In this document: positions 1 to 64,000 of the stretch, one piece after another
Position numbering within the stretch: position 1 is the stretch's first letter
How the letters are laid out: every line of letters starts with the position of its first letter
Source of the DNA: Planosporangium thailandense
GTDB taxonomy: Bacteria > Actinomycetota > Actinomycetes > Mycobacteriales > Micromonosporaceae
Reading direction: 5' to 3'
Length of the DNA stretch: 64,000 nucleotides
Assembly (NCBI RefSeq): GCF_011947195.1
Contig: NZ_JAATVY010000001.1
Span: forward strand, 248,001-312,000
Translations under genes and position numbers: made by a program
Notes under the pieces: model-generated
Told to the model about the DNA's origin: nothing
Database searches by the model: none
What the model saw: only the letters and a program-made list of their open reading frames with translations

Positions 1-23
1 ATCGCGGACGGGACGAACGATGA
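1..23 (+). CDS. 3' tail of an upstream gene (partial)
   Basis: An open frame from base 3 ends in TGA at 21-23, overlapping the ATG of gvpK in a 4-nt ATGA. This is the translational-coupling arrangement seen repeatedly in this window. Only six codons are visible, so the product cannot be named. By position it is probably another gas-vesicle gene. Confidence 0.35.
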
Positions 24-340
24 CCGCGCCCTGGGGACCGGACAACCCGCTCCGGTTCAACATCGACCCCGAGGACGCGGGACGCGGCCTGGGCCGGCTC
101 GTGATCGCCCTGCTGGAGATCGTCCGGCAGCTCCTCGAACGCCAGGCGCTGCGGCGGGTGGACGCCGGTTCGCTGGCCCCGGACGAGATCGAACGGCTGG
201 GTCGGGCGCTCCTGGAGCTGGACGTCCGGTTCGGCGAGCTGCGGGAGATCTTCGGCGTTTCCGCCGAGGACATCCGGCTGTCCAACGACCACCTGGACCG
301 GCTGGTGGCGACAGATCCGCCACCGGTCGAGAAGGGCTAA
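20..340 (+). CDS. gvpK: Gas vesicle protein GvpK
   Basis: A 106-residue protein. GvpK is a conserved accessory protein needed for assembly of the gas-vesicle shell; its exact biochemical role is not settled. The protein shows the family's long amphipathic helix (about residues 25-50, with [17 protein letters not shown]) followed by a second helix containing [13 protein letters not shown], and its length is typical. It probably overlaps an upstream gene by 4 nt. It lies 29 nt before a GvpA/J-type gene and forms part of one operon running to about 3150. Confidence 0.9.
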
Positions 341-369
341 TCGGAAAGCACAACCCCCGACCGGAAGAG

Positions 370-813
370 GTGATCACGATCAGCTCGTACTCAGGAGTGA
401 CACGCGCCCCACGACCGAGCGGACTGGCCGACGTCCTGGAGCTCATCCTCGACAAGGGCATCGTCATCGACGCGTACGTACGCGTCTCTCTCGTCGGCAT
501 CGAACTGCTCACCATCGACGCCCGCATCGTGATCGCCAGCGTCGACACGTACCTGCGTTTCGCCGAGGCGGTCAACCGGCTCGACCTTCAGCCCGAAGGG
601 CAGGTCACCGGCCTGCCCGGACTGGTGCAGGGGATCGCCGGCGGTGTCACCGAGGGCGCCGCCAAGCACAAGACGCGCGGCGTGCTGGGCGGCGTCAAGG
701 AGACCATCAGCGACGCCGCCGACGCGCTCCTGCACGGCGACGACGACGATCGCCGCACGGCACCGGCGGGCCGGCGGGCCGCCGACCGTCGCAGCCGGCT
801 CAAGGAGGACTGA
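370..813 (+). CDS. gvpJ: Gas vesicle shell-type protein, GvpA/GvpJ/GvpS family
   Basis: A 147-residue protein with a GTG start preceded by GGAAGAGG. The GvpA/J core is at about residues 18-70: a helix ([19 protein letters not shown]), a strand pair ([19 protein letters not shown]) and a second helix ([13 protein letters not shown]). GvpA is the rib-forming shell protein; GvpJ and GvpS are minor homologues. The tail after the core (about 75 residues, charged, ending in Arg/Asp-rich sequence) suits a GvpJ/GvpS-type minor component better than the major GvpA, which is shorter. The TGA overlaps the ATG of the next gene (TGATG). The choice of J over S is tentative. Confidence 0.82.
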
Positions 814-1568
814 TGCTCGTTCTCGTGTACGGCCTCGTACGCTCCGGGCACCCTGATCCGCAGGGCCTGGCCGGGGCGGGTGAGCCGCCGGCGACGGTCC
901 GCCTCGTCCGATCCGGCCCGGTAGCGGCCGCCGTGAGTGACGTGGCCGACGTCGAGCTGGGCGACGCCGAGGCGGTCGGATACCTCGACGTCCTCGTCGG
1001 GCTGCTGCGCGACGGTCCGGTGTTGCCGGTCCGCTTCGGCACGGTCGCGCCCGACGAGGACGCCGTCCGTACGGAGATCGTCGATCCGGAGCGGGATCTG
1101 CTGGCCGACCGCCTCGACGCGCTCGACGGGCTCGTCGAGGTGAGGCTGGACGTGCGGGTGGACGAGGAGGCCGGGATCCGGCGCGTGGTCGCCGAATCTC
1201 CCCAGCTGCGCCGCCTGGTGGACCGGGCGCGCACCGGCGGTGCCCTGGACGCCCGCATCGGCCTCGGCGAGGAGATCAGCCGGGCGCTGGACGCGCATCG
1301 CGGCGTCCTCGCGGATCGGGTCGTGCAGATGCTCGCCGACCTGGCGGTCTCGCACGCCGTCCGGCTGCCGGACGACGTGACGCTGGCGAGCCACGCGTTT
1401 CTGGTGCCCGCCGCGCGGCTGGCCGAGGTCGACGGGGCGGTCCAGCGGCTGCGCGCCGATCTCGGCGCGGACTACGGCATCGAGTACGTGGGGCCGCTCC
1501 CGGCCTTCGATTTCATCGACGGTGAGCCGAGACGGCCGGAGCCTGCCCAGGGGCGGTGGGGCTGGTGA
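813..1568 (+). CDS. Gas vesicle protein GvpF/GvpL family
   Basis: A 251-residue protein. GvpF/GvpL proteins are accessory factors that bind GvpA and are thought to help shell nucleation or assembly. The N-terminal ferredoxin-like half begins LVLVYGLV and contains the typical motif VLPVRFGTVAPDEDAV (about residues 68-83). A helical middle and a C-terminal half ending YGIEYVGPLPAFDF match the family end. It is translationally coupled to the upstream gene by one base. F cannot be separated from L by eye. Confidence 0.88.
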   Translation: MLVLVYGLVRSGHPDPQGLAGAGEPPATVRLVRSGPVAAAVSDVADVELGDAEAVGYLDVLVGLLRDGPVLPVRFGTVAPDEDAVRTEIVDPERDLLADRLDALDGLVEVRLDVRVDEEAGIRRVVAESPQLRRLVDRARTGGALDARIGLGEEISRALDAHRGVLADRVVQMLADLAVSHAVRLPDDVTLASHAFLVPAARLAEVDGAVQRLRADLGADYGIEYVGPLPAFDFIDGEPRRPEPAQGRWGW

Positions 1569-1596
1569 CGGTGGCAACGAGGAAGGGGAGCGAGCG

Positions 1597-2142
1597 GTGA
1601 AGGACAGCGTGAAGCTGGGCGCGGCGGTCGCCGGCGGCTACCTGCTGGGTCGCACGAAGAAGGGCAAGGCGGCGATCGGCCTGGCGCTCTGGTTGAGCGG
1701 GAAGCGGATCGGGAACTCCCGCGAGGCGCTGACCCGCCTCGCCGCCTCGCCGGAACTGGCCAGGCTCGCGGCCCAGGTACGGGGTCCGCTACTGGAGGCG
1801 GCCCAGCGCGCGGTGACCGCGACCATCGAGTCGCGGACGACGGCGCTGGCCGACTCGCTCCAGCAACGGACGGAGCGGCTGATCGACGGGACGGTCACGG
1901 CGGTGCGCGACGCTCCACCACAGGAGCCGCCGGTCCGGCGGACCCGATCGGGCAGGGTGCCGACCGCGAGACGCGATGCTGACGCTGGGCGGGCCGATGA
2001 GCCGGCCGACGACACCGCGCGGCCCGAGCCGGCCGCCGAGGCGCGGACAGCCGAACCGGCCGACGACGCGGCGCGGCCCGGGCGGCCGCGCCAGGCGAGA
2101 CCCAGGAGGAGAGCGCCGCGGCGGGCCGCGGACGGTGTGTGA
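1597..2142 (+). CDS. Gas-vesicle-operon accessory protein (GvpY-like?), Ala/Arg-rich
   Basis: A 181-residue protein. I chose the GTG at 1597 because GGAAGGGGAG (1581-1590) sits 6 nt upstream; the earlier in-frame GTG at 1522 would overlap gvpF/L by 47 nt. The N-terminus (VKLGAAVAGGYLLGRTKKGKAAI) is a short hydrophobic stretch followed by a basic patch. A predicted helical region lies at about residues 35-110. The tail is low-complexity and Pro/Ala/Arg-rich, with repeated AEPADDAARP-like units. Similar proteins accompany actinobacterial gvp clusters. No enzymatic motif is visible, and the name GvpY is a guess from context. Confidence 0.65.
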   Translation: MKDSVKLGAAVAGGYLLGRTKKGKAAIGLALWLSGKRIGNSREALTRLAASPELARLAAQVRGPLLEAAQRAVTATIESRTTALADSLQQRTERLIDGTVTAVRDAPPQEPPVRRTRSGRVPTARRDADAGRADEPADDTARPEPAAEARTAEPADDAARPGRPRQARPRRRAPRRAADGV

Positions 2143-2169
2143 CGTGGCCGGCAAGGTGAAGGAGGCAGC

Positions 2170-3153
2170 ATGAGCGAGACCCGTCTCTCCCTGTCCGACT
2201 TCGGCCGGGCCCTGCTCACCAGCCCGGCCGTCAGCCGCCTCGGGCGGGAAGCCACGAAGTACGCGCTCGCCCGGGCGACCGGGCTGGTCGACGACCTGAC
2301 CGAGCGGCTCAACGACGGCGGTGACAACGGTGGCCTCAAGGCCGCCTTCGTCGGGGCGCGCGGGCTCGCCGAAGGCCGGTCTCCGGTCCGCGCCGTGGTC
2401 AGCGCGGCGATGACCGGTCTCAAGGAGCAGGTCACCTCAGCCCTGCACAGCGGTCGCGGCGGCGGCAAGCCGAGGATGACGGTCATCTGCGAGGACATCG
2501 ACATCGGGCTGCCCGTCGACGTGGTCTACAACCAGTGGACGCAGTACGAGGAGTTCGCGCGGTTCATGAGGGGCGTCGAGGGCGTCGAGCGGACCAGCGA
2601 CACCGAGACGACGTGGCGGCTCAAGGTGTTCGCGTCGCGGCGTACCTGGAAGGCCGTCACCCGGGAGCAGATTCCCGACCGCCGGATCGTCTGGATGAGC
2701 GCCGGCGCCAAGGGCTCCACCAGGGGCGTGGTCACGTTCCACCCGCTCGCCGACGACCTGACCCGGGTGCTGCTCGTGATGGAGTACTACCCGCACGGTC
2801 TGTTCGAGAAGACCGGGAACCTGTGGCGCGCCGGTGGGCGCCGGGCCCGCCTGGATCTCAAACACTTCCGGCGGTTCGTCATGTTGAACGGCGAGGCGAC
2901 CGGGTCATGGCGGGGCGAGATCCGTGACGGCGCTGTCGTCCGACACCATGACGAGGGCGAGCAGGACGACCTGGAGCAGTCGGCGCGCGACGACGAGGAC
3001 GTCCAAGACGAGGAGTACGACGACGAAGTCGACGAGTACGACGACGAAGACGACGAAGACGACGAAGACGACGAAGACGACGAAGACGACGAGTACGACG
3101 ACGAGTACGACGACGAGTACGACGACGAGTACGCGGCCGAACGCTCGGGGTAA
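2170..3153 (+). CDS. SRPBCC-domain protein of the gas-vesicle operon, acidic repeat tail
   Basis: A 327-residue protein with an ATG behind GGTGAAGGAGG. Residues 1-95 are helical. Residues ~97-240 form an SRPBCC (START/polyketide-cyclase-like) domain: IDIGLPVDVVYNQWTQYEEF is the usual first helix-grip segment, followed by RRTWKAVTREQIPDRRIVW and KGSTRGVVTFHPL. This fold binds hydrophobic ligands. Residues ~255-325 are almost only Asp/Glu with periodic Tyr. Actinobacterial gas-vesicle clusters often carry such a protein (possibly GvpZ). The acidic tail may increase solubility or bind basic partners; this is inference. It is the last gene of the gas-vesicle run. Confidence 0.75.
   Translation: MSETRLSLSDFGRALLTSPAVSRLGREATKYALARATGLVDDLTERLNDGGDNGGLKAAFVGARGLAEGRSPVRAVVSAAMTGLKEQVTSALHSGRGGGKPRMTVICEDIDIGLPVDVVYNQWTQYEEFARFMRGVEGVERTSDTETTWRLKVFASRRTWKAVTREQIPDRRIVWMSAGAKGSTRGVVTFHPLADDLTRVLLVMEYYPHGLFEKTGNLWRAGGRRARLDLKHFRRFVMLNGEATGSWRGEIRDGAVVRHHDEGEQDDLEQSARDDEDVQDEEYDDEVDEYDDEDDEDDEDDEDDEDDEYDDEYDDEYDDEYAAERSG
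3040..3132 (+). repeat. In-frame codon repeats encoding the Asp/Glu tail
   Basis: Five tandem 9-bp units GACGACGAA (3040-3084) are followed by GACGACGAGTAC 12-bp units up to 3132, the last three fully regular. They encode DDE and DDEY repeats at the C-terminus of the SRPBCC protein. Such a perfect array is prone to slippage in 9- or 12-bp steps that keep the frame. Confidence 0.9.
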
Positions 3154-3226
3154 CGCCAGACCTCTCTCGGCTTAACGCGAGGACGACGCCGCGTACGACA
3201 TCCTTGAACCCTCGCGCCGATGGCTT

Positions 3227-3253
3227 CGTATCGGACACGAGATGGCCGATACG
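3227..3253. promoter_or_regulatory. Inverted repeat just upstream of the DUF1023 gene's ribosome binding site
   Basis: CGTATCGG (3227-3234) and CCGATACG (3246-3253) are perfect 8-bp arms around an 11-nt centre. The right arm abuts GAGGAGGC, the Shine-Dalgarno of the gene at 3266. It could be an operator or an RNA hairpin next to the ribosome site. The gap from the gas-vesicle operon is only 112 nt, and a CGNR regulator is encoded nearby. Confidence 0.45.
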
Positions 3254-3265
3254 AGGAGGCGATGA

Positions 3266-4354
3266 ATGCGACCGCGCGGCACCCCCCGGCGCCTGCTGCT
3301 CCGGTTCACCCGGGAAGTGACGACCACGGCACTGGCCGTGGTCGTCGGCCTAGGTGGCTGGGTCTTCGGGCCGGTCGACACCGCGGCGGCCGCGAGCGCC
3401 ACCGCCCCGCCCGGGCTCGCCGCGTGGCGAGCGGACCGAATCGCCGGCCATCGGCTTCCGGATCCGCAGAAGGCGGCTCCGGAGCAGGTCGCGCGGTTCT
3501 TTTCGGCGCTGGACCCGCAGCAGCGGGCCGGCCTTGCCGACCGGTACCCGCAGATCGTCGGCGACCTCGACGGCGCGCCGCCGGAGCTGCGGTTCGCCGC
3601 CAACGCCCGCACGTCGGGCTGGTCGTCGGCCCGGCACCTGCTCGAGTACGACCCGCGCGGCGGGGGCAAGGTCGCCGAGGTGGTGGGGGATCTCGCCACC
3701 GCCGACCGGATCGCGATTCTCGTCCCGGGCTGCGGCAACCGGCTGGACAACTTCGACCGCGGCAACGGTGGCCAGCGACGCCGGTCGCCCGCGTGGCAGG
3801 TGCGGCAGCTGTACGCGCAGGTCAGGAACGACGATCCGGCCGCGCGGGTCGCCGTGATCGCCTGGCTCGGGTACGCGCCTCCGGACGGGCTCGGCCGGGA
3901 CGCGATGCGGGAGGACCGCGCCCGGCCGGCGGCGGCCGCGCTGAATCGCTTCATCGCCGGGCTGTCGGTGTACCGGCCCGGCGCGACCGTCACCCTGGTG
4001 GGGCACAGCTACGGATCCGTCGTCGCCGGGCTCGCGGCACCGTCGCTCGGGCCGCGGGTCCGTGACATCGTCGCGCTCGGCAGCCCGGGCATGGGCGTCG
4101 ACCGGGCTGCCGAGCTGCACACGAGGGCGCGGGTGTGGGCCGGCACCGCGCTGTCGGACTGGACGAGAGACCTTCCGGGGGTCCGGATGTTCGGCGTCGG
4201 CCACGGCACGCTGCCGTTCGTGGCCGCGTTCGGCGCTCGTTCGCTGCCGGTGGGCAACGTCATCGCCCACGACGGGTACTTCGCCGCGGGCGCCGACTCC
4301 CTGCGCAGCCTCGCCCGCATCGTGCTCGGCTCGTCCTCAGAACCGAGGCGCTGA
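3266..4354 (+). CDS. Secreted alpha/beta-hydrolase, DUF1023 family
   Basis: A 362-residue protein. The ATG at 3266 follows GAGGAGGC by 6 nt. The N-terminus is a Sec-type signal: basic MRPRGTPRRLLLRF, a hydrophobic TTALAVVVGLGGWVFG, and an Ala-rich cleavage zone near residues 38-44. The hydrolase motif GHSYGS (about residue 247) supplies the nucleophile serine. The DUF1023 features ILVPGCGN and VAVIAWLGY precede it. A candidate acid/His end is GNVIAHDGYF. DUF1023 proteins are common secreted actinobacterial hydrolases without a known substrate. It is followed after 47 nt by a transcriptional regulator on the same strand. Confidence 0.85.
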   Translation: MRPRGTPRRLLLRFTREVTTTALAVVVGLGGWVFGPVDTAAAASATAPPGLAAWRADRIAGHRLPDPQKAAPEQVARFFSALDPQQRAGLADRYPQIVGDLDGAPPELRFAANARTSGWSSARHLLEYDPRGGGKVAEVVGDLATADRIAILVPGCGNRLDNFDRGNGGQRRRSPAWQVRQLYAQVRNDDPAARVAVIAWLGYAPPDGLGRDAMREDRARPAAAALNRFIAGLSVYRPGATVTLVGHSYGSVVAGLAAPSLGPRVRDIVALGSPGMGVDRAAELHTRARVWAGTALSDWTRDLPGVRMFGVGHGTLPFVAAFGARSLPVGNVIAHDGYFAAGADSLRSLARIVLGSSSEPRR

Positions 4355-4401
4355 ATCCTGGGGAGGACGTTCAGCGCGTCAGGGGTGGGGAGGACGACCG
4401 C

Positions 4402-4992
4402 ATGACTGACAAAGGCAACCCCGCCACCGTGGCCGCCGCGCCGGCGCGGTTCGCGCTGCTGGGTGAACCGGTGGCCATCGACCTGGTGAACACGGTCGTC
4501 AAGGGAGGGCGGGACCTCATCGCGGCGCCCGGGCGGTTCGCGTCCTTCTTCGCGCAGGAGGCGGAGCGGCTCGACGTCGATCTCGCCGCGCTGCCGAGCC
4601 TCGACGACGTGCGCCGGCTCCGCGCGGCCCTCGACGACCTGCTGCGCGCGGTCGTGGACGGACGTACGCCGTCGCCGGAGGCGGTCGCGGTGGTCAACGG
4701 GTACGCGGCGGCCGCACCCTCGGCACCTCAGCTGACCTGGAGCGGTGACGGCCCGGTGCGGACGGCGACCGGCCCGGCCACGGCCCCGATTCGTACGTTG
4801 GCCGCGTTCGCACGATCGGCGATCGACCTCGTCACGCGGCCGGAAGGCGTACGGCTGCGGCGGTGCGCGGCCGAGGACTGCATGCTGCTCTTCGCCGCGG
4901 CGACCAGCCGCCGGCAGTGGTGCTCCACGAGTACCTGTGGCAACCGGGTGCGGGTGGCGCGGCACGCCCAGCGGCACCGGGACGGACGGTGA
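4402..4992 (+). CDS. CGNR zinc-finger / ABATE-domain transcriptional regulator
   Basis: A 196-residue protein; the ATG at 4402 is preceded by GGTGGGGAGGA. The N-terminal ABATE domain starts with LLGEPVAIDLVNTVV, in which the family's DLVNT is clear. The C-terminal CGNR zinc finger (about the last 45 residues) has Cys pairs CAAEDC and CSTSTCGNR followed by the basic RVRVARHAQRHR helix. These proteins are putative DNA-binding regulators, probably autoregulatory. The effector is unknown. Confidence 0.88.
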   Translation: MTDKGNPATVAAAPARFALLGEPVAIDLVNTVVKGGRDLIAAPGRFASFFAQEAERLDVDLAALPSLDDVRRLRAALDDLLRAVVDGRTPSPEAVAVVNGYAAAAPSAPQLTWSGDGPVRTATGPATAPIRTLAAFARSAIDLVTRPEGVRLRRCAAEDCMLLFAAATSRRQWCSTSTCGNRVRVARHAQRHRDGR

Positions 4993-5041
4993 GCCTCAGG
5001 CCGCGGCTACGCGCGGCACTTCCAGGCTCCTTTCGGCACTT

Positions 5042-7054
5042 CTACTTGCGGCATTTCGCGCCGCAGTCACCCGGCAGGCGCAGCACCGTGACGTCGGCGC
5101 CGGGGTGCACCGCCCGGAACGCCTCCACCCTGGCGACGATCGCGTCGTCGCGTGTCACCACCTCGACGGGCCTGGCGTTCGCCGCGCCGGGGGACAGGCT
5201 GGTCAGGAGCTTCTCCAACTCGTCGCCGGCGGTGCGGACCGGCGGGATCTGGACCACGGCAGGGAGTACGCCCGGGTCGAGCCGGCGGTCCAGCACGTTC
5301 GCCCACTGGGCCAGGTAGAAGTCGTAGCCCCGGCCGTACGCGTCCCAGAAGATGATCAGCCGGCCGGCTGGCGCCTCCGGCTGCGTCTGCGCGGCCCGGA
5401 CCACCGCGGCGGCCTGGTCCGACAGCGCCAGGCGGCCCTCCGCGTACGCCCGGCCGTAGTTGGAGCCCGCCTGCGGTACGGGTAGGAAGATCAGGGATCC
5501 GCGGGCCGGCCAGGGGTTGAGGATCCGCGAGCCGCCGAGTACGAGCAGCGCGACGGCGACCGCCGCGACCACGGCTGCCCCGAGTGGCGCCCGCTTGAGC
5601 CAGCCGATCCGACCCGCCGAGGTCGCCGCCGACCCGGCCACCTCGGTCGCCGTCGCGCCGAGCCCGCCGAGCAGGATCAGTTCGATCGTGAGCAGCGCGT
5701 ACAGCGCCTTCTTCACGTAGTAGGTGACGCCCGGGCCGAGCGCGTACCGGGCCGCGACCAGCGCCACCACGAACAGGATCGTGCCGGCCGTGACGAGTAG
5801 GAGCGTACGGCGGGCCGGGTCGGTCCACACCGACCAGGCGCGCGGCCGGCCGCGGCCGGCGAAGGTCACGGCGGCGAGCAGCGTGAGCGCCGCGAGCCAG
5901 CGCACCGGCGGAGTGACGGCGGGGCCGCCGTAGGTCAGGACGGACAGGTGGTCGGTGGCCTGGTTGACCGCGGGCATCACCGCGGCCAGGCACAGCGAAG
6001 CCACGGCTGTCACGGCGGCGAAGACAGGGCGCCGCCGCAGCGCGGAGCGGTGCGGCCAGGCCCAGGCCGCGACCGCGACCGCGCCGAGCGGCAGATAGAA
6101 GTAGTAGGCGAAGCTCAGCCCGGCGAACAGGGCCGCGAGCAGGACCACCTGTTCCCGGGAGGCGCCCCCTACCGGCCGCGCGGCCAGCGCGACCAGCATC
6201 GCCAGCAGCGCGAGGCCGGTCAGCTGGCTCGGGTACCCCCGGGTGATCAGCGTGACGTAGCCGCCGAAGCAGACGAGGGCCACGGTCGCGGCGTACGTGA
6301 CGACGGCCCACGCGGGACGCAGCCGTCCCGCCCACACCCAGGAGATCGCCCAGGCGACCGCGACCGCGAAGAAGAGGTACGCGCCCAGGGTGTAGTCGAC
6401 GTAGTCGTGCAGTGAGGTGTAGGCGTCGACGGGGCCGGATGGGCGACGGAACCGCTCGAGGATGGCGGCGACCAGGTGGGAGCCCTGGGGGTACGCGACG
6501 AAGCCCGGGTCGAAGCGGCCCTTGATGGCGCTGGTCTGGAACAGGTACCCGCCCAGCCGGCCCATCCAGTCGAAGATCATGAAGTGTCGGGACAGGTCCT
6601 CGCCGGACAGGACGACCGCCAGCCGGCCGGTGGTGTTCCGGCCGGCGACGGGGGCCCAGGCGACGGCCGCCGCGAGCACGGCGACCAGGGCGACCGGTGC
6701 GTCCCGCCAGGCGAACGCCCGGGCGGGCAGGGCGGGCCGGCGGCCGGTCGCCGCGCCGATGAGCGCGAGCGCCGTCAGCGCGGCGCCGGCGACCGGGACC
6801 GGCGACAGGTGCGGCGGCCAGACGGCGAGGACCAGCCCGGCGGTGCTGGCGGCGCAGACCAGCGCGCTGAACGCGATGACCAGCCGGTCGACCACGGTGG
6901 TGTCGCCCCGCAGCAGCGACGCGGTCGCCAGCCACACGACGACCGGCAGGATCGCGTCGACGTGCGCCAGGTGCGCCAGGAACGGCACGAGCCAGGCGGC
7001 CACCAGCGCCGCGGCGAGCAGTGCCGGGCTCCGCCGCGACCTCAACCGTGTCAT
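5042..7054 (-). CDS. Large polytopic membrane protein, paralogue 1 of 3 (GT-C-like?)
   Basis: A 670-residue protein. The ATG at 7054 is preferred over the in-frame ATG at 7102 because GTGAGGGGGCAC lies just before it. It has about 11-13 hydrophobic segments, then a soluble-looking C-terminal domain of ~130 residues ending in the Cys-containing DCGAKCRK. It shares with the proteins at 12646 and 15290: a start block ILPVVVWLATASLLRG; a loop motif GEDLSRHFMIFDWMGRLGGY (about residues 151-170); a YPQGSH motif (188-193); and YYVKKALY later. An Asp-rich first outer loop plus many TM helices suggests a lipid-linked-sugar GT-C transferase or a polysaccharide-handling protein. The function is not established. 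Confidence 0.7.
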   Translation of the reverse strand: MTRLRSRRSPALLAAALVAAWLVPFLAHLAHVDAILPVVVWLATASLLRGDTTVVDRLVIAFSALVCAASTAGLVLAVWPPHLSPVPVAGAALTALALIGAATGRRPALPARAFAWRDAPVALVAVLAAAVAWAPVAGRNTTGRLAVVLSGEDLSRHFMIFDWMGRLGGYLFQTSAIKGRFDPGFVAYPQGSHLVAAILERFRRPSGPVDAYTSLHDYVDYTLGAYLFFAVAVAWAISWVWAGRLRPAWAVVTYAATVALVCFGGYVTLITRGYPSQLTGLALLAMLVALAARPVGGASREQVVLLAALFAGLSFAYYFYLPLGAVAVAAWAWPHRSALRRRPVFAAVTAVASLCLAAVMPAVNQATDHLSVLTYGGPAVTPPVRWLAALTLLAAVTFAGRGRPRAWSVWTDPARRTLLLVTAGTILFVVALVAARYALGPGVTYYVKKALYALLTIELILLGGLGATATEVAGSAATSAGRIGWLKRAPLGAAVVAAVAVALLVLGGSRILNPWPARGSLIFLPVPQAGSNYGRAYAEGRLALSDQAAAVVRAAQTQPEAPAGRLIIFWDAYGRGYDFYLAQWANVLDRRLDPGVLPAVVQIPPVRTAGDELEKLLTSLSPGAANARPVEVVTRDDAIVARVEAFRAVHPGADVTVLRLPGDCGAKCRK

Positions 7055-7112
7055 GTGCCCCCTCACACCGTCGTCGTGCCGCTCGCGCCGTCCGTCATCC
7101 ACTCATGCACGA

Positions 7113-8303
7113 CTAGTTGGGCAGCCGCGCGACGATGTACTTGCCGATCTCCAGCGAGCTGGTGGCGGCGGGCGAGGGCGCGTTGAGCACGTGCACCTGC
7201 CGGTCTTTGTGGACGATGAGGAAGTCGTCGACCAGGCCGCCGTCCGGACGGATCGCCTGGGCCCGCACCCCGGCCTCGGCCTTGACCAGGTCTTCGGGGC
7301 GGATGGCAGGCACCAGCCGGGCCAGGCTGGCCGCGAACCGCTGCTTGGACAGCGACCGGAGCACCTCGCTCGCGCCGTACCGCCAGTGCTTGCGCGCCAG
7401 GCGCCAGAGCCCGCCGTAGGTCGCGGCGTCCAGCAGGTCACCGGGCCGGATGATCCCCCACCGGTACCCCTCGCGGGCCAGGGCGAGCACGGCGTTGGGG
7501 CCGGCGTGGACGCTGCCGTCGATCATCTTGGTCAGGTGCACCCCGAGGAACGGGAACTGCGGATCGGGCACCGGGTAGATGAGCCCGCGGACCAGGTCGC
7601 GGCGCTCCGGGCGCAGCTCGTAGTACTCGCCGCGGAACGGGATGATCCGCGCCGGCGGGTTGACGCCCGCCATCCGGGCGATCCGGTCGGCGTGCAGGCC
7701 GGCGCAGTTGATGAGAACGTCCGCCTGGATCTCGCCGCGGGTCGTACGGACAGTGACCGGCCCGTTGGAGGTCGTCGCGGCCTCGATGCCGATGACCTGC
7801 TCGCCGGGGCGCATGTCGGCGCCGGCCTTCGCGAGCAGCTCGGCGAGTCGCTCACAGACAGTGCCGAAATTCACGATCCCGGTGGAGGCGACGTGGAAGG
7901 CGGCGACGCAGGAGACCTCCGGCTCGTACTCGCGGGCCTCGTCCGGTGTGATGAGCCGTACGGGCAGGCCGTTGGTGCGGGCGCGGTCGTACAGGGCGTG
8001 CAGCCGGGGCAGTTCCGCCTCGTCGGTGGCGACGATCAGCTTGCCGCATACCTGGTAGGGAATGTCGTTCTCGGCGCAGAACTCCACCATGGACCGACTG
8101 CCGGCCTTGCACAGCTCGGCCTTGAGGCTGCCCGGCGCGTAGTACACCCCGGCGTGGATGACGCCCGAGTTGTGTCCGGTCTGGTGGGCGCCCCAGCCGC
8201 GCTCCTTCTCGACGACCGTGACGGTGGCGTCAGGATGCTCATTTACGAGCTGACGGGCCGTCGCCAAACCGACTATTCCGCCACCAATTACGACATACCG
8301 CAC
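7113..8303 (-). CDS. lhgO: L-2-hydroxyglutarate oxidase (LhgO/YgaF family)
   Basis: A 396-residue FAD-dependent oxidoreductase with a GTG start preceded by GGAG. The dinucleotide-binding motif is VVIGGGIVGLATA at residues 4-16. The LhgO hallmark is HNSGVIHAGVYYAPGSLKA (about residues 44-62), followed by CGKLIVAT; both fit YgaF/LhgO and L2HGDH. The enzyme oxidises L-2-hydroxyglutarate to 2-oxoglutarate and passes electrons to quinones or oxygen. It is divergent from a sugar aminotransferase (100 bp apart) inside a glycan locus, an unusual place for it. A link to 2-oxoglutarate-consuming sugar dehydrogenases is discussed in the findings. Confidence 0.88.
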   Translation of the reverse strand: MRYVVIGGGIVGLATARQLVNEHPDATVTVVEKERGWGAHQTGHNSGVIHAGVYYAPGSLKAELCKAGSRSMVEFCAENDIPYQVCGKLIVATDEAELPRLHALYDRARTNGLPVRLITPDEAREYEPEVSCVAAFHVASTGIVNFGTVCERLAELLAKAGADMRPGEQVIGIEAATTSNGPVTVRTTRGEIQADVLINCAGLHADRIARMAGVNPPARIIPFRGEYYELRPERRDLVRGLIYPVPDPQFPFLGVHLTKMIDGSVHAGPNAVLALAREGYRWGIIRPGDLLDAATYGGLWRLARKHWRYGASEVLRSLSKQRFAASLARLVPAIRPEDLVKAEAGVRAQAIRPDGGLVDDFLIVHKDRQVHVLNAPSPAATSSLEIGKYIVARLPN

Positions 8304-8403
8304 GAGATCTCCATGGCAACGTAGCTTAGACTGCTGCGGAACCTACCCGCCTCGGCGGCGCGCGCCGACACGGGGACCGCCTACCGCGAATATGGAAGTG
8401 GAC

Positions 8404-9543
8404 ATGACTGAGGTCATCGCACTCGGGCAACCTACGGTCGGAGACGCGGAGCTCGCCGCCATCGCGGAGGTTCTCCGCTCCGGGTGGCTCGCAGGCGCCG
8501 GCCCGACCTGCGCCCGGTTCGAGAAGCGCTTCGCCGAGACGGCGGGCGTCTCGCACGCGCTGGCGACCAGCAACTGCGGTTCGGCGCTGCACCTCGCGAT
8601 GCTGACGCTGGGCGTCAAGCCCGGTGACGAGCTCATCGTCGGGGACTACACCTTCCCGGCCACCGGCCACGCCGTGATGTACGCCGGAGCGACCCCCGTC
8701 TTCGCCGACGTGCGCCCGGACATCTGGACGGTCGACCCCGCGGCGGTCGAGGCTGCCATCACGCCCAGGACCGTCGGCATCGTGGCGGTGGACGTCGCCG
8801 GCCAGTGCGCCGACTACGACGACCTGCGCGCCATCGCCGACCGGCACGGCCTGTTCATCATCGAGGACGCCGCATGCTCGGCCGGCGCCACCTACCGTGG
8901 ACGCCCCGCCGGCAGCCTGGCCGACGTGGCCACCTTCAGCTTCCACGGTCGCAAGGGCATCACCGCCGGTGAGGGCGGGGCGTACGTCACCGACCGCGCC
9001 GACCTGGCCGCACACGCCCGCAAGCTGCACACGTACGGCATCGAGGGCGCCCTGACCCGGGAGGCGAGCCGTGAACTGCCGATCCCGTCGTTCGACGAGC
9101 TCGGCTACAACTACCGCATGTCCGACGTCGCGGCCGGCATGATGCTCGCGCAGCTCGACCGGCTGCCCGACCTGCTCGCCGCGCGGCGGCACGTCGCGGC
9201 CCGGTACGCCGAGCTGCTCAAGGACTTCGACCTGGTGACGCTGCCGGCGACGGCCTCCGACCGCGACCACACCTGGCAGGCGTACATCCTGACCCTGGAC
9301 CCGTCGGTCAACCGGGGTGAGGTCGCGCTGCGTCTGCGCGAGCGGGGCGTGCAGTGCAACTTCGGCACGTACGCGTCGCACGTCCAGCCGCTGTACAACT
9401 CGACCAGGCCGTGCCCGGTCTCCACTGACGTGTTCGCCCGGCATCTCGCGATCCCGATGCACGCTAATCTGACCGACGCCCAGGTTGAAACCGTCGCCAC
9501 CGCGGTACGTGACGTGGTGTCCGCCGTCGCTGCCAACCGCTGA
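8404..9543 (+). CDS. DegT/DnrJ/EryC1-type sugar aminotransferase (first copy)
   Basis: A 379-residue protein. ATG 8404 is chosen because GGAAGTGG ends 3 nt before it; ATG 8392 lacks a good ribosome site. It is a PLP enzyme of fold type I that aminates keto-sugar nucleotides. SNCGSALHLAM (phosphate-binding), IIEDAACSAGA (PLP-ring Asp) and FHGRKGITAGEGG (Schiff-base Lys) are all visible. C-terminal VQPLYNS is also family-typical. It starts a co-directional set: aminotransferase, SDR, GT4 and hexapeptide acyltransferase (8.4-12.4 kb), suggesting synthesis and transfer of an amino or N-acyl sugar. The exact sugar cannot be read from sequence. Confidence 0.88.
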   Translation: MTEVIALGQPTVGDAELAAIAEVLRSGWLAGAGPTCARFEKRFAETAGVSHALATSNCGSALHLAMLTLGVKPGDELIVGDYTFPATGHAVMYAGATPVFADVRPDIWTVDPAAVEAAITPRTVGIVAVDVAGQCADYDDLRAIADRHGLFIIEDAACSAGATYRGRPAGSLADVATFSFHGRKGITAGEGGAYVTDRADLAAHARKLHTYGIEGALTREASRELPIPSFDELGYNYRMSDVAAGMMLAQLDRLPDLLAARRHVAARYAELLKDFDLVTLPATASDRDHTWQAYILTLDPSVNRGEVALRLRERGVQCNFGTYASHVQPLYNSTRPCPVSTDVFARHLAIPMHANLTDAQVETVATAVRDVVSAVAANR

Positions 9544-9572
9544 GCCTGACAACGCTGAGGAGCTTTACGAGG

Positions 9573-10505
9573 ATGTCCAACGATCGCACCGTGTTCTTCA
9601 CCGGTGGTGCCGGTTTCATCGCCCTGCACACCATCCCGCTGCTGCTGGAGAAGGGCTACCGCGTACGGATCTTCGACAACATGCAGCGCGGTGACCGGGC
9701 CGCGGTGAACGCGCTCGTCGCGACGGGCAATGTGGAGCTCATCGAGCAGGACGTGCGCTACGGCGGCGCCGTGCACAACGCGATGAAGGGCTGCACGCAC
9801 GTCATCCACTTCGCCACGGTCTCGATCAACAAGAGCATCGCCGACCCGTACGAGTCGATCGACATCAACATGGTCGGCAACCACAACGTGTTCGCGGCCG
9901 CGGCCGACCACGGCGTGCAGCGGCTCGTGTTCGCCTCGTCGGCGTCGGTCTACGGTGACCCGAAGAAGCTGCCGATGCACGAGGACGACCGGCTCAACCC
10001 GCTCACGCCGTACTGCATCTCCAAGCGTGCCGGCGAAGACCTGCTCGGGTTCTACCAGCGCCAGAAGGGCCTGTCCTGGAACGCGCTGCGCTTCTTCAAC
10101 GTCTACGGGCCCGGGCAGAAGATCGAGGCGTACTACACCAGCGTCATCAACACGTTCATCCAGCGGCTGCGCTCCGGCCAGCCGCCGGTCATCGACGGCA
10201 AGGGTGAGCAGTCGATGGACTTCATCCATGTGACCGACCTCGCCCGCGGGGTGGTCGCCGCGCTGGAGAGCGAGCGCGCCAACATGCCGATCAACATCGG
10301 CACCGGCATCGACACCTCGATCGCGCAGCTCACCAAGATCCTGATTGAGGCGGTCGGCGTCGACGTCGAGCCGATCTTCAATGAGCGCGAGGTGCTCGTC
10401 AGCCGCCGCGCCGCCGACATCACCCGCGCCCGCGAGGTGCTCGGCTGGGAGCCTACGATCACGGTCGAACAGGGCATGCGGGAACTGGTGAAGATGTCGG
10501 CCTGA
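9573..10505 (+). CDS. NAD-dependent sugar-nucleotide epimerase/dehydratase (extended SDR)
   Basis: A 310-residue protein with its ATG 29 nt after the aminotransferase, behind GAGGAGC. The NAD-binding motif TGGAGFIA is at residues 10-17. SSASVYGD contains the SDR serine, and YCISKRAGED carries the catalytic Tyr and Lys. ALRFFNVYGPGQ is typical of UDP-glucose 4-epimerase / dTDP-glucose 4,6-dehydratase-like enzymes. Substrate (UDP-GlcNAc, UDP-GlcA or similar) is not decidable by eye. The neighbourhood (DegT aminotransferase, GT4, acyltransferase) places it in nucleotide-sugar synthesis. Confidence 0.88.
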   Translation: MSNDRTVFFTGGAGFIALHTIPLLLEKGYRVRIFDNMQRGDRAAVNALVATGNVELIEQDVRYGGAVHNAMKGCTHVIHFATVSINKSIADPYESIDINMVGNHNVFAAAADHGVQRLVFASSASVYGDPKKLPMHEDDRLNPLTPYCISKRAGEDLLGFYQRQKGLSWNALRFFNVYGPGQKIEAYYTSVINTFIQRLRSGQPPVIDGKGEQSMDFIHVTDLARGVVAALESERANMPINIGTGIDTSIAQLTKILIEAVGVDVEPIFNEREVLVSRRAADITRAREVLGWEPTITVEQGMRELVKMSA

Positions 10506-10553
10506 CCGGCCGGGTGATTCGGGCTCCCCTCAATCCTCGCCAAGGAGCAGGCG

Positions 10554-11753
10554 TTGCGCATCGCCGTTGTCAACAACTTCTTCCCGCCCCGCCCGGGCGG
10601 GAGCTCGCACCTGGCTGCGGCGCTGGCAGAACGGTACGTGGCGGCTGGGCACGAGGTGATCGTGCTCACCGCCGCCTACCGCGACGCCCCGGCAGAGGAG
10701 TCGCGGGACGGGTACCGGGTGCTGCGACTACCCGCCATGGGCATGCCGCAGCTCGGCTTGTCGATCGACTTCGACATGACCTTCGTCTCGCCGCGTCCGG
10801 GCAACTGGGGCAAGCTGTTCCGGGTGCTGGACGAGTTCAAGCCGGACGTCATCCATCAGCACGGTCAGTTCTTCGATCTCACGTGGCTCACCGGCTGGTA
10901 CGCCAGGCGCCGGAAGGTGCCGGTACTGCTGTCGATCCACACTCGGCTGGAGAGCCCGGATCCGAAGTACATGGCGCTGTTCAAGGGGCTCGACCGGTTC
11001 CTTGTCAAACCGATCCTACGCCGCTTCCGGCCACGGTACGTCATTATGGACGAACTGGCGGCGACCTACTGCGAGCAGCGGTACAAGGCGACGACGGCGG
11101 ACTTCGAGTACATCCCGGTGGCGGTCGACCCGGCCAGGTTCGAAGGCCCCGTGGCGAAGGACGTGCGCGCGGAGTACGGCATCGGTGACGCGCCGCTGAT
11201 CGTGTCGCTCGGCCACGTCATCCCGCTTCGCGACCGGCTCGCATTGATCGACGCGCTGCCCGCCGTACTGGCCCGGCATCCCCGTACGAAAGTCCTGATC
11301 GTCGGTCGGGTCTACTTCGACGCCTTCGTCAAACGCGCCGCTGAGCTGGGCGTGTCCGATGCGATCATCGCGCCGGGCCCGGTGCCCAAGGACGACGTGC
11401 CGTCCTACTTCGCCGCCGCCGACGTCGTCGCGCACGACCTCCAGGGCGGCGGCTGCGGCACGGCGAGCCTGGAGGCGATGGCGGCCGGCCGGGCCACCAT
11501 CGCCACGGTCACCGAGACCAATTTCCCCGGTGTCGCGCTGCGCAACTGGGAGAACGCCATCCTGGTCAAGCCCAACGACCCGGCCGAACTGGCGGCGGCG
11601 TTGATCCGTCTGCTGGAGGACCCGCAGGAGCGGGAGACGATCGCCAAGCGGCAGCGAGAGTTGATCCACGGACACTTCACCATGGATGTGGTGACCCGCC
11701 AGCACCTCGACGCCTTCCAACGCATGTTGAACAACGCCGCCGGAAAGAAGTGA
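10554..11753 (+). CDS. Glycosyltransferase family 4
   Basis: A 399-residue protein with a TTG start behind AAGGAGCAG. Two Rossmann halves (GT-B fold) are visible. The N-terminus IAVVNNFFPPRPGGSSHLA is the acceptor-side motif of GT4. The C-terminal half has LIVSLGHVIPLRDRLALIDA, then VPSYFAAADVVAHD and GCGTASLEAMAAGRATIAT; the usual E-x7-E is replaced by a related segment with Glu before AMAAG. It likely transfers a sugar from a nucleotide or lipid donor to a membrane-linked acceptor on the cytoplasmic face. Its 3' end is adjacent to the acyltransferase. Confidence 0.87.
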   Translation: MRIAVVNNFFPPRPGGSSHLAAALAERYVAAGHEVIVLTAAYRDAPAEESRDGYRVLRLPAMGMPQLGLSIDFDMTFVSPRPGNWGKLFRVLDEFKPDVIHQHGQFFDLTWLTGWYARRRKVPVLLSIHTRLESPDPKYMALFKGLDRFLVKPILRRFRPRYVIMDELAATYCEQRYKATTADFEYIPVAVDPARFEGPVAKDVRAEYGIGDAPLIVSLGHVIPLRDRLALIDALPAVLARHPRTKVLIVGRVYFDAFVKRAAELGVSDAIIAPGPVPKDDVPSYFAAADVVAHDLQGGGCGTASLEAMAAGRATIATVTETNFPGVALRNWENAILVKPNDPAELAAALIRLLEDPQERETIAKRQRELIHGHFTMDVVTRQHLDAFQRMLNNAAGKK

Positions 11754-11755
11754 CC

Positions 11756-12391
11756 ATGTTCCTGGATGACGAGCGGAGCAACCGGCTCCGCCGCCAGATC
11801 CTCACCGACCTCGTCGGTGGCCTCATGAACGACGTCGAGCGGGCGCGGCTGCTCGGCCTTCCCGAGACCACGCGGATCCGCGAGCGCACGAAGATCGTCA
11901 GTGTCGAGAACCTCAAGCTCGGCGATCACTGCTGGGTCGGGGAGAACACCGTGCTGGATGCCAGTGGCGGCCTCACCATCGGTGAGCACACCAGTATCGG
12001 GCTCAACTGTCTGATCTTCACGCATTCGAGCTGGCTTTCGAACATGATGCTGGAGAACCACTCCGGCAGCGATCTGATCGAGCGCAAGCCGGTCAGGATC
12101 GGCAAGGGCTGCTTCATCGGTGGCGGCAGTGTCATCATGCCCGGGGTGACGATCGGTGACTTCGTGACCGTCAACCCGTTGTCGGTGGTGACGAAGGACG
12201 TGCCGGACTACTGCCTGGTCTCGGGCAACCCGGCGCGGGTGTTCCAGCGGTACGACCCTGAGTACATCAAGGCAGAAGCGGAACGGGTCCGCGCGGAGAA
12301 CACCGCGCGCCGGGAGGAAGCGGAGCGCCGCGGCATCGACGCCTCGGGCTGGCTCTCCCCGCCGGCCTTCGATGACGAGGGCGACGGCTGA
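11756..12391 (+). CDS. Left-handed beta-helix (hexapeptide) acyltransferase
   Basis: A 211-residue protein. The ATG at 11756 sits 6 nt after GGAAAGAAG. Hexapeptide repeats run from about residue 45 to 165 (LKLGDHCWVGENTVLDA, LTIGEHTSIGLNCLIFT, VRIGKGCFIGGGSVIMPG). The catalytic His of this family is probably in IFTHSSW. The end DVPDYCLVSGNPARVFQRY is typical of WbbJ/maltose-O-acetyltransferase-like enzymes. It likely O- or N-acetylates a sugar or glycan made by the preceding three genes. Confidence 0.87.
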   Translation: MFLDDERSNRLRRQILTDLVGGLMNDVERARLLGLPETTRIRERTKIVSVENLKLGDHCWVGENTVLDASGGLTIGEHTSIGLNCLIFTHSSWLSNMMLENHSGSDLIERKPVRIGKGCFIGGGSVIMPGVTIGDFVTVNPLSVVTKDVPDYCLVSGNPARVFQRYDPEYIKAEAERVRAENTARREEAERRGIDASGWLSPPAFDDEGDG

Positions 12392-12645
12392 GTTCGGGCA
12401 CCCAGGGTACACGCACGGTGACCGGGCAGGTGTTCACGCGATCGTCGCCCTACCGACCCGGTCCTCACCCGACAGTGTGCGCTGAACAGCGTTGAAATGG
12501 TTGTTCCAAGCGGGTTTCGGTACATCGAAGTGGCGGGTGCCTGCCTCAGGCGGAGGTACCGCCGCTCGTGTAAGCTCGCTCTCCGTGTCGCCGGCTCTGA
12601 TGCCTCAACGTGCGGCTGGATGTGTGAATAGGGGGCCGGCTCCAG

Positions 12646-14637
12646 GTGATTCCCGATCTCAAGAGCTCCGCCGCTGACCCGGTGGGGCGCGACGCGGGTG
12701 CCCCGTCTGACCGGCCGTCCTGGTGGCGGGGGCCGCGGACACCCCGAGCGTTCCTCATCGTGCTGGCGCTGCTCGTTGCGGCGTGGGTCGTTCCGGTGGT
12801 GTGCCTGGCGCTGCGGATCGGCTGGATACTGCCGCTGTTGATCTGGATCGGGACGGCGTCCCTGATCCGGTCCGGCCGCACGTTACTCGACCGGCTGGTC
12901 CTGGCGCTCGGACTTCTCGTCGGAGTGGTCTGTACCGTCGGCCTTCCGCTCTCCTTGTGGTCCGGCGCCCTCGAGCCCCTGCAGTCCACCGGTCTGGCTC
13001 TGACCTCACTGGTCGTCGCCGGGGCCGTCGCGGGGCGCCGACCGGCGTTGCCCGTCCGCGAGTTGGGCGTTCCCGAGTACGGGGTGATCGCGGGCACGCT
13101 CGTCACGGCTGCGCTTGCCGTCCGGCCATTCCTCGGCCGCGGGTTCGGTGACCGCCTCAGCATCCTCGCCATCGGCGGTGCCCTCGCCCGCCACTTCACC
13201 ATCTACGACACCATCCGGACCGTCGGCGGGTACCTGTTCCTGCACCGCGGCGCGCCGATGCCGAACATCGACGCCGGGTACGACAGCTATCCGCAGGGCG
13301 TCCACTTCATCTACGCGCTGTTGGCGAACCTGATGCCGCAGGGCGCCGACCGCGCCAACGCGGTCGCGTCGTTCGACCTGATGATCACGTTCGACATCGG
13401 CACCTACGTCTTCCTGTGCGTCGCCACGCTCTGGGCCATGCGATGGGTCGCCGGGCCGTTGCTGCGGGGCTGGGTATCGCTGCCGTTCATCGGTGCGGTG
13501 TCCGGCTACTTGTTCTTCGGCGACCCCATCACGCTGCTGACCCGGGGTTTCCCGTCCGAGATGGCGGGATGGGGGCTGCTGGCCCTGCTCGTCGCGCTCG
13601 TCATCCGCCCCGTCCATCGCGTGCGCGAGCAGATCGTGCTGGTGGCGTCGCTGCTGATCGGCGTCTCGTTCGCCTACTTCCTCTTCCTGCCGTTCGCCGG
13701 CCTGGCCGCCCTGGTCTGGCTGATCAGGGATCGCCGGACGCTGTTGCGCAGGCCGATCCTGCTCGGTGTGACCGCGGTGGTGTGCCTGGTGGGCGCGGCG
13801 GTTTCGCCCGTGGTCAACACGGTCTACAGCCCGCAGGGCGTCGGTGAACGGCTCCTGCTGCCGGGTGGCATCACGAAGGTCGACCGGGCGGTCGTGGTCG
13901 CCTGGCTGTTGATCGCCCTGGCCGGTCCGATCCTGCGGTTCCACAAGCGTTCGCGGATCTGGCGGACGACGCTCGTCCTCATTGTCGTGAGCACGCTGCC
14001 GGCGGCCGGGCTCTTCGTGGACCAGGTCCTGAGCGGCCACGCCAATCAGACCTACTACCTGGACAAGCTGTTCCACGAGATGTTCGTGGTGACCGTGGTC
14101 TCGTCCGGATCCGTGATCCTCGTGCTCGCGCCGATGCTCGCCGCGGTGGCGCAGCACCGGATCGCGGTGCTGGCAGGCGCGACCGCGCTGTCCGGAGCGA
14201 TGTTCTTCGCCGTCACGAACCTTCAGTACGACGGCCCGGTCGGTACGGGGCGGCGCCACTTCCAGCAGAAGAACGCCGTCTGGGGCGCCGGTCAGGGGAC
14301 GACCGAGGCCATCCGCCTGTTCCCACGCCCGGACGGTCGCATCACCTGGGTCCAGCTGAATTCCCGCGCGGACCTGGGTGGCCGCGACGCGTCTCACTGG
14401 GCCACGCTCTACACCTCGGTGCTGCAGCACAACTACCGAGCCAGCTGGTCCGTCTTCTACTGGGGCTACCCATGGCTCAGCACGAGCGAAGCCGAAACCG
14501 CGGAGTTCCTCATGACCTCGCCGGAGCCCTACCGGGTGCTGGTCAACGACACGGTGAGTCTTGAGTACTTCAGCCGGATCAAGTCTCGCTATCCCACCCT
14601 TGACCTGCAAATTGTGGACCTGAGGGGGCGGAAGTGA
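12646..14637 (+). CDS. Large polytopic membrane protein, paralogue 2 of 3
   Basis: A 663-residue protein with a GTG start. Its topology is the same as the proteins at 5042 and 15290. The start block is WILPLLIWIGTASLIRSGRT. The loop motif at about residues 177-196 reads GGALARHFTIYDTIRTVGGY, lacking the acidic residue that the paralogues have before (L/F)SRH. YPQGVH lies at 215-220, LLLPGGI near 400, and YYLDKLFHEM later. The last ~120 residues look extracytoplasmic. Stop and the next start overlap (GTGA), coupling it to a lipoprotein. The 254 bp before it hold no gene or clear promoter. Confidence 0.68.
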   Translation: MIPDLKSSAADPVGRDAGAPSDRPSWWRGPRTPRAFLIVLALLVAAWVVPVVCLALRIGWILPLLIWIGTASLIRSGRTLLDRLVLALGLLVGVVCTVGLPLSLWSGALEPLQSTGLALTSLVVAGAVAGRRPALPVRELGVPEYGVIAGTLVTAALAVRPFLGRGFGDRLSILAIGGALARHFTIYDTIRTVGGYLFLHRGAPMPNIDAGYDSYPQGVHFIYALLANLMPQGADRANAVASFDLMITFDIGTYVFLCVATLWAMRWVAGPLLRGWVSLPFIGAVSGYLFFGDPITLLTRGFPSEMAGWGLLALLVALVIRPVHRVREQIVLVASLLIGVSFAYFLFLPFAGLAALVWLIRDRRTLLRRPILLGVTAVVCLVGAAVSPVVNTVYSPQGVGERLLLPGGITKVDRAVVVAWLLIALAGPILRFHKRSRIWRTTLVLIVVSTLPAAGLFVDQVLSGHANQTYYLDKLFHEMFVVTVVSSGSVILVLAPMLAAVAQHRIAVLAGATALSGAMFFAVTNLQYDGPVGTGRRHFQQKNAVWGAGQGTTEAIRLFPRPDGRITWVQLNSRADLGGRDASHWATLYTSVLQHNYRASWSVFYWGYPWLSTSEAETAEFLMTSPEPYRVLVNDTVSLEYFSRIKSRYPTLDLQIVDLRGRK

Positions 14638-15245
14638 GAGCGTCGTGGGGCTACCGCATCGTCGCTGCGGCCGGGCTTTCCCTGCTGTCCGCCTGCGCGG
14701 CCGCGCAGGTGCCGGCGAAGCCCGGCTCCCCGCTCACCAGCCAGGAGCTCAGGGACGACCCCTGCCGGGCGTACACGGCCAAGTCGATGCAGCGGGTGCT
14801 GGCCGGCACCCTCAAGCGCGCCGGCTGGCCGCAGGTGACAGGCAACCCGCCCACCAGCCGGATCGCCGCCAACGTACAGCGCTGCCTGTACCAGTTCAGC
14901 CCCAAGGACAGTAGGCGCGACGGCGATCAGTCGCTTCGCGTGTACATCTACAACGAGCTGGACAACGGCGCCAAGCTGATGGCCGCGTGCCGGACCCGGC
15001 CCCTCAGGGGAGCGCCGATGTCCACGATCGGCGACGAGTCCTGCATCGACGACTCCGGCGAGCTACGGTTCCGGGTCGGCGACTCGTACGTCGCGGTCCT
15101 GATCGACGTGCCGCCGCGGCTGCAGTCCGGCAACCGGGTGCTCAACGCGAGCGACACCTCGACCTTCACCGCACCGTCCCGGCCGACCGACCTGGCGGCG
15201 CTCGCGCTGCCCGTCGCCCGCGACCTGGCTGAGCGCCTGCACTGA
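14634..15245 (+). CDS. Predicted lipoprotein of unknown function
   Basis: A 203-residue protein with a GTG start overlapping the stop of the membrane protein upstream (GTGA). The N-terminus has two basic residues, a hydrophobic segment and a lipobox LLSAC with Cys at residue 21, so it should be lipid-anchored on the outer face of the membrane. The mature part has several Cys (DDPCRAY, VQRCLYQF, MAACRTRP, DESCIDD), compatible with two disulfides. This resembles DUF3558-type actinobacterial lipoproteins in length and Cys spacing, but I am not sure of the family. Coupling suggests it works with the membrane protein. Confidence 0.7.
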   Translation: MRASWGYRIVAAAGLSLLSACAAAQVPAKPGSPLTSQELRDDPCRAYTAKSMQRVLAGTLKRAGWPQVTGNPPTSRIAANVQRCLYQFSPKDSRRDGDQSLRVYIYNELDNGAKLMAACRTRPLRGAPMSTIGDESCIDDSGELRFRVGDSYVAVLIDVPPRLQSGNRVLNASDTSTFTAPSRPTDLAALALPVARDLAERLH

Positions 15246-15289
15246 CGGATCCGCGTGCCGCGAGCCGCAGCCCGGCGATGTGGAACCCG

Positions 15290-17296
15290 TTACGCGGTCG
15301 GCTTTCCGAGCCAGTCCCGCGCGTCCACGACGACGAGGCCGGCCTCCGGGAACACGGCCGCCAACCGTCGGTATTCGGCGATGAGCTCAGGCTGCTCGGT
15401 GATGATCCGAGCCCGGACGTGCTCCTGAAGGAGGTGCCGCATGAGCGCCGCGGGGGGCATGTCAGGCGTGAGCGAGGGATGGACGAAGCCGTACATCGGA
15501 CCTGCGTGTACGTAGTTGCGCTGGATGGTGCCGACGTACAGGGTTGCGTAGGCCTGCTGGGTGCGGGTCCACCAGGCCGTCGGTGACTGCCCGTCGGGCG
15601 GGTAGAAGAACACCAGGTCCACGTAGCCGTCGTTGCGGGGGAAGCGCTGAAGCGTCTGTGCGACGACCTCCCCGACGTACGGCGTCGCGCCGTCGTCGCG
15701 CAGGTAGAGCAGCCCCCGGCTGGAGTGTACGTACGGGGCGGGCTTGACGACGACGCCGACGGCGGCGAGCAGGCAGGTCACGGCCGCGCCCGCGGTCACG
15801 ACCCAGCGGGGCCACGGCACCCGCGGCGGTCGGGCCCCCGAGCGCAGTCCCGACAGTACGGCGATCGCCGGTGCGCCGCCCGCGACCAGGCTCACCATGG
15901 CGAGCTGCATCAGCGTCTTTTCGAAGTAGTAGATGCTGTGCCCCAGCATCACCATCTGGTAGGCGTAGATCGCCAGGGCGAGCAGCGCCGCGGTGGCGAC
16001 CTGAACGCCCGCGAGCTGCCATACCGGCAGCCGGCGAACCTTTCGCAGGCACAGCGCGGCGAGCGGAACGGCCGTGACGAGGATGGTCAGCCAGCGGCTC
16101 ATCATGCTCGCGCCGCCGGGCAGCAACAGTTGGGCGCCGTTGTTGGCGCGCATGTTGGTCAGCGGCGTGACGAGGCTGAGCACCCCGGTGACCGCCACGG
16201 ACAGCCAGAGCGCCACGCGGTGACCGCGCAGTCGCCGACGGTACCGGACCAGCCACGCCAGGACGCTGACCAGCACCACGGGTAGAGAAAGGTAGTACAC
16301 AAAGGAGGTCGCCACCACCACGGCGCCGACCAGCACCAGTTGTTCGCGGGTACGCGCCACCGGTCGTGCCAGCAACGCGACCGTGATGACGAGCACCGCC
16401 AACCCGGGCACCTGCGACACGTACCCGTCCGGTACGAGCCGGACCGGGTCGCCGAAGGCGAGATACGTCGCCGCGGCGCCGAGCAGCGGCAGCGCGGCCC
16501 AGCCGGACAGCCAGACGCCGGCTACCCAGCGGATGGCCCACAGCACGGTGAGGTAGAGGAAGACCTCGCTGGCCAGCAGGAACAGCACCAGATGGTTGAA
16601 GGTGCCGAGTGTCGAGGAGGCGTGTGACGACGAACGGAGAAAGTTCTCGAGCAGGGCGTACAGGAAGTGCGAACCCTGCGGGTACGCCTTGAGCTCAGGG
16701 GGAACGAACGGCGTGCTGTGGCGGTGCAGGAAGACGTAGCCGCCCGCGGCGCGGATCTCGTCGTACAGCGCGTAGTGACGGGAGAAGTCGTCACCGTACG
16801 CCACCCGTCCCAACAGCCAGCCGGGGGTGGTGTGGCGAAGCGTGGAGAGCGGCACGATCGAGGCGAGCAGCGTGAACCCCACCACGAGCCAGTCGGCCGC
16901 GCCGAAGGTGCGGGGAAGGCTCGGCCGTCGGCGCAGCCCCAGCGCCGTCAGCACCAGTCCGGAGAACGCCGTGCCGGCGACCGCCACCGGCGCCAGATGC
17001 CACGGCCACATCGACAGCAGTAGCCCCATGGCGCAGGTGGCCCCGAACAGCAGGCCCGCGGCGAACACGAGGCGGTCGAGTACCGTCCGGCCCGACCGCA
17101 TCAGGCTCGCCGTAGCGACCAGCAGCAGGATGGGCAGAATCCAGTCGACGCCGAGGATGTCGGTGAGCACCGGCAGGCACCACGCCAGCACAAGGGCGAC
17201 AGCCGACCACGCGTACCGCGAGCCAACCGGAAGGCGACTGCGGAGTCGCGGTTCGACGGACTCCTCCCGTACCGGGCTTTCTATCGTTGAGGTCAC
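15290..17296 (-). CDS. Large polytopic membrane protein, paralogue 3 of 3
   Basis: A 668-residue protein, convergent with the lipoprotein gene. It has the same layout as the paralogues at 5042 and 12646: start block WILPILLLVATASLMRSGRT; GDDFSRHYALYDEIRAAGGY at about residues 168-187; YPQGSH at 205-210; LLLPGGASMMSRW; and YYFEKTLMQLAM. About 12 hydrophobic segments are followed by a ~130-residue soluble C-terminus. A GT-C-like glycosyltransferase or polymerase role is possible from the topology and the acidic loop motif. No experimentally known family is recognised. Confidence 0.68.
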   Translation of the reverse strand: MTSTIESPVREESVEPRLRSRLPVGSRYAWSAVALVLAWCLPVLTDILGVDWILPILLLVATASLMRSGRTVLDRLVFAAGLLFGATCAMGLLLSMWPWHLAPVAVAGTAFSGLVLTALGLRRRPSLPRTFGAADWLVVGFTLLASIVPLSTLRHTTPGWLLGRVAYGDDFSRHYALYDEIRAAGGYVFLHRHSTPFVPPELKAYPQGSHFLYALLENFLRSSSHASSTLGTFNHLVLFLLASEVFLYLTVLWAIRWVAGVWLSGWAALPLLGAAATYLAFGDPVRLVPDGYVSQVPGLAVLVITVALLARPVARTREQLVLVGAVVVATSFVYYLSLPVVLVSVLAWLVRYRRRLRGHRVALWLSVAVTGVLSLVTPLTNMRANNGAQLLLPGGASMMSRWLTILVTAVPLAALCLRKVRRLPVWQLAGVQVATAALLALAIYAYQMVMLGHSIYYFEKTLMQLAMVSLVAGGAPAIAVLSGLRSGARPPRVPWPRWVVTAGAAVTCLLAAVGVVVKPAPYVHSSRGLLYLRDDGATPYVGEVVAQTLQRFPRNDGYVDLVFFYPPDGQSPTAWWTRTQQAYATLYVGTIQRNYVHAGPMYGFVHPSLTPDMPPAALMRHLLQEHVRARIITEQPELIAEYRRLAAVFPEAGLVVVDARDWLGKPTA

Positions 17297-17788
17297 GCAG
17301 TACTCCGGGGTCGTGCCAAGGGGGGTCGGGCTACTTCTCGTTGTGGGGGTCGTCCATAGGCGCGCCGACCGGCACCCGGGTGGGACTGTGTGCTCGGATC
17401 ACCCGGGGCGGTGGTCGGGACGGCTGCCCGCACAGCGGTTCCGGCGCGTCCGTATGCCGAATGAGCGCGATGCGGCGATCCGAGGAGTTTCGGGCTGTCC
17501 GCTACCGCCTGTGCAGCGACGGCTCCGTCCGTCCCCGGCAGCTCACGAACAATAGGGCATACCGAAACCACCGAAGCCTATTTCTAGCGATAGGCGGCGA
17601 CGAATTACCTGTTCAGACGATGATCACCATCTTTGAGCCGCGCTGACGTGCCGGGCCGGTGCCGCGTCCATGCCCGATCGGTCAAGCGTGCCGGTCGCGG
17701 ACGTGCGTGAGGCGTGGGCAGGTCCGTGGCGTGACAGCAAACGGGCCGACCCCACCAGGTGGGATCGGCCCGTTCGGCACGGCCTGGG
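17297..17788. other. Intergenic region without a supported gene
   Basis: The stretch separates two minus-strand genes. The half nearest 17789 is AT-richer than the surroundings (about 17545-17640) and has a small inverted repeat CCTAT/ATAGG (17577-17594). It should contain the promoter of the membrane-protein gene that starts at 17296, but I see no clear -35/-10 pair. Small open frames here lack ribosome sites and typical codon use. Confidence 0.5.
17741..17773 (-). terminator. Hairpin terminator after the sugar dehydrogenase operon
   Basis: ACGGGCCGA (17741-17749) pairs with TCGGCCCGT (17765-17773), and inner CCCAC/GTGGG extends the stem after one mismatch. It lies 16 nt past the stop of the Gfo/Idh gene on the minus strand. 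It is GC-rich, with only a short TTG after the stem in that direction. Confidence 0.65.
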
Positions 17789-18769
17789 TCAGGCTTCTTC
17801 CGGCCCGTAGTTGTCGTTGATGACCTGCGCGACGGCGCGGTGCGACGGCAGGATCCTGGCGCGCTCGGTCTTGGCGTCGCTGCGCCCTTCCACGATGTCC
17901 AGGAAGTGGTCGAGCTGCGCGGCCAGGGGTTCCCGCGAGGTCGTCAGCTCGGGGATCTCGATGATGCTCTGCTGCCGGTAGCCGCGCCCGTCGGGGGTGG
18001 CGGCGTCGAGGGCGACGTGCCGGTAGATGGTGACGTCTCGGCGCAGCAGGTCGACCTCGATGAGCCGGTCGACCTCGGCGATCGTCAGCGCGCGCAGCTT
18101 GCGTTGGCTGATGCGGCTCGCGGACACCGTCGCCATGCCGCCTCCCGCGAAGTTCATCACGGCCTCGGCCACGTCCTCGGCCGCGGTCAGCGACCGGGGG
18201 TGGAAGTGCCCGAGCATGCCTCGCACCCGCGCCGGCTCGGCGCCACCGAAGATCTGGATGGCCAGGTCCACGTCGTGCACCAGCAGGTCCCAGGCGACCC
18301 CGGTGCGGATGCGCGGCACGTACGGCGAGTGTCGGGCGGCGGTCACGTGGACCGGGTGGTCCACCAGCGCCATCGCCGTCATCACGGCCGGGTTGAACCG
18401 CTCCAGGAGCCCGCAGACCAGCGGCAGCCCCCGCTTCTCGGAGAGTTCGACGATCTCCTCGCTCTCGGCGAGGCTCCCGCAGACCGGCTTCTCGATGAGC
18501 AGCGGCTTGTCCGCGGCGAGAATGTCGTGGGCGATCTTGTGGTGGTGCTCGGTCGGGGCCGCGAGGACGACCGCGTCCGCGTCGCTGAGGTCGCCCAGCT
18601 CAGGGGTCCACTTCGCACCGTACCGGTTGGCGATGCCGGTGCCGGCCTCACGGTTCGGGTCGACGACCCGGATCAGGTCACAGCGCTCCGACTGGAAGAG
18701 CACCCGCGCGTGCAGGGAGCCCATCGAGCCGGTTCCCACCAGAACGACCTTGGGACGTGCCGCGCTCAT
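17789..18769 (-). CDS. Gfo/Idh/MocA sugar-nucleotide dehydrogenase, GnnA-like (UDP-GlcNAc 3-dehydrogenase type)
   Basis: A 326-residue protein with an ATG overlapping the aminotransferase stop (ATGA). The Rossmann motif VVLVGTGSMGSLHARVL is at residues 8-24. The family Lys is in LLIEKPVCGSL. GLLERFNPAV, then PYVPRIRTGVAWDLLVHDVD, match from memory the UDP-GlcNAc 3-dehydrogenase / GnnA subgroup, which has ERFNPAV and PRI.D.G...DL.IHD.D. GnnA oxidises the 3-OH of UDP-GlcNAc and GnnB-type aminotransferases then install a 3-amine. WbpB/WlbA relatives use UDP-GlcNAcA and regenerate NAD+ with 2-oxoglutarate. Gene order (aminotransferase then dehydrogenase, overlapping) fits such a pair. Confidence 0.82.
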   Translation of the reverse strand: MSAARPKVVLVGTGSMGSLHARVLFQSERCDLIRVVDPNREAGTGIANRYGAKWTPELGDLSDADAVVLAAPTEHHHKIAHDILAADKPLLIEKPVCGSLAESEEIVELSEKRGLPLVCGLLERFNPAVMTAMALVDHPVHVTAARHSPYVPRIRTGVAWDLLVHDVDLAIQIFGGAEPARVRGMLGHFHPRSLTAAEDVAEAVMNFAGGGMATVSASRISQRKLRALTIAEVDRLIEVDLLRRDVTIYRHVALDAATPDGRGYRQQSIIEIPELTTSREPLAAQLDHFLDIVEGRSDAKTERARILPSHRAVAQVINDNYGPEEA

Positions 18770-19866
18770 GCCGTCACCGCCGCGCGTACGGCCTCGGCGA
18801 CCTGGTCCACCTCGGAGTCGGTCAGGTGCTGGTGTACCGGCAGCGAGATGCAGCGCGCCGCGACGCGCTCCGCGACCGGCGCGGGGTCCGCGACGACGTT
18901 CGGGTTGTTGGCGTAGCAGTCGTAGTCGTACACGACCTTCGGGTAGTAGATGCCGCAGCCGATGCCGCGCTCGCCCAGCAGGCGGATCACCTCGTCGCGG
19001 TCGCGCGCGGACTCGTCGGTGATGAGCACCGTGTACTGGTGCCAGACGTGCGAACGGCCGGGAAGCTCGGTCGGTACGCGTACGCCGGGGACGTCCCGCA
19101 GCGCCGCCGTGAGTCGCGCCGCGTTCTCCTTGCGCCGCTTCACCAGCTCCTCGTAGACGGTGAGCTGGGGGATCGCGAGCGCGGCCTGCAGGTCGGTCAG
19201 CCGGTAGTTGTTGCCCGCCATCTCGTACTGGTACCGCTGGCGCATGCCCTGGTTGCGCAGCAGGCGGAGCCGATCGGCGATCGTGTCGTCGTTGGTGGTG
19301 ATCATTCCACCTTCACCAGTCGTGATGTTCTTCGTGCCGTAGAACGAGAACGTGCCGATGCCGAAGCTGCCGGCCGCGCGGCCGTTGATGGTGGCGCCGT
19401 GCGCCTGGGCGGTGTCTTCGATCAGAGCCAGGCCGTGCCGCTGCGCCAGCGGGGCGATCCGGTCCATGTCCGCGGTCTGCCCGTACAGGTGGACCGGCAT
19501 GAGCACCTTGGTGCGCTCACCGACCGCGGCTTCGAGGGCGTCGGGGTCGACGCAGAAGTCGTCCTCGCGGATGTCGGCGAACCGCGCCACCGCTCCCGCC
19601 TCGAGGATCGCGTTGAGCGTCGCGACGAACGTGAAGGGGCTGGTGATTACCTCGTCACCCGGCTGGAGGTCGAGCGCCTGCACGGCCGCGATGAGGGCGG
19701 TCGTGCCGTTGTTGACCGCGACGGCGTGGGACACGCCCACGAACTCGGCGAACTCTCGCTCGAGGCGGGCGACCATCGGGCCCTGGGCCAGCATGCCCGA
19801 GCGAATGACTTCTACGGCGAGCCTTTCCGCTTCTTCGCTGATGCGGACACTCGAGATGGGAATCAA
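18766..19866 (-). CDS. DegT/DnrJ/EryC1-type sugar aminotransferase, GnnB/WbpE-like
   Basis: A 366-residue protein. I chose a TTG at 19866 because AAGGAG lies 6 nt upstream and the protein then begins with the family-typical IPISSVRISEEAERL; the longer frame to 20025 has atypical sequence. NNGTTALIAAVQAL binds phosphate, LIEDTAQAHGA holds the PLP Asp, and FYGTKNITTGEGG has the Schiff-base Lys. It probably transfers the glutamate amino group to the 3-keto sugar made by the overlapping Gfo/Idh enzyme, releasing 2-oxoglutarate. It could alternatively act on a 4-keto sugar. Confidence 0.88.
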   Translation of the reverse strand: MIPISSVRISEEAERLAVEVIRSGMLAQGPMVARLEREFAEFVGVSHAVAVNNGTTALIAAVQALDLQPGDEVITSPFTFVATLNAILEAGAVARFADIREDDFCVDPDALEAAVGERTKVLMPVHLYGQTADMDRIAPLAQRHGLALIEDTAQAHGATINGRAAGSFGIGTFSFYGTKNITTGEGGMITTNDDTIADRLRLLRNQGMRQRYQYEMAGNNYRLTDLQAALAIPQLTVYEELVKRRKENAARLTAALRDVPGVRVPTELPGRSHVWHQYTVLITDESARDRDEVIRLLGERGIGCGIYYPKVVYDYDCYANNPNVVADPAPVAERVAARCISLPVHQHLTDSEVDQVAEAVRAAVTA

Positions 19867-20352
19867 CCTGAACTCCTTGACGACTACGGCAGCACGATGC
19901 ACCGTACTACGGCAGTCTCGATTCGTCGTATCCGGTCTTGCCGGGCACAAAAGGTATTCGGCACAGGATGAACGGTCACGCCGGCGTACCGGCGAGCGTG
20001 GAAGGCGTCGCGTGATGGTCCTCACGAGGGGTCGACCGTCACGATTCCGCTATTGCCGTCCACGGTCGCGTGGGCCTTACGGCGATATGGCTTTCCGATT
20101 ACTCGGAGTTCAATTCGCTGTCGCTGACAGTAACCATGAGTCGTCGGTCCGAGCGTTTACGAACACTCCGAAGGGGACACTGTTGTTCTGTAGAGCCCGG
20201 AACCGTCGATGTCCGGCGGTCGCTCCAGAAATGATCAATACAGGTCCGGGGATCATTGCCGACGCCGATGGCTACGCTGTGGTTGAGTCGGTGAACGTCA
20301 GCCACGCGTTTGCTGGTTTCCCCTACGCCAGGCAGTTGAAAAGGTGATCTTT
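19867..20352. promoter_or_regulatory. Divergent intergenic region with no supported gene
   Basis: This 486-bp region lies between the leftward aminotransferase and the rightward MprF/AglD-like gene, so it should hold both promoters. It is noticeably AT-richer from about 20085 to 20300. I could not find a -35/-10 pair with good spacing, nor a strong inverted repeat. Open frames crossing it are extensions of neighbouring frames or lack a ribosome site. Confidence 0.45.
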
Positions 20353-21393
20353 GTGTCCGAAGACGTCGCGCTGATTGAGGCCACCGCGCCGGTCACACCG
20401 AAGGCCTCTTCCGCGCGGCGCGCCATCGTGACCGCATTGAAGATCGTATTGGCGGTCGCGATCGCCGGCTTCATGGTCTACAGCGTGGTGACGCAGTGGA
20501 AGCAGGTGAGCCAGGCCTGGCTGGGGCTTGCCTGGCAGTCGGTGGCGCTGTCGCTCGTCGCGGCCATCGCCGGCATGCTGGCCAACGTCATGGCCTGGCG
20601 GGCCAGCCTGAAGGACCTCGAACACGAGGTGTCCTTCGTGTCCGCGGCACGAATCAACTTCATCGGCGCCCTGGGCAAGTACCTGCCGGGAAGCGTCTGG
20701 GCGTACGTGATGCAGATGGAGTTCGGCCGCCGGGCCGGACTGCCCAGGGCGCGGGCATTCCTCGCCTCGATCGTCGCCCTCGGGCTGGGCACCACCGCGG
20801 CCCTGGCCGTCGGTACTCTCGCGCTGCCGTCGCTGTTCGACGGCGCGAAGGCGGCGGAGTCGTACGGAAGCTCCGTCCGGGTGGCGCTCTACATCGTGAT
20901 GGTGCTGGTCCCCATCGCGCTCATCTGTGCGATCCCGCAGGTGCTGACCCGCCTCATCCAGTTGCTGCTGCGAGTGCTGCGCCGGCCTCCGTTGACCCAC
21001 ACGCTCAGCTGGGGTGGAGTGCTCCGGGTCGTCGGCTGGGCCGCGGTCGGCTGGGTCTGCTTCGGCATCCACCTGTGGCTGCTGGCCAACGCACAGGCCG
21101 CCCCGGGAGTCGATGGGCTGTTCCGGTCCATCGGCGCGTTCGCGCTCGCCCTGACCGTCGGCGTGTTCGCCATCTTCGCGCCCTCCGGGCTCGGCGTCCG
21201 GGAGGCCGTGCTGGTGGCCGCCCTCGTGCCTTCGCTACCCGGGCACAACGCGGCCGGCATCGCGTACGGCATCGCGCTCATGTCCCGGATGCTGTTCATC
21301 CTGGCCGACGCCCTGATGGCGGGGGCGGCCGCGCTCACCACCCTTCGTGACCGCCGGTCCGCGCGGGTCGCGACGCCGCAGGTCGAGGACTGA
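20353..21393 (+). CDS. Lysylphosphatidylglycerol-synthase-TM / AglD-type flippase-like membrane protein
   Basis: A 346-residue protein. GTG 20353 follows AAAAGGTGAT by 6 nt and is preferred to GTG 20344. There are about 8 TM segments. GALGKYLPGSVWAYVMQ is the UPF0104/MprF-N signature (GKYLPG), and FAPSGLGVREAVL is the second signature (PxGxGxRE). Members move lysyl-lipids (MprF) or sit in glycolipid and polysaccharide loci (AglD). No synthase domain is attached. It probably moves or shields a glycolipid made by this locus. It ends 28 bp before a strong hairpin and faces the luxC-like gene. Confidence 0.85.
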   Translation: MSEDVALIEATAPVTPKASSARRAIVTALKIVLAVAIAGFMVYSVVTQWKQVSQAWLGLAWQSVALSLVAAIAGMLANVMAWRASLKDLEHEVSFVSAARINFIGALGKYLPGSVWAYVMQMEFGRRAGLPRARAFLASIVALGLGTTAALAVGTLALPSLFDGAKAAESYGSSVRVALYIVMVLVPIALICAIPQVLTRLIQLLLRVLRRPPLTHTLSWGGVLRVVGWAAVGWVCFGIHLWLLANAQAAPGVDGLFRSIGAFALALTVGVFAIFAPSGLGVREAVLVAALVPSLPGHNAAGIAYGIALMSRMLFILADALMAGAAALTTLRDRRSARVATPQVED

Positions 21394-21420
21394 CGCCGGT
21401 CACCGGCCCGTAAGCCGAAC

Positions 21421-21451
21421 GTCCTCGGCCGCCACTCCGGCGGCCGAGGAC
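21421..21451. terminator. Bidirectional hairpin terminator
   Basis: A perfect 13-bp stem, GTCCTCGGCCGCC (21421-21433) with GGCGGCCGAGGAC (21439-21451), and a 5-nt loop lie in the 81-bp gap between the convergent flippase-like and LuxC-like genes. No U-tract is present; this is usual in high-GC actinomycetes. Confidence 0.8.
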
Positions 21452-21474
21452 GCGTCGTTCGGGGGGTTCGGGGA

Positions 21475-22710
21475 CTACCTGCTCTGGACGGTGGTCAGCC
21501 GGGTGAACTCACGCAGCAGGTCGTAGCCGTCCCACACGGACGAGAAGGTGAGCGCGTCGCCGATCGGCACGATCCGGTCCACGCCGCGGCCGGCGAGCTG
21601 TTCGGCGAAGCCCACCAGCTCGTCGGTGCCGAAGCCGAAGTGGCTCATCGTCTGGTCGCGCCGCTCCACGATGCTCACCAAATCGTCGAGCGACCCGACC
21701 TGCGCCTGCGGGAACGTGCCGACGCCGAGCCAGCGCCGGGGGACCAGCCCCGGTTCAACCAGCTCCACCGTGGCGATCGCGTTGCCCGCGAAGCGCACCT
21801 CGCTGGCGACGCCCTCGGCGGCGAGCCCGTAGGTCGACACCCGCTTCTCCACCGACATGGCGGCGTCGACCTCGGTACCCTTGCTCTCCACCACCTCCGC
21901 GAGCAGCCCGAACAGCTCGTCGCGGGCCTCGCGGACGGCCTCCGGCTCGCCGACCCAGTAGATCGCGCGGGGCGACGCGCAGGCGGCCTGGTCGAACCAG
22001 TACGAGTCGTTGTACAGCCCGATCGCCACGTCCCGCCGGGCCGCGGCGTCGGCGGCGCGCCAGCCGGCGGCCGAGATGACGGCGAACGACGACCGGTCGG
22101 GGAACGTGACGTCGCGGGCGGACGGGCGCAGCGGGTGGCGGCGGATGTCGGTCACCGACCGGTCGCCGCCCCAGATGACCCGCAGGTCGCAGCCCTGGGA
22201 CAGGGCCGCCGTGACCGCGTCGTCGCGCCCGTACGTGACCATGCGCTGGGTCTGCGCGATGGCCGGATCCGCGTCGGCGAGCGTGGTGTTGAGCGCGTCG
22301 AGCACCGCCACGGCGGCCCCGGCCGACCGGGACGAGATACGCACGATGTTCGGGTTGCCGGCCAGCGCCGACAGCGCCCAGGAGTACACGAAGATGGTGT
22401 CCACGTTCGCCGGTGGCACGTGGAAGACGACCCCGCGCGGAAAGCGCAGCTGCCCGAGCGGCGGCGTGGCCGCCGCGATGGTCTTCTCCAGTTCGCCGCG
22501 GCGCAGGAAGAAGCCGAGTGACGCGAGTTCAGGGAAGCGGCGGGCCACGCTGGGAGCCAGCAGGCGGCGGGCGAACGCGACCAGGAAGTCGCTCACCCGG
22601 GGGTCGCCCACCCGCAGCCGGCCGCCCGGCGGCTCGCTGGTCACCTCCGCCAGCAGGTCACTCACGCTGGTCGGCGCCCCGGTCGGGAACCGCTGCTCGA
22701 CTGTGCTCAT
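21475..22710 (-). CDS. LuxC-type acyl-CoA/acyl-protein reductase
   Basis: A 411-residue protein. The ATG at 22710 follows AAGGGGCGGC and overlaps the LuxE stop (ATGA). It is an aldehyde-dehydrogenase-fold fatty-acyl reductase: FHVPPANVDTIFVYSWALSA and GNPNIVRISSR are typical LuxC segments, and the catalytic Cys is probably in WFDQAACASPR, followed by WVGEP. LuxC reduces an acyl group carried on LuxE to a fatty aldehyde with NADPH. In luminous bacteria the aldehyde feeds luciferase, but no luxA/luxB is present here. It is the last gene of the LpxA-ACP-FabG-ligase-LuxE-LuxC operon, so the product should be tied to the glycan locus. Confidence 0.85.
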   Translation of the reverse strand: MSTVEQRFPTGAPTSVSDLLAEVTSEPPGGRLRVGDPRVSDFLVAFARRLLAPSVARRFPELASLGFFLRRGELEKTIAAATPPLGQLRFPRGVVFHVPPANVDTIFVYSWALSALAGNPNIVRISSRSAGAAVAVLDALNTTLADADPAIAQTQRMVTYGRDDAVTAALSQGCDLRVIWGGDRSVTDIRRHPLRPSARDVTFPDRSSFAVISAAGWRAADAAARRDVAIGLYNDSYWFDQAACASPRAIYWVGEPEAVREARDELFGLLAEVVESKGTEVDAAMSVEKRVSTYGLAAEGVASEVRFAGNAIATVELVEPGLVPRRWLGVGTFPQAQVGSLDDLVSIVERRDQTMSHFGFGTDELVGFAEQLAGRGVDRIVPIGDALTFSSVWDGYDLLREFTRLTTVQSR

Positions 22711-23768
22711 GCCGCCCCTTGGAACGTGTCGCTGCAGCCCCGCGCTTCGGCGCGCGGCAGCCGGCCCAGGATGGAAAAGCGCTTGCCCGGCCAGTCCCCG
22801 TCGTCGATGCCGTGGATCACCCCACGGTCCTCGGTCAGCAGGATGTGGCCCGGGTACGAGCGCGGCAGGGTGCTGACCACCTCGATCACGCCGGGGGTGC
22901 CGACCGGCACCTCCTCCCACGTGACCGGGTCACGGACGATCACATCGGCGAAGTCGGGGCAGTAGAGCCCGTTGCCGGACGGCCCTTCCACGTAGACCGT
23001 GCCGATCTGCTCGACCATGCCGTAGTAGTTGTGGATGCGGGTCAGCCCGGTGTCCTGTGCGAACCGGCGGCGGAACTCGGCGTTGTCCACGGCCTGGTCG
23101 ATCAGCTTCTTCCAGCCGCCGCTGTGGATGAGGATGCCGTTGGAAAGGTCCAGGTGCTCGTCGCGGGCCAGCTCGTACAGGTAGAGCCAGGCCATGAACG
23201 TGAAGCCGAAGATGAGGAACGGCTGGTCGCCGTGCTTGGCGAGGAAACCGCGCACCGCGTCCAGGTCGGGCCGCTCGTTCTCGTCGAGGACGAACGTGTG
23301 GTCCCGGCCGAAGTTCATCATGCCGAGCACGCCGGCGCCGCGCGCCGAGAACGAGCGCCGGTTCTTGAACAGCGCCTTCGTGTCGACCAGCAGCATCGGC
23401 AGCCGGTTGGGGCCGATGACGGTCTGGATCGTCGCCGACAGCATGCGCTGCTGGGCGGCGGCCGCCTCCTTGTCCAGGAAGATCCGGCTCACCTCGGCGC
23501 CCGTGGTGCCGCTGGAGGTCAGCACCTTGAAGACCTCGTCGTCCGGCACGCTCTTGAGCGCGTGGTGCTTGAACAGCCGAACCGGCAGCCACGGCAGGTC
23601 GGCGACCCGCTCGTACCTCCGGCCGGCCGGGTGCCCGATCGCGTCGAGGATCCGGCGGTACTCGACGCTCGCCGCCCGGTGGTGCTCGGTCAGCTCGGTG
23701 AGCTCCTGGAGCAGAGAGACGTCCCGCTCGGCCTGAGACTTACTGAAGACGCTGGTGGCGACCGTCAT
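22707..23768 (-). CDS. LuxE-type acyl-protein synthetase
   Basis: A 353-residue protein whose ATG overlaps the ligase stop (ATGA). LuxE activates a fatty acid as acyl-AMP and holds it on a Cys for LuxC. LPWLPVRLFKHHAL and VLTSSGTTGAEVSRIFLD (an ATP/AMP P-loop-like motif) are characteristic. GFTFMAWLYL, HSGGWKKL, RIHNYYGMVEQIGTVY and the C-terminal LLTEDRGVIHGIDD all fit the LuxE family. Length is typical. Its pairing with LuxC is strict in the gene order. The acyl source may be free acid or the operon's own ACP. Confidence 0.87.
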   Translation of the reverse strand: MTVATSVFSKSQAERDVSLLQELTELTEHHRAASVEYRRILDAIGHPAGRRYERVADLPWLPVRLFKHHALKSVPDDEVFKVLTSSGTTGAEVSRIFLDKEAAAAQQRMLSATIQTVIGPNRLPMLLVDTKALFKNRRSFSARGAGVLGMMNFGRDHTFVLDENERPDLDAVRGFLAKHGDQPFLIFGFTFMAWLYLYELARDEHLDLSNGILIHSGGWKKLIDQAVDNAEFRRRFAQDTGLTRIHNYYGMVEQIGTVYVEGPSGNGLYCPDFADVIVRDPVTWEEVPVGTPGVIEVVSTLPRSYPGHILLTEDRGVIHGIDDGDWPGKRFSILGRLPRAEARGCSDTFQGAA

Positions 23769-25213
23769 GATCTCGCTTCCAAGGTCCGGTAGTCGATCTT
23801 TCCGTTGGAGAGCAGCGGCAGCCGGTCGATGTCGCGGACGTCGAACCCCGAGCGGTGCAGCTTCATCCGCTCGGCGAGCAGCTTCGCCACCTCGGCCCGG
23901 CGGTCGGCGTCGACCGTCCCCTCGCACCACAGGACGACCTTGTCCCCGGCGGGCACGGCGGCCACCGGCCCGACACCGTCCACGCCGGCCTGGCCGACCA
24001 ACTTCTCGATGTCGTCGAGGTTGACCCGGATGCCGAAGACCTTGCCGATGCGCTTGAGCCGGCCGGTCAGGTACAGGAAACCTTCGTCGTCGAGGTACCC
24101 CAGGTCGCCGGTGTACAGCACGCCGCCCTGGTCGTCGCCGCGGCTCAGGTCGGCCGCGGTGTCGGCGTACCCCATCATCACGTTGGGGCCGCGGTAGACG
24201 ATCTCGCCGGTGACGCCCGGCTCCCGCGTCTCGCTGCCGTCGTCCAGGCGTACCGAGAGCGTGCCGCCGGGCAGCGCGAGCCCCGGCGAGCCCACCCGCT
24301 GCGGAAGCTGGTCGGCGGGCAGCGTGCTCATCCGCGGCCCGGCCTCGGTCTGGCCCCACATCACGTAGAACCGGCCGCCCAGCGCGGAGATCTTCTCGTG
24401 GTAGGCCAGGATCATCTCGTTGCGCAGCCGGCCGCCGGCCTGGGTCAGCGTGCGCAGGCTGGGGTGCTTGGCGGGGCTCCAGCGGATCCTGGCCAGCATC
24501 TCGTAGTTGTACGGGACGCCCGCCAGCGAGGTCGCGCTGTAGCGGTCGAACGCCTGCCAGAACTCGCGCGCCAGGACGCCACCGTCCACGACGACCACGG
24601 TCGCGCCGCTGACGAGGTGGCTGTTGAGCACCGACATGCCGTAGCTGTAGAACAGCGGCAGGCTGGTCGGCGCGACCTCGTCGCCGTCGATGTGCAGCAC
24701 CTGCGCGATCGCCGCCGCGTTGGACGTGATCGCGGTGCGCGACAGTCGGACAAGCTTCGGGCTTCCGGTGGATCCTGACGTCGCGAGCATCACCCCGAGG
24801 TCGGGGTGGGGGCTGGCGGCCGGCTCACCGCCGGTGCGTACCCAGGCCGGGCCCAGCGGGCCGACGTCGCGGCGCTCGTAGCCCGGCGGGGTGTCGCCCG
24901 CCTGCGCGCCCGCTCCGCCCTCATCCAGGCCCACCACTGCGGCCGGGGCGAACCGGCGCACCATCTCGGCGAGCGTCGCCGGGTCGAGCGCCGGGTCGAG
25001 CAGGGCGACCGGCCGGTGCGCCGCCCAGCAGCCCAGGTAGCGCAGGACAGCCGCCGTGCTGATGCCGGTACGCGCGAAGACCGCGCCGGTGGGCAGCTCC
25101 GCGAGCGACGCGGCGGTCGCGTCGATCGCGGTCGTGAGCGCCGCGCCGGCGAGCTCCTCTCCGGTCGCGGCGTCGATCAGTCGGGCGCCTGCGGCGACAA
25201 GATCAGTACTCAC
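23765..25213 (-). CDS. AMP-forming acyl-CoA/acyl-ACP ligase
   Basis: A 482-residue ANL-superfamily enzyme. The GTG start overlaps the SDR stop (GTGA). The P-loop motif LATSGSTGSPKLVRLS, WGQTEAGPRMS (A5), YTGDLGYLDDEGFLYLTGR (A7/A8 hinge) and the C-terminal Lys in LLSNGKIDYRTLE (A10) are all visible. It should activate a carboxylic acid and pass it to CoA or, given the adjacent acp gene, to the phosphopantetheine arm of that ACP. The absence of a carrier or condensation domain separates it from NRPS proteins. Acid specificity is unknown. Confidence 0.87.
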   Translation of the reverse strand: MSTDLVAAGARLIDAATGEELAGAALTTAIDATAASLAELPTGAVFARTGISTAAVLRYLGCWAAHRPVALLDPALDPATLAEMVRRFAPAAVVGLDEGGAGAQAGDTPPGYERRDVGPLGPAWVRTGGEPAASPHPDLGVMLATSGSTGSPKLVRLSRTAITSNAAAIAQVLHIDGDEVAPTSLPLFYSYGMSVLNSHLVSGATVVVVDGGVLAREFWQAFDRYSATSLAGVPYNYEMLARIRWSPAKHPSLRTLTQAGGRLRNEMILAYHEKISALGGRFYVMWGQTEAGPRMSTLPADQLPQRVGSPGLALPGGTLSVRLDDGSETREPGVTGEIVYRGPNVMMGYADTAADLSRGDDQGGVLYTGDLGYLDDEGFLYLTGRLKRIGKVFGIRVNLDDIEKLVGQAGVDGVGPVAAVPAGDKVVLWCEGTVDADRRAEVAKLLAERMKLHRSGFDVRDIDRLPLLSNGKIDYRTLEARS

Positions 25214-25956
25214 AACACGAGACCACCGTCAACGCCGAGGATCTGTCCGGTGATGAACGCCGACTCGTCGCTGACGAGGAAGCGGATGGCCCTGGCCACG
25301 TCCATCGGGTCGCCGAGGCGGCGCAGCGACGTGTGCGCGACCCGGTCCTCGACCAGATCCTTCGGCAGGTGGGCGATCATCTCGGTCTCGATCAGGCCGG
25401 GAGCCACCGCGTTGACCCGGATGCCGCGCGGGCCCAGCTCCTTGGCCGCCGACCGCGCGACCGTCGCCACCGCGGCCTTCGACGCGGCGTACGCGGTCTG
25501 GCCGGCGCTGCCGTGCTCGCCCACGATGGACGCGAGCACGACGATCGCGCCCGAGCGCTTGCGCATCATGACCCGGGCCGCGGCCTGCACGGTGTTGATC
25601 GTGCCGGCCACGTTGGTCGCGAGCATGCGGTCGATCAGCTCCGGCTTGATCATGCCGATGAGCGCGTCTTCGAGCACGCCCGCGTTCGCGACGAGAGCGT
25701 CGATGCGCCCGTGCTCCGCGGCGATGCCCTTGAACGCCGCACCCACCGCGTCGAAGTCGGCCACGTCGAAACCGACACCGCTCGTGGGTACGCCGTGCGC
25801 CTCGGCCAGCTCCGCGGCGACCGTCTTGGCGTCTTCTGCGTCCCGGCTGGTGACCACGACGGTCGCGCCGGCCTCCGCCAGCGCCTGTGCCGTGGCCCGT
25901 CCGATACCGCGGGTGCCGCCGGTGACGACGGCTACCCGACCTGCGAGGCTACCCAC
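25210..25956 (-). CDS. Short-chain dehydrogenase, FabG-like (3-oxoacyl-ACP reductase type)
   Basis: A 248-residue protein with a GTG start 7 nt after the acp gene. VAVVTGGTRGIGRATA is the NAD(P) site (TGxxxGIG). NAGV is present, and the catalytic set reads S in VLASIVGEHGSAGQTAYAASK with YAASK. The C-terminus FITGQILGVDGGLVL is typical of FabG. It probably reduces a 3-oxoacyl group on the operon ACP, giving a 3-hydroxyacyl chain. A sugar or alcohol substrate cannot be excluded. Confidence 0.87.
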   Translation of the reverse strand: MGSLAGRVAVVTGGTRGIGRATAQALAEAGATVVVTSRDAEDAKTVAAELAEAHGVPTSGVGFDVADFDAVGAAFKGIAAEHGRIDALVANAGVLEDALIGMIKPELIDRMLATNVAGTINTVQAAARVMMRKRSGAIVVLASIVGEHGSAGQTAYAASKAAVATVARSAAKELGPRGIRVNAVAPGLIETEMIAHLPKDLVEDRVAHTSLRRLGDPMDVARAIRFLVSDESAFITGQILGVDGGLVL

Positions 25957-25963
25957 GATGCCG

Positions 25964-26209
25964 TCAGCCCTCGACGCCCATTGACTGCAGCATGTCGAGC
26001 GCGACCTTGAAGCTGCTCATGTCGATGACCTGCTCGGTGTCGAGCTGGACGCCGAACTCGTCCTCGATGGCCGCGACCAGCGTCATGTGGCCGAGCGAGT
26101 CCCACTGCTCGATATCGCGGTACTTGAGGTTCTCGACGTCCACATCGGCCGGCAGTTCGAGTGCCTCGACAAAGACGCCCCGCAGGCGGTCGGCGATGGC
26201 GGTGCTCAT
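25964..26209 (-). CDS. Acyl carrier protein
   Basis: An 81-residue protein with an ATG behind GAGGAGA. The four-helix ACP pattern is clear, with the phosphopantetheine serine in EQWDSLGHMTLV (DSLGH variant of DSL) near residue 38. AIEDEFGVQL is helix III. It is a stand-alone carrier located between an LpxA-like acyltransferase and a FabG-like reductase, so it probably presents an acyl chain to both, loaded by the AMP ligase downstream. It is probably distinct from the housekeeping fatty-acid-synthase ACP. Confidence 0.92.
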   Translation of the reverse strand: MSTAIADRLRGVFVEALELPADVDVENLKYRDIEQWDSLGHMTLVAAIEDEFGVQLDTEQVIDMSSFKVALDMLQSMGVEG

Positions 26210-26225
26210 ACTTGGTTTCTCCTCG

Positions 26226-26990
26226 TCAGCTCTCTTGAGTCTGGATCTTGGACCAGGCGGCGAGCTGATCGGCCAGCTCGGCCGGCAGATCGGCCGGCAG
26301 CGGGCTCTTGCCCGCCAGGTAGGAGGCGAACACGTCGACCACCGCGTCGCTGCACCCGCGCCTCGACAGGCCGACCCGGTTGACGCCGGACACGCGCGCC
26401 GGATTTCCCACCGTGATGGTGAACGGCGGCACGTCCTTACGCACGGCCGAGCCCATCCCGATCATGGCGCCGGGCCCGACCTGCGTGCGCTGGTGGACAA
26501 CCGTACCCATGCCGATGTTCGCCCAGCTCCAGACGTGAGTGTGACCGCCGAGCTGTACCGCGTCCGCCAGCGTCACGGAGTTGTGCAGCACGATGTCATG
26601 GCCGATGTGACTGCGCGCGAGAGCGTAGCAGTCGTTGCCGATCGTCGTCGGCTCGTGCGTGCCCTGATTCACGGTGACGAACTCGCGGATGATGTTGCCG
26701 TCACCGATGATGACGCCGGCGCCTTCGATCTCACCGTCCCAACCGACGGGGTGGGGGCCGCCCCGGTACTCGGCCGGCGTGCCGATGGACGCGTGCGGCC
26801 CGATCAGGTTGTTGTCGCCGATCCGCGTCGGTCCGATGAGTACGGTGTATGGCCCGATGACATTGTTGTCACCTAGTTCCACGCCCGCACCGATGATCGC
26901 AGTGGGATGGATTTTGTTCGCCACTATGCCTGTCTCGTCTGTGTGCGTGAGTAACGTCAGGAACGCGGGGGTCGTGCTGTCAACCCCCAT
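26226..26990 (-). CDS. LpxA-like acyl-ACP:UDP-aminosugar acyltransferase
   Basis: A 254-residue protein. ATG 26990 follows GGAAGGGCACGG; an inner GTG at 26924 would start nearer the usual LpxA N-terminus. The left-handed beta-helix starts at IHPTAIIGAGVELGDNNVIG. NIIREFVTVNQGT matches the E. coli LpxA segment RIRESVTIHRGT, and SHIGHDIVLHNSVTLAD matches the catalytic region, with His of GHD aligned to His125. VRKDVPPFTITVGNPARV and VNRVGLSRRG match the start of the C-terminal helical part. LpxA moves a 3-hydroxyacyl chain from ACP to UDP-GlcNAc, or to UDP-GlcNAc3N when selective. A Gram-positive should not make lipid A, so another glycolipid is implied. Confidence 0.85.
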   Translation of the reverse strand: MGVDSTTPAFLTLLTHTDETGIVANKIHPTAIIGAGVELGDNNVIGPYTVLIGPTRIGDNNLIGPHASIGTPAEYRGGPHPVGWDGEIEGAGVIIGDGNIIREFVTVNQGTHEPTTIGNDCYALARSHIGHDIVLHNSVTLADAVQLGGHTHVWSWANIGMGTVVHQRTQVGPGAMIGMGSAVRKDVPPFTITVGNPARVSGVNRVGLSRRGCSDAVVDVFASYLAGKSPLPADLPAELADQLAAWSKIQTQES

Positions 26991-27245
26991 CCGTGCCCTT
27001 CCGGACCGGTGATACCGCTGCCGTCCGGAACGATCTGCGGCAGTTTACCCGCAGCGGCCGGTCGGGGGACACACGTGGCCGGCGCAGGTGACCAGAACCG
27101 CAGTGGGGTGGTCGGGGGCCGACGTCGAGTCATCCGTACCCGTCGTCGGCGACGTTATTCCCGCCCGCCGCCAGCCATCGATGGAACGGCACTCGTCACC
27201 ATGGGGCTCCGCGGTTGTCGATTGTGGGCAGGGTGGTCGCCAGGT

Positions 27246-27262
27246 AACTACGTATCGTAGTT
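27246..27262. repeat. Short perfect palindrome near the 3' end of ideR
   Basis: AACTACG-TAT-CGTAGTT, a 7+3+7 perfect inverted repeat, lies just past the stop of the DtxR-family gene and is unusually AT-rich for the window. It could be a weak terminator or a protein-binding site. The remaining part of the 278-bp gap (26991-27268) shows no gene; it presumably holds the promoter of the LpxA-led operon. Confidence 0.4.
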
Positions 27263-27268
27263 GTTCGA

Positions 27269-27952
27269 CTACGCAAAGGCGACGAACACCCGCGAGGCGA
27301 CCTCGCGCGGCAGGCGGATCTGGTCGCCTTCGCGGTCGATGCGCACCGCGTCACGCTCCTGTGCCACCGTGACGTGGGCGCCGGGGTCGATCCCGGCCGC
27401 GTGCAGTTGACGCAGGACCCCCGCATCGGTCTGCACGCTCTCGCAGATCCGGCTCACCACGACCGGACCGCTCAGGCCCGGGAAGGCCAGGTTGCGCTCG
27501 CCGTCACCGGCGGACGCGCCCGACGCCTGCGAGCCGTCCAGGTCGGTGAGCCCGGGGATGGGGTTGCCGTAGGGCGAACGGGTCGGCCGCCCGAGGAGCT
27601 CGTAGACGCGCTGCTCCACGGCCTCGCTCATCACGTGCTCCCAGCGGCAGGCCTCCTCGTGGGCCTCTTCGTAGGGCATGCCGATGACGTTGACCAGCAG
27701 CAGCTCGGCCAGGCGGTGCTTGCGCATGACGCTGACCGCGTAGGCGCGTCCCGCCGCGGTCAGCACGAGGTGCCGGTCGCCTTCCACGCTGAGCAGGCCG
27801 TCGCGCTCCATCCGCGAGACGGTCTGGCTGACCGTCGGCCCGCTCTGGTGCAGCCGCTCCGCGATGCGGGCACGCAGCGGGACAACGCCCTCCTCCTCCA
27901 GCTCGAGGATGGTCCGGAGGTACATCTCCGTGGTGTCGACCAGCTCGTTCAA
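27269..27952 (-). CDS. ideR: Iron-dependent repressor, DtxR/IdeR family
   Basis: A 227-residue protein with a TTG start behind GGGAGGG. It is almost colinear with Corynebacterium DtxR and mycobacterial IdeR. The HTH RIAERLHQSGPTVSQTVSRM is at about residues 27-46. Metal ligands are present: Met10, His79 and Glu83 (MRKHRLAEL), His98, Cys102, Glu105 and His106 (HEEACRWEH). A C-terminal SH3-like domain spans about residues 150-227. With Fe2+ it represses iron uptake and siderophore genes. It is divergent from the sulfurtransferase gene with a 53-bp gap. In mycobacteria ideR is next to sigB, and the sigB gene here is 4.8 kb away. Confidence 0.92.
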   Translation of the reverse strand: MNELVDTTEMYLRTILELEEEGVVPLRARIAERLHQSGPTVSQTVSRMERDGLLSVEGDRHLVLTAAGRAYAVSVMRKHRLAELLLVNVIGMPYEEAHEEACRWEHVMSEAVEQRVYELLGRPTRSPYGNPIPGLTDLDGSQASGASAGDGERNLAFPGLSGPVVVSRICESVQTDAGVLRQLHAAGIDPGAHVTVAQERDAVRIDREGDQIRLPREVASRVFVAFA

Positions 27953-28005
27953 AACGCACCCTCCCGTTTGTCGATGTTACCTGGCGGGTAGGACAGACTG
28001 AGCCC

Positions 28006-28860
28006 ATGACCGACCGGCAGCATCTCGTCGACGCCGTCGGGCTCGTCGGCGAGCTGGATCGCGACGACCCGCCGACCGTACTGGACGTGCGCTGGACCCT
28101 TACCGGGGGTGGCCGCGCCGCGTTCGACGCCGGACACCTGCCCGGGGCCGTCTTCCTCGACCTCGACGCCGACCTCGCCGGACCGCCCGGCGCCGGCGGT
28201 CGTCACCCGCTACCCGATCCGGCGGCGCTCCAGGCCGCGCTGCGCCGCGGCGGCGTGCGCGCCGGGCACCCGGTGGTCGTGTACGACGCCGGCGGCACCC
28301 CGCCGACCGGCGCCGCCGCCCGGGCCTGGTGGATCCTGCGCTGGGCCGGGCTGGCCGACGTGCGGGTCCTCGACGGCGGGTACGCGGCCTGGACCGCGGC
28401 GGGCGGCCCGGTGACCCGGGCCGAAGCGACACCCATCCCCGGCGACGTGACGGTCGGCGCCGGCTCGCTGCCGGTCGTCGACGCCACCGGGGCGCAGGCC
28501 GTCGCGGCCGACGGCGTGCTGATCGACGCCCGGGTGCCGGCCCGCTTCCGGGGCGAGACCGAGCCGGTGGACCCGGTCGCCGGCCACATCCCCGGCGCCC
28601 GCAACCAGCCGGCGGCCGAGACCGTCGACGAAGCCGGGCGGCTGCACCCGCCGGCGCTGCTGCGGGCGGGCTACGCCGACCTCGGCGTACGGGCCGACCG
28701 GCCGGTCGCCGCCTACTGCGGCTCCGGCGTGACGGCCGCGCAGACCGCCCTCGCGCTCACGGTCGCCGGGTTCGAGCCCGCCCTGTACATCGGCTCCTGG
28801 AGCCACTGGATCACCGACCCGGAGCGTGCGGTGGCGACGGGGGAGGAGGGTTCGTCATGA
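28006..28860 (+). CDS. Thiosulfate/3-mercaptopyruvate sulfurtransferase (two rhodanese domains)
   Basis: A 284-residue protein. Two rhodanese domains are visible. The first (residues ~1-130) has VLDVRWTL, GAVFLDLDADLAG and VVYDAGG, the typical inactive half. The second (~150-280) ends with the active-site loop YCGSGVTA, where Cys carries the persulfide; CGSGVT is the form seen in MST/SseA proteins. It moves sulfane sulfur from mercaptopyruvate or thiosulfate to thiol acceptors. It overlaps acuC by 4 nt (ATGA). Confidence 0.9.
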   Translation: MTDRQHLVDAVGLVGELDRDDPPTVLDVRWTLTGGGRAAFDAGHLPGAVFLDLDADLAGPPGAGGRHPLPDPAALQAALRRGGVRAGHPVVVYDAGGTPPTGAAARAWWILRWAGLADVRVLDGGYAAWTAAGGPVTRAEATPIPGDVTVGAGSLPVVDATGAQAVAADGVLIDARVPARFRGETEPVDPVAGHIPGARNQPAAETVDEAGRLHPPALLRAGYADLGVRADRPVAAYCGSGVTAAQTALALTVAGFEPALYIGSWSHWITDPERAVATGEEGSS

Positions 28861-30032
28861 CCGACACCCTGGTCGTGTGGAACGAGTCGCTGCTCGACTA
28901 CGACATGGGTGAGCACCCGCTCAACCCGGTACGCGTCGAGCTGACCATGGCGCTCGCCGGTGAGCTCGGCGTCCTCGACCGCCCAGGGGTGCGGCTCGAA
29001 GCCCCGAAACCGGCCGACGACGCCGCGCTGCTGCGCGTGCACACCCCCGGGTACCTCGACGCGGTACGCCACGCCATGCTGGGCGCGCACGGGCACGGGC
29101 TCAACACCCCCGACAACCCCGTCTTTCCGAACATGCACGAGGCGAGCGCCCTCGTCGCCGGCGCCACGATGCGCGCGGCCGAGGCGGTGTGGCGCGGCGA
29201 GACCCGGCGCGCCGTCAGCATCTCCGGCGGCCTGCACCACGCGATGCCCGACCGGGCGTCCGGCTTCTGCGTCTACAACGACCCGGCCGTCGCGATCGCC
29301 CGCCTGCTCGACCTGGGCGCCGAGCGGATCGGGTACGTCGACGTCGACGTGCACCACGGCGACGGCGTACAGCAGATCTTCTACGACGACCCCCGCGTCC
29401 TGACGATCAGCCTGCACGAGACGCCGCTGGCCCTGTTCCCCGGCACCGGGTACCCCGCCGAGACCGGCGGCCCCGGCGCGGAGGGCACCGCCGTCAACGT
29501 CGCGCTCCCACCCGGCACGACCGACGCCGGCTGGCTGCGCGCCTTTCACGCGGTCGTGCCCGGCGCGCTGCGCACGTTCCGGCCGCAGGTGCTCGTCACG
29601 CAGTGCGGCGCCGACGGGCACCGGCTCGATCCCCTCGCCGACCTGCGCCTGACCGTCGACGGGCAGCGCGCCACGTACCTCGCGCTGCGCGACCTCGCCG
29701 AGGAGCTGTGCGGCGGCCGATGGATCGCCATGGGCGGCGGCGGGTACGCCCTGGTCGAGGCCGTGCCACGGGCCTGGACGCACCTGCTGGCCGTCGTCAC
29801 GGGCGAACCGCTCGACCCGGCCCTGCCCACGCCGCCGAGCTGGCGGGCGCTCGCCGCCGACCGGTGTCCCGACCGCCGCTGCCCGGATGCCATGACCGAC
29901 GGCGGTGACCCGGCGTACCACCCCTGGTCACCCGGGTTCGACGCGCCGGACGCGATCGACCGGGCGATCCTGGCGACCCGCCGGACCGTGTTCCCGCTGC
30001 TCGGCCTCGACCCCGCCGACCCGAGGGACTGA
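28857..30032 (+). CDS. acuC: AcuC-type histone-deacetylase-family protein deacetylase
   Basis: A 391-residue class I HDAC-fold protein. DYDMGEHPLNPVRVELT at the start is the AcuC hallmark. The catalytic HH pair is in GGLHHAMPDRASGFCVYND, and the zinc site is in YVDVDVHHGDGVQQIFYDD. TQCGADGH and MGGGGYALVEAVPRAW follow. AcuC deacetylates acetyl-CoA synthetase in Bacillus. Here the next gene, 3 nt away, is a GNAT/acyl-CoA-ligase fusion of the Pat type, so the two probably add and remove acyl groups on metabolic enzymes. Confidence 0.92.
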   Translation: MTDTLVVWNESLLDYDMGEHPLNPVRVELTMALAGELGVLDRPGVRLEAPKPADDAALLRVHTPGYLDAVRHAMLGAHGHGLNTPDNPVFPNMHEASALVAGATMRAAEAVWRGETRRAVSISGGLHHAMPDRASGFCVYNDPAVAIARLLDLGAERIGYVDVDVHHGDGVQQIFYDDPRVLTISLHETPLALFPGTGYPAETGGPGAEGTAVNVALPPGTTDAGWLRAFHAVVPGALRTFRPQVLVTQCGADGHRLDPLADLRLTVDGQRATYLALRDLAEELCGGRWIAMGGGGYALVEAVPRAWTHLLAVVTGEPLDPALPTPPSWRALAADRCPDRRCPDAMTDGGDPAYHPWSPGFDAPDAIDRAILATRRTVFPLLGLDPADPRD

Positions 30033-30035
30033 GCA

Positions 30036-32657
30036 GTGCCCACGCGCAAGGCCGCCCGGACGGCCGACATCGTCCTGTCCGACGGATCGACCGCCCGTGT
30101 CCGCCAGATGCAGCCCGACGACGGGCCGGCCGTCGTCGCGCTGCACTCGCGGTTCTCCGAGCGCACCCGCTACCTGCGCTACTTCTCCCCGTACCCGCGG
30201 ATCCCACCCCGCGACCTGGAGCGCTTCGTCAACGTCGACCACCACGACCGGGAGGCGTTCGTGGTCGAACTGGGTGACGAGCTGATCGCGATCGGCCGGT
30301 ACGACCGGCTCGGCGACGGCGCGACCGAAGCGGAGGTCGCGTTCGTCGTCGAGGACGCGCACCAGGGCCGCGGGCTCGGCTCGGTCCTGCTGGAGTACCT
30401 CGCCGCCGCGGCTCGTGAGGAGGGCATCAGCCGGTTCGTCGCGGAGGTGCTGCCGACCAACGCGACGATGCTGCGCGTCTTCGCCGACGCCGGGTACGCC
30501 GTCGAACGCACCTTCGCCGACGGCGTGGTCCACCTGTCGTTCCCGATCGCGCCGACGCCCGAGTCGTTGACGGTGCAGTGGCGGCGTGAGCAGCGCTCGG
30601 AGGCGGCATCGATCGCCCGGCTGCTCAGCCCGCGGGCGGTCGCCGTCTACGGCGCGTCATCGCGCGGCAGGGGCGTCGGCGCGGCGCTGCTGCGGCACCT
30701 GCGCGCCGGCGGGTTCGCCGGCGACATCATCCCGGTGCACCGGACCGCGCCCACCGTCGGCGGCCTGACCGCCTACCCGACGCTCACCGCGGCTCCCGGC
30801 CCGGTCGACCTCGCGGTGGTCGCCGTGCCCGCCGACGCCGTCGGTGAGGTGGTCGCCGACTGCGCGGCGGCCGGCGTCCACGGGCTGGTCGTGGTGTCCG
30901 CCGGCTTCGCGGAGGCCGGCCTGGAGGGCGCGCAGGCGCAGGCCGGACTGCTGCGCTCGGTACGCGGCCACGGCATGCGCCTGGTCGGCCCGAACTGCCT
31001 CGGCATCGCCAACACGAAGGTCGGGCTCAACGCGACCCTCGCACCGCAGCTGCCCCGCGCCGGACGGGTCGGGTTCTTCAGCCAGTCCGCCGCGCTGGGC
31101 ACCGCGCTGCTCGGCGAGGCCGACCGGCGCGGCCTGGGCCTGTCCAGCTTCGTGTCCGCCGGCAACCGCGCCGACGTCTCCGGCAACGACCTGCTCCAGT
31201 ACTGGCGGGACGACCCCGGTACCGACGTGGTCCTGCTCTACCTGGAGACGTTCGGCAACCCGCGCAAGTTCGCCCGCATCGCCCGGGAGCTGGCCCGGCA
31301 CAAGCCGGTCGTCGCGGTCGCCAGCGCGGTACGCCCGCCGGCTCTCCAGGCGGTGGCGCCCGGGCCGGACGCGCGCGGCGTCGCGGCGCTGTTCGCCAGC
31401 GCGGGCGTGATCCGGGTCGACACGGTCGCGGAGCTGTTCGACGTCGGGCTGCTGCTGGCCGACCAGCCGCTGCCGACCGGCCGGCGGATCGGCCTCGTCA
31501 CCAACGCCGCCGCGCTCGGGGCCCTCGCCGCGGCCACCGCGCCCGCGTTCGCGCTGGAGTTCGTCCCCGGGTACCCGCACGACGTCGGCCCGATGGCGGA
31601 CGCGGCGACGATCCGGCGCGCGGTCACCGACGCGCTCGACGACCCGCGGGTGGACGCGCTGATCGTGGCGTACGCCCCGGCGCTGGCCGAGGAGTGGGAC
31701 GACGCGACGGTCGTCGCGGACGAGGTCCGAGCGGCCGCGGCCGGCAGCGACCGGCCGGTGCTCGCGGTCTTCCCCACCGATCCGGCAGGGGACTCACCGT
31801 GCGGGGGACCGGGTGCGGTGCCGACCTACCCGACCGTCGAGGAGGCGGTCCGCGCGCTCGGGCGTGCGGCGACGTACGCGGCGTGGCGGCGTGAGCCGCC
31901 CGGCACCGTCCCGGAGCTGCCCGATGTCGACAGCGGCCGGGCCCGCGTGATCGTGGCCGAGCTCGCCGCCGCGGCGAAGGCGCAGCTCGGCGACCTGGGC
32001 GAGGCGGACGAGCTGCTGTCCTGCTACGGCATCAGCGTGGTGCCGAGCCGGCCGTGCGCGGGACCGGCCGAGACGGTGGCGGCGGTTGCGGCGGAGATCG
32101 GGTACCCGGTGGCGCTCAAGGTCGCCCGCTCGCCGATGCGGCACCGCATCGACCTGGGCGCCGTACGGCTGGACCTGGCCGACGCCGAGGACGTCGTCCG
32201 CGCCTACGACGAGCTGCAGCGGCTGTTCGGGGAGGGCGTGAAGGTCGCGGTCCAGCGGATGGTCGCGCCCGGGGTCGCGTGTGTCGTCGAGGCGGCCGAG
32301 GACCCGGCCTTCGGGCCTGTCGTCGGCTTCGGCATCGGTGGGGTCGCGAGCGACCTGATCGGTGACCGGGCCTGGCGGCCGGCGCCGCTGACCGACCGGG
32401 ACGCCGCGACGCTGGTGCGCACGCCGCGCGCGGCGCCGCTGCTGACCGGGTACCGCGGCGGGGCGCCGGTCGATCTGGACGCCCTGGCCGACCTGCTGGT
32501 GCGGGTGGGTCGGATGGCCGACGAGCATCCGCAGCTGCACCGGCTGGTGCTCAATCCGGTGCTGGCCCGGCCGGACGGCCTCTCGGTGCTGCACGTCAAC
32601 GTCCGGATCGGCACGGCGGTACCGCGTCCGGACACCGGGCCGCGCCGCCTGCGCTGA
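30036..32657 (+). CDS. Bifunctional GNAT acetyltransferase / ADP-forming acyl-CoA synthetase-like protein (Pat type)
   Basis: An 873-residue protein with a GTG start. An N-terminal GNAT domain (about 10-170) has VEDAHQGRGLGSVLLEYLA as acetyl-CoA loop. A CoA-binding domain (about 190-320) has AVAVYGASSRGRGVGAALL. Succinyl-CoA-synthetase-like parts (about 320-640) include GPNCLGIANT and GRVGFFSQSAALGTALL. A C-terminal ATP-grasp (about 650-860) has LLSCYGISVVPSRP and GYPVALKVARSP. In Salmonella Pat and E. coli PatZ the GNAT is at the C-terminus; here it is at the N-terminus. It likely acetylates lysines of Acs-type enzymes, the counterpart to adjacent AcuC. Whether the ligase half is active is unknown. 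Confidence 0.88.
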   Translation: MPTRKAARTADIVLSDGSTARVRQMQPDDGPAVVALHSRFSERTRYLRYFSPYPRIPPRDLERFVNVDHHDREAFVVELGDELIAIGRYDRLGDGATEAEVAFVVEDAHQGRGLGSVLLEYLAAAAREEGISRFVAEVLPTNATMLRVFADAGYAVERTFADGVVHLSFPIAPTPESLTVQWRREQRSEAASIARLLSPRAVAVYGASSRGRGVGAALLRHLRAGGFAGDIIPVHRTAPTVGGLTAYPTLTAAPGPVDLAVVAVPADAVGEVVADCAAAGVHGLVVVSAGFAEAGLEGAQAQAGLLRSVRGHGMRLVGPNCLGIANTKVGLNATLAPQLPRAGRVGFFSQSAALGTALLGEADRRGLGLSSFVSAGNRADVSGNDLLQYWRDDPGTDVVLLYLETFGNPRKFARIARELARHKPVVAVASAVRPPALQAVAPGPDARGVAALFASAGVIRVDTVAELFDVGLLLADQPLPTGRRIGLVTNAAALGALAAATAPAFALEFVPGYPHDVGPMADAATIRRAVTDALDDPRVDALIVAYAPALAEEWDDATVVADEVRAAAAGSDRPVLAVFPTDPAGDSPCGGPGAVPTYPTVEEAVRALGRAATYAAWRREPPGTVPELPDVDSGRARVIVAELAAAAKAQLGDLGEADELLSCYGISVVPSRPCAGPAETVAAVAAEIGYPVALKVARSPMRHRIDLGAVRLDLADAEDVVRAYDELQRLFGEGVKVAVQRMVAPGVACVVEAAEDPAFGPVVGFGIGGVASDLIGDRAWRPAPLTDRDAATLVRTPRAAPLLTGYRGGAPVDLDALADLLVRVGRMADEHPQLHRLVLNPVLARPDGLSVLHVNVRIGTAVPRPDTGPRRLR

Positions 32658-32670
32658 GTCGCCTCCAGCA

Positions 32671-32718
32671 GATCTTGGACACTTCGCGGGCCGATGGCAC
32701 CGCCAAGTGTCCAAGATC
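32671..32718. terminator. Bidirectional terminator between convergent genes
   Basis: GATCTTGGACACTT (32671-32684) and AAGTGTCCAAGATC (32705-32718) form a perfect 14-bp stem around a 20-nt loop. It lies between the stops of the Pat-type gene and sigB and, unusually for this genome, the stem is about half AT. It could serve both convergent transcripts. Confidence 0.75.
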
Positions 32719-32730
32719 GCGCGTTCGGGG

Positions 32731-33804
<1,074 letters not shown>

Positions 33805-33882
33805 GTGGGACAGCGTGGCTGAGCCGGCGTTAAACCGGGGTAAGGCGGCGGACAGTTGGCCCTGATCGGGGGGTAACCCGCG

Positions 33883-34305
33883 TCACACCTCGAGCAGGAT
33901 GGTTCGCGGCCCGACGTTGACGCTCTCGACGAGCATGTGGGTCCGGAAGCGCCCGGTCTCCACCAGCGCGCCGCGCGAGCGCAGCGCCGCCACGAACGCC
34001 GTGACCAGCGGCTCCGCGACCGGCGCGGGCGCCGCGGCGCTCCAGCTCGGCCGGCGGCCCTTGCGCGTGTCGCCGTACAGCGTGAACTGGCTGACGACCA
34101 GCAGCGGCGCACCGACCTCGGCGCACGACTTCTCGTCGTCGAGGATGCGCAGCTCGTGCACCTTGCGGGCGAGGGTCTCCGCCTGGGTGGTCGAGTCCGA
34201 GTGGGTCACGCCGACCAGGACCAGCAGCCCGTCGGTGATCGCGCCCACCACCTCGCCGTCGACGGTGACGCTGGCCCGGCTCACCGTCTGCACCACCGCG
34301 CGCAC
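33883..34305 (-). CDS. dtd: D-aminoacyl-tRNA deacylase
   Basis: A 140-residue protein. The GTG at 34305 is the natural start ([13 protein letters not shown]), 1 nt after the stop of the upstream methyltransferase. The active-site motif [17 protein letters not shown] and the C-terminal cross-subunit motif [11 protein letters not shown] (the Gly-Pro motif) are both visible. The dimeric enzyme hydrolyses D-amino acids from mischarged tRNAs and also glycine from tRNA-Ala. It is likely co-transcribed with the gene at 34307. Confidence 0.93.
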
Positions 34306-34306
34306 G

Positions 34307-35791
34307 TCAGCGACCCGCCGGCAGCAGGATGCCGCGCTCGACCAGGTGCGCGACGAGCGGGATCGCGACCTGCGCCAGCGCCTCGGGGTCGGCGTCGTGC
34401 GCCACCGCGAGCATGTCCAGCTGGTCGCGTAGCGCGAGCGTGCCGTCACACGCGCTCACCAGCGCGAGTACGAGCGGATCGACCTGCTCGACCCAGCGCA
34501 GGCCGTCGGTGAGCGCCAGGAGCTGCCGGTCCACCTGCCAGCCCTCCGGGCCCCGCGTCGCCTCCTGGGTGAGCTGGAGGCCGCCGGCTGCCACCAGCCG
34601 GGCGCCGAGCAGCGCATCCCGGGAGTGGCCGCGCAGCCAGTCCTGGCGGTCGAACCACGGCTCGATCTGCGCGCCGAGCGGCTGGTCGACCGCCTGGCGC
34701 AGGTCTTCCACCCGTACGGTCGGGTCGTCGTGACCGCCGGCCCGCAGCGTGATCAGCCCGAGCCCGACCGCCTCGATCTTGTTGGCGTCGAACCAGTCGA
34801 GCCACGCCGCCGCGCGCGCCGGACGGGTCGCGGGGTCCTCGGACGCGTCGCCCAGCCACAGGTTCACGTACCCGACCGGGTCGGAGACCTCCCGCTGGAT
34901 GACCCACGCGTCCAGCCCGGTGCCGGCCACCCAGCCGGCGACCCGGTCGGCCCAGTCCTCGCCCGAGATGTGCAGCCAGTTCGCCAGGAACTGCAGGTAC
35001 CCGCCCTCGTTGAGCAGGCGCGGCGCGGCCGCGACCAGTTCGGCGCAGACCGCGTCGCCGGCGCGGCCGGAGTCACGGTACGTGTGCGTGGTCGTACCCG
35101 GGCCGACGACGAACGGCGGGTTGCTCACGACGAGGTCGAACCGGCGGCCCGCCACCGGCGCGGTGAGGTCGCCGCGCAGCAGTTCCCAGTCCAGCCCGTT
35201 GAGCGCGGCCGTCGTCGCGGCGAAGCGCAGGGCCCGCTCGGACAGGTCGGTCGCGGTGACCCGCGCGGCGTGGGCGGACAGGTGCAGCGCCTGTACCCCG
35301 CAGCCGGTGCCCAGGTCCAGCGCGGTCGCCACCGGCCGGCGGATCGTCGACTGGGCGAGGGTTGTCGACGCGCCGCCGACGCCGAGCACGTGTTCGCGCG
35401 GCAGCGGCTGGCCCGGGCGCATCGCGGCGTCGACGTCGGAGACGATCCACTGGTCGCCGTACGCCTCGAGGTCGAGCCCCGCCCGCAGCCCGCCGCTCAC
35501 CGGCTCGACCAGCCCCGCCTCGACGGCCTCGGGCAGCGACAGCGGCGCGAGCGCGGCCGCGACCACCCGCTCCGGCTCGGTCTGGCCGCACACGAAGACC
35601 CGGATCAGGGTGGCGAGCGGGTCGTCGGCGCCCTCGGTCGCGCGCAGCGCCGCTCGAAGATCATTGCGGCGCATTCCGGCCGTACCGGCCGCACCGATGC
35701 GCGCCGCGATGCCGGTCGAGGTGTACCCCGCCCCGGCCAGGGCCGCGCGGAGCCGGGCGATCGCGTCGGGGGGCAGGATGGCGTCGGTCAC
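34307..35791 (-). CDS. Class I SAM-dependent methyltransferase with N-terminal DUF7059-type domain
   Basis: A 494-residue protein. The N-terminal ~150 residues are helical with a winged-helix-like [20 protein letters not shown]. The Rossmann MTase core starts with [20 protein letters not shown] (SAM motif I). Motif IV is [16 protein letters not shown] is the signature of N6-adenine or N5-glutamine methyltransferases of the HemK/RsmC group. The C-terminal ~150 residues are an extra helical domain. The substrate is not known; rRNA or a protein Gln is most plausible. Its start is 103 bp from a divergent PRPP synthetase. Confidence 0.82.
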
Positions 35792-35894
35792 CGTCCCATC
35801 CTGCCTCGTACGTGTGAGGTGCCCGAACCCACCTGGGGGTTACGCAGCTGTTCACGTACCTTTGGTGCGCTGGTTGAACAACAAGGAGGAATCC

Positions 35895-36836
35895 GTGCGG
35901 GCGGACATCACCGTCTTCAGTGGCAGCGCCCATCCCGAGCTCGCCGCCGAGATCTGCGAGCAGCTGGGAGTCCCACTGCAGCCGACGCGGACCACCCGCT
36001 TCGCCAACGACTGCCTGGAGGTGCAGCTACAGGCCAACTGCCGCGAGCGCGACGTCTTCCTGATCCAGCCGCTGGTGCCGCCGGTCCAGGAGAACCTGGT
36101 CGAGCTGCTGCTCATGCTCGACGCGGCGCGGGGCGCCTCGGCGGCGCGCACGACGGTCGTGATGCCGCACTTCGCGTACGCCCGGTCGGACAAGAAGGAC
36201 GCGCCGCGCATCTCCATCGGGGCGCGGCTGGTGGCCGACCTGATGGAGACGGCCGGCGCGGACCGGGTCCTGGCGTTGACGCTGCACTCGCCGCAGGTGC
36301 ACGGGTTCTTCGGCGTCCCGGTCGACCACCTGCACGCGCTGCGGGAACTGGCCAACCACTTCCGCCGGTACGACCTGTCCAACGCCGTGGTCGTCTCGCC
36401 CGACCTGGGCAACGCCAAGGAGGCGGCGCGGTTCGCCAAGATGCTCGACGTGCCGGTCGCGGCCGGCGCCAAGGAGCGGCTGTCCGACGACAAGGTACAC
36501 ATCAGCGCGGTCATCGGTGAGGTCGCCGACCGGGACGTGATCGTGCTCGACGACGAGATCGCCCGCGGCACCACCGTTCTCGAGCTGATGGACCTGCTGC
36601 GCAAGCAGAACGTCCGCTCGATCCGCGTGGCGTGCACCCACGGGCTGTTCGCCGACGGGGCGCTCGATCGCATCGGCGCCGAGGACGACGTACTGGAGAT
36701 CGTCAGTACCAACACGGTGCCGGTCCTGCACGCCTCGCCCAAGCTGCGGGTGCTGTCGATCGCGCCGGCCCTGGCGGAGGCGATGCGGCGCATCCACGAG
36801 GGCGAGTCGGTCAGCGCCCTGTTCGACACGCACTGA
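35895..36836 (+). CDS. Ribose-phosphate pyrophosphokinase family protein (PRPP synthetase paralogue)
   Basis: A 313-residue protein. GTG 35895 follows AAGGAGGA by 4 nt. Two phosphoribosyltransferase-fold halves are visible: FSGSAHPELAAEICEQLG at the N-terminus; VFLIQPL and LLLMLDAARGASAARTTVVM (about residues 70-95); PHFAYARSDKKDAPRISI, the flexible ATP loop with the RxDxKD form; and the PRPP loop VIVLDDEIARGTTVLELM. Housekeeping Prs has DDMIDTxGT in the last motif, so this copy is divergent but keeps the acidic pair and the TT. It may be a secondary PRPP synthetase or a class with a different diphosphate acceptor. It is followed 10 nt later by an AraC regulator. Confidence 0.82.
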   Translation: MRADITVFSGSAHPELAAEICEQLGVPLQPTRTTRFANDCLEVQLQANCRERDVFLIQPLVPPVQENLVELLLMLDAARGASAARTTVVMPHFAYARSDKKDAPRISIGARLVADLMETAGADRVLALTLHSPQVHGFFGVPVDHLHALRELANHFRRYDLSNAVVVSPDLGNAKEAARFAKMLDVPVAAGAKERLSDDKVHISAVIGEVADRDVIVLDDEIARGTTVLELMDLLRKQNVRSIRVACTHGLFADGALDRIGAEDDVLEIVSTNTVPVLHASPKLRVLSIAPALAEAMRRIHEGESVSALFDTH

Positions 36837-36846
36837 GGGCCGGCTG

Positions 36847-37245
36847 ATGAGCCGGGCGGTGGAGGAGTCCAACCGGGCCATGCTGCGGGCCCGCGACGCC
36901 ATGGACCGGGCGTACGCCGAGCCGCTCGACGTACCCGCGCTGGCCCGCATCGCACACCTGTCGGAGGCGCACTTCATCCGTACCTTCCGCGCCACCTTCG
37001 GCGAGACCCCGCACCGCTACCTTCAGCGGCGCCGGGTCGAGCGGGCCATGTACCTGCTGACGCAGACCGGGCGCGACGTCACGGACATCTGCTTCGCGGT
37101 GGGGTTCAGCAGCCTCGGCACGTTCAGTCGGACCTTCCGGCAGATCGTCGGGGAGTCGCCGACGGAGTACCGTCGGCGCACGGTCCCGGTGGGCGTGCCC
37201 GGGTGCTTCGTCAAGGCGTGGATGCGACCCAGCAGTTTTGGATAA
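36847..37245 (+). CDS. Short AraC-family transcriptional regulator
   Basis: A 132-residue protein that is almost only the two-HTH AraC DNA-binding domain: LDVPALARIAHLSEAHFIRTF (first HTH), then HRYLQRRRVERAMYLL and VTDICFAVGFSSLGTFSRTF (second HTH, with GF.S...F..). There is no ligand-binding domain, so it may respond to its level or a partner. It is followed by a VOC protein 35 nt downstream, a common pairing in actinomycetes. Confidence 0.88.
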   Translation: MSRAVEESNRAMLRARDAMDRAYAEPLDVPALARIAHLSEAHFIRTFRATFGETPHRYLQRRRVERAMYLLTQTGRDVTDICFAVGFSSLGTFSRTFRQIVGESPTEYRRRTVPVGVPGCFVKAWMRPSSFG

Positions 37246-37280
37246 GCGGCGGGCCGGCCCGGTGTCATAGCGTTCCGGCC

Positions 37281-37700
37281 ATGACGATCAAATCCATCTC
37301 CCGCTCCCAGATCTACGTCCTCGACCAGGACCAGGCCCTCGACTTCTACGTCGGCAAGCTCGGCATGGAGGTCAACACCGACGCGGACCTCGGCTTCATG
37401 CGCTGGCTCACGGTCAACGTGCCCGGCGACCCGGAGCGCGAGATCCTGCTGGAGCGGCCCGGGCCGCCGGCGCTCGACCCGGCCACCGCCGAGCAGGTCC
37501 GCGAGCTGCTCACCAAGGGCGCCCTGGGCGGCCACCTTTTCATGACCACCGACGACGCGTACAAGACGTACGAGGAGCTGGTGGCGAAGGGCGTGGACAT
37601 CTATGACGAGCCGACCGAGCAGTCGTACGGCATCGACTTCGGCATCCGGGACCCGTTCGGAAACAAGATCCGTATCGGCCAGATGTACCCCCGGGGCTGA
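37281..37700 (+). CDS. VOC/glyoxalase-fold protein
   Basis: A 139-residue protein. The VOC pattern is clear: SQIYVLDQDQALDFYVGKLG at the start, LGGHLFMTTDDAYKTYEELV in the middle (the metal-region His), and FGIRDPFGNKIRIGQ at the end. Glu of ILLE and His fit glyoxalase-type metal ligands. Members include glyoxalases, dioxygenases and fosfomycin/bleomycin-resistance-like proteins. The substrate is unknown. The AraC regulator upstream probably controls it. Confidence 0.86.
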   Translation: MTIKSISRSQIYVLDQDQALDFYVGKLGMEVNTDADLGFMRWLTVNVPGDPEREILLERPGPPALDPATAEQVRELLTKGALGGHLFMTTDDAYKTYEELVAKGVDIYDEPTEQSYGIDFGIRDPFGNKIRIGQMYPRG

Positions 37701-37803
37701 GCCCGTCGCCGGCGACCGACGGGGCGGACGGGCCTACGGCTCCTGATCTCGGCCAGGTGTCAGGATGTACGCCACGTCCGCGACATCCGAAAGGATCACC
37801 ACG

Positions 37804-38379
37804 GTGCTCTCGCTGCCCATCGATCCCGCCGCGAACGAGCTGCTGCGGCGCAGCCCGCTCGCGCTCCTGCTCGGTATGGTCCTCGACCAGCAGATCCCGC
37901 TGGAGCGGGCCTTCAGCGCGCCGTACGACCTGGTGCGCCGGCTCGGCCACGAACCGGACGCGCGCGAGCTGGCCGGGTACGACCCGGAGGCGCTGACGGC
38001 GATCTTCGCTGAGCGTCCGGCCCTCCACCGGTTCCCGAAGGCGATGGCCGTCCGGGCTCAGCAGGTGTGCCAGGTGCTGGTGGACCGCTACGACGGGGAC
38101 ACCGCGCGGCTGTGGACCGAGGCCAGGGACGGCAAGGAGCTGCTCAAGCGGGTTGCCGAGCTACCCGGCTTCGGTAAGCAGAAGGCGCAGATCTTCGTGG
38201 CGCTGCTCGGCAAGCAGCTGGACGTGCGGCCGCCGGGCTGGCGCGAGGCCGCGGGCGGGTACGGCGAGGAGGGCTCGTTCCGGTCGGTCGCCGACATCGT
38301 CGACGAGGCGAGCCTCGCCAAGGTCCGGTCGTACAAGCAGCAGATGAAGGCCGCCGCCAAGGCCCGGCCCGCCGAATGA
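37804..38379 (+). CDS. HhH-GPD-type base-excision DNA repair protein
   Basis: A 191-residue protein. GTG 37804 after AAGGA (37791-37795) gives the family-like start LSLPIDPAANELLRRSPLAL; ATG 37765 would add 13 residues. LLGMVLDQQIPLERAF is typical of the actinobacterial HhH-GPD subfamily, and LPGFGKQKAQIFVALLGKQL is the helix-hairpin-helix. The classic HhH-GPD Lys and Asp of bifunctional glycosylases are not evident, so substrate and activity are open. The stop codon lies inside an inverted repeat. Confidence 0.83.
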   Translation: MLSLPIDPAANELLRRSPLALLLGMVLDQQIPLERAFSAPYDLVRRLGHEPDARELAGYDPEALTAIFAERPALHRFPKAMAVRAQQVCQVLVDRYDGDTARLWTEARDGKELLKRVAELPGFGKQKAQIFVALLGKQLDVRPPGWREAAGGYGEEGSFRSVADIVDEASLAKVRSYKQQMKAAAKARPAE

Positions 38380-38427
38380 TCCTGAAGGATCCTCCGTGTC
38401 AGGGCACGGGAGATCCTTCAGGATCAT
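38376..38427. terminator. Long inverted repeat after the HhH-GPD gene
   Basis: ATGATCCTGAAGGATC (38376-38391) and GATCCTTCAGGATCAT (38412-38427) are perfect 16-bp arms, and the stem extends imperfectly inward through CCGTG/CACGG. Each arm is itself nearly palindromic. The TGA stop of the repair gene (38377-38379) is part of the left arm. It probably terminates transcription before mscL. Confidence 0.7.
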
Positions 38428-38509
38428 GGGGGAGCGCCCGGGCCGCAGGGGTGATCCACCTTTCACCCGTTAGGGTGGGTCGCGTCCCTCCCCCGGGTAC
38501 AGGAGACGC

Positions 38510-38929
38510 ATGTCCATGCTTCGCGGCTTCAAAGACTTCATTATGCGCGGCAACGTCGTCGACCTCGCGGTCGGCGTCGTGATCGGCGCGGCGTTCAACG
38601 GTCTGGTCGGCCAGTTCACCAAGTCGTTCCTCGACCCGCTGATCCGCCTCGCCACCGGCGGCACCGGCCAGGTGCAAGGCGAGTTCGCCATCGGCAAGCA
38701 GCATTTCGACTACGCCGGCTTCATCAACACCGCGATCACCTTCCTGCTCACCGCGGCCACGCTGTACTTCCTGGTCGTGCTGCCGATGAACAAGCTCGCC
38801 GAGCGCCGCGCCCGCGGGCAGGAGCCGAAGCCGAAGGCGCCGAGCGAGGAGATCCTGCTGCTGCGCGAGATCCGGGACGCCCTGGCCGGCCCCCGGCAGG
38901 AGGTGGCGCACCCGGACGGGCAGCGGTAG
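38510..38929 (+). CDS. mscL: Large-conductance mechanosensitive channel MscL
   Basis: A 139-residue protein with its ATG 3 nt after GGAGAC. The N-terminus MLRGFKDFIMRGNVVDLAVG and TM1 VGVVIGAAFNGLVGQF with the Gly-rich pore lining, then a periplasmic loop (IRLATGGTGQVQGEF) and TM2 (INTAITFLLTAATLYFLVVL), match MscL. The C-terminal helix EEILLLREIRDAL is the cytoplasmic bundle. It forms a pentameric safety valve released on hypo-osmotic shock. It probably has its own promoter after the preceding hairpin. Confidence 0.94.
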   Translation: MSMLRGFKDFIMRGNVVDLAVGVVIGAAFNGLVGQFTKSFLDPLIRLATGGTGQVQGEFAIGKQHFDYAGFINTAITFLLTAATLYFLVVLPMNKLAERRARGQEPKPKAPSEEILLLREIRDALAGPRQEVAHPDGQR

Positions 38930-39063
38930 CGATCGCGGGTAGCGGCGGGCGCGGGTAGCGGGCGGGCGCGGCAGCGTCCGCCTTCGATGCCCGGTGACGG
39001 TGGCCACCGCGCGGGTCGGGTGCAAGACTCGGGAAGGGCCTTCGGGTTCAGAGAGGCGGCCAG

Positions 39064-39450
39064 GTGAAACGACAGGGGCGCCGGCCGGTGCTCATCACCG
39101 ACGCCGAGCCGAGCCAGGACGACCAGCTGCGGATGCGGGAGATCCGGTACCTGATCATGATGTCGATCAGGGCGCTCCTGCTGATCGTGGCTGCCGTGCT
39201 GGTGGGGCTGCGCGTGCCGCTGCTGCCCCTGTGGCTGGTGCTGTGCGTGGTCGGGATGGTGCTGCTGCCGTGGCTCGCGGTGATCCTGGCCAATGACCGG
39301 CCACCCAAGGAGCAGCACCGGCTGTCCCACCGCCTGCATCACCGCGCCCGCGTCGAGGAGCCGCCGCAGAACGCGATCGGGGCGCCCCGCGAGCCGACCG
39401 TCATCGACGCCGACGAGCTGCGCCGCGAGGAGTCGCACCCCGAGCGGTAG
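39064..39450 (+). CDS. DUF3099 membrane protein
   Basis: A 128-residue protein with an ATG behind GAGAGGCGGC. The start has VLITDAEPSQDDQLRMREIRY, the usual DUF3099 opening (LITDA...S...R...Y). Two TM helices follow (about residues 34-54 and 57-77, WLVLCVVGMVLLPWLAVILAND). The tail is cytoplasmic, rich in charged residues. The role is unknown; the family is confined to actinobacteria. It converges with the PfkB kinase gene across a direct repeat. Confidence 0.85.
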   Translation: MKRQGRRPVLITDAEPSQDDQLRMREIRYLIMMSIRALLLIVAAVLVGLRVPLLPLWLVLCVVGMVLLPWLAVILANDRPPKEQHRLSHRLHHRARVEEPPQNAIGAPREPTVIDADELRREESHPER

Positions 39451-39455
39451 GGCGC

Positions 39456-39510
39456 CTCAGGAGCGTGTCGCGTCCTCAGCAGTGGGCCGTCTCAGGAGCG
39501 TGTCGCGTCC
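39456..39510. repeat. Direct repeat duplicating the 3' end of the PfkB kinase gene
   Basis: CTCAGGAGCGTGTCGCGTCC occurs at 39456-39475 and again exactly at 39491-39510. The following 15 bases (AGCAGTGGGCC versus GGCGGTGGGGC) are also similar, so the unit is about 35 bp. The second copy is the kinase's last codons plus stop on the minus strand; the first lies beyond the stop as a vestigial copy. Confidence 0.85.
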
Positions 39511-40397
39511 CCGGCGGTGGGGCGCCCGCCGATCAGCCCGATCGCGGCGGCGCCCAGGCTCGTGCCCGCGCGGAGCGCCTCGGCGGGAGATCCGCCGGAC
39601 AGCCACGCCGCCAGCAGCCCCGCGGTGAAGGCGTCCCCGGCTCCGGTCGCGTCCACCACCGAAACCGGCTGCGCCGCCGCCTCGATCACCTCACCGCGGG
39701 CGCGGGCCCAGACGGCGCCGGCGGCGCCGCACTTGACCACCGCGCGTCCGGCCGAGGCGGCCAGTCGTGCGGCCAGCTCCGCCGGGGCGGCCTCGCCCAC
39801 CAGTACGGCGGCCTCCTGCCGGTTGGCCAGGATGAGGTCGACCCCTTCGACGCAGGACAGGATCTCCGCCGGCCCGACGCGCCGCATGATCGCCGCGGCC
39901 GCGAGGTCGACGCTCGTGGTGAGACCGTGGCGGCGGGCGGCGGCGAGCGCGTACCGCCCGGCCTCACGCGCTGGCGGCGCCAGCAGCACGTATCCCGACA
40001 GGTGCAGGTGGCGCGCGCCGGAAGCGAGCCCGGCATCCACGTCGGCCGGGGAGAGCAGGAGATTGGCACCACGGTCGCTCAGCATCGTCCGCTCCCCGCC
40101 GTGGGAGACGACCACCACGCTGCCGGTCGCCGCGCCCTCGGCGCGTCGCACCACCGCCCGTACGCCCAGGTCGGTGAGCTCGGCCACCCGGTCGGCGCCG
40201 GCACCGTCCGCGCCGACCACGCCGACGAACGCGGTCGGTACGCCCGAAGCGGCGAGCCAGGCCGCGGTGTTGGCGCCGGAGCCGCCGCCCCGCACGGCCA
40301 CCGCCGCAGGGATGTCCGAGCCGGCCACCAACGGCTGCCCGGATACGGCGACCACGTCGGTGACCAGGTCACCGACGACGACCGCGACGGTCGTCAC
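39492..40397 (-). CDS. psuK: PfkB-family carbohydrate kinase (probable pseudouridine kinase)
   Basis: A 301-residue ribokinase-fold protein. [18 protein letters not shown] is PfkB signature 1, and [18 protein letters not shown] is signature 2 with the catalytic Asp in GAGD. The ATG overlaps the psuG stop (ATGA). PsuK phosphorylates pseudouridine so that PsuG can split it to uracil and ribose 5-phosphate. Context is the main reason to name it; ribokinase or adenosine kinase activity is possible from sequence alone. Confidence 0.85.
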
Positions 40398-41311
40398 GAT
40401 CGGGCGGAGGCGACCGCCACCTCCGCGGCGAGCCGGGCGTTGCGCAGGATGATCCGTACGTTCACGGCGAGACTGCGGCCTCCCGTCGCGGAGTGGAAGT
40501 GGGCCAGCAGGTACGGCGTGACCGCCTTGCCGGTGATCCCCTCGGCCGCCAGGCCGGCCAGCCCCTCGGCGAGTACCCGGTCGTGCAGATCGGGGTCGAG
40601 CTGTTCGTCGGCCGGCAGCGGGTTCGCCACGATCAGGCCGGCGCGCGACACGGCGTGGGTCCGGCGGGCCCGCATGATCTGCGCCACCTCGTCGGGGGTC
40701 TGCACCGACCAGTCCAGATCGTGTCCGCTGTCGCTGAGGTAGAAGCCGGGGAACCGGCGGGTGCCGTACCCCACGACGGGTACGCCGAGCGTTTCCAGGC
40801 GCTCCAGCGTCGCGCCGATGTCCAGGATCGACTTCACGCCGGCGCAGATCACCGTGATCGGGGTGTGCGACAGTGCGGTGAGGTCGGCCGATTCGTCGAA
40901 GCTCTCCGCCGCGGCCCGGTGCACGCCACCGAGCCCGCCGGTGGCGAACACCCCGATGCCGACGCCCGCGGCGACGGCGGCGGTGGCGGCGACGGTCGTG
41001 GCGCCGTCCGAGCCCGCCACGGCGGCCACGGCCAGGTCGCGTACCGAAAGCTTGGCGACCCCGTCGGCGGTCGCGAGCCGGGTGAGCTGCACCTCGTCGA
41101 GCCCCACGATGAGCCGCCCGCCGACCATGCCGATCGTCGCCGGAACGGCGCCCGCGTCGCGTACGGTCTGCTCGATCTCCTGCGCGACCTTCAGGTTGTC
41201 CGGCCGCGGCAGCCCGTGCGACACGATCGTGCTTTCCAACGCCACGACCGGCTGACCGGCCTGGAGTGCCGCGGCCACCTCGGGCCGGAGGCTGATCGAG
41301 AAGTCGTCCAC
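40394..41311 (-). CDS. psuG: Pseudouridine-5'-phosphate glycosidase
   Basis: A 305-residue protein. [19 protein letters not shown] at the start is the PsuG hallmark. [22 protein letters not shown] (catalytic Lys region), [13 protein letters not shown] and [14 protein letters not shown] all follow the family. It reversibly cleaves pseudouridine 5'-phosphate into uracil and ribose 5-phosphate, salvaging modified RNA bases. It is upstream of and overlapping with the kinase, so both are one transcript. Confidence 0.94.
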
Positions 41312-41437
41312 GACGACACCCTACGGCCCGCTGCCGGCCCGCCTGCCGTTCGCCCGTCGTGCCGGCCGCCTGGCAGACTGGGATGTCCGTACCGTCAGGC
41401 GCCGCGCACGGTGCCGCTGGCAGAAAGGGAGCGTGTG

Positions 41438-41680
41438 GTGGCCACTGGTCCCGAGTCCAACACCGACACCATCGTCGAAGAACGGGTCGACTACCGCCTC
41501 GACGAGGGCGACCACGAGCGGTTCTCGCACTACGTGCCGAAGGACAAGCTCATGCAGGCGATGGTGGAGGGTGTTCCGGTACGCGCGCTGTGCGGCAAGC
41601 TGTGGGTGCCCTCGCGCGACCCGCAGCGGTTCCCGGTGTGCCCCGAGTGCAAGCGCATCTACGACGAGGTGCCCGAGTAG
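41438..41680 (+). CDS. DUF3039 zinc-ribbon protein
   Basis: An 80-residue protein. Two adjacent GTG codons (41435, 41438) can start it; 41438 has the better distance to AAAGGGAG. The DUF3039 core reads DEGDHERFSHYVPKDKLMQA, then VRALCGKLWVPSRDPQRFP and VCPECKRIYDE. The three cysteines plus a His give a probable zinc site. The family is conserved in actinobacteria without a known role and is often close to an SF2 helicase gene, as here. Confidence 0.85.
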   Translation: MATGPESNTDTIVEERVDYRLDEGDHERFSHYVPKDKLMQAMVEGVPVRALCGKLWVPSRDPQRFPVCPECKRIYDEVPE

Positions 41681-41902
41681 CGGCTCCCGGCCTTTGATGT
41701 TTGTCACGTTCCGTGCCGGCCTGATTTAAGGCCGGCGCGCGGGCGCGGTGCGGCTTCGATCCGTCCACCGGCGGTTAAGCTTCAGCTACGCCTTCGCGGC
41801 CCGGCTCGCCCCTGTGGTCTGCCCGCCGCGGGGGCTGATTCGTGTTCGGCGATCGGCGTCATGCTCGGCGATCGGCCGAAGGTCATCACGGGAGGGGAGT
41901 GC

Positions 41903-43627
41903 ATGCCGCCGCGTCCAGTACCGGAGGCCAGCCCCAGTCTTCGAGCCTGGCAGCGCAAAGCCCTGGTGTCGTACCTGCGCCGGCCCACCGAGGATTTCCT
42001 CGCCGTCGCGACGCCGGGCGCGGGCAAGACCACCTTCGCCCTGCGCATCGCCGCCGAGTTACTGGCCGACGGGACGGTCGACGCGGTCACGGTGGTCGCG
42101 CCGACCGAGCACCTCAAGGTCCAGTGGGCCGCTGCTGCCGGGCGGGTCGGCATCCAACTCGACCCGACGTTCCGCAACTCCGACATCCACTCGTCGGCCG
42201 ACTTCCACGGGGCCGTCCTGACGTACGCGCAGGTCGGCATGGCGCCGGACGTCCACCGGCGGCGGACGATGACCCGAAAGACGCTCGTGATCCTCGACGA
42301 GATCCACCATGCGGGTGACTCGCGCTCCTGGGGCGACGGCGTCAAGGTCGCGTTCGAGCCGGCGGTACGCCGGTTGATGCTCACGGGTACCCCGTTCCGC
42401 TCCGACGACAACCCGATCCCGTTCGTGCAGTACGAGCGGGGGCCGGACGGGTTGCCCCGGTCGCGCGCCGACAGCGTGTACGGGTACTCCGACGCTCTCG
42501 CCGACGGCGTCGTGCGCCCGGTGATCTTCCTTGCGTACTCGGGGGAGACCCGGTGGCGCACCTCGGCCGGCGACGAGCTCGCCGCCCGGCTGGGCGAGCC
42601 GATGACCCAGGATCTGGTCGCCCAGGCCTGGCGTACCGCGCTCGACCCGCGCGGGGACTGGATGCCACAGGTGCTGCGGGCGGCCGACGCGCGGCTGCGG
42701 GTGAAGCGGGCGGGTGGCATGCCCGACGCGGGTGGTCTCGTGATCGCGAGCGACCAGCAGTCCGCCCGGGCGTACGCGAAGCTTCTGCACGAAATCACCG
42801 GCGAGAAGGCGACGGTGGTGTTGTCCGACGACGACGGTGCCTCGGGCCGGATCGCGGAGTTCTCCGCGTCGGACGATCGCTGGCTGGTCGCCGTACGGAT
42901 GGTCTCCGAAGGTGTCGACATCCCGCGCCTCGCGGTCGGCGTGTACGCCACCAGCTCCTCCACGCCGCTGTTCTTCGCCCAGGCCATCGGCCGGTTCGTG
43001 CGGGCCCGCCGACCCGGTGAGACGGCGACGGTGTTCCTCCCGAGCGTGCCCCACCTGCTCGGGCTGGCCAGCGAGATGGAGGTGCAGCGCGACCACGTGC
43101 TCGGCGAGCCCAAGCGCCGCGAGGGCTTCGACGACGAGCTGCTGGAGCGCGCGCAGCGCAACGAGCAGGCCAGCGGTGAGCTGGAGAAGCAGTTCGAGGC
43201 GCTGAGCGCCACCGCCGAGCTCGACCAGGTGATCTTCGACGGTGCGTCGTTCGGCACGCCGGTTCAGGCCGGTACCCCCGAGGAGGAGGAGTACCTGGGC
43301 CTTCCCGGTCTCCTCACGCCCGACCAGGTGGCCACGCTGCTGTCGAAGCGGCAGGCCGAGCAGGTCGCGGCGGAGGCCCGCCGCCGGTCGACCGCGGTCG
43401 CCGAGCAGCCGGTCACGCCCCGGCAGGCCGGCCCGACCACCGCGGGGGAGCGGCGCATCGTGCTGCGCCGCCAGCTCAACGCGCTGGTCAACGCCCACCA
43501 CCACCGCACCGGGCTACCCCACGGGAAGATCCACGCGGAGCTGCGCCGCCGGTGCGGCGGCCCGCCGAGCGCCCAGGCGACGATCGAGCAGCTCGAGGAG
43601 CGGATCGCGACGATCCAGAGTCTGTAG
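41903..43627 (+). CDS. Superfamily 2 DEAD/DEAH-box helicase
   Basis: A 574-residue protein. ATG 41903 after GGAGGGGAG is chosen over the in-frame ATG 41861. Walker A is VATPGAGKTTFALRIAAE, motif II is VILDEIHHAGDSRSWGD (DEIH), motif III is LTGTPFRSDD, and motif VI is QAIGRFVRARRPGE. The helicase core covers about residues 20-390; a C-terminal ~180-residue tail has a coiled-coil-like EELLERAQRNEQASGELEK-type segment. It resembles ResIII/XPB-type translocases and is conserved in actinobacteria. The substrate is unknown. It is separated from the DUF3039 gene by 222 bp. Confidence 0.87.
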   Translation: MPPRPVPEASPSLRAWQRKALVSYLRRPTEDFLAVATPGAGKTTFALRIAAELLADGTVDAVTVVAPTEHLKVQWAAAAGRVGIQLDPTFRNSDIHSSADFHGAVLTYAQVGMAPDVHRRRTMTRKTLVILDEIHHAGDSRSWGDGVKVAFEPAVRRLMLTGTPFRSDDNPIPFVQYERGPDGLPRSRADSVYGYSDALADGVVRPVIFLAYSGETRWRTSAGDELAARLGEPMTQDLVAQAWRTALDPRGDWMPQVLRAADARLRVKRAGGMPDAGGLVIASDQQSARAYAKLLHEITGEKATVVLSDDDGASGRIAEFSASDDRWLVAVRMVSEGVDIPRLAVGVYATSSSTPLFFAQAIGRFVRARRPGETATVFLPSVPHLLGLASEMEVQRDHVLGEPKRREGFDDELLERAQRNEQASGELEKQFEALSATAELDQVIFDGASFGTPVQAGTPEEEEYLGLPGLLTPDQVATLLSKRQAEQVAAEARRRSTAVAEQPVTPRQAGPTTAGERRIVLRRQLNALVNAHHHRTGLPHGKIHAELRRRCGGPPSAQATIEQLEERIATIQSL

Positions 43628-43690
43628 GCCATCCAGAGTCTGTAGGCCGCAAGATCTGCGCGACGCAGTCAAGATCCGCGCGACGCAGTC
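43613..43690. repeat. Two adjacent short tandem duplications at the helicase 3' end
   Basis: ATCCAGAGTCTGTAGGCC occurs twice head-to-tail (43613-43630 and 43631-43648) and includes the helicase stop TAG. After GC, AAGATCTGCGCGACGCAGTC (43651-43670) is followed by the same 20 bases with one change (43671-43690). Both look like replication-slippage duplications. Confidence 0.9.
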
Positions 43691-43714
43691 AAGCGGGCCG
43701 GCCGGAAAAAGCCG

Positions 43715-43740
43715 CAGGGCGCCCCCTCGGGGGCGCCCTG
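43715..43740. terminator. Bidirectional hairpin terminator
   Basis: CAGGGCGCCCC (43715-43725) and GGGGCGCCCTG (43730-43740) form a perfect 11-bp stem with a 4-nt loop between the convergent helicase and small zinc-ribbon genes. On the minus strand the stem is followed by CGGCTTTTTCC, giving a T5 tract, so termination of the small gene is especially clear. Confidence 0.87.
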
Positions 43741-43755
43741 TGAAATATCAGACCG

Positions 43756-43992
43756 TCAGTTGGCCATCAACTCGGTGCCGCGCCAGGTGAACTCCGGAGC
43801 GACGGCTACCGAGACTGCGATCTTCGCCAGCTGTTCGGCGTACTTGTTCGCGTGGTGTCCGCAGAACACGAGCTCGCCGCCTTCGGCCACTCGTACCCGC
43901 AGCTTTCCCGCAGCGTTGCAGCGGTCGCACCGTTCATCGGTGGCGGGCGCCACCAGCTCCGGCGGCGGCGTGAGAGTCGGGGTCATCGCCAT
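43756..43992 (-). CDS. Small zinc-ribbon protein, DUF7455-like
   Basis: A 78-residue protein with an ATG behind AAAGGAGGAT. ERCDRCNAAGKLRV and LVFCGHHANKYAEQL form a C-x2-C ... C-x-H-H cluster typical of a small zinc ribbon. It ends with EFTWRGTELM. It is widespread in actinobacteria, often near the principal sigma factor. The role is unknown; binding to RNA polymerase or nucleic acid is only a guess. Confidence 0.82.
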   Translation of the reverse strand: MAMTPTLTPPPELVAPATDERCDRCNAAGKLRVRVAEGGELVFCGHHANKYAEQLAKIAVSVAVAPEFTWRGTELMAN

Positions 43993-44260
43993 CCTCCTTT
44001 AGTCGTCACCGACGAACGCATCTCATACGTTGCCGTTTCACACATCGTTCAACATGGCCCGGGCCCTGAGCCTTCCCTGCTGACCTACGGGACAAAGGTC
44101 ACAGTTCCGGTCCTGGGTACCAGCGTCGTGTCGTGCTCCTAGCCTGCCACACAACCGATCACAAATCCGTATACCCCTTGGTGCTGGGGTACGGACGTGC
44201 GGTCGGTGTGGCCGCAGACACACCGCTAAGTAGCCGTTCGTACGATTTCGTACCCGAAGA

Positions 44261-45883
<1,623 letters not shown>

Positions 45884-46149
45884 GGACGACCTTCCCGAGG
45901 CAAAGAGCGAGCGTGGCCTCCCCCGACCAGCTTCGCGCACGACGAAACCGATTACGAGTGTGGCCGGGTTTGATGTCTTGGAACCCGTACGCTGCGGGCC
46001 GGGGCGATCCGTAACGCAGCGGGCAAGCGTGAATTGTAACGCTGATATAGGCGATCGACCTGTCTCAGGCGAATGAGCGGGCGGCGTTGTTGTGGATCAC
46101 ATCGTCGGCGCGTCGTGCCGGCATGGTAGGCAGGTCGGAGGAGGTTGCC

Positions 46150-46968
46150 ATGGATTCTGCGTCGGAAGCGCTCCCGCAAGCGGCGCAACTGCTCGACCTC
46201 GCCCGCGCCGCCGTCCGGCGGGCCGGCGAGCTGGCCCGCACGATGCGCGCCGACGGCGTGGCGGGCGTGTCGACCAAGAGCACCGCGACCGACGTCGTGA
46301 CCGCCGCCGACCGCGCCGTCGAGCGGCAGGTGATCGAAGAGCTGCGGGCGCGCCGGCCGCACGACGCCGTCGTGGGCGAGGAGTCCGGCGCGATCGAGGG
46401 CGGCGGCCGGGTGCGGTGGATCCTCGATCCGATCGACGGCACCGTGAACTACCTGTACGGCATCCCGGCGTACGCGGTGTCACTGGCCGCCGAGGTGGAC
46501 GGTGTGGTCGTCGCGGGTGTCGTCCGCAACCCGGTGACCGGCGACGAGTGGACGGCGATCCGGGGCGGCGGCGCGTACCGCGACGGGCGCCGGCTGGCCG
46601 GCTCACAGGTCACCGAGCTGAGCCAGGCGCTGGTGGGCACCGGGTTCGGCTACGACGCGGCCCGCCGGGCGCATCAGGCGGGCGTACTCGCGCGGCTGCT
46701 CCCGCGGGTCCGCGACATCCGGCGGATCGGGGCGGCGTCGATCGACCTCTGCCTGGCCGCCGAGGGCGTCCTCGACGCGGTCTACGAAAAGGGGCTCAAC
46801 GTGTGGGACTACGCCGCCGGGGCGCTGGTGGCGGAGGAGGCGGGGCTGCGGGTGACCGGTCTCGCCGGCGCGCCGGCCGGATCCGACATGGTGATCGCCG
46901 CCCCCGCCGCGCTGTACCAGCCCCTGCACGACCTGCTCGTCGAGCTGGACGCGGCCGGCGGCCCGTGA
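46150..46968 (+). CDS. suhB: Inositol-1-monophosphatase (SuhB family)
   Basis: A 272-residue protein with its ATG after GGAGGAGG. The metal motifs are VVGEESG (Glu of the EE pair), WILDPIDGTVNYLYGIP (DPIDGT) and LNVWDYAAGALVAEEAG (WDxAAG). A Lys/Thr start, STKSTATDVVTAADRAVE, is family-typical. It dephosphorylates inositol phosphates, supplying inositol for phosphatidylinositol and mycothiol. It is divergent from hrdB, as in mycobacteria where suhB lies near sigA, although no polyphosphate glucokinase gene lies between them here. Confidence 0.93.
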   Translation: MDSASEALPQAAQLLDLARAAVRRAGELARTMRADGVAGVSTKSTATDVVTAADRAVERQVIEELRARRPHDAVVGEESGAIEGGGRVRWILDPIDGTVNYLYGIPAYAVSLAAEVDGVVVAGVVRNPVTGDEWTAIRGGGAYRDGRRLAGSQVTELSQALVGTGFGYDAARRAHQAGVLARLLPRVRDIRRIGAASIDLCLAAEGVLDAVYEKGLNVWDYAAGALVAEEAGLRVTGLAGAPAGSDMVIAAPAALYQPLHDLLVELDAAGGP

Positions 46969-46969
46969 C

Positions 46970-47506
46970 TCACGCGTCGCGGATGTCGCAGGTGCCCTTC
47001 GGCAGCTTCGCGCGGCCGACGGACGCCAGGGCGAGTCGCTGCTCGGTCTCGGTGGCGAGCTTCTGGAACGACGGGCCCAGGACGACGTCGACCGTCTCGT
47101 CCTGGCGGCTCGGGTCGAACTCCAGGTCCGCCTCGTTGAGGAAGTAGGAGCGCACCACCCAGGCGGCGCCGACCGTCTTCGGGCCGTACCGCAGGACGGC
47201 CACCCCCTGGACGGGCTTGTGCAGCGGGTCGTTGCTCGCCTTCTCCGGGTCCACCTTGAACCTGCGCTGCTTGAACTCCTGCGCGACGGTCTTCGCCGCG
47301 CCCGCCTGATCTGACGCGTTGTAGACGTTGAGCTGGATGTTCTCGGCGTCGTTCAGGCGGGTGTCGACCCGGACGGCGTTCTTCGGACAGGTCGCGCCGG
47401 CGGCTTTGGTCTGCTTGTCCTTGACGATGCTGACCGTCACGAGCACGAGCGCGGCGACGAAGAGCGCGCCGACGATAGCGAGCGCCCGGATTCTCGCGAT
47501 GGTCAT
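46970..47506 (-). CDS. cei: LytR C-terminal-domain envelope protein (Cei-like)
   Basis: A 178-residue protein. A short cytoplasmic start, one TM helix (about residues 9-27, AIVGALFVAALVLVTVSIV), then an extracellular LytR_C domain: IQLNVYNASDQAGAAKTVAQ is the usual opening, and VAVLRYGPKTVGAAWVVRSY and VDVVLGPSFQKLA follow. Two Cys (CPKN at the start, TCDIRDA at the end) may bond. The homologue in Mycobacterium, Rv2700/Cei, supports cell-envelope integrity. It converges with suhB, 1 nt between the stops. Confidence 0.88.
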   Translation of the reverse strand: MTIARIRALAIVGALFVAALVLVTVSIVKDKQTKAAGATCPKNAVRVDTRLNDAENIQLNVYNASDQAGAAKTVAQEFKQRRFKVDPEKASNDPLHKPVQGVAVLRYGPKTVGAAWVVRSYFLNEADLEFDPSRQDETVDVVLGPSFQKLATETEQRLALASVGRAKLPKGTCDIRDA

Positions 47507-47909
47507 CTGGCGGCTCCCCCTAGAGCGGTCGGGCGTCCGGCTGGCGCCGGACGGGTATGGAAGAGGGGTGACTCGCGGCGCGGCGTGCAGCCGACAGTTG
47601 CCGCCGAGGTTAACGTGTGCCCGCCCGCCGCGCGCGATCAGGCGGTGAACGTCGGCGCGGCGAACGTTCCCGGAACGTCGGTGTCCTTACCGTGGTGTCG
47701 CCTGAATCACATTGGGAACAAGTTTCCGCGCGGAGGCGTACAACCAACGCACGAGGGCGGTAAGGTTCCGCGCTCGCAAGATACATTTCCCGGCGCGGGT
47801 GCACGATCCGTGCCGGAGCCGCGACGATAAGTGCTCCAGGGCGGGTACGAAAGCACGACGTCTGGCGTTACACACGGCGCGACACGATATTGGGGAGTGT
47901 GACTGACCG
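47507..47909. promoter_or_regulatory. Divergent intergenic region, no supported gene
   Basis: This 403-bp stretch lies between cei and the DUF4193 gene. GAACGTCGG occurs at 47647-47655 and 47673-47681, flanking CGAACGTTCC, which makes a small cluster of AACGT motifs that could bind a regulator. Near 47885 the sequence ACGATATTGGGGAG has a -10-like GATATT and the ribosome site of the DUF4193 gene. The rest shows nothing clear. Confidence 0.4.
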
Positions 47910-48206
47910 ATGGCCACCGACTACGACGCTCCGCGTCGCGACGAGGTCGACCTCGGCGAGGACAGTCTGGAAGAGCTCAAGGCGCGGCGCGTCGATGCGC
48001 AGTCGGCCATCGTCGATGTCGACGAGGCCGAGGTCGCCGAGAGCTTCGAATTGCCCGGAGCTGACCTTGCCGACGAGGAGCTGACCGTCAAGGTGCTGCC
48101 GATGCAGGCGGACGAGTTCCGCTGCTCGCGCTGCTTCCTGGTGCACCACCGCAGCCAGTTGGCGGCGGAGCGCAACGGAGAGCTGATCTGCCGCGAGTGC
48201 GCCTGA
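47910..48206 (+). CDS. DUF4193 protein with C-terminal zinc ribbon
   Basis: A 98-residue acidic protein beginning MATDYDAPRRDEVDLGEDSL, the DUF4193 consensus start. The C-terminus FRCSRCFLVHHRSQL ... ICRECA gives two C-x2-C pairs, a zinc ribbon. Between them lies an acidic middle (ELPGADLADEELTVKVLP). It is universal in actinobacteria (Rv2699c in M. tuberculosis); relation to RNA polymerase has been suggested for such proteins, but nothing in the sequence proves it. Confidence 0.92.
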   Translation: MATDYDAPRRDEVDLGEDSLEELKARRVDAQSAIVDVDEAEVAESFELPGADLADEELTVKVLPMQADEFRCSRCFLVHHRSQLAAERNGELICRECA

Positions 48207-48330
48207 CGCTGTAGGCATAGATTCCGGTCGCTCCGGGTAGGGGTGACGACAGCGACGACCGATCCGGCGACCGGTCCGGCCGCCGGAGACGGCGTGGCCG
48301 GACCGGTCGCGGCGCGAGAGAGGCGACACC

Positions 48331-49278
48331 ATGCCGAAAGGTGACAAGCTGTCCGACGGGAGTCGAACCGGGGCCGACGGCGACGGCCCCGACCCGGCAA
48401 CCAGCCCCGACCATGCGACCGGCTTCGACCCGGTGGCGAGCCTCGACGGTGTGCGTATCAACGACGTCGACACCGTGCGGCTCGGGCCGGTCGATCGTCT
48501 GGACGTCGACGACACGCTGCCCGCCGACGGCGCGGGCCTCTCCCGCGCGGTCGCGGCGCTGACCGACGAAGATCTCGACCGCGGCACGCGCGCGAAGCTG
48601 CTGGGCCGGGTCGTGGGCCGGGAGATCCGCGACCGGGGTGTGAAGGACCTGCTGCGCCCCGCGTCGGCGGTGCGGTGGGTGATCGAAGCCGTGACCGAGG
48701 CGGCGCCCCACATTCCGGTCCGTGATCTCGACACGCTGCGGAAGCACTACGACGGGCTCGACGACGAGGCCCTGGCCGAGCGCCTGGTGCGCAACGCGGC
48801 GCGGGTGACGGCCGGGATCGGCGCGGCAGCCGGTGGCGTGGCCGCCGTCGAGTGGGCGGCGACCCCGACGCTGTTGACGGCGCCGGTGCTGCTCGCCGCC
48901 GAGACCGTCGCGGTTGTCGCGGTCGAGGTCAAGCTGATCGCCGAACTCCACGAGGTGTACCGCCAACCGGTGCCCGGCAGCGGCGCCCAGCGGGCGGTCG
49001 CGCTGTTACAGGCCTGGGCCAAGCGCCGGGGTGTCAACGCGTTCACCCCCGGGCCTGGCATGGCGGCCGCGTTGGGTACGGCGGCGCGCAAGGAGCTGCG
49101 GGAGCGGTTGGTGCGCCGGCTCGGACGCAACCTGACCACGCTGGGTCCACTGCTGACCGGCGCGACGGTCGCGGCTGTCCTCAACCGGCGCGCCACCGGG
49201 TCGCTGGGCTCAGAGGTACGCGCTGACCTGCGGGGACGTCGAGCGACCGGGTTCGAGGCGGGGGAGTGGGAGCGCTGA
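48331..49278 (+). CDS. Conserved hypothetical protein with hydrophobic central segments
   Basis: A 315-residue protein with an ATG behind AGAGAGGCGAC. Residues 1-70 are Asp/Gly-rich and probably disordered. Residues 80-160 are helical with EIRDRGVKDLLRPASAVRWV. Two hydrophobic stretches (about 160-205: AGIGAAAGGVAAVEWAAT and LLTAPVLLAAETVAVVAVEV) suggest membrane association. Then RQPVPGSGAQRAVALLQAWA and a basic region with TTLGPLLTGATVAAVLNRRA. I do not recognise a family; similar proteins sit near dut in other actinomycetes. It is convergent with the DUF3093 gene. Confidence 0.7.
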   Translation: MPKGDKLSDGSRTGADGDGPDPATSPDHATGFDPVASLDGVRINDVDTVRLGPVDRLDVDDTLPADGAGLSRAVAALTDEDLDRGTRAKLLGRVVGREIRDRGVKDLLRPASAVRWVIEAVTEAAPHIPVRDLDTLRKHYDGLDDEALAERLVRNAARVTAGIGAAAGGVAAVEWAATPTLLTAPVLLAAETVAVVAVEVKLIAELHEVYRQPVPGSGAQRAVALLQAWAKRRGVNAFTPGPGMAAALGTAARKELRERLVRRLGRNLTTLGPLLTGATVAAVLNRRATGSLGSEVRADLRGRRATGFEAGEWER

Positions 49279-49292
49279 CGGTCGGCGGCTTC

Positions 49293-49787
49293 CTAGGGTC
49301 GTTCGCCGCCGGCTGCCGGGCCGTTCCCGGCGCTGCGCGCCGCGAGCAGAGCCGCCGCCAGGGTCGCCGGCCGCCGCGAGCTGACCACCCAGTACGGGGT
49401 CGGGTCGTTCGGATCGTCGAGGTGCACCTGCACGGCGCCCTTGACCCACGGCCGCTGCACGACGAAGGCGTACGGATGTGCCGCGGTCCCCAGCAGCAGG
49501 CGCTTCTCGTCGACCCCCAGTACCGTCACGCCGCCCACGTACCGCAGCGGCAGCCTGGCGTCGTCCACGCGCAGTTCGCCGTCCTCGACCGCCACCCGCA
49601 GTCGGCCCAGCGCCCACAGGCCGGCGGCGGTCGCCGGCAGCAGAATCACGTAGGGCACCCAGATCCAGCGGCCCGCGCCGAGGTACACCTCGGCGGCCAT
49701 CAGCGCGGCGAACGCCAGGGCGGGCGGCCATACCCACCACGGCACGCGGAGCCGCTCCGCGTATCGTGCGGGCGCCTCGTTGCTCAC
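49293..49787 (-). CDS. DUF3093 membrane protein
   Basis: About 164 residues. The start is uncertain: GTG codons at 49787, 49811 and 49847 are in frame and none has a clear ribosome site. 49787 gives the common opening in which RYAERLRVPWWVWPPAL follows a few residues. Two TM segments (about 15-35 and 42-60) are followed by a soluble half with LPLRYVGGVTVLG, FVVQRPWVKGAVQVHL and YWVVSSRRP, all DUF3093 features. It corresponds by position to Rv2698. The role is unknown. It is divergent from dut. Confidence 0.85.
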   Translation of the reverse strand: MSNEAPARYAERLRVPWWVWPPALAFAALMAAEVYLGAGRWIWVPYVILLPATAAGLWALGRLRVAVEDGELRVDDARLPLRYVGGVTVLGVDEKRLLLGTAAHPYAFVVQRPWVKGAVQVHLDDPNDPTPYWVVSSRRPATLAAALLAARSAGNGPAAGGERP

Positions 49788-49862
49788 CTGGGCAGCCGTT
49801 CGCTGTGCCACGGTGCGAGAGTACGACGCGGTCCGCGGTACCGACACGGCAGGATGTAGCGC

Positions 49863-50420
49863 ATGGAGGACAAGACCGCTCACACCGCGCAGCGCGAGGA
49901 CCGCAGCTTGCGAGGACCGCAGTCGCAAGCCGATGTCTCGGTCCCGGTGGAGCTGCAACGGCTCGATCCGGATCTCCCGGTTCCGGCGTACGCCCATCCG
50001 GGTGACGCCGGCGCGGATCTGGTGGCGGCGGAAGACGTCGACCTGCGTCCCGGCGAGCGCGCCCTGGTGCGTACCGGGATCGCGATCGCGCTGCCGCCCG
50101 GGTACGTGGGCCTGGTCCACCCGCGGTCGGGGCTCGCCGCCCGCCTCGGCGTGACCGTCCTGAACGCGCCCGGCACGGTGGACGCCGGGTACCGCGGCGA
50201 GATCCTGGTGAACCTGGTCAACCACGACCCTGAGTCGACGGCGAAGATCCGCCGGGGCGACCGGATCGCCCAACTTGTCGTCCAGCAGGTGGAGCGGGCA
50301 CACTTCCACGTCGTCGACCAGCTTCCGCCATCCAGGCGGGGCGCCGAGGGACATGGGTCGACCGGCGGACACGCAGGGCTGGTCGGCGACTGGTCGGGAA
50401 CGAACGGAGAGGTTGAGTGA
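49863..50420 (+). CDS. dut: dUTP diphosphatase
   Basis: A 185-residue protein. All five dUTPase motifs are visible: [12 protein letters not shown] (1), [11 protein letters not shown] (2), [14 protein letters not shown] (3), [11 protein letters not shown] (4) and GHGSTGGHA (5, the Gly-rich P-loop-like tail closing the trimer site). The N-terminus is ~25 residues longer than usual if ATG 49863 is used. It hydrolyses dUTP to dUMP, keeping uracil out of DNA. The stop overlaps the next start (GTGA). Confidence 0.94.
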
Positions 50421-51166
50421 TCTTCTCGCGGAGTCGCGGGAGCAAGGGGCGCCACCACCGGGTGGATGACACGCCCCGCACCCAGCGCACCGACACCCGG
50501 GCCACCCACGACGAGTTCGGCTCGGACGACGAGGAGCTGCCGACGATGGCCACCAGCGGCCCGTACGACGTGGCCGACGCCCCCGACGGGGTCGAGCGGC
50601 TCGACCTCGGCAGCATGTGGATCCCGGCCGTGCCCGGCGTCGAGGTGCGGCTGCAGGCCAACCCCGAGGGTCAGATCGAGCAGGTCGTGCTGGTGTCCGG
50701 CGAGAGCGCGCTGCAGCTGGGCGTGTTCGCCGCCCCGCGCACCGAGGGGATCTGGGACGAGGTTCGCGCCGAGATCAGCCAGCAGCTGGCCAGCGACGGC
50801 TTCGCGGCCGAGGAGGCCGACGGGGAGTACGGGCGCGAGCTGCGCGCCCAGGTCCGCACGCCGGACGGCGCCGTCGATCTCCGGTTCGTCGGGATCGACG
50901 GGCCGCGCTGGATGGTCCGCGGCGTCTACCAGGGCGCGGCGGCGGCCGATCCGGACCAGGCCGGCCCGCTGGCGACGTGCCTCACCGGGCTGGTCGTCGA
51001 CCGGGGCCGGGACGCGATGCCGGTCCGCGAACCGCTGCCGCTGCGGCTGCCGACCGAGGTCACCCAGCAGACGTCGGGTGCCGACGGGGCTGCCGCGGTC
51101 GCCGAGGAGGCGACGTCGGCGGCCGAGCAGGGCGACGCGGAGCCGAATTCCGGGCGCGAGGATTGA
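50417..51166 (+). CDS. DUF3710 protein
   Basis: A 249-residue protein with a GTG start overlapping the dut stop. The DUF3710 core (about residues 45-215) reads [20 protein letters not shown] at the start, then [54 protein letters not shown] and [18 protein letters not shown]. Flanks are charged and low in complexity. It corresponds by position to Rv2696c. Its role is not known; coupling with dut and the OB-fold gene hints at nucleic-acid metabolism. Confidence 0.9.
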
Positions 51167-51228
51167 CCCGCCGGGTGATGATGACGGGGGCGCGGAGGAC
51201 GCGCACCGAGGAGGGTGACAGCAAGGCC

Positions 51229-51612
51229 ATGGCCATCGAGGAACGGCCCTCACCGGTACGGCGCTTCGTGCGCCGCTTCTTGGCGACCCCGGAGGAGCTG
51301 GACGCCGAGGAGCTTCAGCGCGACGCGGCGGAGTGCGGCAGCACGCCGGCGTGTGACTGCCGCCGGGGACAGCTGGTCACCGTGACCGGCAGGCTGCGTA
51401 CCGTCGTCTATACCCCACGCACCAACCTGCCTACGCTGGAGGCGGACCTGTACGACGGCAGCGACCTGATCCGGCTGGTCTGGCTGGGGCGGCGGCACAT
51501 CGCCGGCATCGAGCCGGGCCGGTTGGTCACCGCGCGCGGGCGGATAGCGTTCCGCGACGAGCGCAAGGTCATCTTCAATCCGTACTACGAACTGGAAGCC
51601 CCGCGCCCATGA
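51229..51612 (+). CDS. OB-fold nucleic-acid-binding-domain protein
   Basis: About 127 residues. ATG 51229 gives the usual family opening (SPVRRFVRRFLATPEELDAE); in-frame ATG 51178 or 51181 is possible. The OB-fold is GQLVTVTGRLRTVVYTPRTN, LEADLYDGSDLIRLVWLGRR and GRLVTARGRIAFRDERKVIF, the beta-barrel pattern seen in tRNA-anticodon-type OB domains. CGSTPACDCRRG before it has three Cys. The stop overlaps the DUF3159 start (ATGA). The ligand is unknown. Confidence 0.87.
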   Translation: MAIEERPSPVRRFVRRFLATPEELDAEELQRDAAECGSTPACDCRRGQLVTVTGRLRTVVYTPRTNLPTLEADLYDGSDLIRLVWLGRRHIAGIEPGRLVTARGRIAFRDERKVIFNPYYELEAPRP

Positions 51613-52283
51613 CCCAGCCCAGTCACGCCCCGACCGGCACCGGCGACGACGAGGCGGAGATCGCACTCCCGTCCTTCTCCGAGCAGATCGCCGACCAGTT
51701 GGGCGGGGTCCGTGGACTGGTCGAGTCGAGCATCCCGGTCGCGGTCTTCGTGATCGCCAACATCGTGTGGGCGCTCCGGCCGGCGGTGATCCTCTCGGTC
51801 GTCATCGGCGTCGGGATCGCCGGGTGGCGGCTGTCGCGTCGGGAGCCGATCCGGCACGCTCTCAACGGGCTGTTCGGCATCGCCCTGGGCGCCGTCATCG
51901 CGGCGAAGACCGGGCACGCCAAGGACTTCCACCTCCCGACGATCCTCTACACCCTCGGGTACGCCGTGGCCCTGCTCGTCTCGGTCGGCGTGCGGCGGCC
52001 CCTGGTCGGCTGGCTGTGGTCGATCACGTTCGCCGGCGGCACCGGGCGGTGGCGTACCGAGCCGCGGCTGCTGCGCCTGTTCGGCTGGCTGACGATCCTG
52101 TGGGCTGTGGTCTACGTCATCAAGGTCGCGGTGCTGGGCGGGCTGTACCTCGCCAACCAGGACAACGCCCTCGGCGTCGCCCGGCTGGCGCTCGGCTACC
52201 CGCCCTACGCGCTGCTGCTGGTCGTCACGGTGTACGCGGTCCGCCGCGTGACACGTTCCCTGCCCGAGCCGATCGCCGGCTGA
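51609..52283 (+). CDS. DUF3159 membrane protein
   Basis: A 224-residue protein. After a short acidic start (SFSEQIADQLGGVRGLVESS, DUF3159 consensus) come about five TM segments, with VIANIVWALRPAVILSVVIG, LNGLFGIALGAVIAAKTG and FGWLTILWAVVYVIKVAVLG. RKDF-type conserved loop appears as AKDFHLPTILYTLGY. The function is unknown; it is conserved in actinobacteria next to trkA genes (Rv2693c by position). It is convergent with ceoC, 8 nt between stops. Confidence 0.88.
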   Translation: MTQPSHAPTGTGDDEAEIALPSFSEQIADQLGGVRGLVESSIPVAVFVIANIVWALRPAVILSVVIGVGIAGWRLSRREPIRHALNGLFGIALGAVIAAKTGHAKDFHLPTILYTLGYAVALLVSVGVRRPLVGWLWSITFAGGTGRWRTEPRLLRLFGWLTILWAVVYVIKVAVLGGLYLANQDNALGVARLALGYPPYALLLVVTVYAVRRVTRSLPEPIAG

Positions 52284-52291
52284 CCCGCGGC

Positions 52292-52984
52292 TCAGACCTC
52301 GGCGGCGCGGGCTGTCTCGACGCCGCTCGACCCGAGGATCACCCCGCGGACCTCGCCTTCGACCTCCGGGACGCAGACGAAGACGAGTTCGTCGCCGGCC
52401 TCCAGCGGGTCATCCTGGCTGGGTACGAGCACCCGCTTGCCGCGCAGGATCGCCACCAGCGCCGAGTCGCGGGGCAGCGGCACGTCGCGTACCGGGTGAC
52501 CGACGTACGGCGCCGACGGCGGCAGGGTGATCTCGACGAGGTTGGCGGCGCCCTGGCGGAAGGTCATGAGTCGGACCAGATCGCCGACCGTCACCGCCTC
52601 CTCGACGAGGGCGGCCATCATGCGCGGCTTGCTCACGGAGACGTCGACGCCCCACTGCTCGTTGAACAGCCACTCGTTCTCGGCGCGGTTGACCCGGGCC
52701 ACCACGCGGGGCACCGCGAACTCGGTCTTGGCCAGCAGCGAGACGACCAGGTTGACCTTGTCGTCGCCGGTGGCCGCCACCACCACGTCGCAGTTGGCGA
52801 GGTCGGCCTGCTGAAGGCTGGAGACCTCACAGGCGTCGGCGAGCACCCACTCGGCCGCGGGCACCTTCGACGGCGTCAGCCGCGCCTGCTCCCGTTCGAT
52901 CAGCATCACCTGGTGGCCGTTGTCGACGAGCTCCTGGGCGATGGAGCGCCCCACGTTGCCGGCTCCCGCGATCGCGACCTTCAT
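52292..52984 (-). CDS. ceoC: TrkA-type potassium-regulating protein, second RCK protein (CeoC-like)
   Basis: A 230-residue protein. The TrkA-N NAD-binding motif VAIAGAGNVGRSIAQELV is at the start, with LIEREQ as the ribose-binding acidic strand end. CDVVVAATGDDKVNLVVSLL and PRVVARVNRAENEWLF are typical. The TrkA-C domain is the last ~80 residues (VGHPVRDVPLPRDSALVAIL). The protein gates a potassium channel or transporter in response to nucleotides. Its start overlaps the stop of ceoB by one base (TGATG). Confidence 0.92.
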   Translation of the reverse strand: MKVAIAGAGNVGRSIAQELVDNGHQVMLIEREQARLTPSKVPAAEWVLADACEVSSLQQADLANCDVVVAATGDDKVNLVVSLLAKTEFAVPRVVARVNRAENEWLFNEQWGVDVSVSKPRMMAALVEEAVTVGDLVRLMTFRQGAANLVEITLPPSAPYVGHPVRDVPLPRDSALVAILRGKRVLVPSQDDPLEAGDELVFVCVPEVEGEVRGVILGSSGVETARAAEV

Positions 52985-53649
52985 CAGTGTGCCCCTTCCG
53001 GCGCCGCATTGGTGATCTTCGCCACAGCGCCCATCATCTCGTCGGTGACGAGCATGAACACCTGGTCGCCGTCCTGTATCACGGTCGACGCGGTGGGCAG
53101 GGTGCCGATGCCGAAGCGCATCAGGTAGGCGACCCGCGCCCCGGTGGCCTCCTCCAGCGCGTGCAGCGGTCGACCGATCCAGCCGGCGTGCACCGGCACC
53201 TCCACGATCGCGATCGCGCTGGTCGGATCGCGCCACAGCTCGGCGGCGCCGTCCTGAACGAGGTGGCGCAGCATCCGGTCGGCGGTCCAGCGCACCGTCG
53301 CCACGGTCGGGATACCCAGCCGCTCGTACACCTCGGCGCGCTGCGGGTCGTAGATGCGCGCGACGACGCGCTGCACGCCGAAGGTCTCCCGGGCGACCCG
53401 GGCCGAGATGATGTTGGAATTGTCGCCGGAGGAGACGGCGGCGAAGCCGTCGGCGCGCTCGATTCCCGCGGCGGTCAGCACGTTGCGGTCGAAGCCCTCG
53501 CCGGTGACGGTCAGGCCGGTGAAGTCGGGCCCGAGACGGCGGAAGGAGTCGCCGTTGCGGTCGACCACCGCCACCGAGTGCCCCCGGCGTTCCAGGCTCA
53601 GGGCCAGCGTCGAGCCGACGCGGCCGCAGCCCATGATCACGATGTGCAC
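52984..53649 (-). CDS. ceoB: TrkA-type potassium-regulating protein, first RCK protein (CeoB-like)
   Basis: A 221-residue protein. GTG 53649 after GGGAGGG gives MHIVIMGCGRVGSTLALSLE, the classic TrkA-N start; the ATG at 53694 would add 15 extra residues. VAVVDRNGDSFRRLG and the TGEGFDRNVLTAAGIERAD segment follow, and TrkA-C is at about residues 140-221. Two linked single-RCK proteins are the arrangement of M. tuberculosis ceoB-ceoC. They are divergent from the KimA-like transporter, which they may control. Confidence 0.92.
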   Translation of the reverse strand: MHIVIMGCGRVGSTLALSLERRGHSVAVVDRNGDSFRRLGPDFTGLTVTGEGFDRNVLTAAGIERADGFAAVSSGDNSNIISARVARETFGVQRVVARIYDPQRAEVYERLGIPTVATVRWTADRMLRHLVQDGAAELWRDPTSAIAIVEVPVHAGWIGRPLHALEEATGARVAYLMRFGIGTLPTASTVIQDGDQVFMLVTDEMMGAVAKITNAAPEGAH

Positions 53650-53799
53650 GCTGGCCCTCCCGGACCTACTGACGCAAGGTTCTGACGTGAGCATCGCACG
53701 GCCGGTCCACCGTGCGATGCGGGACGGTACACGTACCCGGAGGGGGGTACATCACCCACCGGCCGTTTGAGATGTGCGCGCCGCACTACTCTTGCTGCC

Positions 53800-55866
53800 G
53801 TGGCCAGTCCCACCTCACTACTGAAGCGGCTGCTCGTCGGCCGACCGTTCCGGTCGGACCGCCTGCAGCACACGCTGCTACCCAAGCGGATCGCGCTCCC
53901 CGTGTTCGCCTCCGACGCGCTGTCGTCGGTGGCGTACGCGCCCGACGAGGTTCTGCTGACGCTGTCGGTGGCGGGCGCGTCGGCGTTCGTGTTCTCGCCG
54001 TGGATCGCGCTCGGCGTCGTCGTCGTGATGCTCACCGTCGTCGCCAGCTACCGGCAGAACGTGCACGCCTATCCGTCGGGCGGCGGCGACTACGAGGTCG
54101 CCACGGTCAACCTGGGTGGGAAGTACGGGCTCGCGGTGGCGAGCGCGCTGATGGTGGACTACGTGCTCACCGTCGCGGTGTCGGTGTCGTCCGGGGTGCA
54201 GAACCTGGGGTCGGCGGTGCCCTGGGTGTCCCAGCACGCGCCGGTGGTCGCCGTCGTGGTCGTGCTGGTGCTGACCGCGCTCAACCTACGCGGTGTCCGC
54301 GAGGCGGGCACCGCGTTCGCGATCCCCACGTACGCGTTCATGATCGGGATCATCGGCATGGTCGTGTGGGGGCTGTTCCGGTACTTCGTGCTCGGCGACG
54401 CGGTACGGGCCGAGAGCGCCGGCATCCACATCAAGGCCGAGCACTCGATCGCCGGCTTCGCCATGGTGTTCCTGCTCGTGCGGTCGTTCTCGTCCGGCTG
54501 CGCGGCGCTCACCGGCGTGGAGGCCATCTCCAACGGCGTGCCCGCGTTCAAGCCGCCGAAGAGCCGTAACGCCGCGACGACGCTGCTGATGCTCGGCTCG
54601 GTCGCGATCGGCATGCTGGTGGGCATCATCGCGCTGGCGCGCATCACCGGGATCCAGTTCGTCGAGTGCGACAAGATCAAGCCGGGCTGCACGGCCGCCG
54701 ATCTGCAGATCATCTCCGCACCGGCGCACTACGTGCAGCAGACGGTGACCGCACAGCTCGCCGGTGCGGTGTTCGACCACTTCGCGCCCGGCTTCTGGTT
54801 CGTGATCGCCACCACGGCGCTGATCCTGGTGCTCGCGGCGAACACCGCGTTCAACGGCTTCCCGGTGCTCGGCTCCATCCTGGCCCAGGACCGCTACCTG
54901 CCCCGCCAGCTGCACACCCGCGGTGACCGCCTGGCGTTCAGCAACGGCATCATGTTCCTGGCGGCCTTCGCGGTGGTGCTGATCGTCGCGTTCCAGGCGG
55001 AGACGACGCGCCTGATCCAGCTCTACATCGTCGGCGTGTTCGTGTCGTTCACGCTGTCGCAGACCGGCATGGTGCGGCACTGGAACCGGCTGCTGCGCGT
55101 CGAGCGCGACCCGGCGGTCCGGCGACGGATGATCCGGTCGCGGGCGATCAACCTCTTCGGCCTGTGCCTTACCGGGTTCGTCCTGATCCTCGTGCTGGTC
55201 ACCAAGTTCACCAAGGGCGCCTGGATCTCGATCGTCGCCATGGGCCTGCTCTACCTGCTGATGGTGGCCATCCGCCGGCACTACGACCAGGTTTCCCGCG
55301 AGCTGGAGCCGACCGAGGACAAGCCGGTCCTGCCCTCGCGCAACCACGCGGTCGTCCTGGTCAGCAAGGTGCACCTGCCCACCCTGCGGGCGCTGGCGTA
55401 CGCCACGGCGACGCGGCCGGACTCGCTGACCGCGGTGACCGTCAACGTCGACGACGCCGACACCCGGGCGATCCAGGAGGAGTGGGAGCGGCGGGAGATC
55501 TCCGTGCCGCTGACCGTGGTCGACTCCCCGTACCGCGAGATCACCAGCCCGATCATCGACTTCGTGAAGTCGATGCGCCGCGAGTCGCCCCGCGACGTGA
55601 TCACCGTCTTCATCCCCGAGTACGTCGTGGGCCGGTGGTGGGAGCACCTGCTGCACAACCAGAGCGCGCTGCGGATCAAAACCCGGCTGCTGTTCATGCC
55701 CGGGGTCATGGTCACCAGCGTGCCGTGGCAGCTCAGCTCCACTGAGGGCAAGAACATCGAGCGTCAGGTCCGCAGCCAGTGGCGGGCCCCGCAGCGCGGC
55801 CCGCGTACGCGCGTCAGCGACGGACCGAGCCCGGCGGCGGACGACGAGTACGCACCGACCGGCTGA
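53800..55866 (+). CDS. APC-superfamily transporter, KimA-like (probable potassium importer)
   Basis: A 688-residue protein. GTG 53800 has no ribosome site, but a -10-like TACTCT (53786-53791) lies just upstream, so a leaderless start is plausible. It has about 12 TM segments, beginning LPVFASDALSSVAYAPDEVL; SDALSSVAYA is the first-helix motif of KimA (YdaO), whose Asp is in the K+ site. A soluble C-terminal ~150-residue domain (VVLVSKVHLPTLRALAYATA; SPYREITSPIIDFV; VFIPEYVVGRWWEHLLHNQS) also resembles KimA. Often annotated as amino-acid permease; the trkA pair next door supports K+. Confidence 0.83.
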   Translation: MASPTSLLKRLLVGRPFRSDRLQHTLLPKRIALPVFASDALSSVAYAPDEVLLTLSVAGASAFVFSPWIALGVVVVMLTVVASYRQNVHAYPSGGGDYEVATVNLGGKYGLAVASALMVDYVLTVAVSVSSGVQNLGSAVPWVSQHAPVVAVVVVLVLTALNLRGVREAGTAFAIPTYAFMIGIIGMVVWGLFRYFVLGDAVRAESAGIHIKAEHSIAGFAMVFLLVRSFSSGCAALTGVEAISNGVPAFKPPKSRNAATTLLMLGSVAIGMLVGIIALARITGIQFVECDKIKPGCTAADLQIISAPAHYVQQTVTAQLAGAVFDHFAPGFWFVIATTALILVLAANTAFNGFPVLGSILAQDRYLPRQLHTRGDRLAFSNGIMFLAAFAVVLIVAFQAETTRLIQLYIVGVFVSFTLSQTGMVRHWNRLLRVERDPAVRRRMIRSRAINLFGLCLTGFVLILVLVTKFTKGAWISIVAMGLLYLLMVAIRRHYDQVSRELEPTEDKPVLPSRNHAVVLVSKVHLPTLRALAYATATRPDSLTAVTVNVDDADTRAIQEEWERREISVPLTVVDSPYREITSPIIDFVKSMRRESPRDVITVFIPEYVVGRWWEHLLHNQSALRIKTRLLFMPGVMVTSVPWQLSSTEGKNIERQVRSQWRAPQRGPRTRVSDGPSPAADDEYAPTG

Positions 55867-55868
55867 TC

Positions 55869-57071
55869 ATGGATGAGCTGCTGGAGCTGACGGTCGGGCC
55901 CGTCGCGCACGGCGGGCACTGCGTCGCCCGGCTCGAAGGCGGCCAGGTCGTGTTCGTCCGCCACGCCCTGCCCGGCGAGCGGGTCCGGGCCGCCGTCACC
56001 GAGCGCCGCCGCGGGTACCTGCGCGCCGACGCGGTCGAGGTGCTCGAGCCGTCACCCGATCGGGTGGAAGAGCCCTGCGAGTACGCCAAGCCGGGCCGCT
56101 GCGGCGGCTGCGACTTCCAGCACGCCACCCCGGCGGCGCAGCTCGAGCTCAAGACCGCCGTCGTGCGGGAACTGCTGGTGCGCATCGGCGGCCTGCGCGC
56201 CGACGAGGTCGACGAGCTGGGTGTAGGGGTGGAGCCCCTGCCCGGCGGCCCGCTCGGCTGGCGGACGCGGGTGCAGTACGCCGTGGACGCGCAGGGCCGG
56301 CCCGGCTTCCGCCGGCACCGCTCGCACGACATCATCCCGATCGACCGCTGCCTGATCGCACATCCGGCGATCCAGGACGCCCCGGTCACCGACCGCACCT
56401 GGCCGCGGGTGGGCGGCGTCGAGGTCGTGGCGTCCTCCGGTGGCGATGTCACGATCTTCACCAGGCCCCGGGGCGGGCGCGCGCCGCGCATCGTCTCCGG
56501 CCCGCGGCAGGTCCGGGAGCGGGCGGTGGGCCGCGAGTGGCGCATCGACGCGGCCGGTTTCTGGCAGGTCCACCCGGCCGCGCCCGACGCGCTCGCGGAC
56601 ACCGTCGTGGAGCTTCTCGCGCCCCGGCCGGGCGAGCGGGTCTGGGACCTGTACGGCGGCGCCGGGCTGTTCGCGGCGGCCATCGCGCCCGCGGTCGGCG
56701 AGCAGGGGCGGGTGACGATCGTGGAGTCGGCCCCGGGCGCGGTGACCGCGGCCCGCCGCAACCTCGCCGACCTGACGCAGGTGCGGGTGGTGGCCGGGGA
56801 CGTCGGCACCGTGCTGGGCAACCCGCGCTGGCGCGCGGTCGACCTGGTCGTGCTCGACCCGCCGCGGGCGGGCGCCGGCCGCGACGTGGTCACCGCGGTC
56901 ACGGCCCGGCACCCGCGCGCGGTCGCCTACGTCTCCTGCGACCCGGCGGCGTTCGCGCGCGACGTGGCGACGTTCCGGGAGCGGGGTTGGCGGCTGTCCG
57001 TACTGCGGGCGTTCGACGCCTTCCCGATGACCCAGCACGTGGAGTGCGTGGGGTTGTTGCAGCCTGCCTGA
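55869..57071 (+). CDS. TrmA/RumA-type tRNA or rRNA (uracil-5) methyltransferase
   Basis: A 400-residue protein, 2 nt after the transporter stop. The N-terminal TRAM domain (1-60) has VGPVAHGGHCVARLEGGQVV. CEYAKPGRCGGCDFQHA gives Fe-S-type cysteines (C-x7-CGGC). SAM motif I is VWDLYGGAGLFAAAIA. The catalytic Cys is in VAYVSCDPAAFARD. The end is DAFPMTQHVECVGLL. It makes m5U in tRNA (position 54) or 23S rRNA. The gene corresponds to Rv2689c by position. Confidence 0.93.
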   Translation: MDELLELTVGPVAHGGHCVARLEGGQVVFVRHALPGERVRAAVTERRRGYLRADAVEVLEPSPDRVEEPCEYAKPGRCGGCDFQHATPAAQLELKTAVVRELLVRIGGLRADEVDELGVGVEPLPGGPLGWRTRVQYAVDAQGRPGFRRHRSHDIIPIDRCLIAHPAIQDAPVTDRTWPRVGGVEVVASSGGDVTIFTRPRGGRAPRIVSGPRQVRERAVGREWRIDAAGFWQVHPAAPDALADTVVELLAPRPGERVWDLYGGAGLFAAAIAPAVGEQGRVTIVESAPGAVTAARRNLADLTQVRVVAGDVGTVLGNPRWRAVDLVVLDPPRAGAGRDVVTAVTARHPRAVAYVSCDPAAFARDVATFRERGWRLSVLRAFDAFPMTQHVECVGLLQPA

Positions 57072-58286
57072 TCAGGCGATCGGGGCGACCGTGTCGACGC
57101 CCAGCGGCGCCCCGTCGACGCCGAGCGCGAGCGCGACCCCGCCGAGCGCCGAGGCGCGCAGGTCGAACTGGGCGGGTACGACCTGCACGGCTCGGACCGG
57201 CGCCGCCATCGCCGTGTCGCCGAGGCCGCGCCGCAGCGGTTCGCGCATGAGCCCAGCGGCGGCGCCGAGGTCACCGCCCAGCACGATGCGGGCCGGGTTG
57301 AGCAGGTTGACCAGGCCGCCGAGGGCGTACCCGAGCTGGGTTGCGGCGTCGATGAGCAGCCGCCGGCAGCCGGTGTCGCCGTCGGTGGCCAGCCGTACGA
57401 GCTCTTCGAGGTCGGCCACCTCGGGCCTGGTCAGCCGGGCGTTCTCCAGCAGCGCGCGCCCGCCGGCGAGCAGCTCGAGGCAGCCGCGGTTGCCGCAGCG
57501 GCAGACCGGGCCGCGGGCGTCGAGGGTGACGTGGCCGAGCTCGCCGGCGGTGCCGGCGGTGCCCCGGTACAGCCGGCCGTCGAGCACGATTCCGGCGCCG
57601 ATACCGGTGGCGATCTTGACGTAGACGAGATCCGGACAACCTTGGCCGGCGCCCCACGCGTACTCGGCGAGCGCACCGAGGTTGGCGTCGTTGTCGACCC
57701 GTACGGGAAGCCCGAGCCGGGCCGCGAGCTCCTCGCCGGGGGACAGGTCGGCCCAGGCCGGGAACAGGGCGGCGGAGCCGATGCCGCCCTGCCGGGTGAC
57801 CGGCGCCGGGATGCCCAACCCGACGCCCACGACGTCGCACCGGCTGGCGCAGCTGGCCTCCAGCGTCCGGTCGACCAGGTCGGTGACGAGGTCCAGCACC
57901 TCGGCCGGATGGTCGTCGGCGTCGAGGTCGAGCCGGGCGGCCCGCTCGGCGAGGATCGCGTGACCGAGGTCGGCGACGGCGACCCGGATGTGCCGGCGTC
58001 CCAGGTCGACGCCGAGTGCGAGGCCGGCCGCGCGGGTCAGGCGCACCACGGCGGCGGGTCGCCCGCCCGCCGGGCGGGCCGACGGCGCGGGCTGTTCGGT
58101 GACGAGGCCGGCATCGGTCAGGTCGGTGAGGCCCGCCGCGACCGTCGGACGGGATAGCCCGGTGAGCGTGACCAGCTCGGAGCGGGTCCGCGGGCCGTAC
58201 GCGCGCAGAACCTCGCCCACCCGCCGCGCGTTGCCGGCGAGGACGTTGTCCCACAGGACGGTCGCATCCGCGCGTTCCCCGGTCAT
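57072..58286 (-). CDS. ROK-family transcriptional repressor
   Basis: A 404-residue protein. A winged HTH at residues ~20-75 (VGEVLRAYGPRTRSELVTLT; GLSRPTVAAGLTDL) is followed by the ROK domain. LALGVDLGRRHIRVAVADL is the phosphate-1 motif. CRCGNRGCLELLAGG is the ROK zinc motif (CxCGxxGCxE). IATGIGAGIVLDGRLYRG, PVRVDNDANLGALAEYAWG and NLLNPARIVLGGDL complete the fold. DNA-binding ROK proteins repress sugar uptake genes and release on binding the sugar. It is divergent from a sugar ABC importer, its probable target. Confidence 0.92.
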   Translation of the reverse strand: MTGERADATVLWDNVLAGNARRVGEVLRAYGPRTRSELVTLTGLSRPTVAAGLTDLTDAGLVTEQPAPSARPAGGRPAAVVRLTRAAGLALGVDLGRRHIRVAVADLGHAILAERAARLDLDADDHPAEVLDLVTDLVDRTLEASCASRCDVVGVGLGIPAPVTRQGGIGSAALFPAWADLSPGEELAARLGLPVRVDNDANLGALAEYAWGAGQGCPDLVYVKIATGIGAGIVLDGRLYRGTAGTAGELGHVTLDARGPVCRCGNRGCLELLAGGRALLENARLTRPEVADLEELVRLATDGDTGCRRLLIDAATQLGYALGGLVNLLNPARIVLGGDLGAAAGLMREPLRRGLGDTAMAAPVRAVQVVPAQFDLRASALGGVALALGVDGAPLGVDTVAPIA

Positions 58287-58645
58287 CGCGGAATCGTGAT
58301 TGATCTCTGGAGTTGTGTCAAGTCTTGCCAATATCGGCGCTCGTTTGTCCTTTTTGGGGTTCCTGGCACGCCGTGACGCTCGGGAATGTTGCGGCCTGAT
58401 CACGAGATCATGTGCAGTTATTGACAGAACGCCGACAGAGATAGAAGTCTGCCGGTCTAGACAGATCCGGTCTTGTGCTGAGGGGGTGGCCGTGGACCGA
58501 CGATCTGGACGTCCGGCGTCTCGCCGCGTCGCACCCGGCCACAGATAGGCGTCTCCCACGACACCAAGGTCGGCGGGGCATGCCCGTCGGGTGAGGTTCG
58601 CCCGACGACAACGGAAGTGAATACATGGCGACACATGGAGGATTG
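58287..58645. promoter_or_regulatory. Regulatory gap between ROK repressor and sugar importer
   Basis: No gene is seen in these 359 bp. TGATC-ACGA-GATCA (58397-58410) is a perfect 5-bp inverted repeat just upstream of a TTGACA hexamer. CCGGTCT occurs at 58452-58458 and 58467-58473 (15 bp apart, a near-1.5-turn direct repeat) around and after a possible -10. These are candidate operators for the ROK protein. The sequence near 58320-58360 is AT-rich and could hold the promoter of the regulator. Confidence 0.5.
58421..58447 (+). promoter_or_regulatory. Candidate promoter of the sugar ABC importer
   Basis: A consensus -35 TTGACA (58421-58426) is followed by TAGAAG (58442-58447), 15 bp apart. The spacing is slightly short, so the -10 assignment is tentative. 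It would give a leader of about 190 nt before the lipoprotein start. Confidence 0.4.
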
Positions 58646-59911
58646 ATGCGCTTCTCGAAACGAGCAGCCGTCGCCGCCGCCGGGATCGCAGTCGCGCTCG
58701 CGGCGAGTGCGTGCGGCAGCGGCAGCGGCAGCGGTGGCAAGTCCAGTAAGGACGTCGAGGTCTTCACCTGGTGGGCCGACGGCGGCGAGAAGGCCGGTCT
58801 CGACGGGCTCGTGGCCCAGTTCAAGACCGACTGCTCGCAGTACAACTTCGTCAACGGCGCGGTCGCCGGCGGTGCGGGTTCGAACGCCAAGCAGGTGCTG
58901 GCCTCGCGGCTGCAGCAGGGCCAGCCGCCAGACACGTTCCAGGCGCACGCGGGCGCCGAGCTGACCGACTACATCAACGCCGGCCAGATCGAGGACCTCA
59001 GCTCCGAGTACAAGCAGTGGGGGCTCGACAGCGCCTTCCCGAAGGGCCTGATCGACAACCTCACCGTCAACGGCAAGATCTACTCGGTGCCGTCCAACAT
59101 CCACCGCGCGAACGTGCTGTGGAGCAACAAGACGGTGCTGGCCAATGCCGGCATCACGGCACCGGCGACGACGCTGCCGGAGTTCTTCACCCAGCTGGAC
59201 ACGTTGAAGGCCAAGGGCGTGCAGACGCCGCTGGCCGTCGGCAAGGACTGGACCCAGGAGATGCTCTTCGAGGCCGTCCTCATCAGCGACCTCGGCGCGG
59301 ACAAGTTCACCGGGCTGTGGAACGGCAAGACCAGCTGGACCGGCTCGGACGTGACCCAGGCCATCAACGACTACAAGAAGCTGCTCGGCTACAGCAACAA
59401 GGACCGGGACACCTTCGACTGGACCGATGCCGAGAAGCTGGTCATGGACGGCAAGGCCGCCTACCAGCTGATGGGTGACTGGGAGGCTGCCGACCTCGAC
59501 ACCAAGGGCTTCAAGGACTACGGCTACTCGGTCTTCCCCGGCAACGACAAGGCCTACCAGTGGCTGGCCGACTCGTTCGTGCTGCCCAAGGGCGCGAAGA
59601 ACGCCGAGGGCACCAAGTGCTGGCTGAAGACGCTCGGCAGCGCCGCCGGCCAGAAGGCCTTCAACACCAAGAAGGGCTCGATCCCGGCCCGTACCGACGC
59701 CAACTCGGCCGACTACCCGGCCTACCAGCAGGCCGCGATGGCCGACTGGAAGGTCGACACCCCGGTGCCGTCGTGCCCGCACGGCTCGGCCTGCTCGCAG
59801 GGCTGGCAGGGTGCGGTCGCCTCGGCGCAGGGCAAGTTCTCCAGCGACGGTGACGTCGAGGCGCTGCAGAAGGCGCTCGCGGCGGCCGCGCAGCAGTACG
59901 CCAAGAAGTAG
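58646..59911 (+). CDS. ABC transporter sugar-binding lipoprotein
   Basis: A 421-residue protein. ATG 58646 has GGAGGA 4 nt upstream; ATG 58625 does not. A signal with RFSKR, a hydrophobic core and lipobox LAASAC (Cys23) leads to a Gly/Ser linker (GSGSGSGG). VEVFTWWADGGEKAGLDGL is the usual MalE/UgpB-type opening of family 1 solute-binding proteins; WSNKTVLANAGITAPATTL and YQLMGDWEAADL follow. It captures an oligosaccharide or sugar for the two permeases downstream. Two Cys pairs near the end may form a disulfide. Confidence 0.93.
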   Translation: MRFSKRAAVAAAGIAVALAASACGSGSGSGGKSSKDVEVFTWWADGGEKAGLDGLVAQFKTDCSQYNFVNGAVAGGAGSNAKQVLASRLQQGQPPDTFQAHAGAELTDYINAGQIEDLSSEYKQWGLDSAFPKGLIDNLTVNGKIYSVPSNIHRANVLWSNKTVLANAGITAPATTLPEFFTQLDTLKAKGVQTPLAVGKDWTQEMLFEAVLISDLGADKFTGLWNGKTSWTGSDVTQAINDYKKLLGYSNKDRDTFDWTDAEKLVMDGKAAYQLMGDWEAADLDTKGFKDYGYSVFPGNDKAYQWLADSFVLPKGAKNAEGTKCWLKTLGSAAGQKAFNTKKGSIPARTDANSADYPAYQQAAMADWKVDTPVPSCPHGSACSQGWQGAVASAQGKFSSDGDVEALQKALAAAAQQYAKK

Positions 59912-59920
59912 TTCCCGCGA

Positions 59921-59978
59921 CGAGGGTCCACCCTCGACGCCGAAGCGGCGGGGCCGGGTCCCGACCCGACCCCGCCGC
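59921..59978 (+). terminator. Intra-operon hairpins between binding protein and permease
   Basis: CGAGGGT/ACCCTCG (59921-59927 and 59930-59936) makes a small stem. Then GCGGCGGGG (59945-59953) pairs with CCCCGCCGC (59970-59978), and inner CGGGTC/GACCCG extends it after one mismatch, giving ~15 pairs. Such hairpins between a binding-protein gene and permeases usually reduce read-through or stabilise the upstream mRNA so that the binding protein is made in excess. Confidence 0.75.
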
Positions 59979-60011
59979 CCTGATGGCACCAGACAGCACG
60001 GAGGTTTCCCG

Positions 60012-60971
60012 GTGACGACCAGTTCGGCAACCGTGGCGCCCGAGCGGGCCCCGCGGCGCAGGCGAGGAGGGTCGGCCCACGGCAAAGCCCGGCATTGGGG
60101 CCCCGGACTGCTCCTGCTGTCTCCGTCGTTGGTCCTGCTCGCCGTCTTCGTCTACGGGCTGATCGGCTGGACGATGAAGCTCTCGGTCAGTGACCAGCAC
60201 AACGCGCTGCCGTCGCAGGGCTTCGTCGGCCTGAAGAACTTCACCGCCCTGTTCACCGACGACATCAACGACCGGTTCGTCCACTCGCTGAAGAACCTGC
60301 TGATCTTCACTGTGGTGTTCATGGTCGGCGCGCTCGTGATGGGCGTCCTGTGGGCGCTGCTACTCGAGCGGGGTATTCCGGGCGAGGGCGTGTTCCGGGC
60401 GATCTACCTGTTCCCGATGGCGGTTTCGTTCGTGGCCTCCGGCGTGGTCTGGCGGTGGCTGATGAACTCCGGCACCGGCGACCAGGCGGGCGGCCTCAAC
60501 CGCATCTTCGCCGACCTGCACCTGGGCTTCCTGGAGAACCCCTGGTGGACCGACCCGCACTGGGGCATGGCCGCCATGGCGGTGCCGGCGATCTGGCAGC
60601 TCGCCGGGTACGTGATGGCGCTGTTCCTGGCCGGCTTCCGCGGCATCCCGGCCGAACTGCGCGAAGCGGCCCAGATGGACGGCGCGACCACCTACCGGCT
60701 GTACCGGCACGTGCTCTTCCCGCAGCTGACGCCGACCGCGCTCTCCGTCCTGATCATTCTCGGGCACATGTCGATGAAGATGTTCGACCTGATCATGTCC
60801 GTCTCGGGCGCCCAATGGATCACCGAGGTTCCCGCGGTGTACGTCTGGCAGACGCTGCTGACGAGCGACTACGCCAAGGCCGCGGCGATCTCGATCGTTC
60901 TCCTGCTCCTCGTGGCGATCGTGATCGTGCCCTACCTCATCTACAACAACCGGGTGGAGCGCCGCTCATGA
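60012..60971 (+). CDS. ABC sugar transporter permease (MalF/UgpA type)
   Basis: A 319-residue protein with a GTG start 8 nt after GGAGG. Six TM segments are visible, the first WGPGLLLLSPSLVLLAVFVY. The EAA loop reads REAAQMDGATTYRLYRHVLF, contact site for the ATPase. It overlaps the next permease by 4 nt (ATGA). No ATP-binding subunit is encoded in this operon; a shared ATPase such as MsiK probably energises it, as in streptomycetes. Confidence 0.92.
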   Translation: MTTSSATVAPERAPRRRRGGSAHGKARHWGPGLLLLSPSLVLLAVFVYGLIGWTMKLSVSDQHNALPSQGFVGLKNFTALFTDDINDRFVHSLKNLLIFTVVFMVGALVMGVLWALLLERGIPGEGVFRAIYLFPMAVSFVASGVVWRWLMNSGTGDQAGGLNRIFADLHLGFLENPWWTDPHWGMAAMAVPAIWQLAGYVMALFLAGFRGIPAELREAAQMDGATTYRLYRHVLFPQLTPTALSVLIILGHMSMKMFDLIMSVSGAQWITEVPAVYVWQTLLTSDYAKAAAISIVLLLLVAIVIVPYLIYNNRVERRS

Positions 60972-61864
60972 CGTCAACCAGCATCGCCACGCCTCCGGCC
61001 ACCGTGCCCGGTCGGGTCACCGGCCCGCGTCACAGCGTCAACCGCCGCTCGCCGGCCGGTCGGGTCGTCACGTACGTCCTGCTCCTGCTGTTCCTGGTCA
61101 TCGTCCTGATGCCGGCCTACGTACTGGTCGTGACCAGCTTCAAGTCCGGCCGCGAGATCGGCGTCACCGGGCAGTGGACGCTGCCGACGCACTGGACCTT
61201 CGCGTCGTGGGACAAGGCGTGGACCGCGCTCGCGCCGTCGTTCACGCGTACCTTCGAACTGGCCATCCCGGTCGCGCTCATCTCGTCGTTCCTCGGCTGC
61301 GCGAACGGGTTCGTGCTGTCCCGCTGGCGCTTCCCGGGCGCCGACCTTGTCTTCACGCTGATCCTGTTCGGGATGTTCATCCCCTACCAGGCGGTGATGA
61401 TCCCGCTGCGGCAGATCGTGCAGACCATTGGCCTGCCGCCGGGCATCCCGACGCTGATCTTCGTGCACTGCGTCTACGGCATCCCGATCTGTACGTTGAT
61501 CTTCCGGAACTACTTCGCGACCACGGTCCCGGTCGAGATCATCGAGGCCAGTCGGGTCGACGGCGCGGGGTTGCTGCGTACCTTCGCGTGGGTCATTCTG
61601 CCGATCGCCGTTCCCGGCTTCGTGGTGACGATCATCTGGCAGTTCACCTCGGCCTGGAACGACTACCTGTTCGCGATCTTCCTGTCGAACACCAGCAACG
61701 GGCCGATCACCATCGCGCTCAACGCCCTGGCCGGCGCGCAGTCACCCGATTACGCAGCGTCAATGGCGGGCGCCCTGATCGCGTCCCTGCCGACGCTGCT
61801 CGTGTACATCGTGCTCGGGCGCTGGTTCATCGGTGGCCTGATGGCCGGCTCGGTGAAGAGCTGA
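60968..61864 (+). CDS. ABC sugar transporter permease (MalG/UgpE type)
   Basis: A 298-residue protein, ATGA-coupled to the first permease. Six TM segments begin with VVTYVLLLLFLVIVLMPAYV. LMPAYVLVVTSFKSGREI is typical of MalG-type proteins. The EAA loop is IEASRVDGAGLLRTFAWVIL. The C-terminus ends GRWFIGGLMAGSVKS, a family-standard end. It forms a heterodimeric channel with the preceding permease. Confidence 0.92.
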   Translation: MTSTSIATPPATVPGRVTGPRHSVNRRSPAGRVVTYVLLLLFLVIVLMPAYVLVVTSFKSGREIGVTGQWTLPTHWTFASWDKAWTALAPSFTRTFELAIPVALISSFLGCANGFVLSRWRFPGADLVFTLILFGMFIPYQAVMIPLRQIVQTIGLPPGIPTLIFVHCVYGIPICTLIFRNYFATTVPVEIIEASRVDGAGLLRTFAWVILPIAVPGFVVTIIWQFTSAWNDYLFAIFLSNTSNGPITIALNALAGAQSPDYAASMAGALIASLPTLLVYIVLGRWFIGGLMAGSVKS

Positions 61865-61937
61865 GCCGGCGGTCGGCGCGGGTGTGAGGGAAGTGTGGAG
61901 AAATGATCGCCCCCGGCAACCGTGTGTGAGCCCCCGC

Positions 61938-61943
61938 TAGACT
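61938..61943 (+). promoter_or_regulatory. Candidate -10 element for dxs
   Basis: TAGACT at 61938-61943 ends 8 nt before the dxs ATG, and no ribosome site is seen. This suggests a leaderless transcript. No good -35 is visible 16-19 bp upstream. Confidence 0.35.
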
Positions 61944-61951
61944 GGCCGGTC

Positions 61952-63892
61952 ATGAGCGCTTCCGAGGGCCCGGCCAGTCTCATCGGCACGATCCGTGATC
62001 CACAGGACCTCCGAGGACTGACGCAGGAGCAGCTCACCCTCCTCGCCGCCGAGATCCGCGACTTTCTCGTGGCGAAGGTGTCGCGTACGGGTGGCCACCT
62101 CGGCCCCAACCTCGGCGTCGTCGAGCTCACCCTCGCGCTGCACCGCGTGTTCGACTCGCCCAAGGACCGGATCCTGTTCGACACCGGTCACCAGGCGTAC
62201 GTACACAAGATCGTGACCGGCCGGCAGGACGGCTTCGACGCGCTGCGCCAGCGCGGCGGCCTGTCGGGCTACCCGAACCAGGCCGAGAGCGAACACGACA
62301 TCATCGAGAACTCCCACGCGTCCACGGCGCTGTCCTACGCCGACGGGCTGGCCAAGGCGTTCGCGCTGCGCGGCGAGAAGCGGCACGTCGTGGCCGTGGT
62401 CGGCGACGGCGCGCTGACCGGCGGCATGTGCTGGGAAGCGCTCAACAACATCGCCACCGCGAAGAACCCGTTGGTCATCGTCGTAAACGACAACGGCCGC
62501 TCGTACGCGCCGACGATCGGCGGCCTCGCCGACCACCTGTCGACCCTGCGCCTGAGCCCCGGCTACGAGAAGGTGCTCGACCTGGTCAAGGACGCGCTCG
62601 GGCACACCCCGGTCGTCGGCGGCCCGCTCTACGAGGTGCTGCACGGGCTGAAGAAGGGCCTCAAGGACGCGGTCGCACCGCAGGCGATGTTCGAAGACCT
62701 CGGCATCAAGTACGTCGGCCCGGTCGACGGACACGACCTGCCGGCGGTGGAGTCGGCGCTGCGCCGGGCCAAGGCCTTCGGTGGGCCGGTCATCGTCCAC
62801 GCCGTCACCCGAAAGGGGTACGGCTACCGGCCGGCCGAGAACGACGAGGCCGACTGCCTGCACGGTCCGGGCGCCTTCGACCCGGAGACCGGCAAGCTGC
62901 TCGCCCCCGCGTCGGTGAAGTGGACCGGCGTCTTCGCCGACGAACTGGTGGCCATCGCCGACGAGCGGCCCGACGTGGTCGGCATCACCGCGGCCATGGC
63001 CGACCCGACCGGCATCGCCAAGCTCATGCGCAAGTACCCGGAGCGCGCCTACGACGTCGGCATCGCCGAGCAGCACGCCATCACCTCGGCCGCGGGGCTG
63101 GCGATCGGCGGGCTGCACCCGGTTGTCGCGGTGTACGCGACGTTCCTCAACCGGGCCTTCGACCAGGTCCTGCTCGATGTGGCGATGCACCGGCTGCCGG
63201 TGACGATCGTGCTCGACCGGGCCGGCATCACCGGCCCGGACGGGCCCAGCCACTACGGCATGTGGGACATGTCGGTGTTCGGGGTGGTGCCGGGGCTGCG
63301 GATCGCCGCCCCGCGCGACGCCGCGACGCTCCGCGAGGAGCTGCGCGAGGCGGTCGCGGTCAGCGACGGCCCGACGATCGTGCGCTTCCCGACCGGTACG
63401 GTCGCCGCCGACCTGCCCGCCATCGACCGGATCGGCCCCGTGGACGTGCTGTGCGCCGCTGAGCGGCGGGATGTCCTGCTGGTTGCGGTCGGATCATTTG
63501 CTCACCTCGGCGTGGACGTCGCCGGGCGGCTGGCCGAGCACGGGTACGGGGTGACCGTGGTCGACCCGCGCTGGGTCCGCCCGGTGCCCGACGAGCTGGT
63601 CGAGCTGGCCCGCGAGCACCGGCTCGTGGTGACCCTGGAGGACGGCGTGCGCACCGGCGGCGTCGGGGACGCGGTGGCCAAGGCGCTGCGCGACGCGGAT
63701 GTCTGGGTGCCGCTGCGCGACGTCGGCGTACCGGCGGGCTGGCACCCGCACGGCAGCCGCGGCGAGATCCTGGCCGCTCTCGGGCTCACGGCGCAGGATG
63801 TCGCGCGCCAGGTCACCGAGTGGGTGAGCGTACTGGAGGAGCCGGAGCTTCCCCGCCCGCGCCCGGTACCCAACGGCCGCCGGGTGCACTGA
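61952..63892 (+). CDS. dxs: 1-deoxy-D-xylulose-5-phosphate synthase
   Basis: A 646-residue thiamine-diphosphate enzyme. [20 protein letters not shown] and [14 protein letters not shown] are in the N-terminal domain. The TPP motif starts [18 protein letters not shown] and ends [13 protein letters not shown]. The middle domain has [18 protein letters not shown] (catalytic Glu). The C-terminal transketolase domain has DPRWVRPVP and [15 protein letters not shown]. It condenses pyruvate and glyceraldehyde 3-phosphate, the first step of the MEP isoprenoid pathway, and feeds TPP and pyridoxal synthesis in some bacteria. The gene is housekeeping and ends the syntenic block. Confidence 0.95.
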
Positions 63893-63944
63893 GCCCACCT
63901 TCCTGATCGGCTGCGGTGTTGCCGCAACCGCGTACGGTGGCCTC

Positions 63945-64000
63945 GTGAGCGCCGCCGAGCAGCACGAACCGGTGTCGATCGATCTCGGCGTGCTTCCGCC
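63945..64000 (+). CDS. 5' end of a further gene (partial, runs off the window)
   Basis: A GTG at 63945 opens SAAEQHEPVSIDLGVLP without a stop before the window ends. TACGGT (63933-63938) ends 6 nt before it and no ribosome site is seen, so a leaderless start is likely. Too little is visible to name a function. Confidence 0.4.
   Translation, partial: MSAAEQHEPVSIDLGVLP

Follow-up and report, generated by a model that had tools for sequence, protein, structure and literature searches.

The window analyzed here, a 64,000-nucleotide stretch of the Planosporangium thailandense genome, carries two groups of genes on its reverse strand. The first consists of a GnnA-like Gfo/Idh oxidoreductase (GFO; positions 17789 to 18769; PF01408, 69.6 bits), which we propose to be a nucleotide-sugar 3-dehydrogenase, and a GnnB-like DegT/DnrJ/EryC1 aminotransferase (DEGT; 18766 to about 19866; PF01041, 418.6 bits); the two reading frames overlap by 4 nt, and for DEGT a TTG start at 19866 fits its relatives, the open reading frame itself opening at 20025. 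The second is an operon that begins with an LpxA-like left-handed beta-helix acyltransferase resembling Pcryo_0615 (LPX; 26226 to about 26924) and continues with a stand-alone acyl carrier protein (ACP; 25964 to 26209; PF00550, 26 bits, cut-off 20.8), a FabG-like SDR reductase (25210 to 25956; PF13561, 211.6 bits), an AMP-forming acyl ligase (23765 to 25213; PF00501, 137.8 bits), a LuxE-family acyl-protein synthetase (22707 to 23768; PF04443, 156.4 bits), and a LuxC-family acyl reductase (21475 to 22710; PF05893, 105.7 bits), the last two each overlapping the preceding gene by 4 nt. For LPX we prefer a GTG start; the ATG at 26990 would add a tail absent from most aligned relatives. The LuxE open frame begins far upstream, within the ligase gene. 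Between the two groups, on the forward strand, lies a flippase-like membrane protein of the LPG_synthase_TM family (20344 to 21393; PF03706, 58.8 bits), which has a match in 69 of 80 LPX loci. Because of this far-upstream opening, LuxE did not pass the filter of the codon-position GC analysis, which supports the reading frames of GFO, DEGT, LPX, ACP, SDR, ligase, LuxC, and LPG_synthase_TM. An earlier note on this DNA had placed the Gfo/Idh gene overlapping DegT and the LpxA-like, ACP, FabG-like, and AMP ligase genes where we find them, and the motifs that it quoted are present in the translations; its account of the operon was right for the genes it named and overlooked LuxE and LuxC.

Further cluster members lie elsewhere in the window. 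An L-2-hydroxyglutarate oxidase (LhgO; 7113 to 8303, reverse strand; NF008726, 576.5 bits, cut-off 299) is accompanied on the forward strand by a second DegT aminotransferase (DEGT2; 8392 to 9543; PF01041, 353.8 bits), an NAD-dependent epimerase/dehydratase (SDR2; 9573 to 10505; PF01370, 176.6 bits) whose top curated models, GalE and LegB, both score under their cut-offs, a GT4 glycosyltransferase (10554 to 11753; PF00534, 89.2 bits), and a hexapeptide acyltransferase (HEX2; 11750 to 12391; PF00132, 42.9 bits). These four have matches in 48, 53, 60, and 56 of the 80 LPX loci, respectively. No UDP-sugar 6-dehydrogenase was found among the window proteins scanned. LpxC had no match in a search of the whole genome (the same search was positive in 4 of 14 control genomes), in line, for LpxC, with the earlier note, which gave lpxC, lpxD, lpxB, and lpxK as absent.

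The GFO/DEGT pair and LPX travel together. In 65 of the 80 named loci, both GFO and DEGT have matches no more than 10 kb from LPX, and in the 64 loci where both are complete open reading frames they are adjacent on one strand in all but one (63/64). Among 300 genomes of the host family, searched at E-values up to 1e-30 for LPX and up to 1e-50 for GFO, GFO is present in 25 and LPX in 6, and all six LPX genomes also carry GFO (P = 1.8e-7). A WlbB-like 3-N-acetyltransferase gene occurs within 5 kb of GFO in 15 of 19 GFO genomes that lack LPX, compared to none of 17 LPX genomes (Fisher P = 7e-7); 12 of these 15 come from one genus, and the test collapsed by genus gives 3/6 versus 0/14 (P = 0.018). 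The best PDB match of one such protein is 3mqg, titled as the 3-N-acetyl transferase WlbB, and in the GFO tree the WlbB-linked GFOs are nested among LPX-linked GFOs in two places. In the other 4 of the 19 genomes the WlbB-like gene lies away from GFO; in one of them (G003), LPX may be lost at a contig end. We also searched 15 genomes whose LPX locus lacks the full pair: three have no GFO match at E-values up to 1e-20, and one has a match of only 30% identity. In L083, the surroundings of LPX showed no GFO, and the 38% GFO of that genome adjoins a WlbB-like gene; in L099 and L104 the GFO near LPX is only 27% identical. The cluster is present in Amycolatopsis, Saccharothrix, Micromonosporaceae, and other actinomycete genera. 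Judged from these sequence patterns, LPX most likely takes the role that a WlbB-type enzyme has next to this GFO/DEGT pair in other genomes. Linkage, co-occurrence, and replacement support the earlier claim that a GFO/DEGT pair is associated with an LpxA-like acyltransferase in a setting other than lipid A, and because of them LPX is most likely an enzyme of the LpxA fold that serves to N-acylate a sugar 3-amine, as the earlier note inferred.

LPX retains the LpxA catalytic apparatus in a substituted pocket. It scores below the cut-offs of the curated LpxA models (NF003657, 185.7 versus 226 bits; TIGR01852, 174.1 versus 231.05 bits), and all 37 aligned LPX relatives keep E. coli LpxA residues H125, D126, H160, Q161, N198, and R204. 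At four pocket positions these relatives differ from E. coli: I152 is N in 36 of 37 and S in the other, G155 is M or L, G173 is M, and H191 is P, the last three in 37/37. Of the two features that the earlier note proposed to check in LPX, the catalytic His is conserved throughout, and the acyl-groove residues of E. coli are not. In the alignment, M at position 173 alone is found also in Pseudomonas aeruginosa LpxA. The same N, M, M, and P occur in Psychrobacter cryohalolentis Pcryo_0615, an enzyme with an LpxA-type fold and catalytic His-Asp whose structure (8e62) is titled as an N-acetyltransferase required for a diacetamido-2,3-dideoxy sugar, presumably a glucuronic acid. The newness expected of the product in the earlier note is weakened, since an LpxA-like N-acetyltransferase for such a sugar has already been solved. 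Two further active-site residues of Pcryo_0615 are unlike those of LPX (Y for H122 and K for R204), and the protein is shorter, at 189 residues versus about 232; 8e62 aligns only to residues 42 to 228 of the predicted LPX structure (pLDDT, 89.9), whose C-terminal helices extend beyond, to residue 253. LpxA chains in the PDB fit the model equally well as or better than 8e62. We consider acetyl-CoA a likelier donor for LPX than a short hydroxyacyl-ACP from the operon.

The five genes downstream of LPX form a cassette of their own. Catalytic residues are invariant in the aligned sequences: the ACP phosphopantetheine Ser (64/64), the SDR Ser-Tyr-Lys (60/60), LuxE C-terminal Cys345 (63/63), and LuxC Cys246 (63/63). 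LuxC and LuxE belong to their Pfam families and fall far below the curated bioluminescence models (43.3 versus 750 and 56.8 versus 550). Their membership in the cassette speaks against reading it as a plain fatty acyl supply. The cassette occurs in identical gene order in Deinococcus sp. NW-56, and it recurs in other glycosylation clusters. By analogy, it probably makes a short hydroxyacyl-ACP from a small acid. One analog is the tetronate set of Vibrio cholerae O1, in which we take RfbN to be LuxE/LuxC-like and RfbO to be a hexapeptide protein, and which presumably includes an alcohol dehydrogenase where the window has an SDR. Compared by gene kind, carrier, ligase, acyl reductase, and hexapeptide transferase are all present in the window. 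The V. cholerae genes (VC0248-0252, rfbK-O) use a carrier and a ligase to supply an amino sugar with a short hydroxy acid (PMC12208996, PMC3441752), as the window genes may do. The same five gene kinds (ACP-FabG-ligase-LuxE-LuxC) are reported from flagellin glycosylation islands of Aeromonas group II and Enterobacteriaceae (PMC7874193, PMC4875605); the window cassette differs in belonging to actinomycete clusters and in adjoining LPX, GFO, and DEGT.

It is possible, at odds well short of even, that LPX uses this cassette and transfers a short hydroxyacyl group such as 2,4-dihydroxybutanoyl from the operon ACP to the 3-amine. LpxA enzymes take their acyl groups from acyl-ACP, and in 59 of 61 cassette loci (58, plus L037 by coordinates) the gene immediately upstream of ACP, in the same orientation, is LPX. 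The V. cholerae O1 enzyme RfbL reportedly activates 2,4-dihydroxybutanoic acid and couples it either to CoA or to the RfbK carrier (PMC12208996), and the perosamine amino groups are acylated with this acid (PMC3441752). The Aeromonas piscicola AH-3 island holds the same cassette, and this strain is reported to have an unknown 102 Da glycan moiety, compared to a calculated 102.03 Da for a dihydroxybutanoyl residue. However, acyltransferase type and cassette vary independently: LuxE was not found in 14 of the 17 LPX genomes searched for it, and at one locus (L139) GFO is flanked by the cassette and a WlbB-like gene, with LPX absent. The LPX pocket, moreover, matches that of an acetyltransferase.

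It is quite improbable that LPX instead acylates an amine installed by DEGT2, probably on a 4-amino sugar, with the nearness of GFO and DEGT reflecting only a shared glycan. Two Yinghuangia loci (L046 and L047) fit this arrangement, holding DEGT2, SDR2, GT4, HEX2, LPX, and the cassette with no GFO/DEGT nearby, in genomes that contain a 30% GFO or none. Yet neither DEGT2 nor SDR2 is found in 17 of the 65 GFO+DEGT loci, Actinokineospora DEGT-GFO-LPX runs included (the stretches end at 10 kb), and the WlbB-like swap tracks GFO.

Assignment of GFO and DEGT to aminocyclitol or kanosamine-type pathways, rather than to nucleotide-sugar metabolism, is very unlikely, even though iolG is the second NCBIfam match of GFO (89.5 bits) and a chain named glutamine--scyllo-inositol transaminase ranks fourth among solved relatives of DEGT (234 bits), whose PLP lysine is kept in 66/66 aligned sequences. 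GFO matched 10 models, led by the UDP-GlcNAc 3-dehydrogenase model NF040723, an archaeal model, at 136.6 bits and 47 bits ahead of iolG; the family named in the earlier note is thus the best match, though at a score that misses its cut-off of 450. With the family profile, the best PDB chain is 7bvj, which we take to be GnnA of A. ferrooxidans, at 157.5 bits and in the lead by 36 bits; 3q2k, presumably WlbA, scores 63 bits. The usual partner of the pair is also an acyltransferase of the nucleotide-sugar type. The GFO substrate is most likely a UDP-HexNAc, with UDP-GlcNAc favored on these matches. The N-acylated lipid of the earlier note, in which LPX would add a long acyl chain to the sugar, is the least credible reading, because the pocket positions match Pcryo_0615 despite the conserved His and Asp, groove positions I152, G155, and G173 are substituted in 37/37 relatives, and an NRPS-type enzyme and oxalate-CoA ligases lead the solved relatives of the ligase, with fatty-acid ligases lower.

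LhgO is within 12 kb of GFO in 19 of the 25 GFO genomes and directly follows GFO in a genome of the same genus; it is also carried by 124 of 275 genomes without GFO. Its linkage to GFO suggests NAD recycling driven by 2-oxoglutarate, as reported for WbpB, which reduces 2-oxoglutarate to D-2-hydroxyglutarate (PMC8651671). The stereochemistry differs: the WbpB product is the D form, and the name of LhgO refers to the L form.

On balance, we think it fairly probable that this cluster produces amino sugars in nucleotide-activated form, destined for a glycan of the cell surface, with the 3-amine acylated by LPX with a short acyl group. The analysis directly shows the gene content, the linkage, the WlbB-like swap, the catalytic and pocket residues, and the fold. 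In the route that we infer, with all of its substrates and products, GFO would oxidize carbon 3 of a UDP-HexNAc using NAD+, DEGT would install an amino group there with glutamate as donor, and LPX would N-acylate it from acetyl-CoA or, alternatively, from a short hydroxyacyl group on the operon ACP. LhgO would probably recycle L-2-hydroxyglutarate that arises when GFO uses the 2-oxoglutarate released by DEGT to reoxidize its NADH. In the cassette, the carboxyl of a small acid would probably be reduced, with LuxE activating it, LuxC producing the aldehyde, and SDR the alcohol, after which the ligase would load the hydroxy acid onto ACP, as inferred for V. cholerae O1 tetronate. The full combination, a surface-glycan 2,3-diamino sugar whose 3-amine receives a short hydroxyacyl group (such as 2,4-dihydroxybutanoyl) from the LuxE/LuxC cassette through an LpxA-fold transferase, with a 2-oxoglutarate-driven NAD cycle closed by a dedicated L-2-hydroxyglutarate oxidase, is a rather unlikely extension.

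The proposed steps have close precedents. The GnnA/GnnB/LpxA route leads to UDP-GlcNAc3N lipid A in Acidithiobacillus and Leptospira, and like the window it joins a dehydrogenase and DegT pair to an LpxA-fold acyltransferase; the system described here differs in the absence of an LpxC match from the genome, in its short-acyl pocket, and in its Gram-positive surface-glycan setting. The WbpB/WbpE/WbpD and WlbA/WlbC/WlbB routes follow the same three-step logic as GFO/DEGT/LPX, and a WlbB-like enzyme occupies the place of LPX in relatives, although GFO itself is far from 3q2k and the hydroxyglutarate predicted for the window is the L rather than the D form.

If correct, this reading would give a testable job to a cluster spread over Amycolatopsis, Saccharothrix, Micromonosporaceae, and other actinomycetes and would place an LpxA-fold enzyme outside lipid A in Gram-positives. 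It would also suggest a chemical product for a cassette whose product the flagellin reports leave open, the 102 Da Aeromonas moiety included (PMC7874193, PMC4875605), and a reason for the presence of an L-2-hydroxyglutarate oxidase among sugar genes.

On the minus strand of the window (GC content, 71%; host genome, 7.0 Mb), the LpxA-like acyltransferase gene LPX (26226-26924) is the first of six close-set genes and is followed in order by an acyl carrier protein (ACP), a FabG-like short-chain dehydrogenase (SDR), an AMP-forming ligase, LuxE (22707-23768), and LuxC (21475-22710), with 4-nt overlaps at the SDR/ligase, ligase/LuxE, and LuxE/LuxC junctions. The earlier note described this operon correctly up to the ligase but overlooked LuxE and LuxC, its final two genes; the five genes after LPX are here called the cassette. 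The Gfo/Idh gene (GFO), a proposed nucleotide-sugar 3-dehydrogenase, and its DegT aminotransferase (DEGT) likewise overlap by 4 nt, and a flippase-like plus-strand gene stands between them and the LPX-LuxC run. On their other side lie an L-2-hydroxyglutarate oxidase (LhgO), a second DegT, an epimerase/dehydratase, a GT4 gene, and a hexapeptide transferase. Elsewhere, the window encodes a DtxR-type iron-dependent repressor co-directional with the LPX operon and upstream of it (27269-27952, −; 314.7 against a curated cut-off of 290), gas vesicle genes (GvpK, Gas_vesicle, and GvpL/GvpF; 20-1568, +), and a histone-deacetylase-like gene followed by a fusion of GNAT and acyl-CoA synthetase-like parts (28329-32657, +), perhaps a protein acetylation/deacetylation pair.

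A contig scan that used nine aligned LPX proteins as its query gave 311 related stretches. The 80 best loci were retained, and counts refer to these 80 named loci alone, the family loci L024, L025, L033, and L035 being omitted as duplicates of L037, L107, L059, and L042. GFO and DEGT matches both lie within 10 kb of LPX at 65 of the 80 loci (with complete ORFs at 64), and LuxE, LuxC, and the ligase are complete within that distance at 61, though the set is heavy in Amycolatopsis and these counts are therefore not independent. At 59 of these 61 cassette loci LPX is directly upstream of ACP (L037 placed by coordinates). Whole genomes were searched for GFO in the 15 cases without the full pair seen near LPX (L036, whose pair is cut at the stretch end, was excluded). 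At E up to 1e-20, 12 had a match (ten at ≥53% identity, one at 38%, one at 30%; for L101 and L111, GFO had already been seen nearby), and GFO was not found in the other three. Amycolatopsis palatopharyngis (L067) and A. marina (L112) carry LPX and the cassette but no genomic GFO match at this limit, and another dehydrogenase may replace GFO there. In G003, a genome of the same genus as the window, ACP-SDR-ligase-LuxE-LuxC-DEGT-GFO-LhgO form one co-directional run; a genome search did not find LPX, which may have been lost to the contig end because the run begins only 24 bases into the contig.

Across 300 family genomes, LPX occurs in 6 (E up to 1e-30) and GFO in 25 (E up to 1e-50), counts that we took, judging by handles, as one draw; all 6 LPX genomes fall within the 25 GFO genomes (P = 1.8e-7). 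Every one of the 19 GFO genomes without LPX encodes a hexapeptide relative of L146:4981-5523 (E up to 1e-25), a 3-N-acetyltransferase type that we call WlbB-like, and in 15 its gene is within 5 kb of GFO, although 12 of these 15 belong to one genus. Among 17 LPX genomes (6 from the family and 11 named ones chosen by hand), 5 have a 43-49% relative of this protein, none of them near GFO, and the WlbB-like gene was not found in the 80 named LPX loci (E up to 1e-15). With genomes collapsed to genera, the swap stands at 3 of 6 versus 0 of 14 (P = 0.018). The WlbB-like protein of G007, encoded 107 bases from GFO, has 3mqg as its best solved relative (117 bits), followed by 4mzu, 7s43, 7s3u, and 3fs8; the PDB titles of these five name a WlbB 3-N-acetyl transferase, FdtD, a Helicobacter pullorum N-acetyltransferase with a dTDP-3-amino sugar, and QdtC for a dTDP-3-amino sugar. 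In the GFO tree, WlbB-linked sequences sit among LPX-linked ones in two places, some branches being weakly supported. The simplest reading of the co-occurrence, the swap, and this tree is that the GFO/DEGT pair yields a 3-amine that is capped by either LPX or the WlbB-like enzyme. FdtD acts on a 3-amine. Linkage, co-occurrence, and replacement support the earlier proposal that a Gram-positive uses an LpxA-like enzyme to acylate a 3-amino sugar. In Blastococcus litoris, the 38% GFO adjoins a WlbB-like gene; citrate synthase and fumarase genes are near its LPX (L083 10001-10690), and a glycosyltransferase is the sole sugar gene among the five LPX neighbours scanned.

Three other readings were rejected. 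The lipid product proposed earlier finds no support, as four acyl-pocket positions of LPX carry the residues of the N-acetyltransferase 8e62 (Pcryo_0615). Inositol or aminocyclitol chemistry was set aside as the main reading of GFO, for which a UDP-GlcNAc 3-dehydrogenase model and 7bvj, presumably GnnA, score ahead. A WlbA-type uronic pathway fails as the main reading, since no UDP-sugar 6-dehydrogenase was found among the window proteins scanned (a subset of its ORFs) and 3q2k scores low against GFO.

The cassette proteins retain their catalytic residues: alignments conserve the ACP serine (64/64), LuxE Cys345 (63/63), LuxC Cys246 (63/63), the SDR Ser-Tyr-Lys (60/60), and the ligase motif (61-62/62 at each position). 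The same gene order occurs in Deinococcus sp. NW-56, Nonomuraea, and G063, whose copy (L132 7037-11699; genome, 7.66 Mb) is ~3 Mb from LPX, GFO, and DEGT and whose LPX cluster retains only LPX and SDR; the parts are rearranged in Ponticoccus and Rhizobium, the latter copy near a short LpxA-like gene. Of 17 genomes searched for LuxE, 3 have it (the window's own, G063, and G704), and it was not found at E up to 1e-20 in the other 14, which had been chosen for showing no cassette in the vicinity of LPX. Genomes such as G276 carry the cassette, GFO, DEGT, and the WlbB-like gene without LPX, and together these two patterns disfavour a fixed cassette-LPX partnership. The LPX tree has one clade mostly without and one mostly with the cassette, with several losses within. 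The idea that the cassette is a plain fatty acyl supply is not borne out. Passages of PMC7874193 and PMC4875605 place the same five gene kinds in islands for flagellin glycosylation in Aeromonas and Enterobacteriaceae and suggest a liposugar component. Aeromonas piscicola AH-3 flagellin bears an unknown 102 Da moiety. The computed mass of a 2,4-dihydroxybutanoyl residue is 102.03, from which we infer a possible link between the two. RfbN of Vibrio cholerae O1 is LuxE/LuxC-like. In V. cholerae O1, perosamine is N-acylated with 2,4-dihydroxybutanoic acid (a passage of PMC3441752), which RfbL activates for CoA or the carrier RfbK (a passage of PMC12208996).

LhgO of the window scores 576.5 bits against a cut-off of 299. 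Among the 25 GFO genomes, 19 have LhgO on the GFO contig at a distance of at most 12 kb, 3 have it on another contig, and in 3 it was not found (E up to 1e-60); its presence in 146 of 300 family genomes shows that it is not exclusively associated with GFO. All 22 LPX genomes searched have it, and in 20 the coordinates put it ~2 to 27 kb away from LPX (same contig inferred from position), the other two being L037 and the GFO-poor Yinghuangia L046. WbpB, a 3-dehydrogenase that acts in LPS synthesis in Pseudomonas aeruginosa, produces D-2-hydroxyglutarate by reducing 2-oxoglutarate, according to part of PMC8651671. A proposed NAD-recycling link between GFO and LhgO would involve the L form.

Three large membrane proteins of 663 to 686 residues (5042-7102, −; 12646-14637, +; 15290-17296, −) had no Pfam match at the limits used, and each shares ~35% identity with one protein of L025 and L026. 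Proteins at clusters related to the window's match DUF6541 and DUF6077, and the three are perhaps polymer-building glycosyltransferases. Neighbours in some LPX-less relatives, a CDP-glycerol glycerophosphotransferase (L139, L146) and a TarS linker (L143), hint that the product is a wall polymer. No publication title on this cluster was found among the matches listed from one literature collection. The cluster is a variant rather than the first of its kind, because an LpxA-like N-acetyltransferase of the LPX kind is already on record in the title of 8e62; what is new here is that actinomycete glycan clusters combine LPX with a GnnA-like pair, the LuxE/LuxC cassette, and LhgO.
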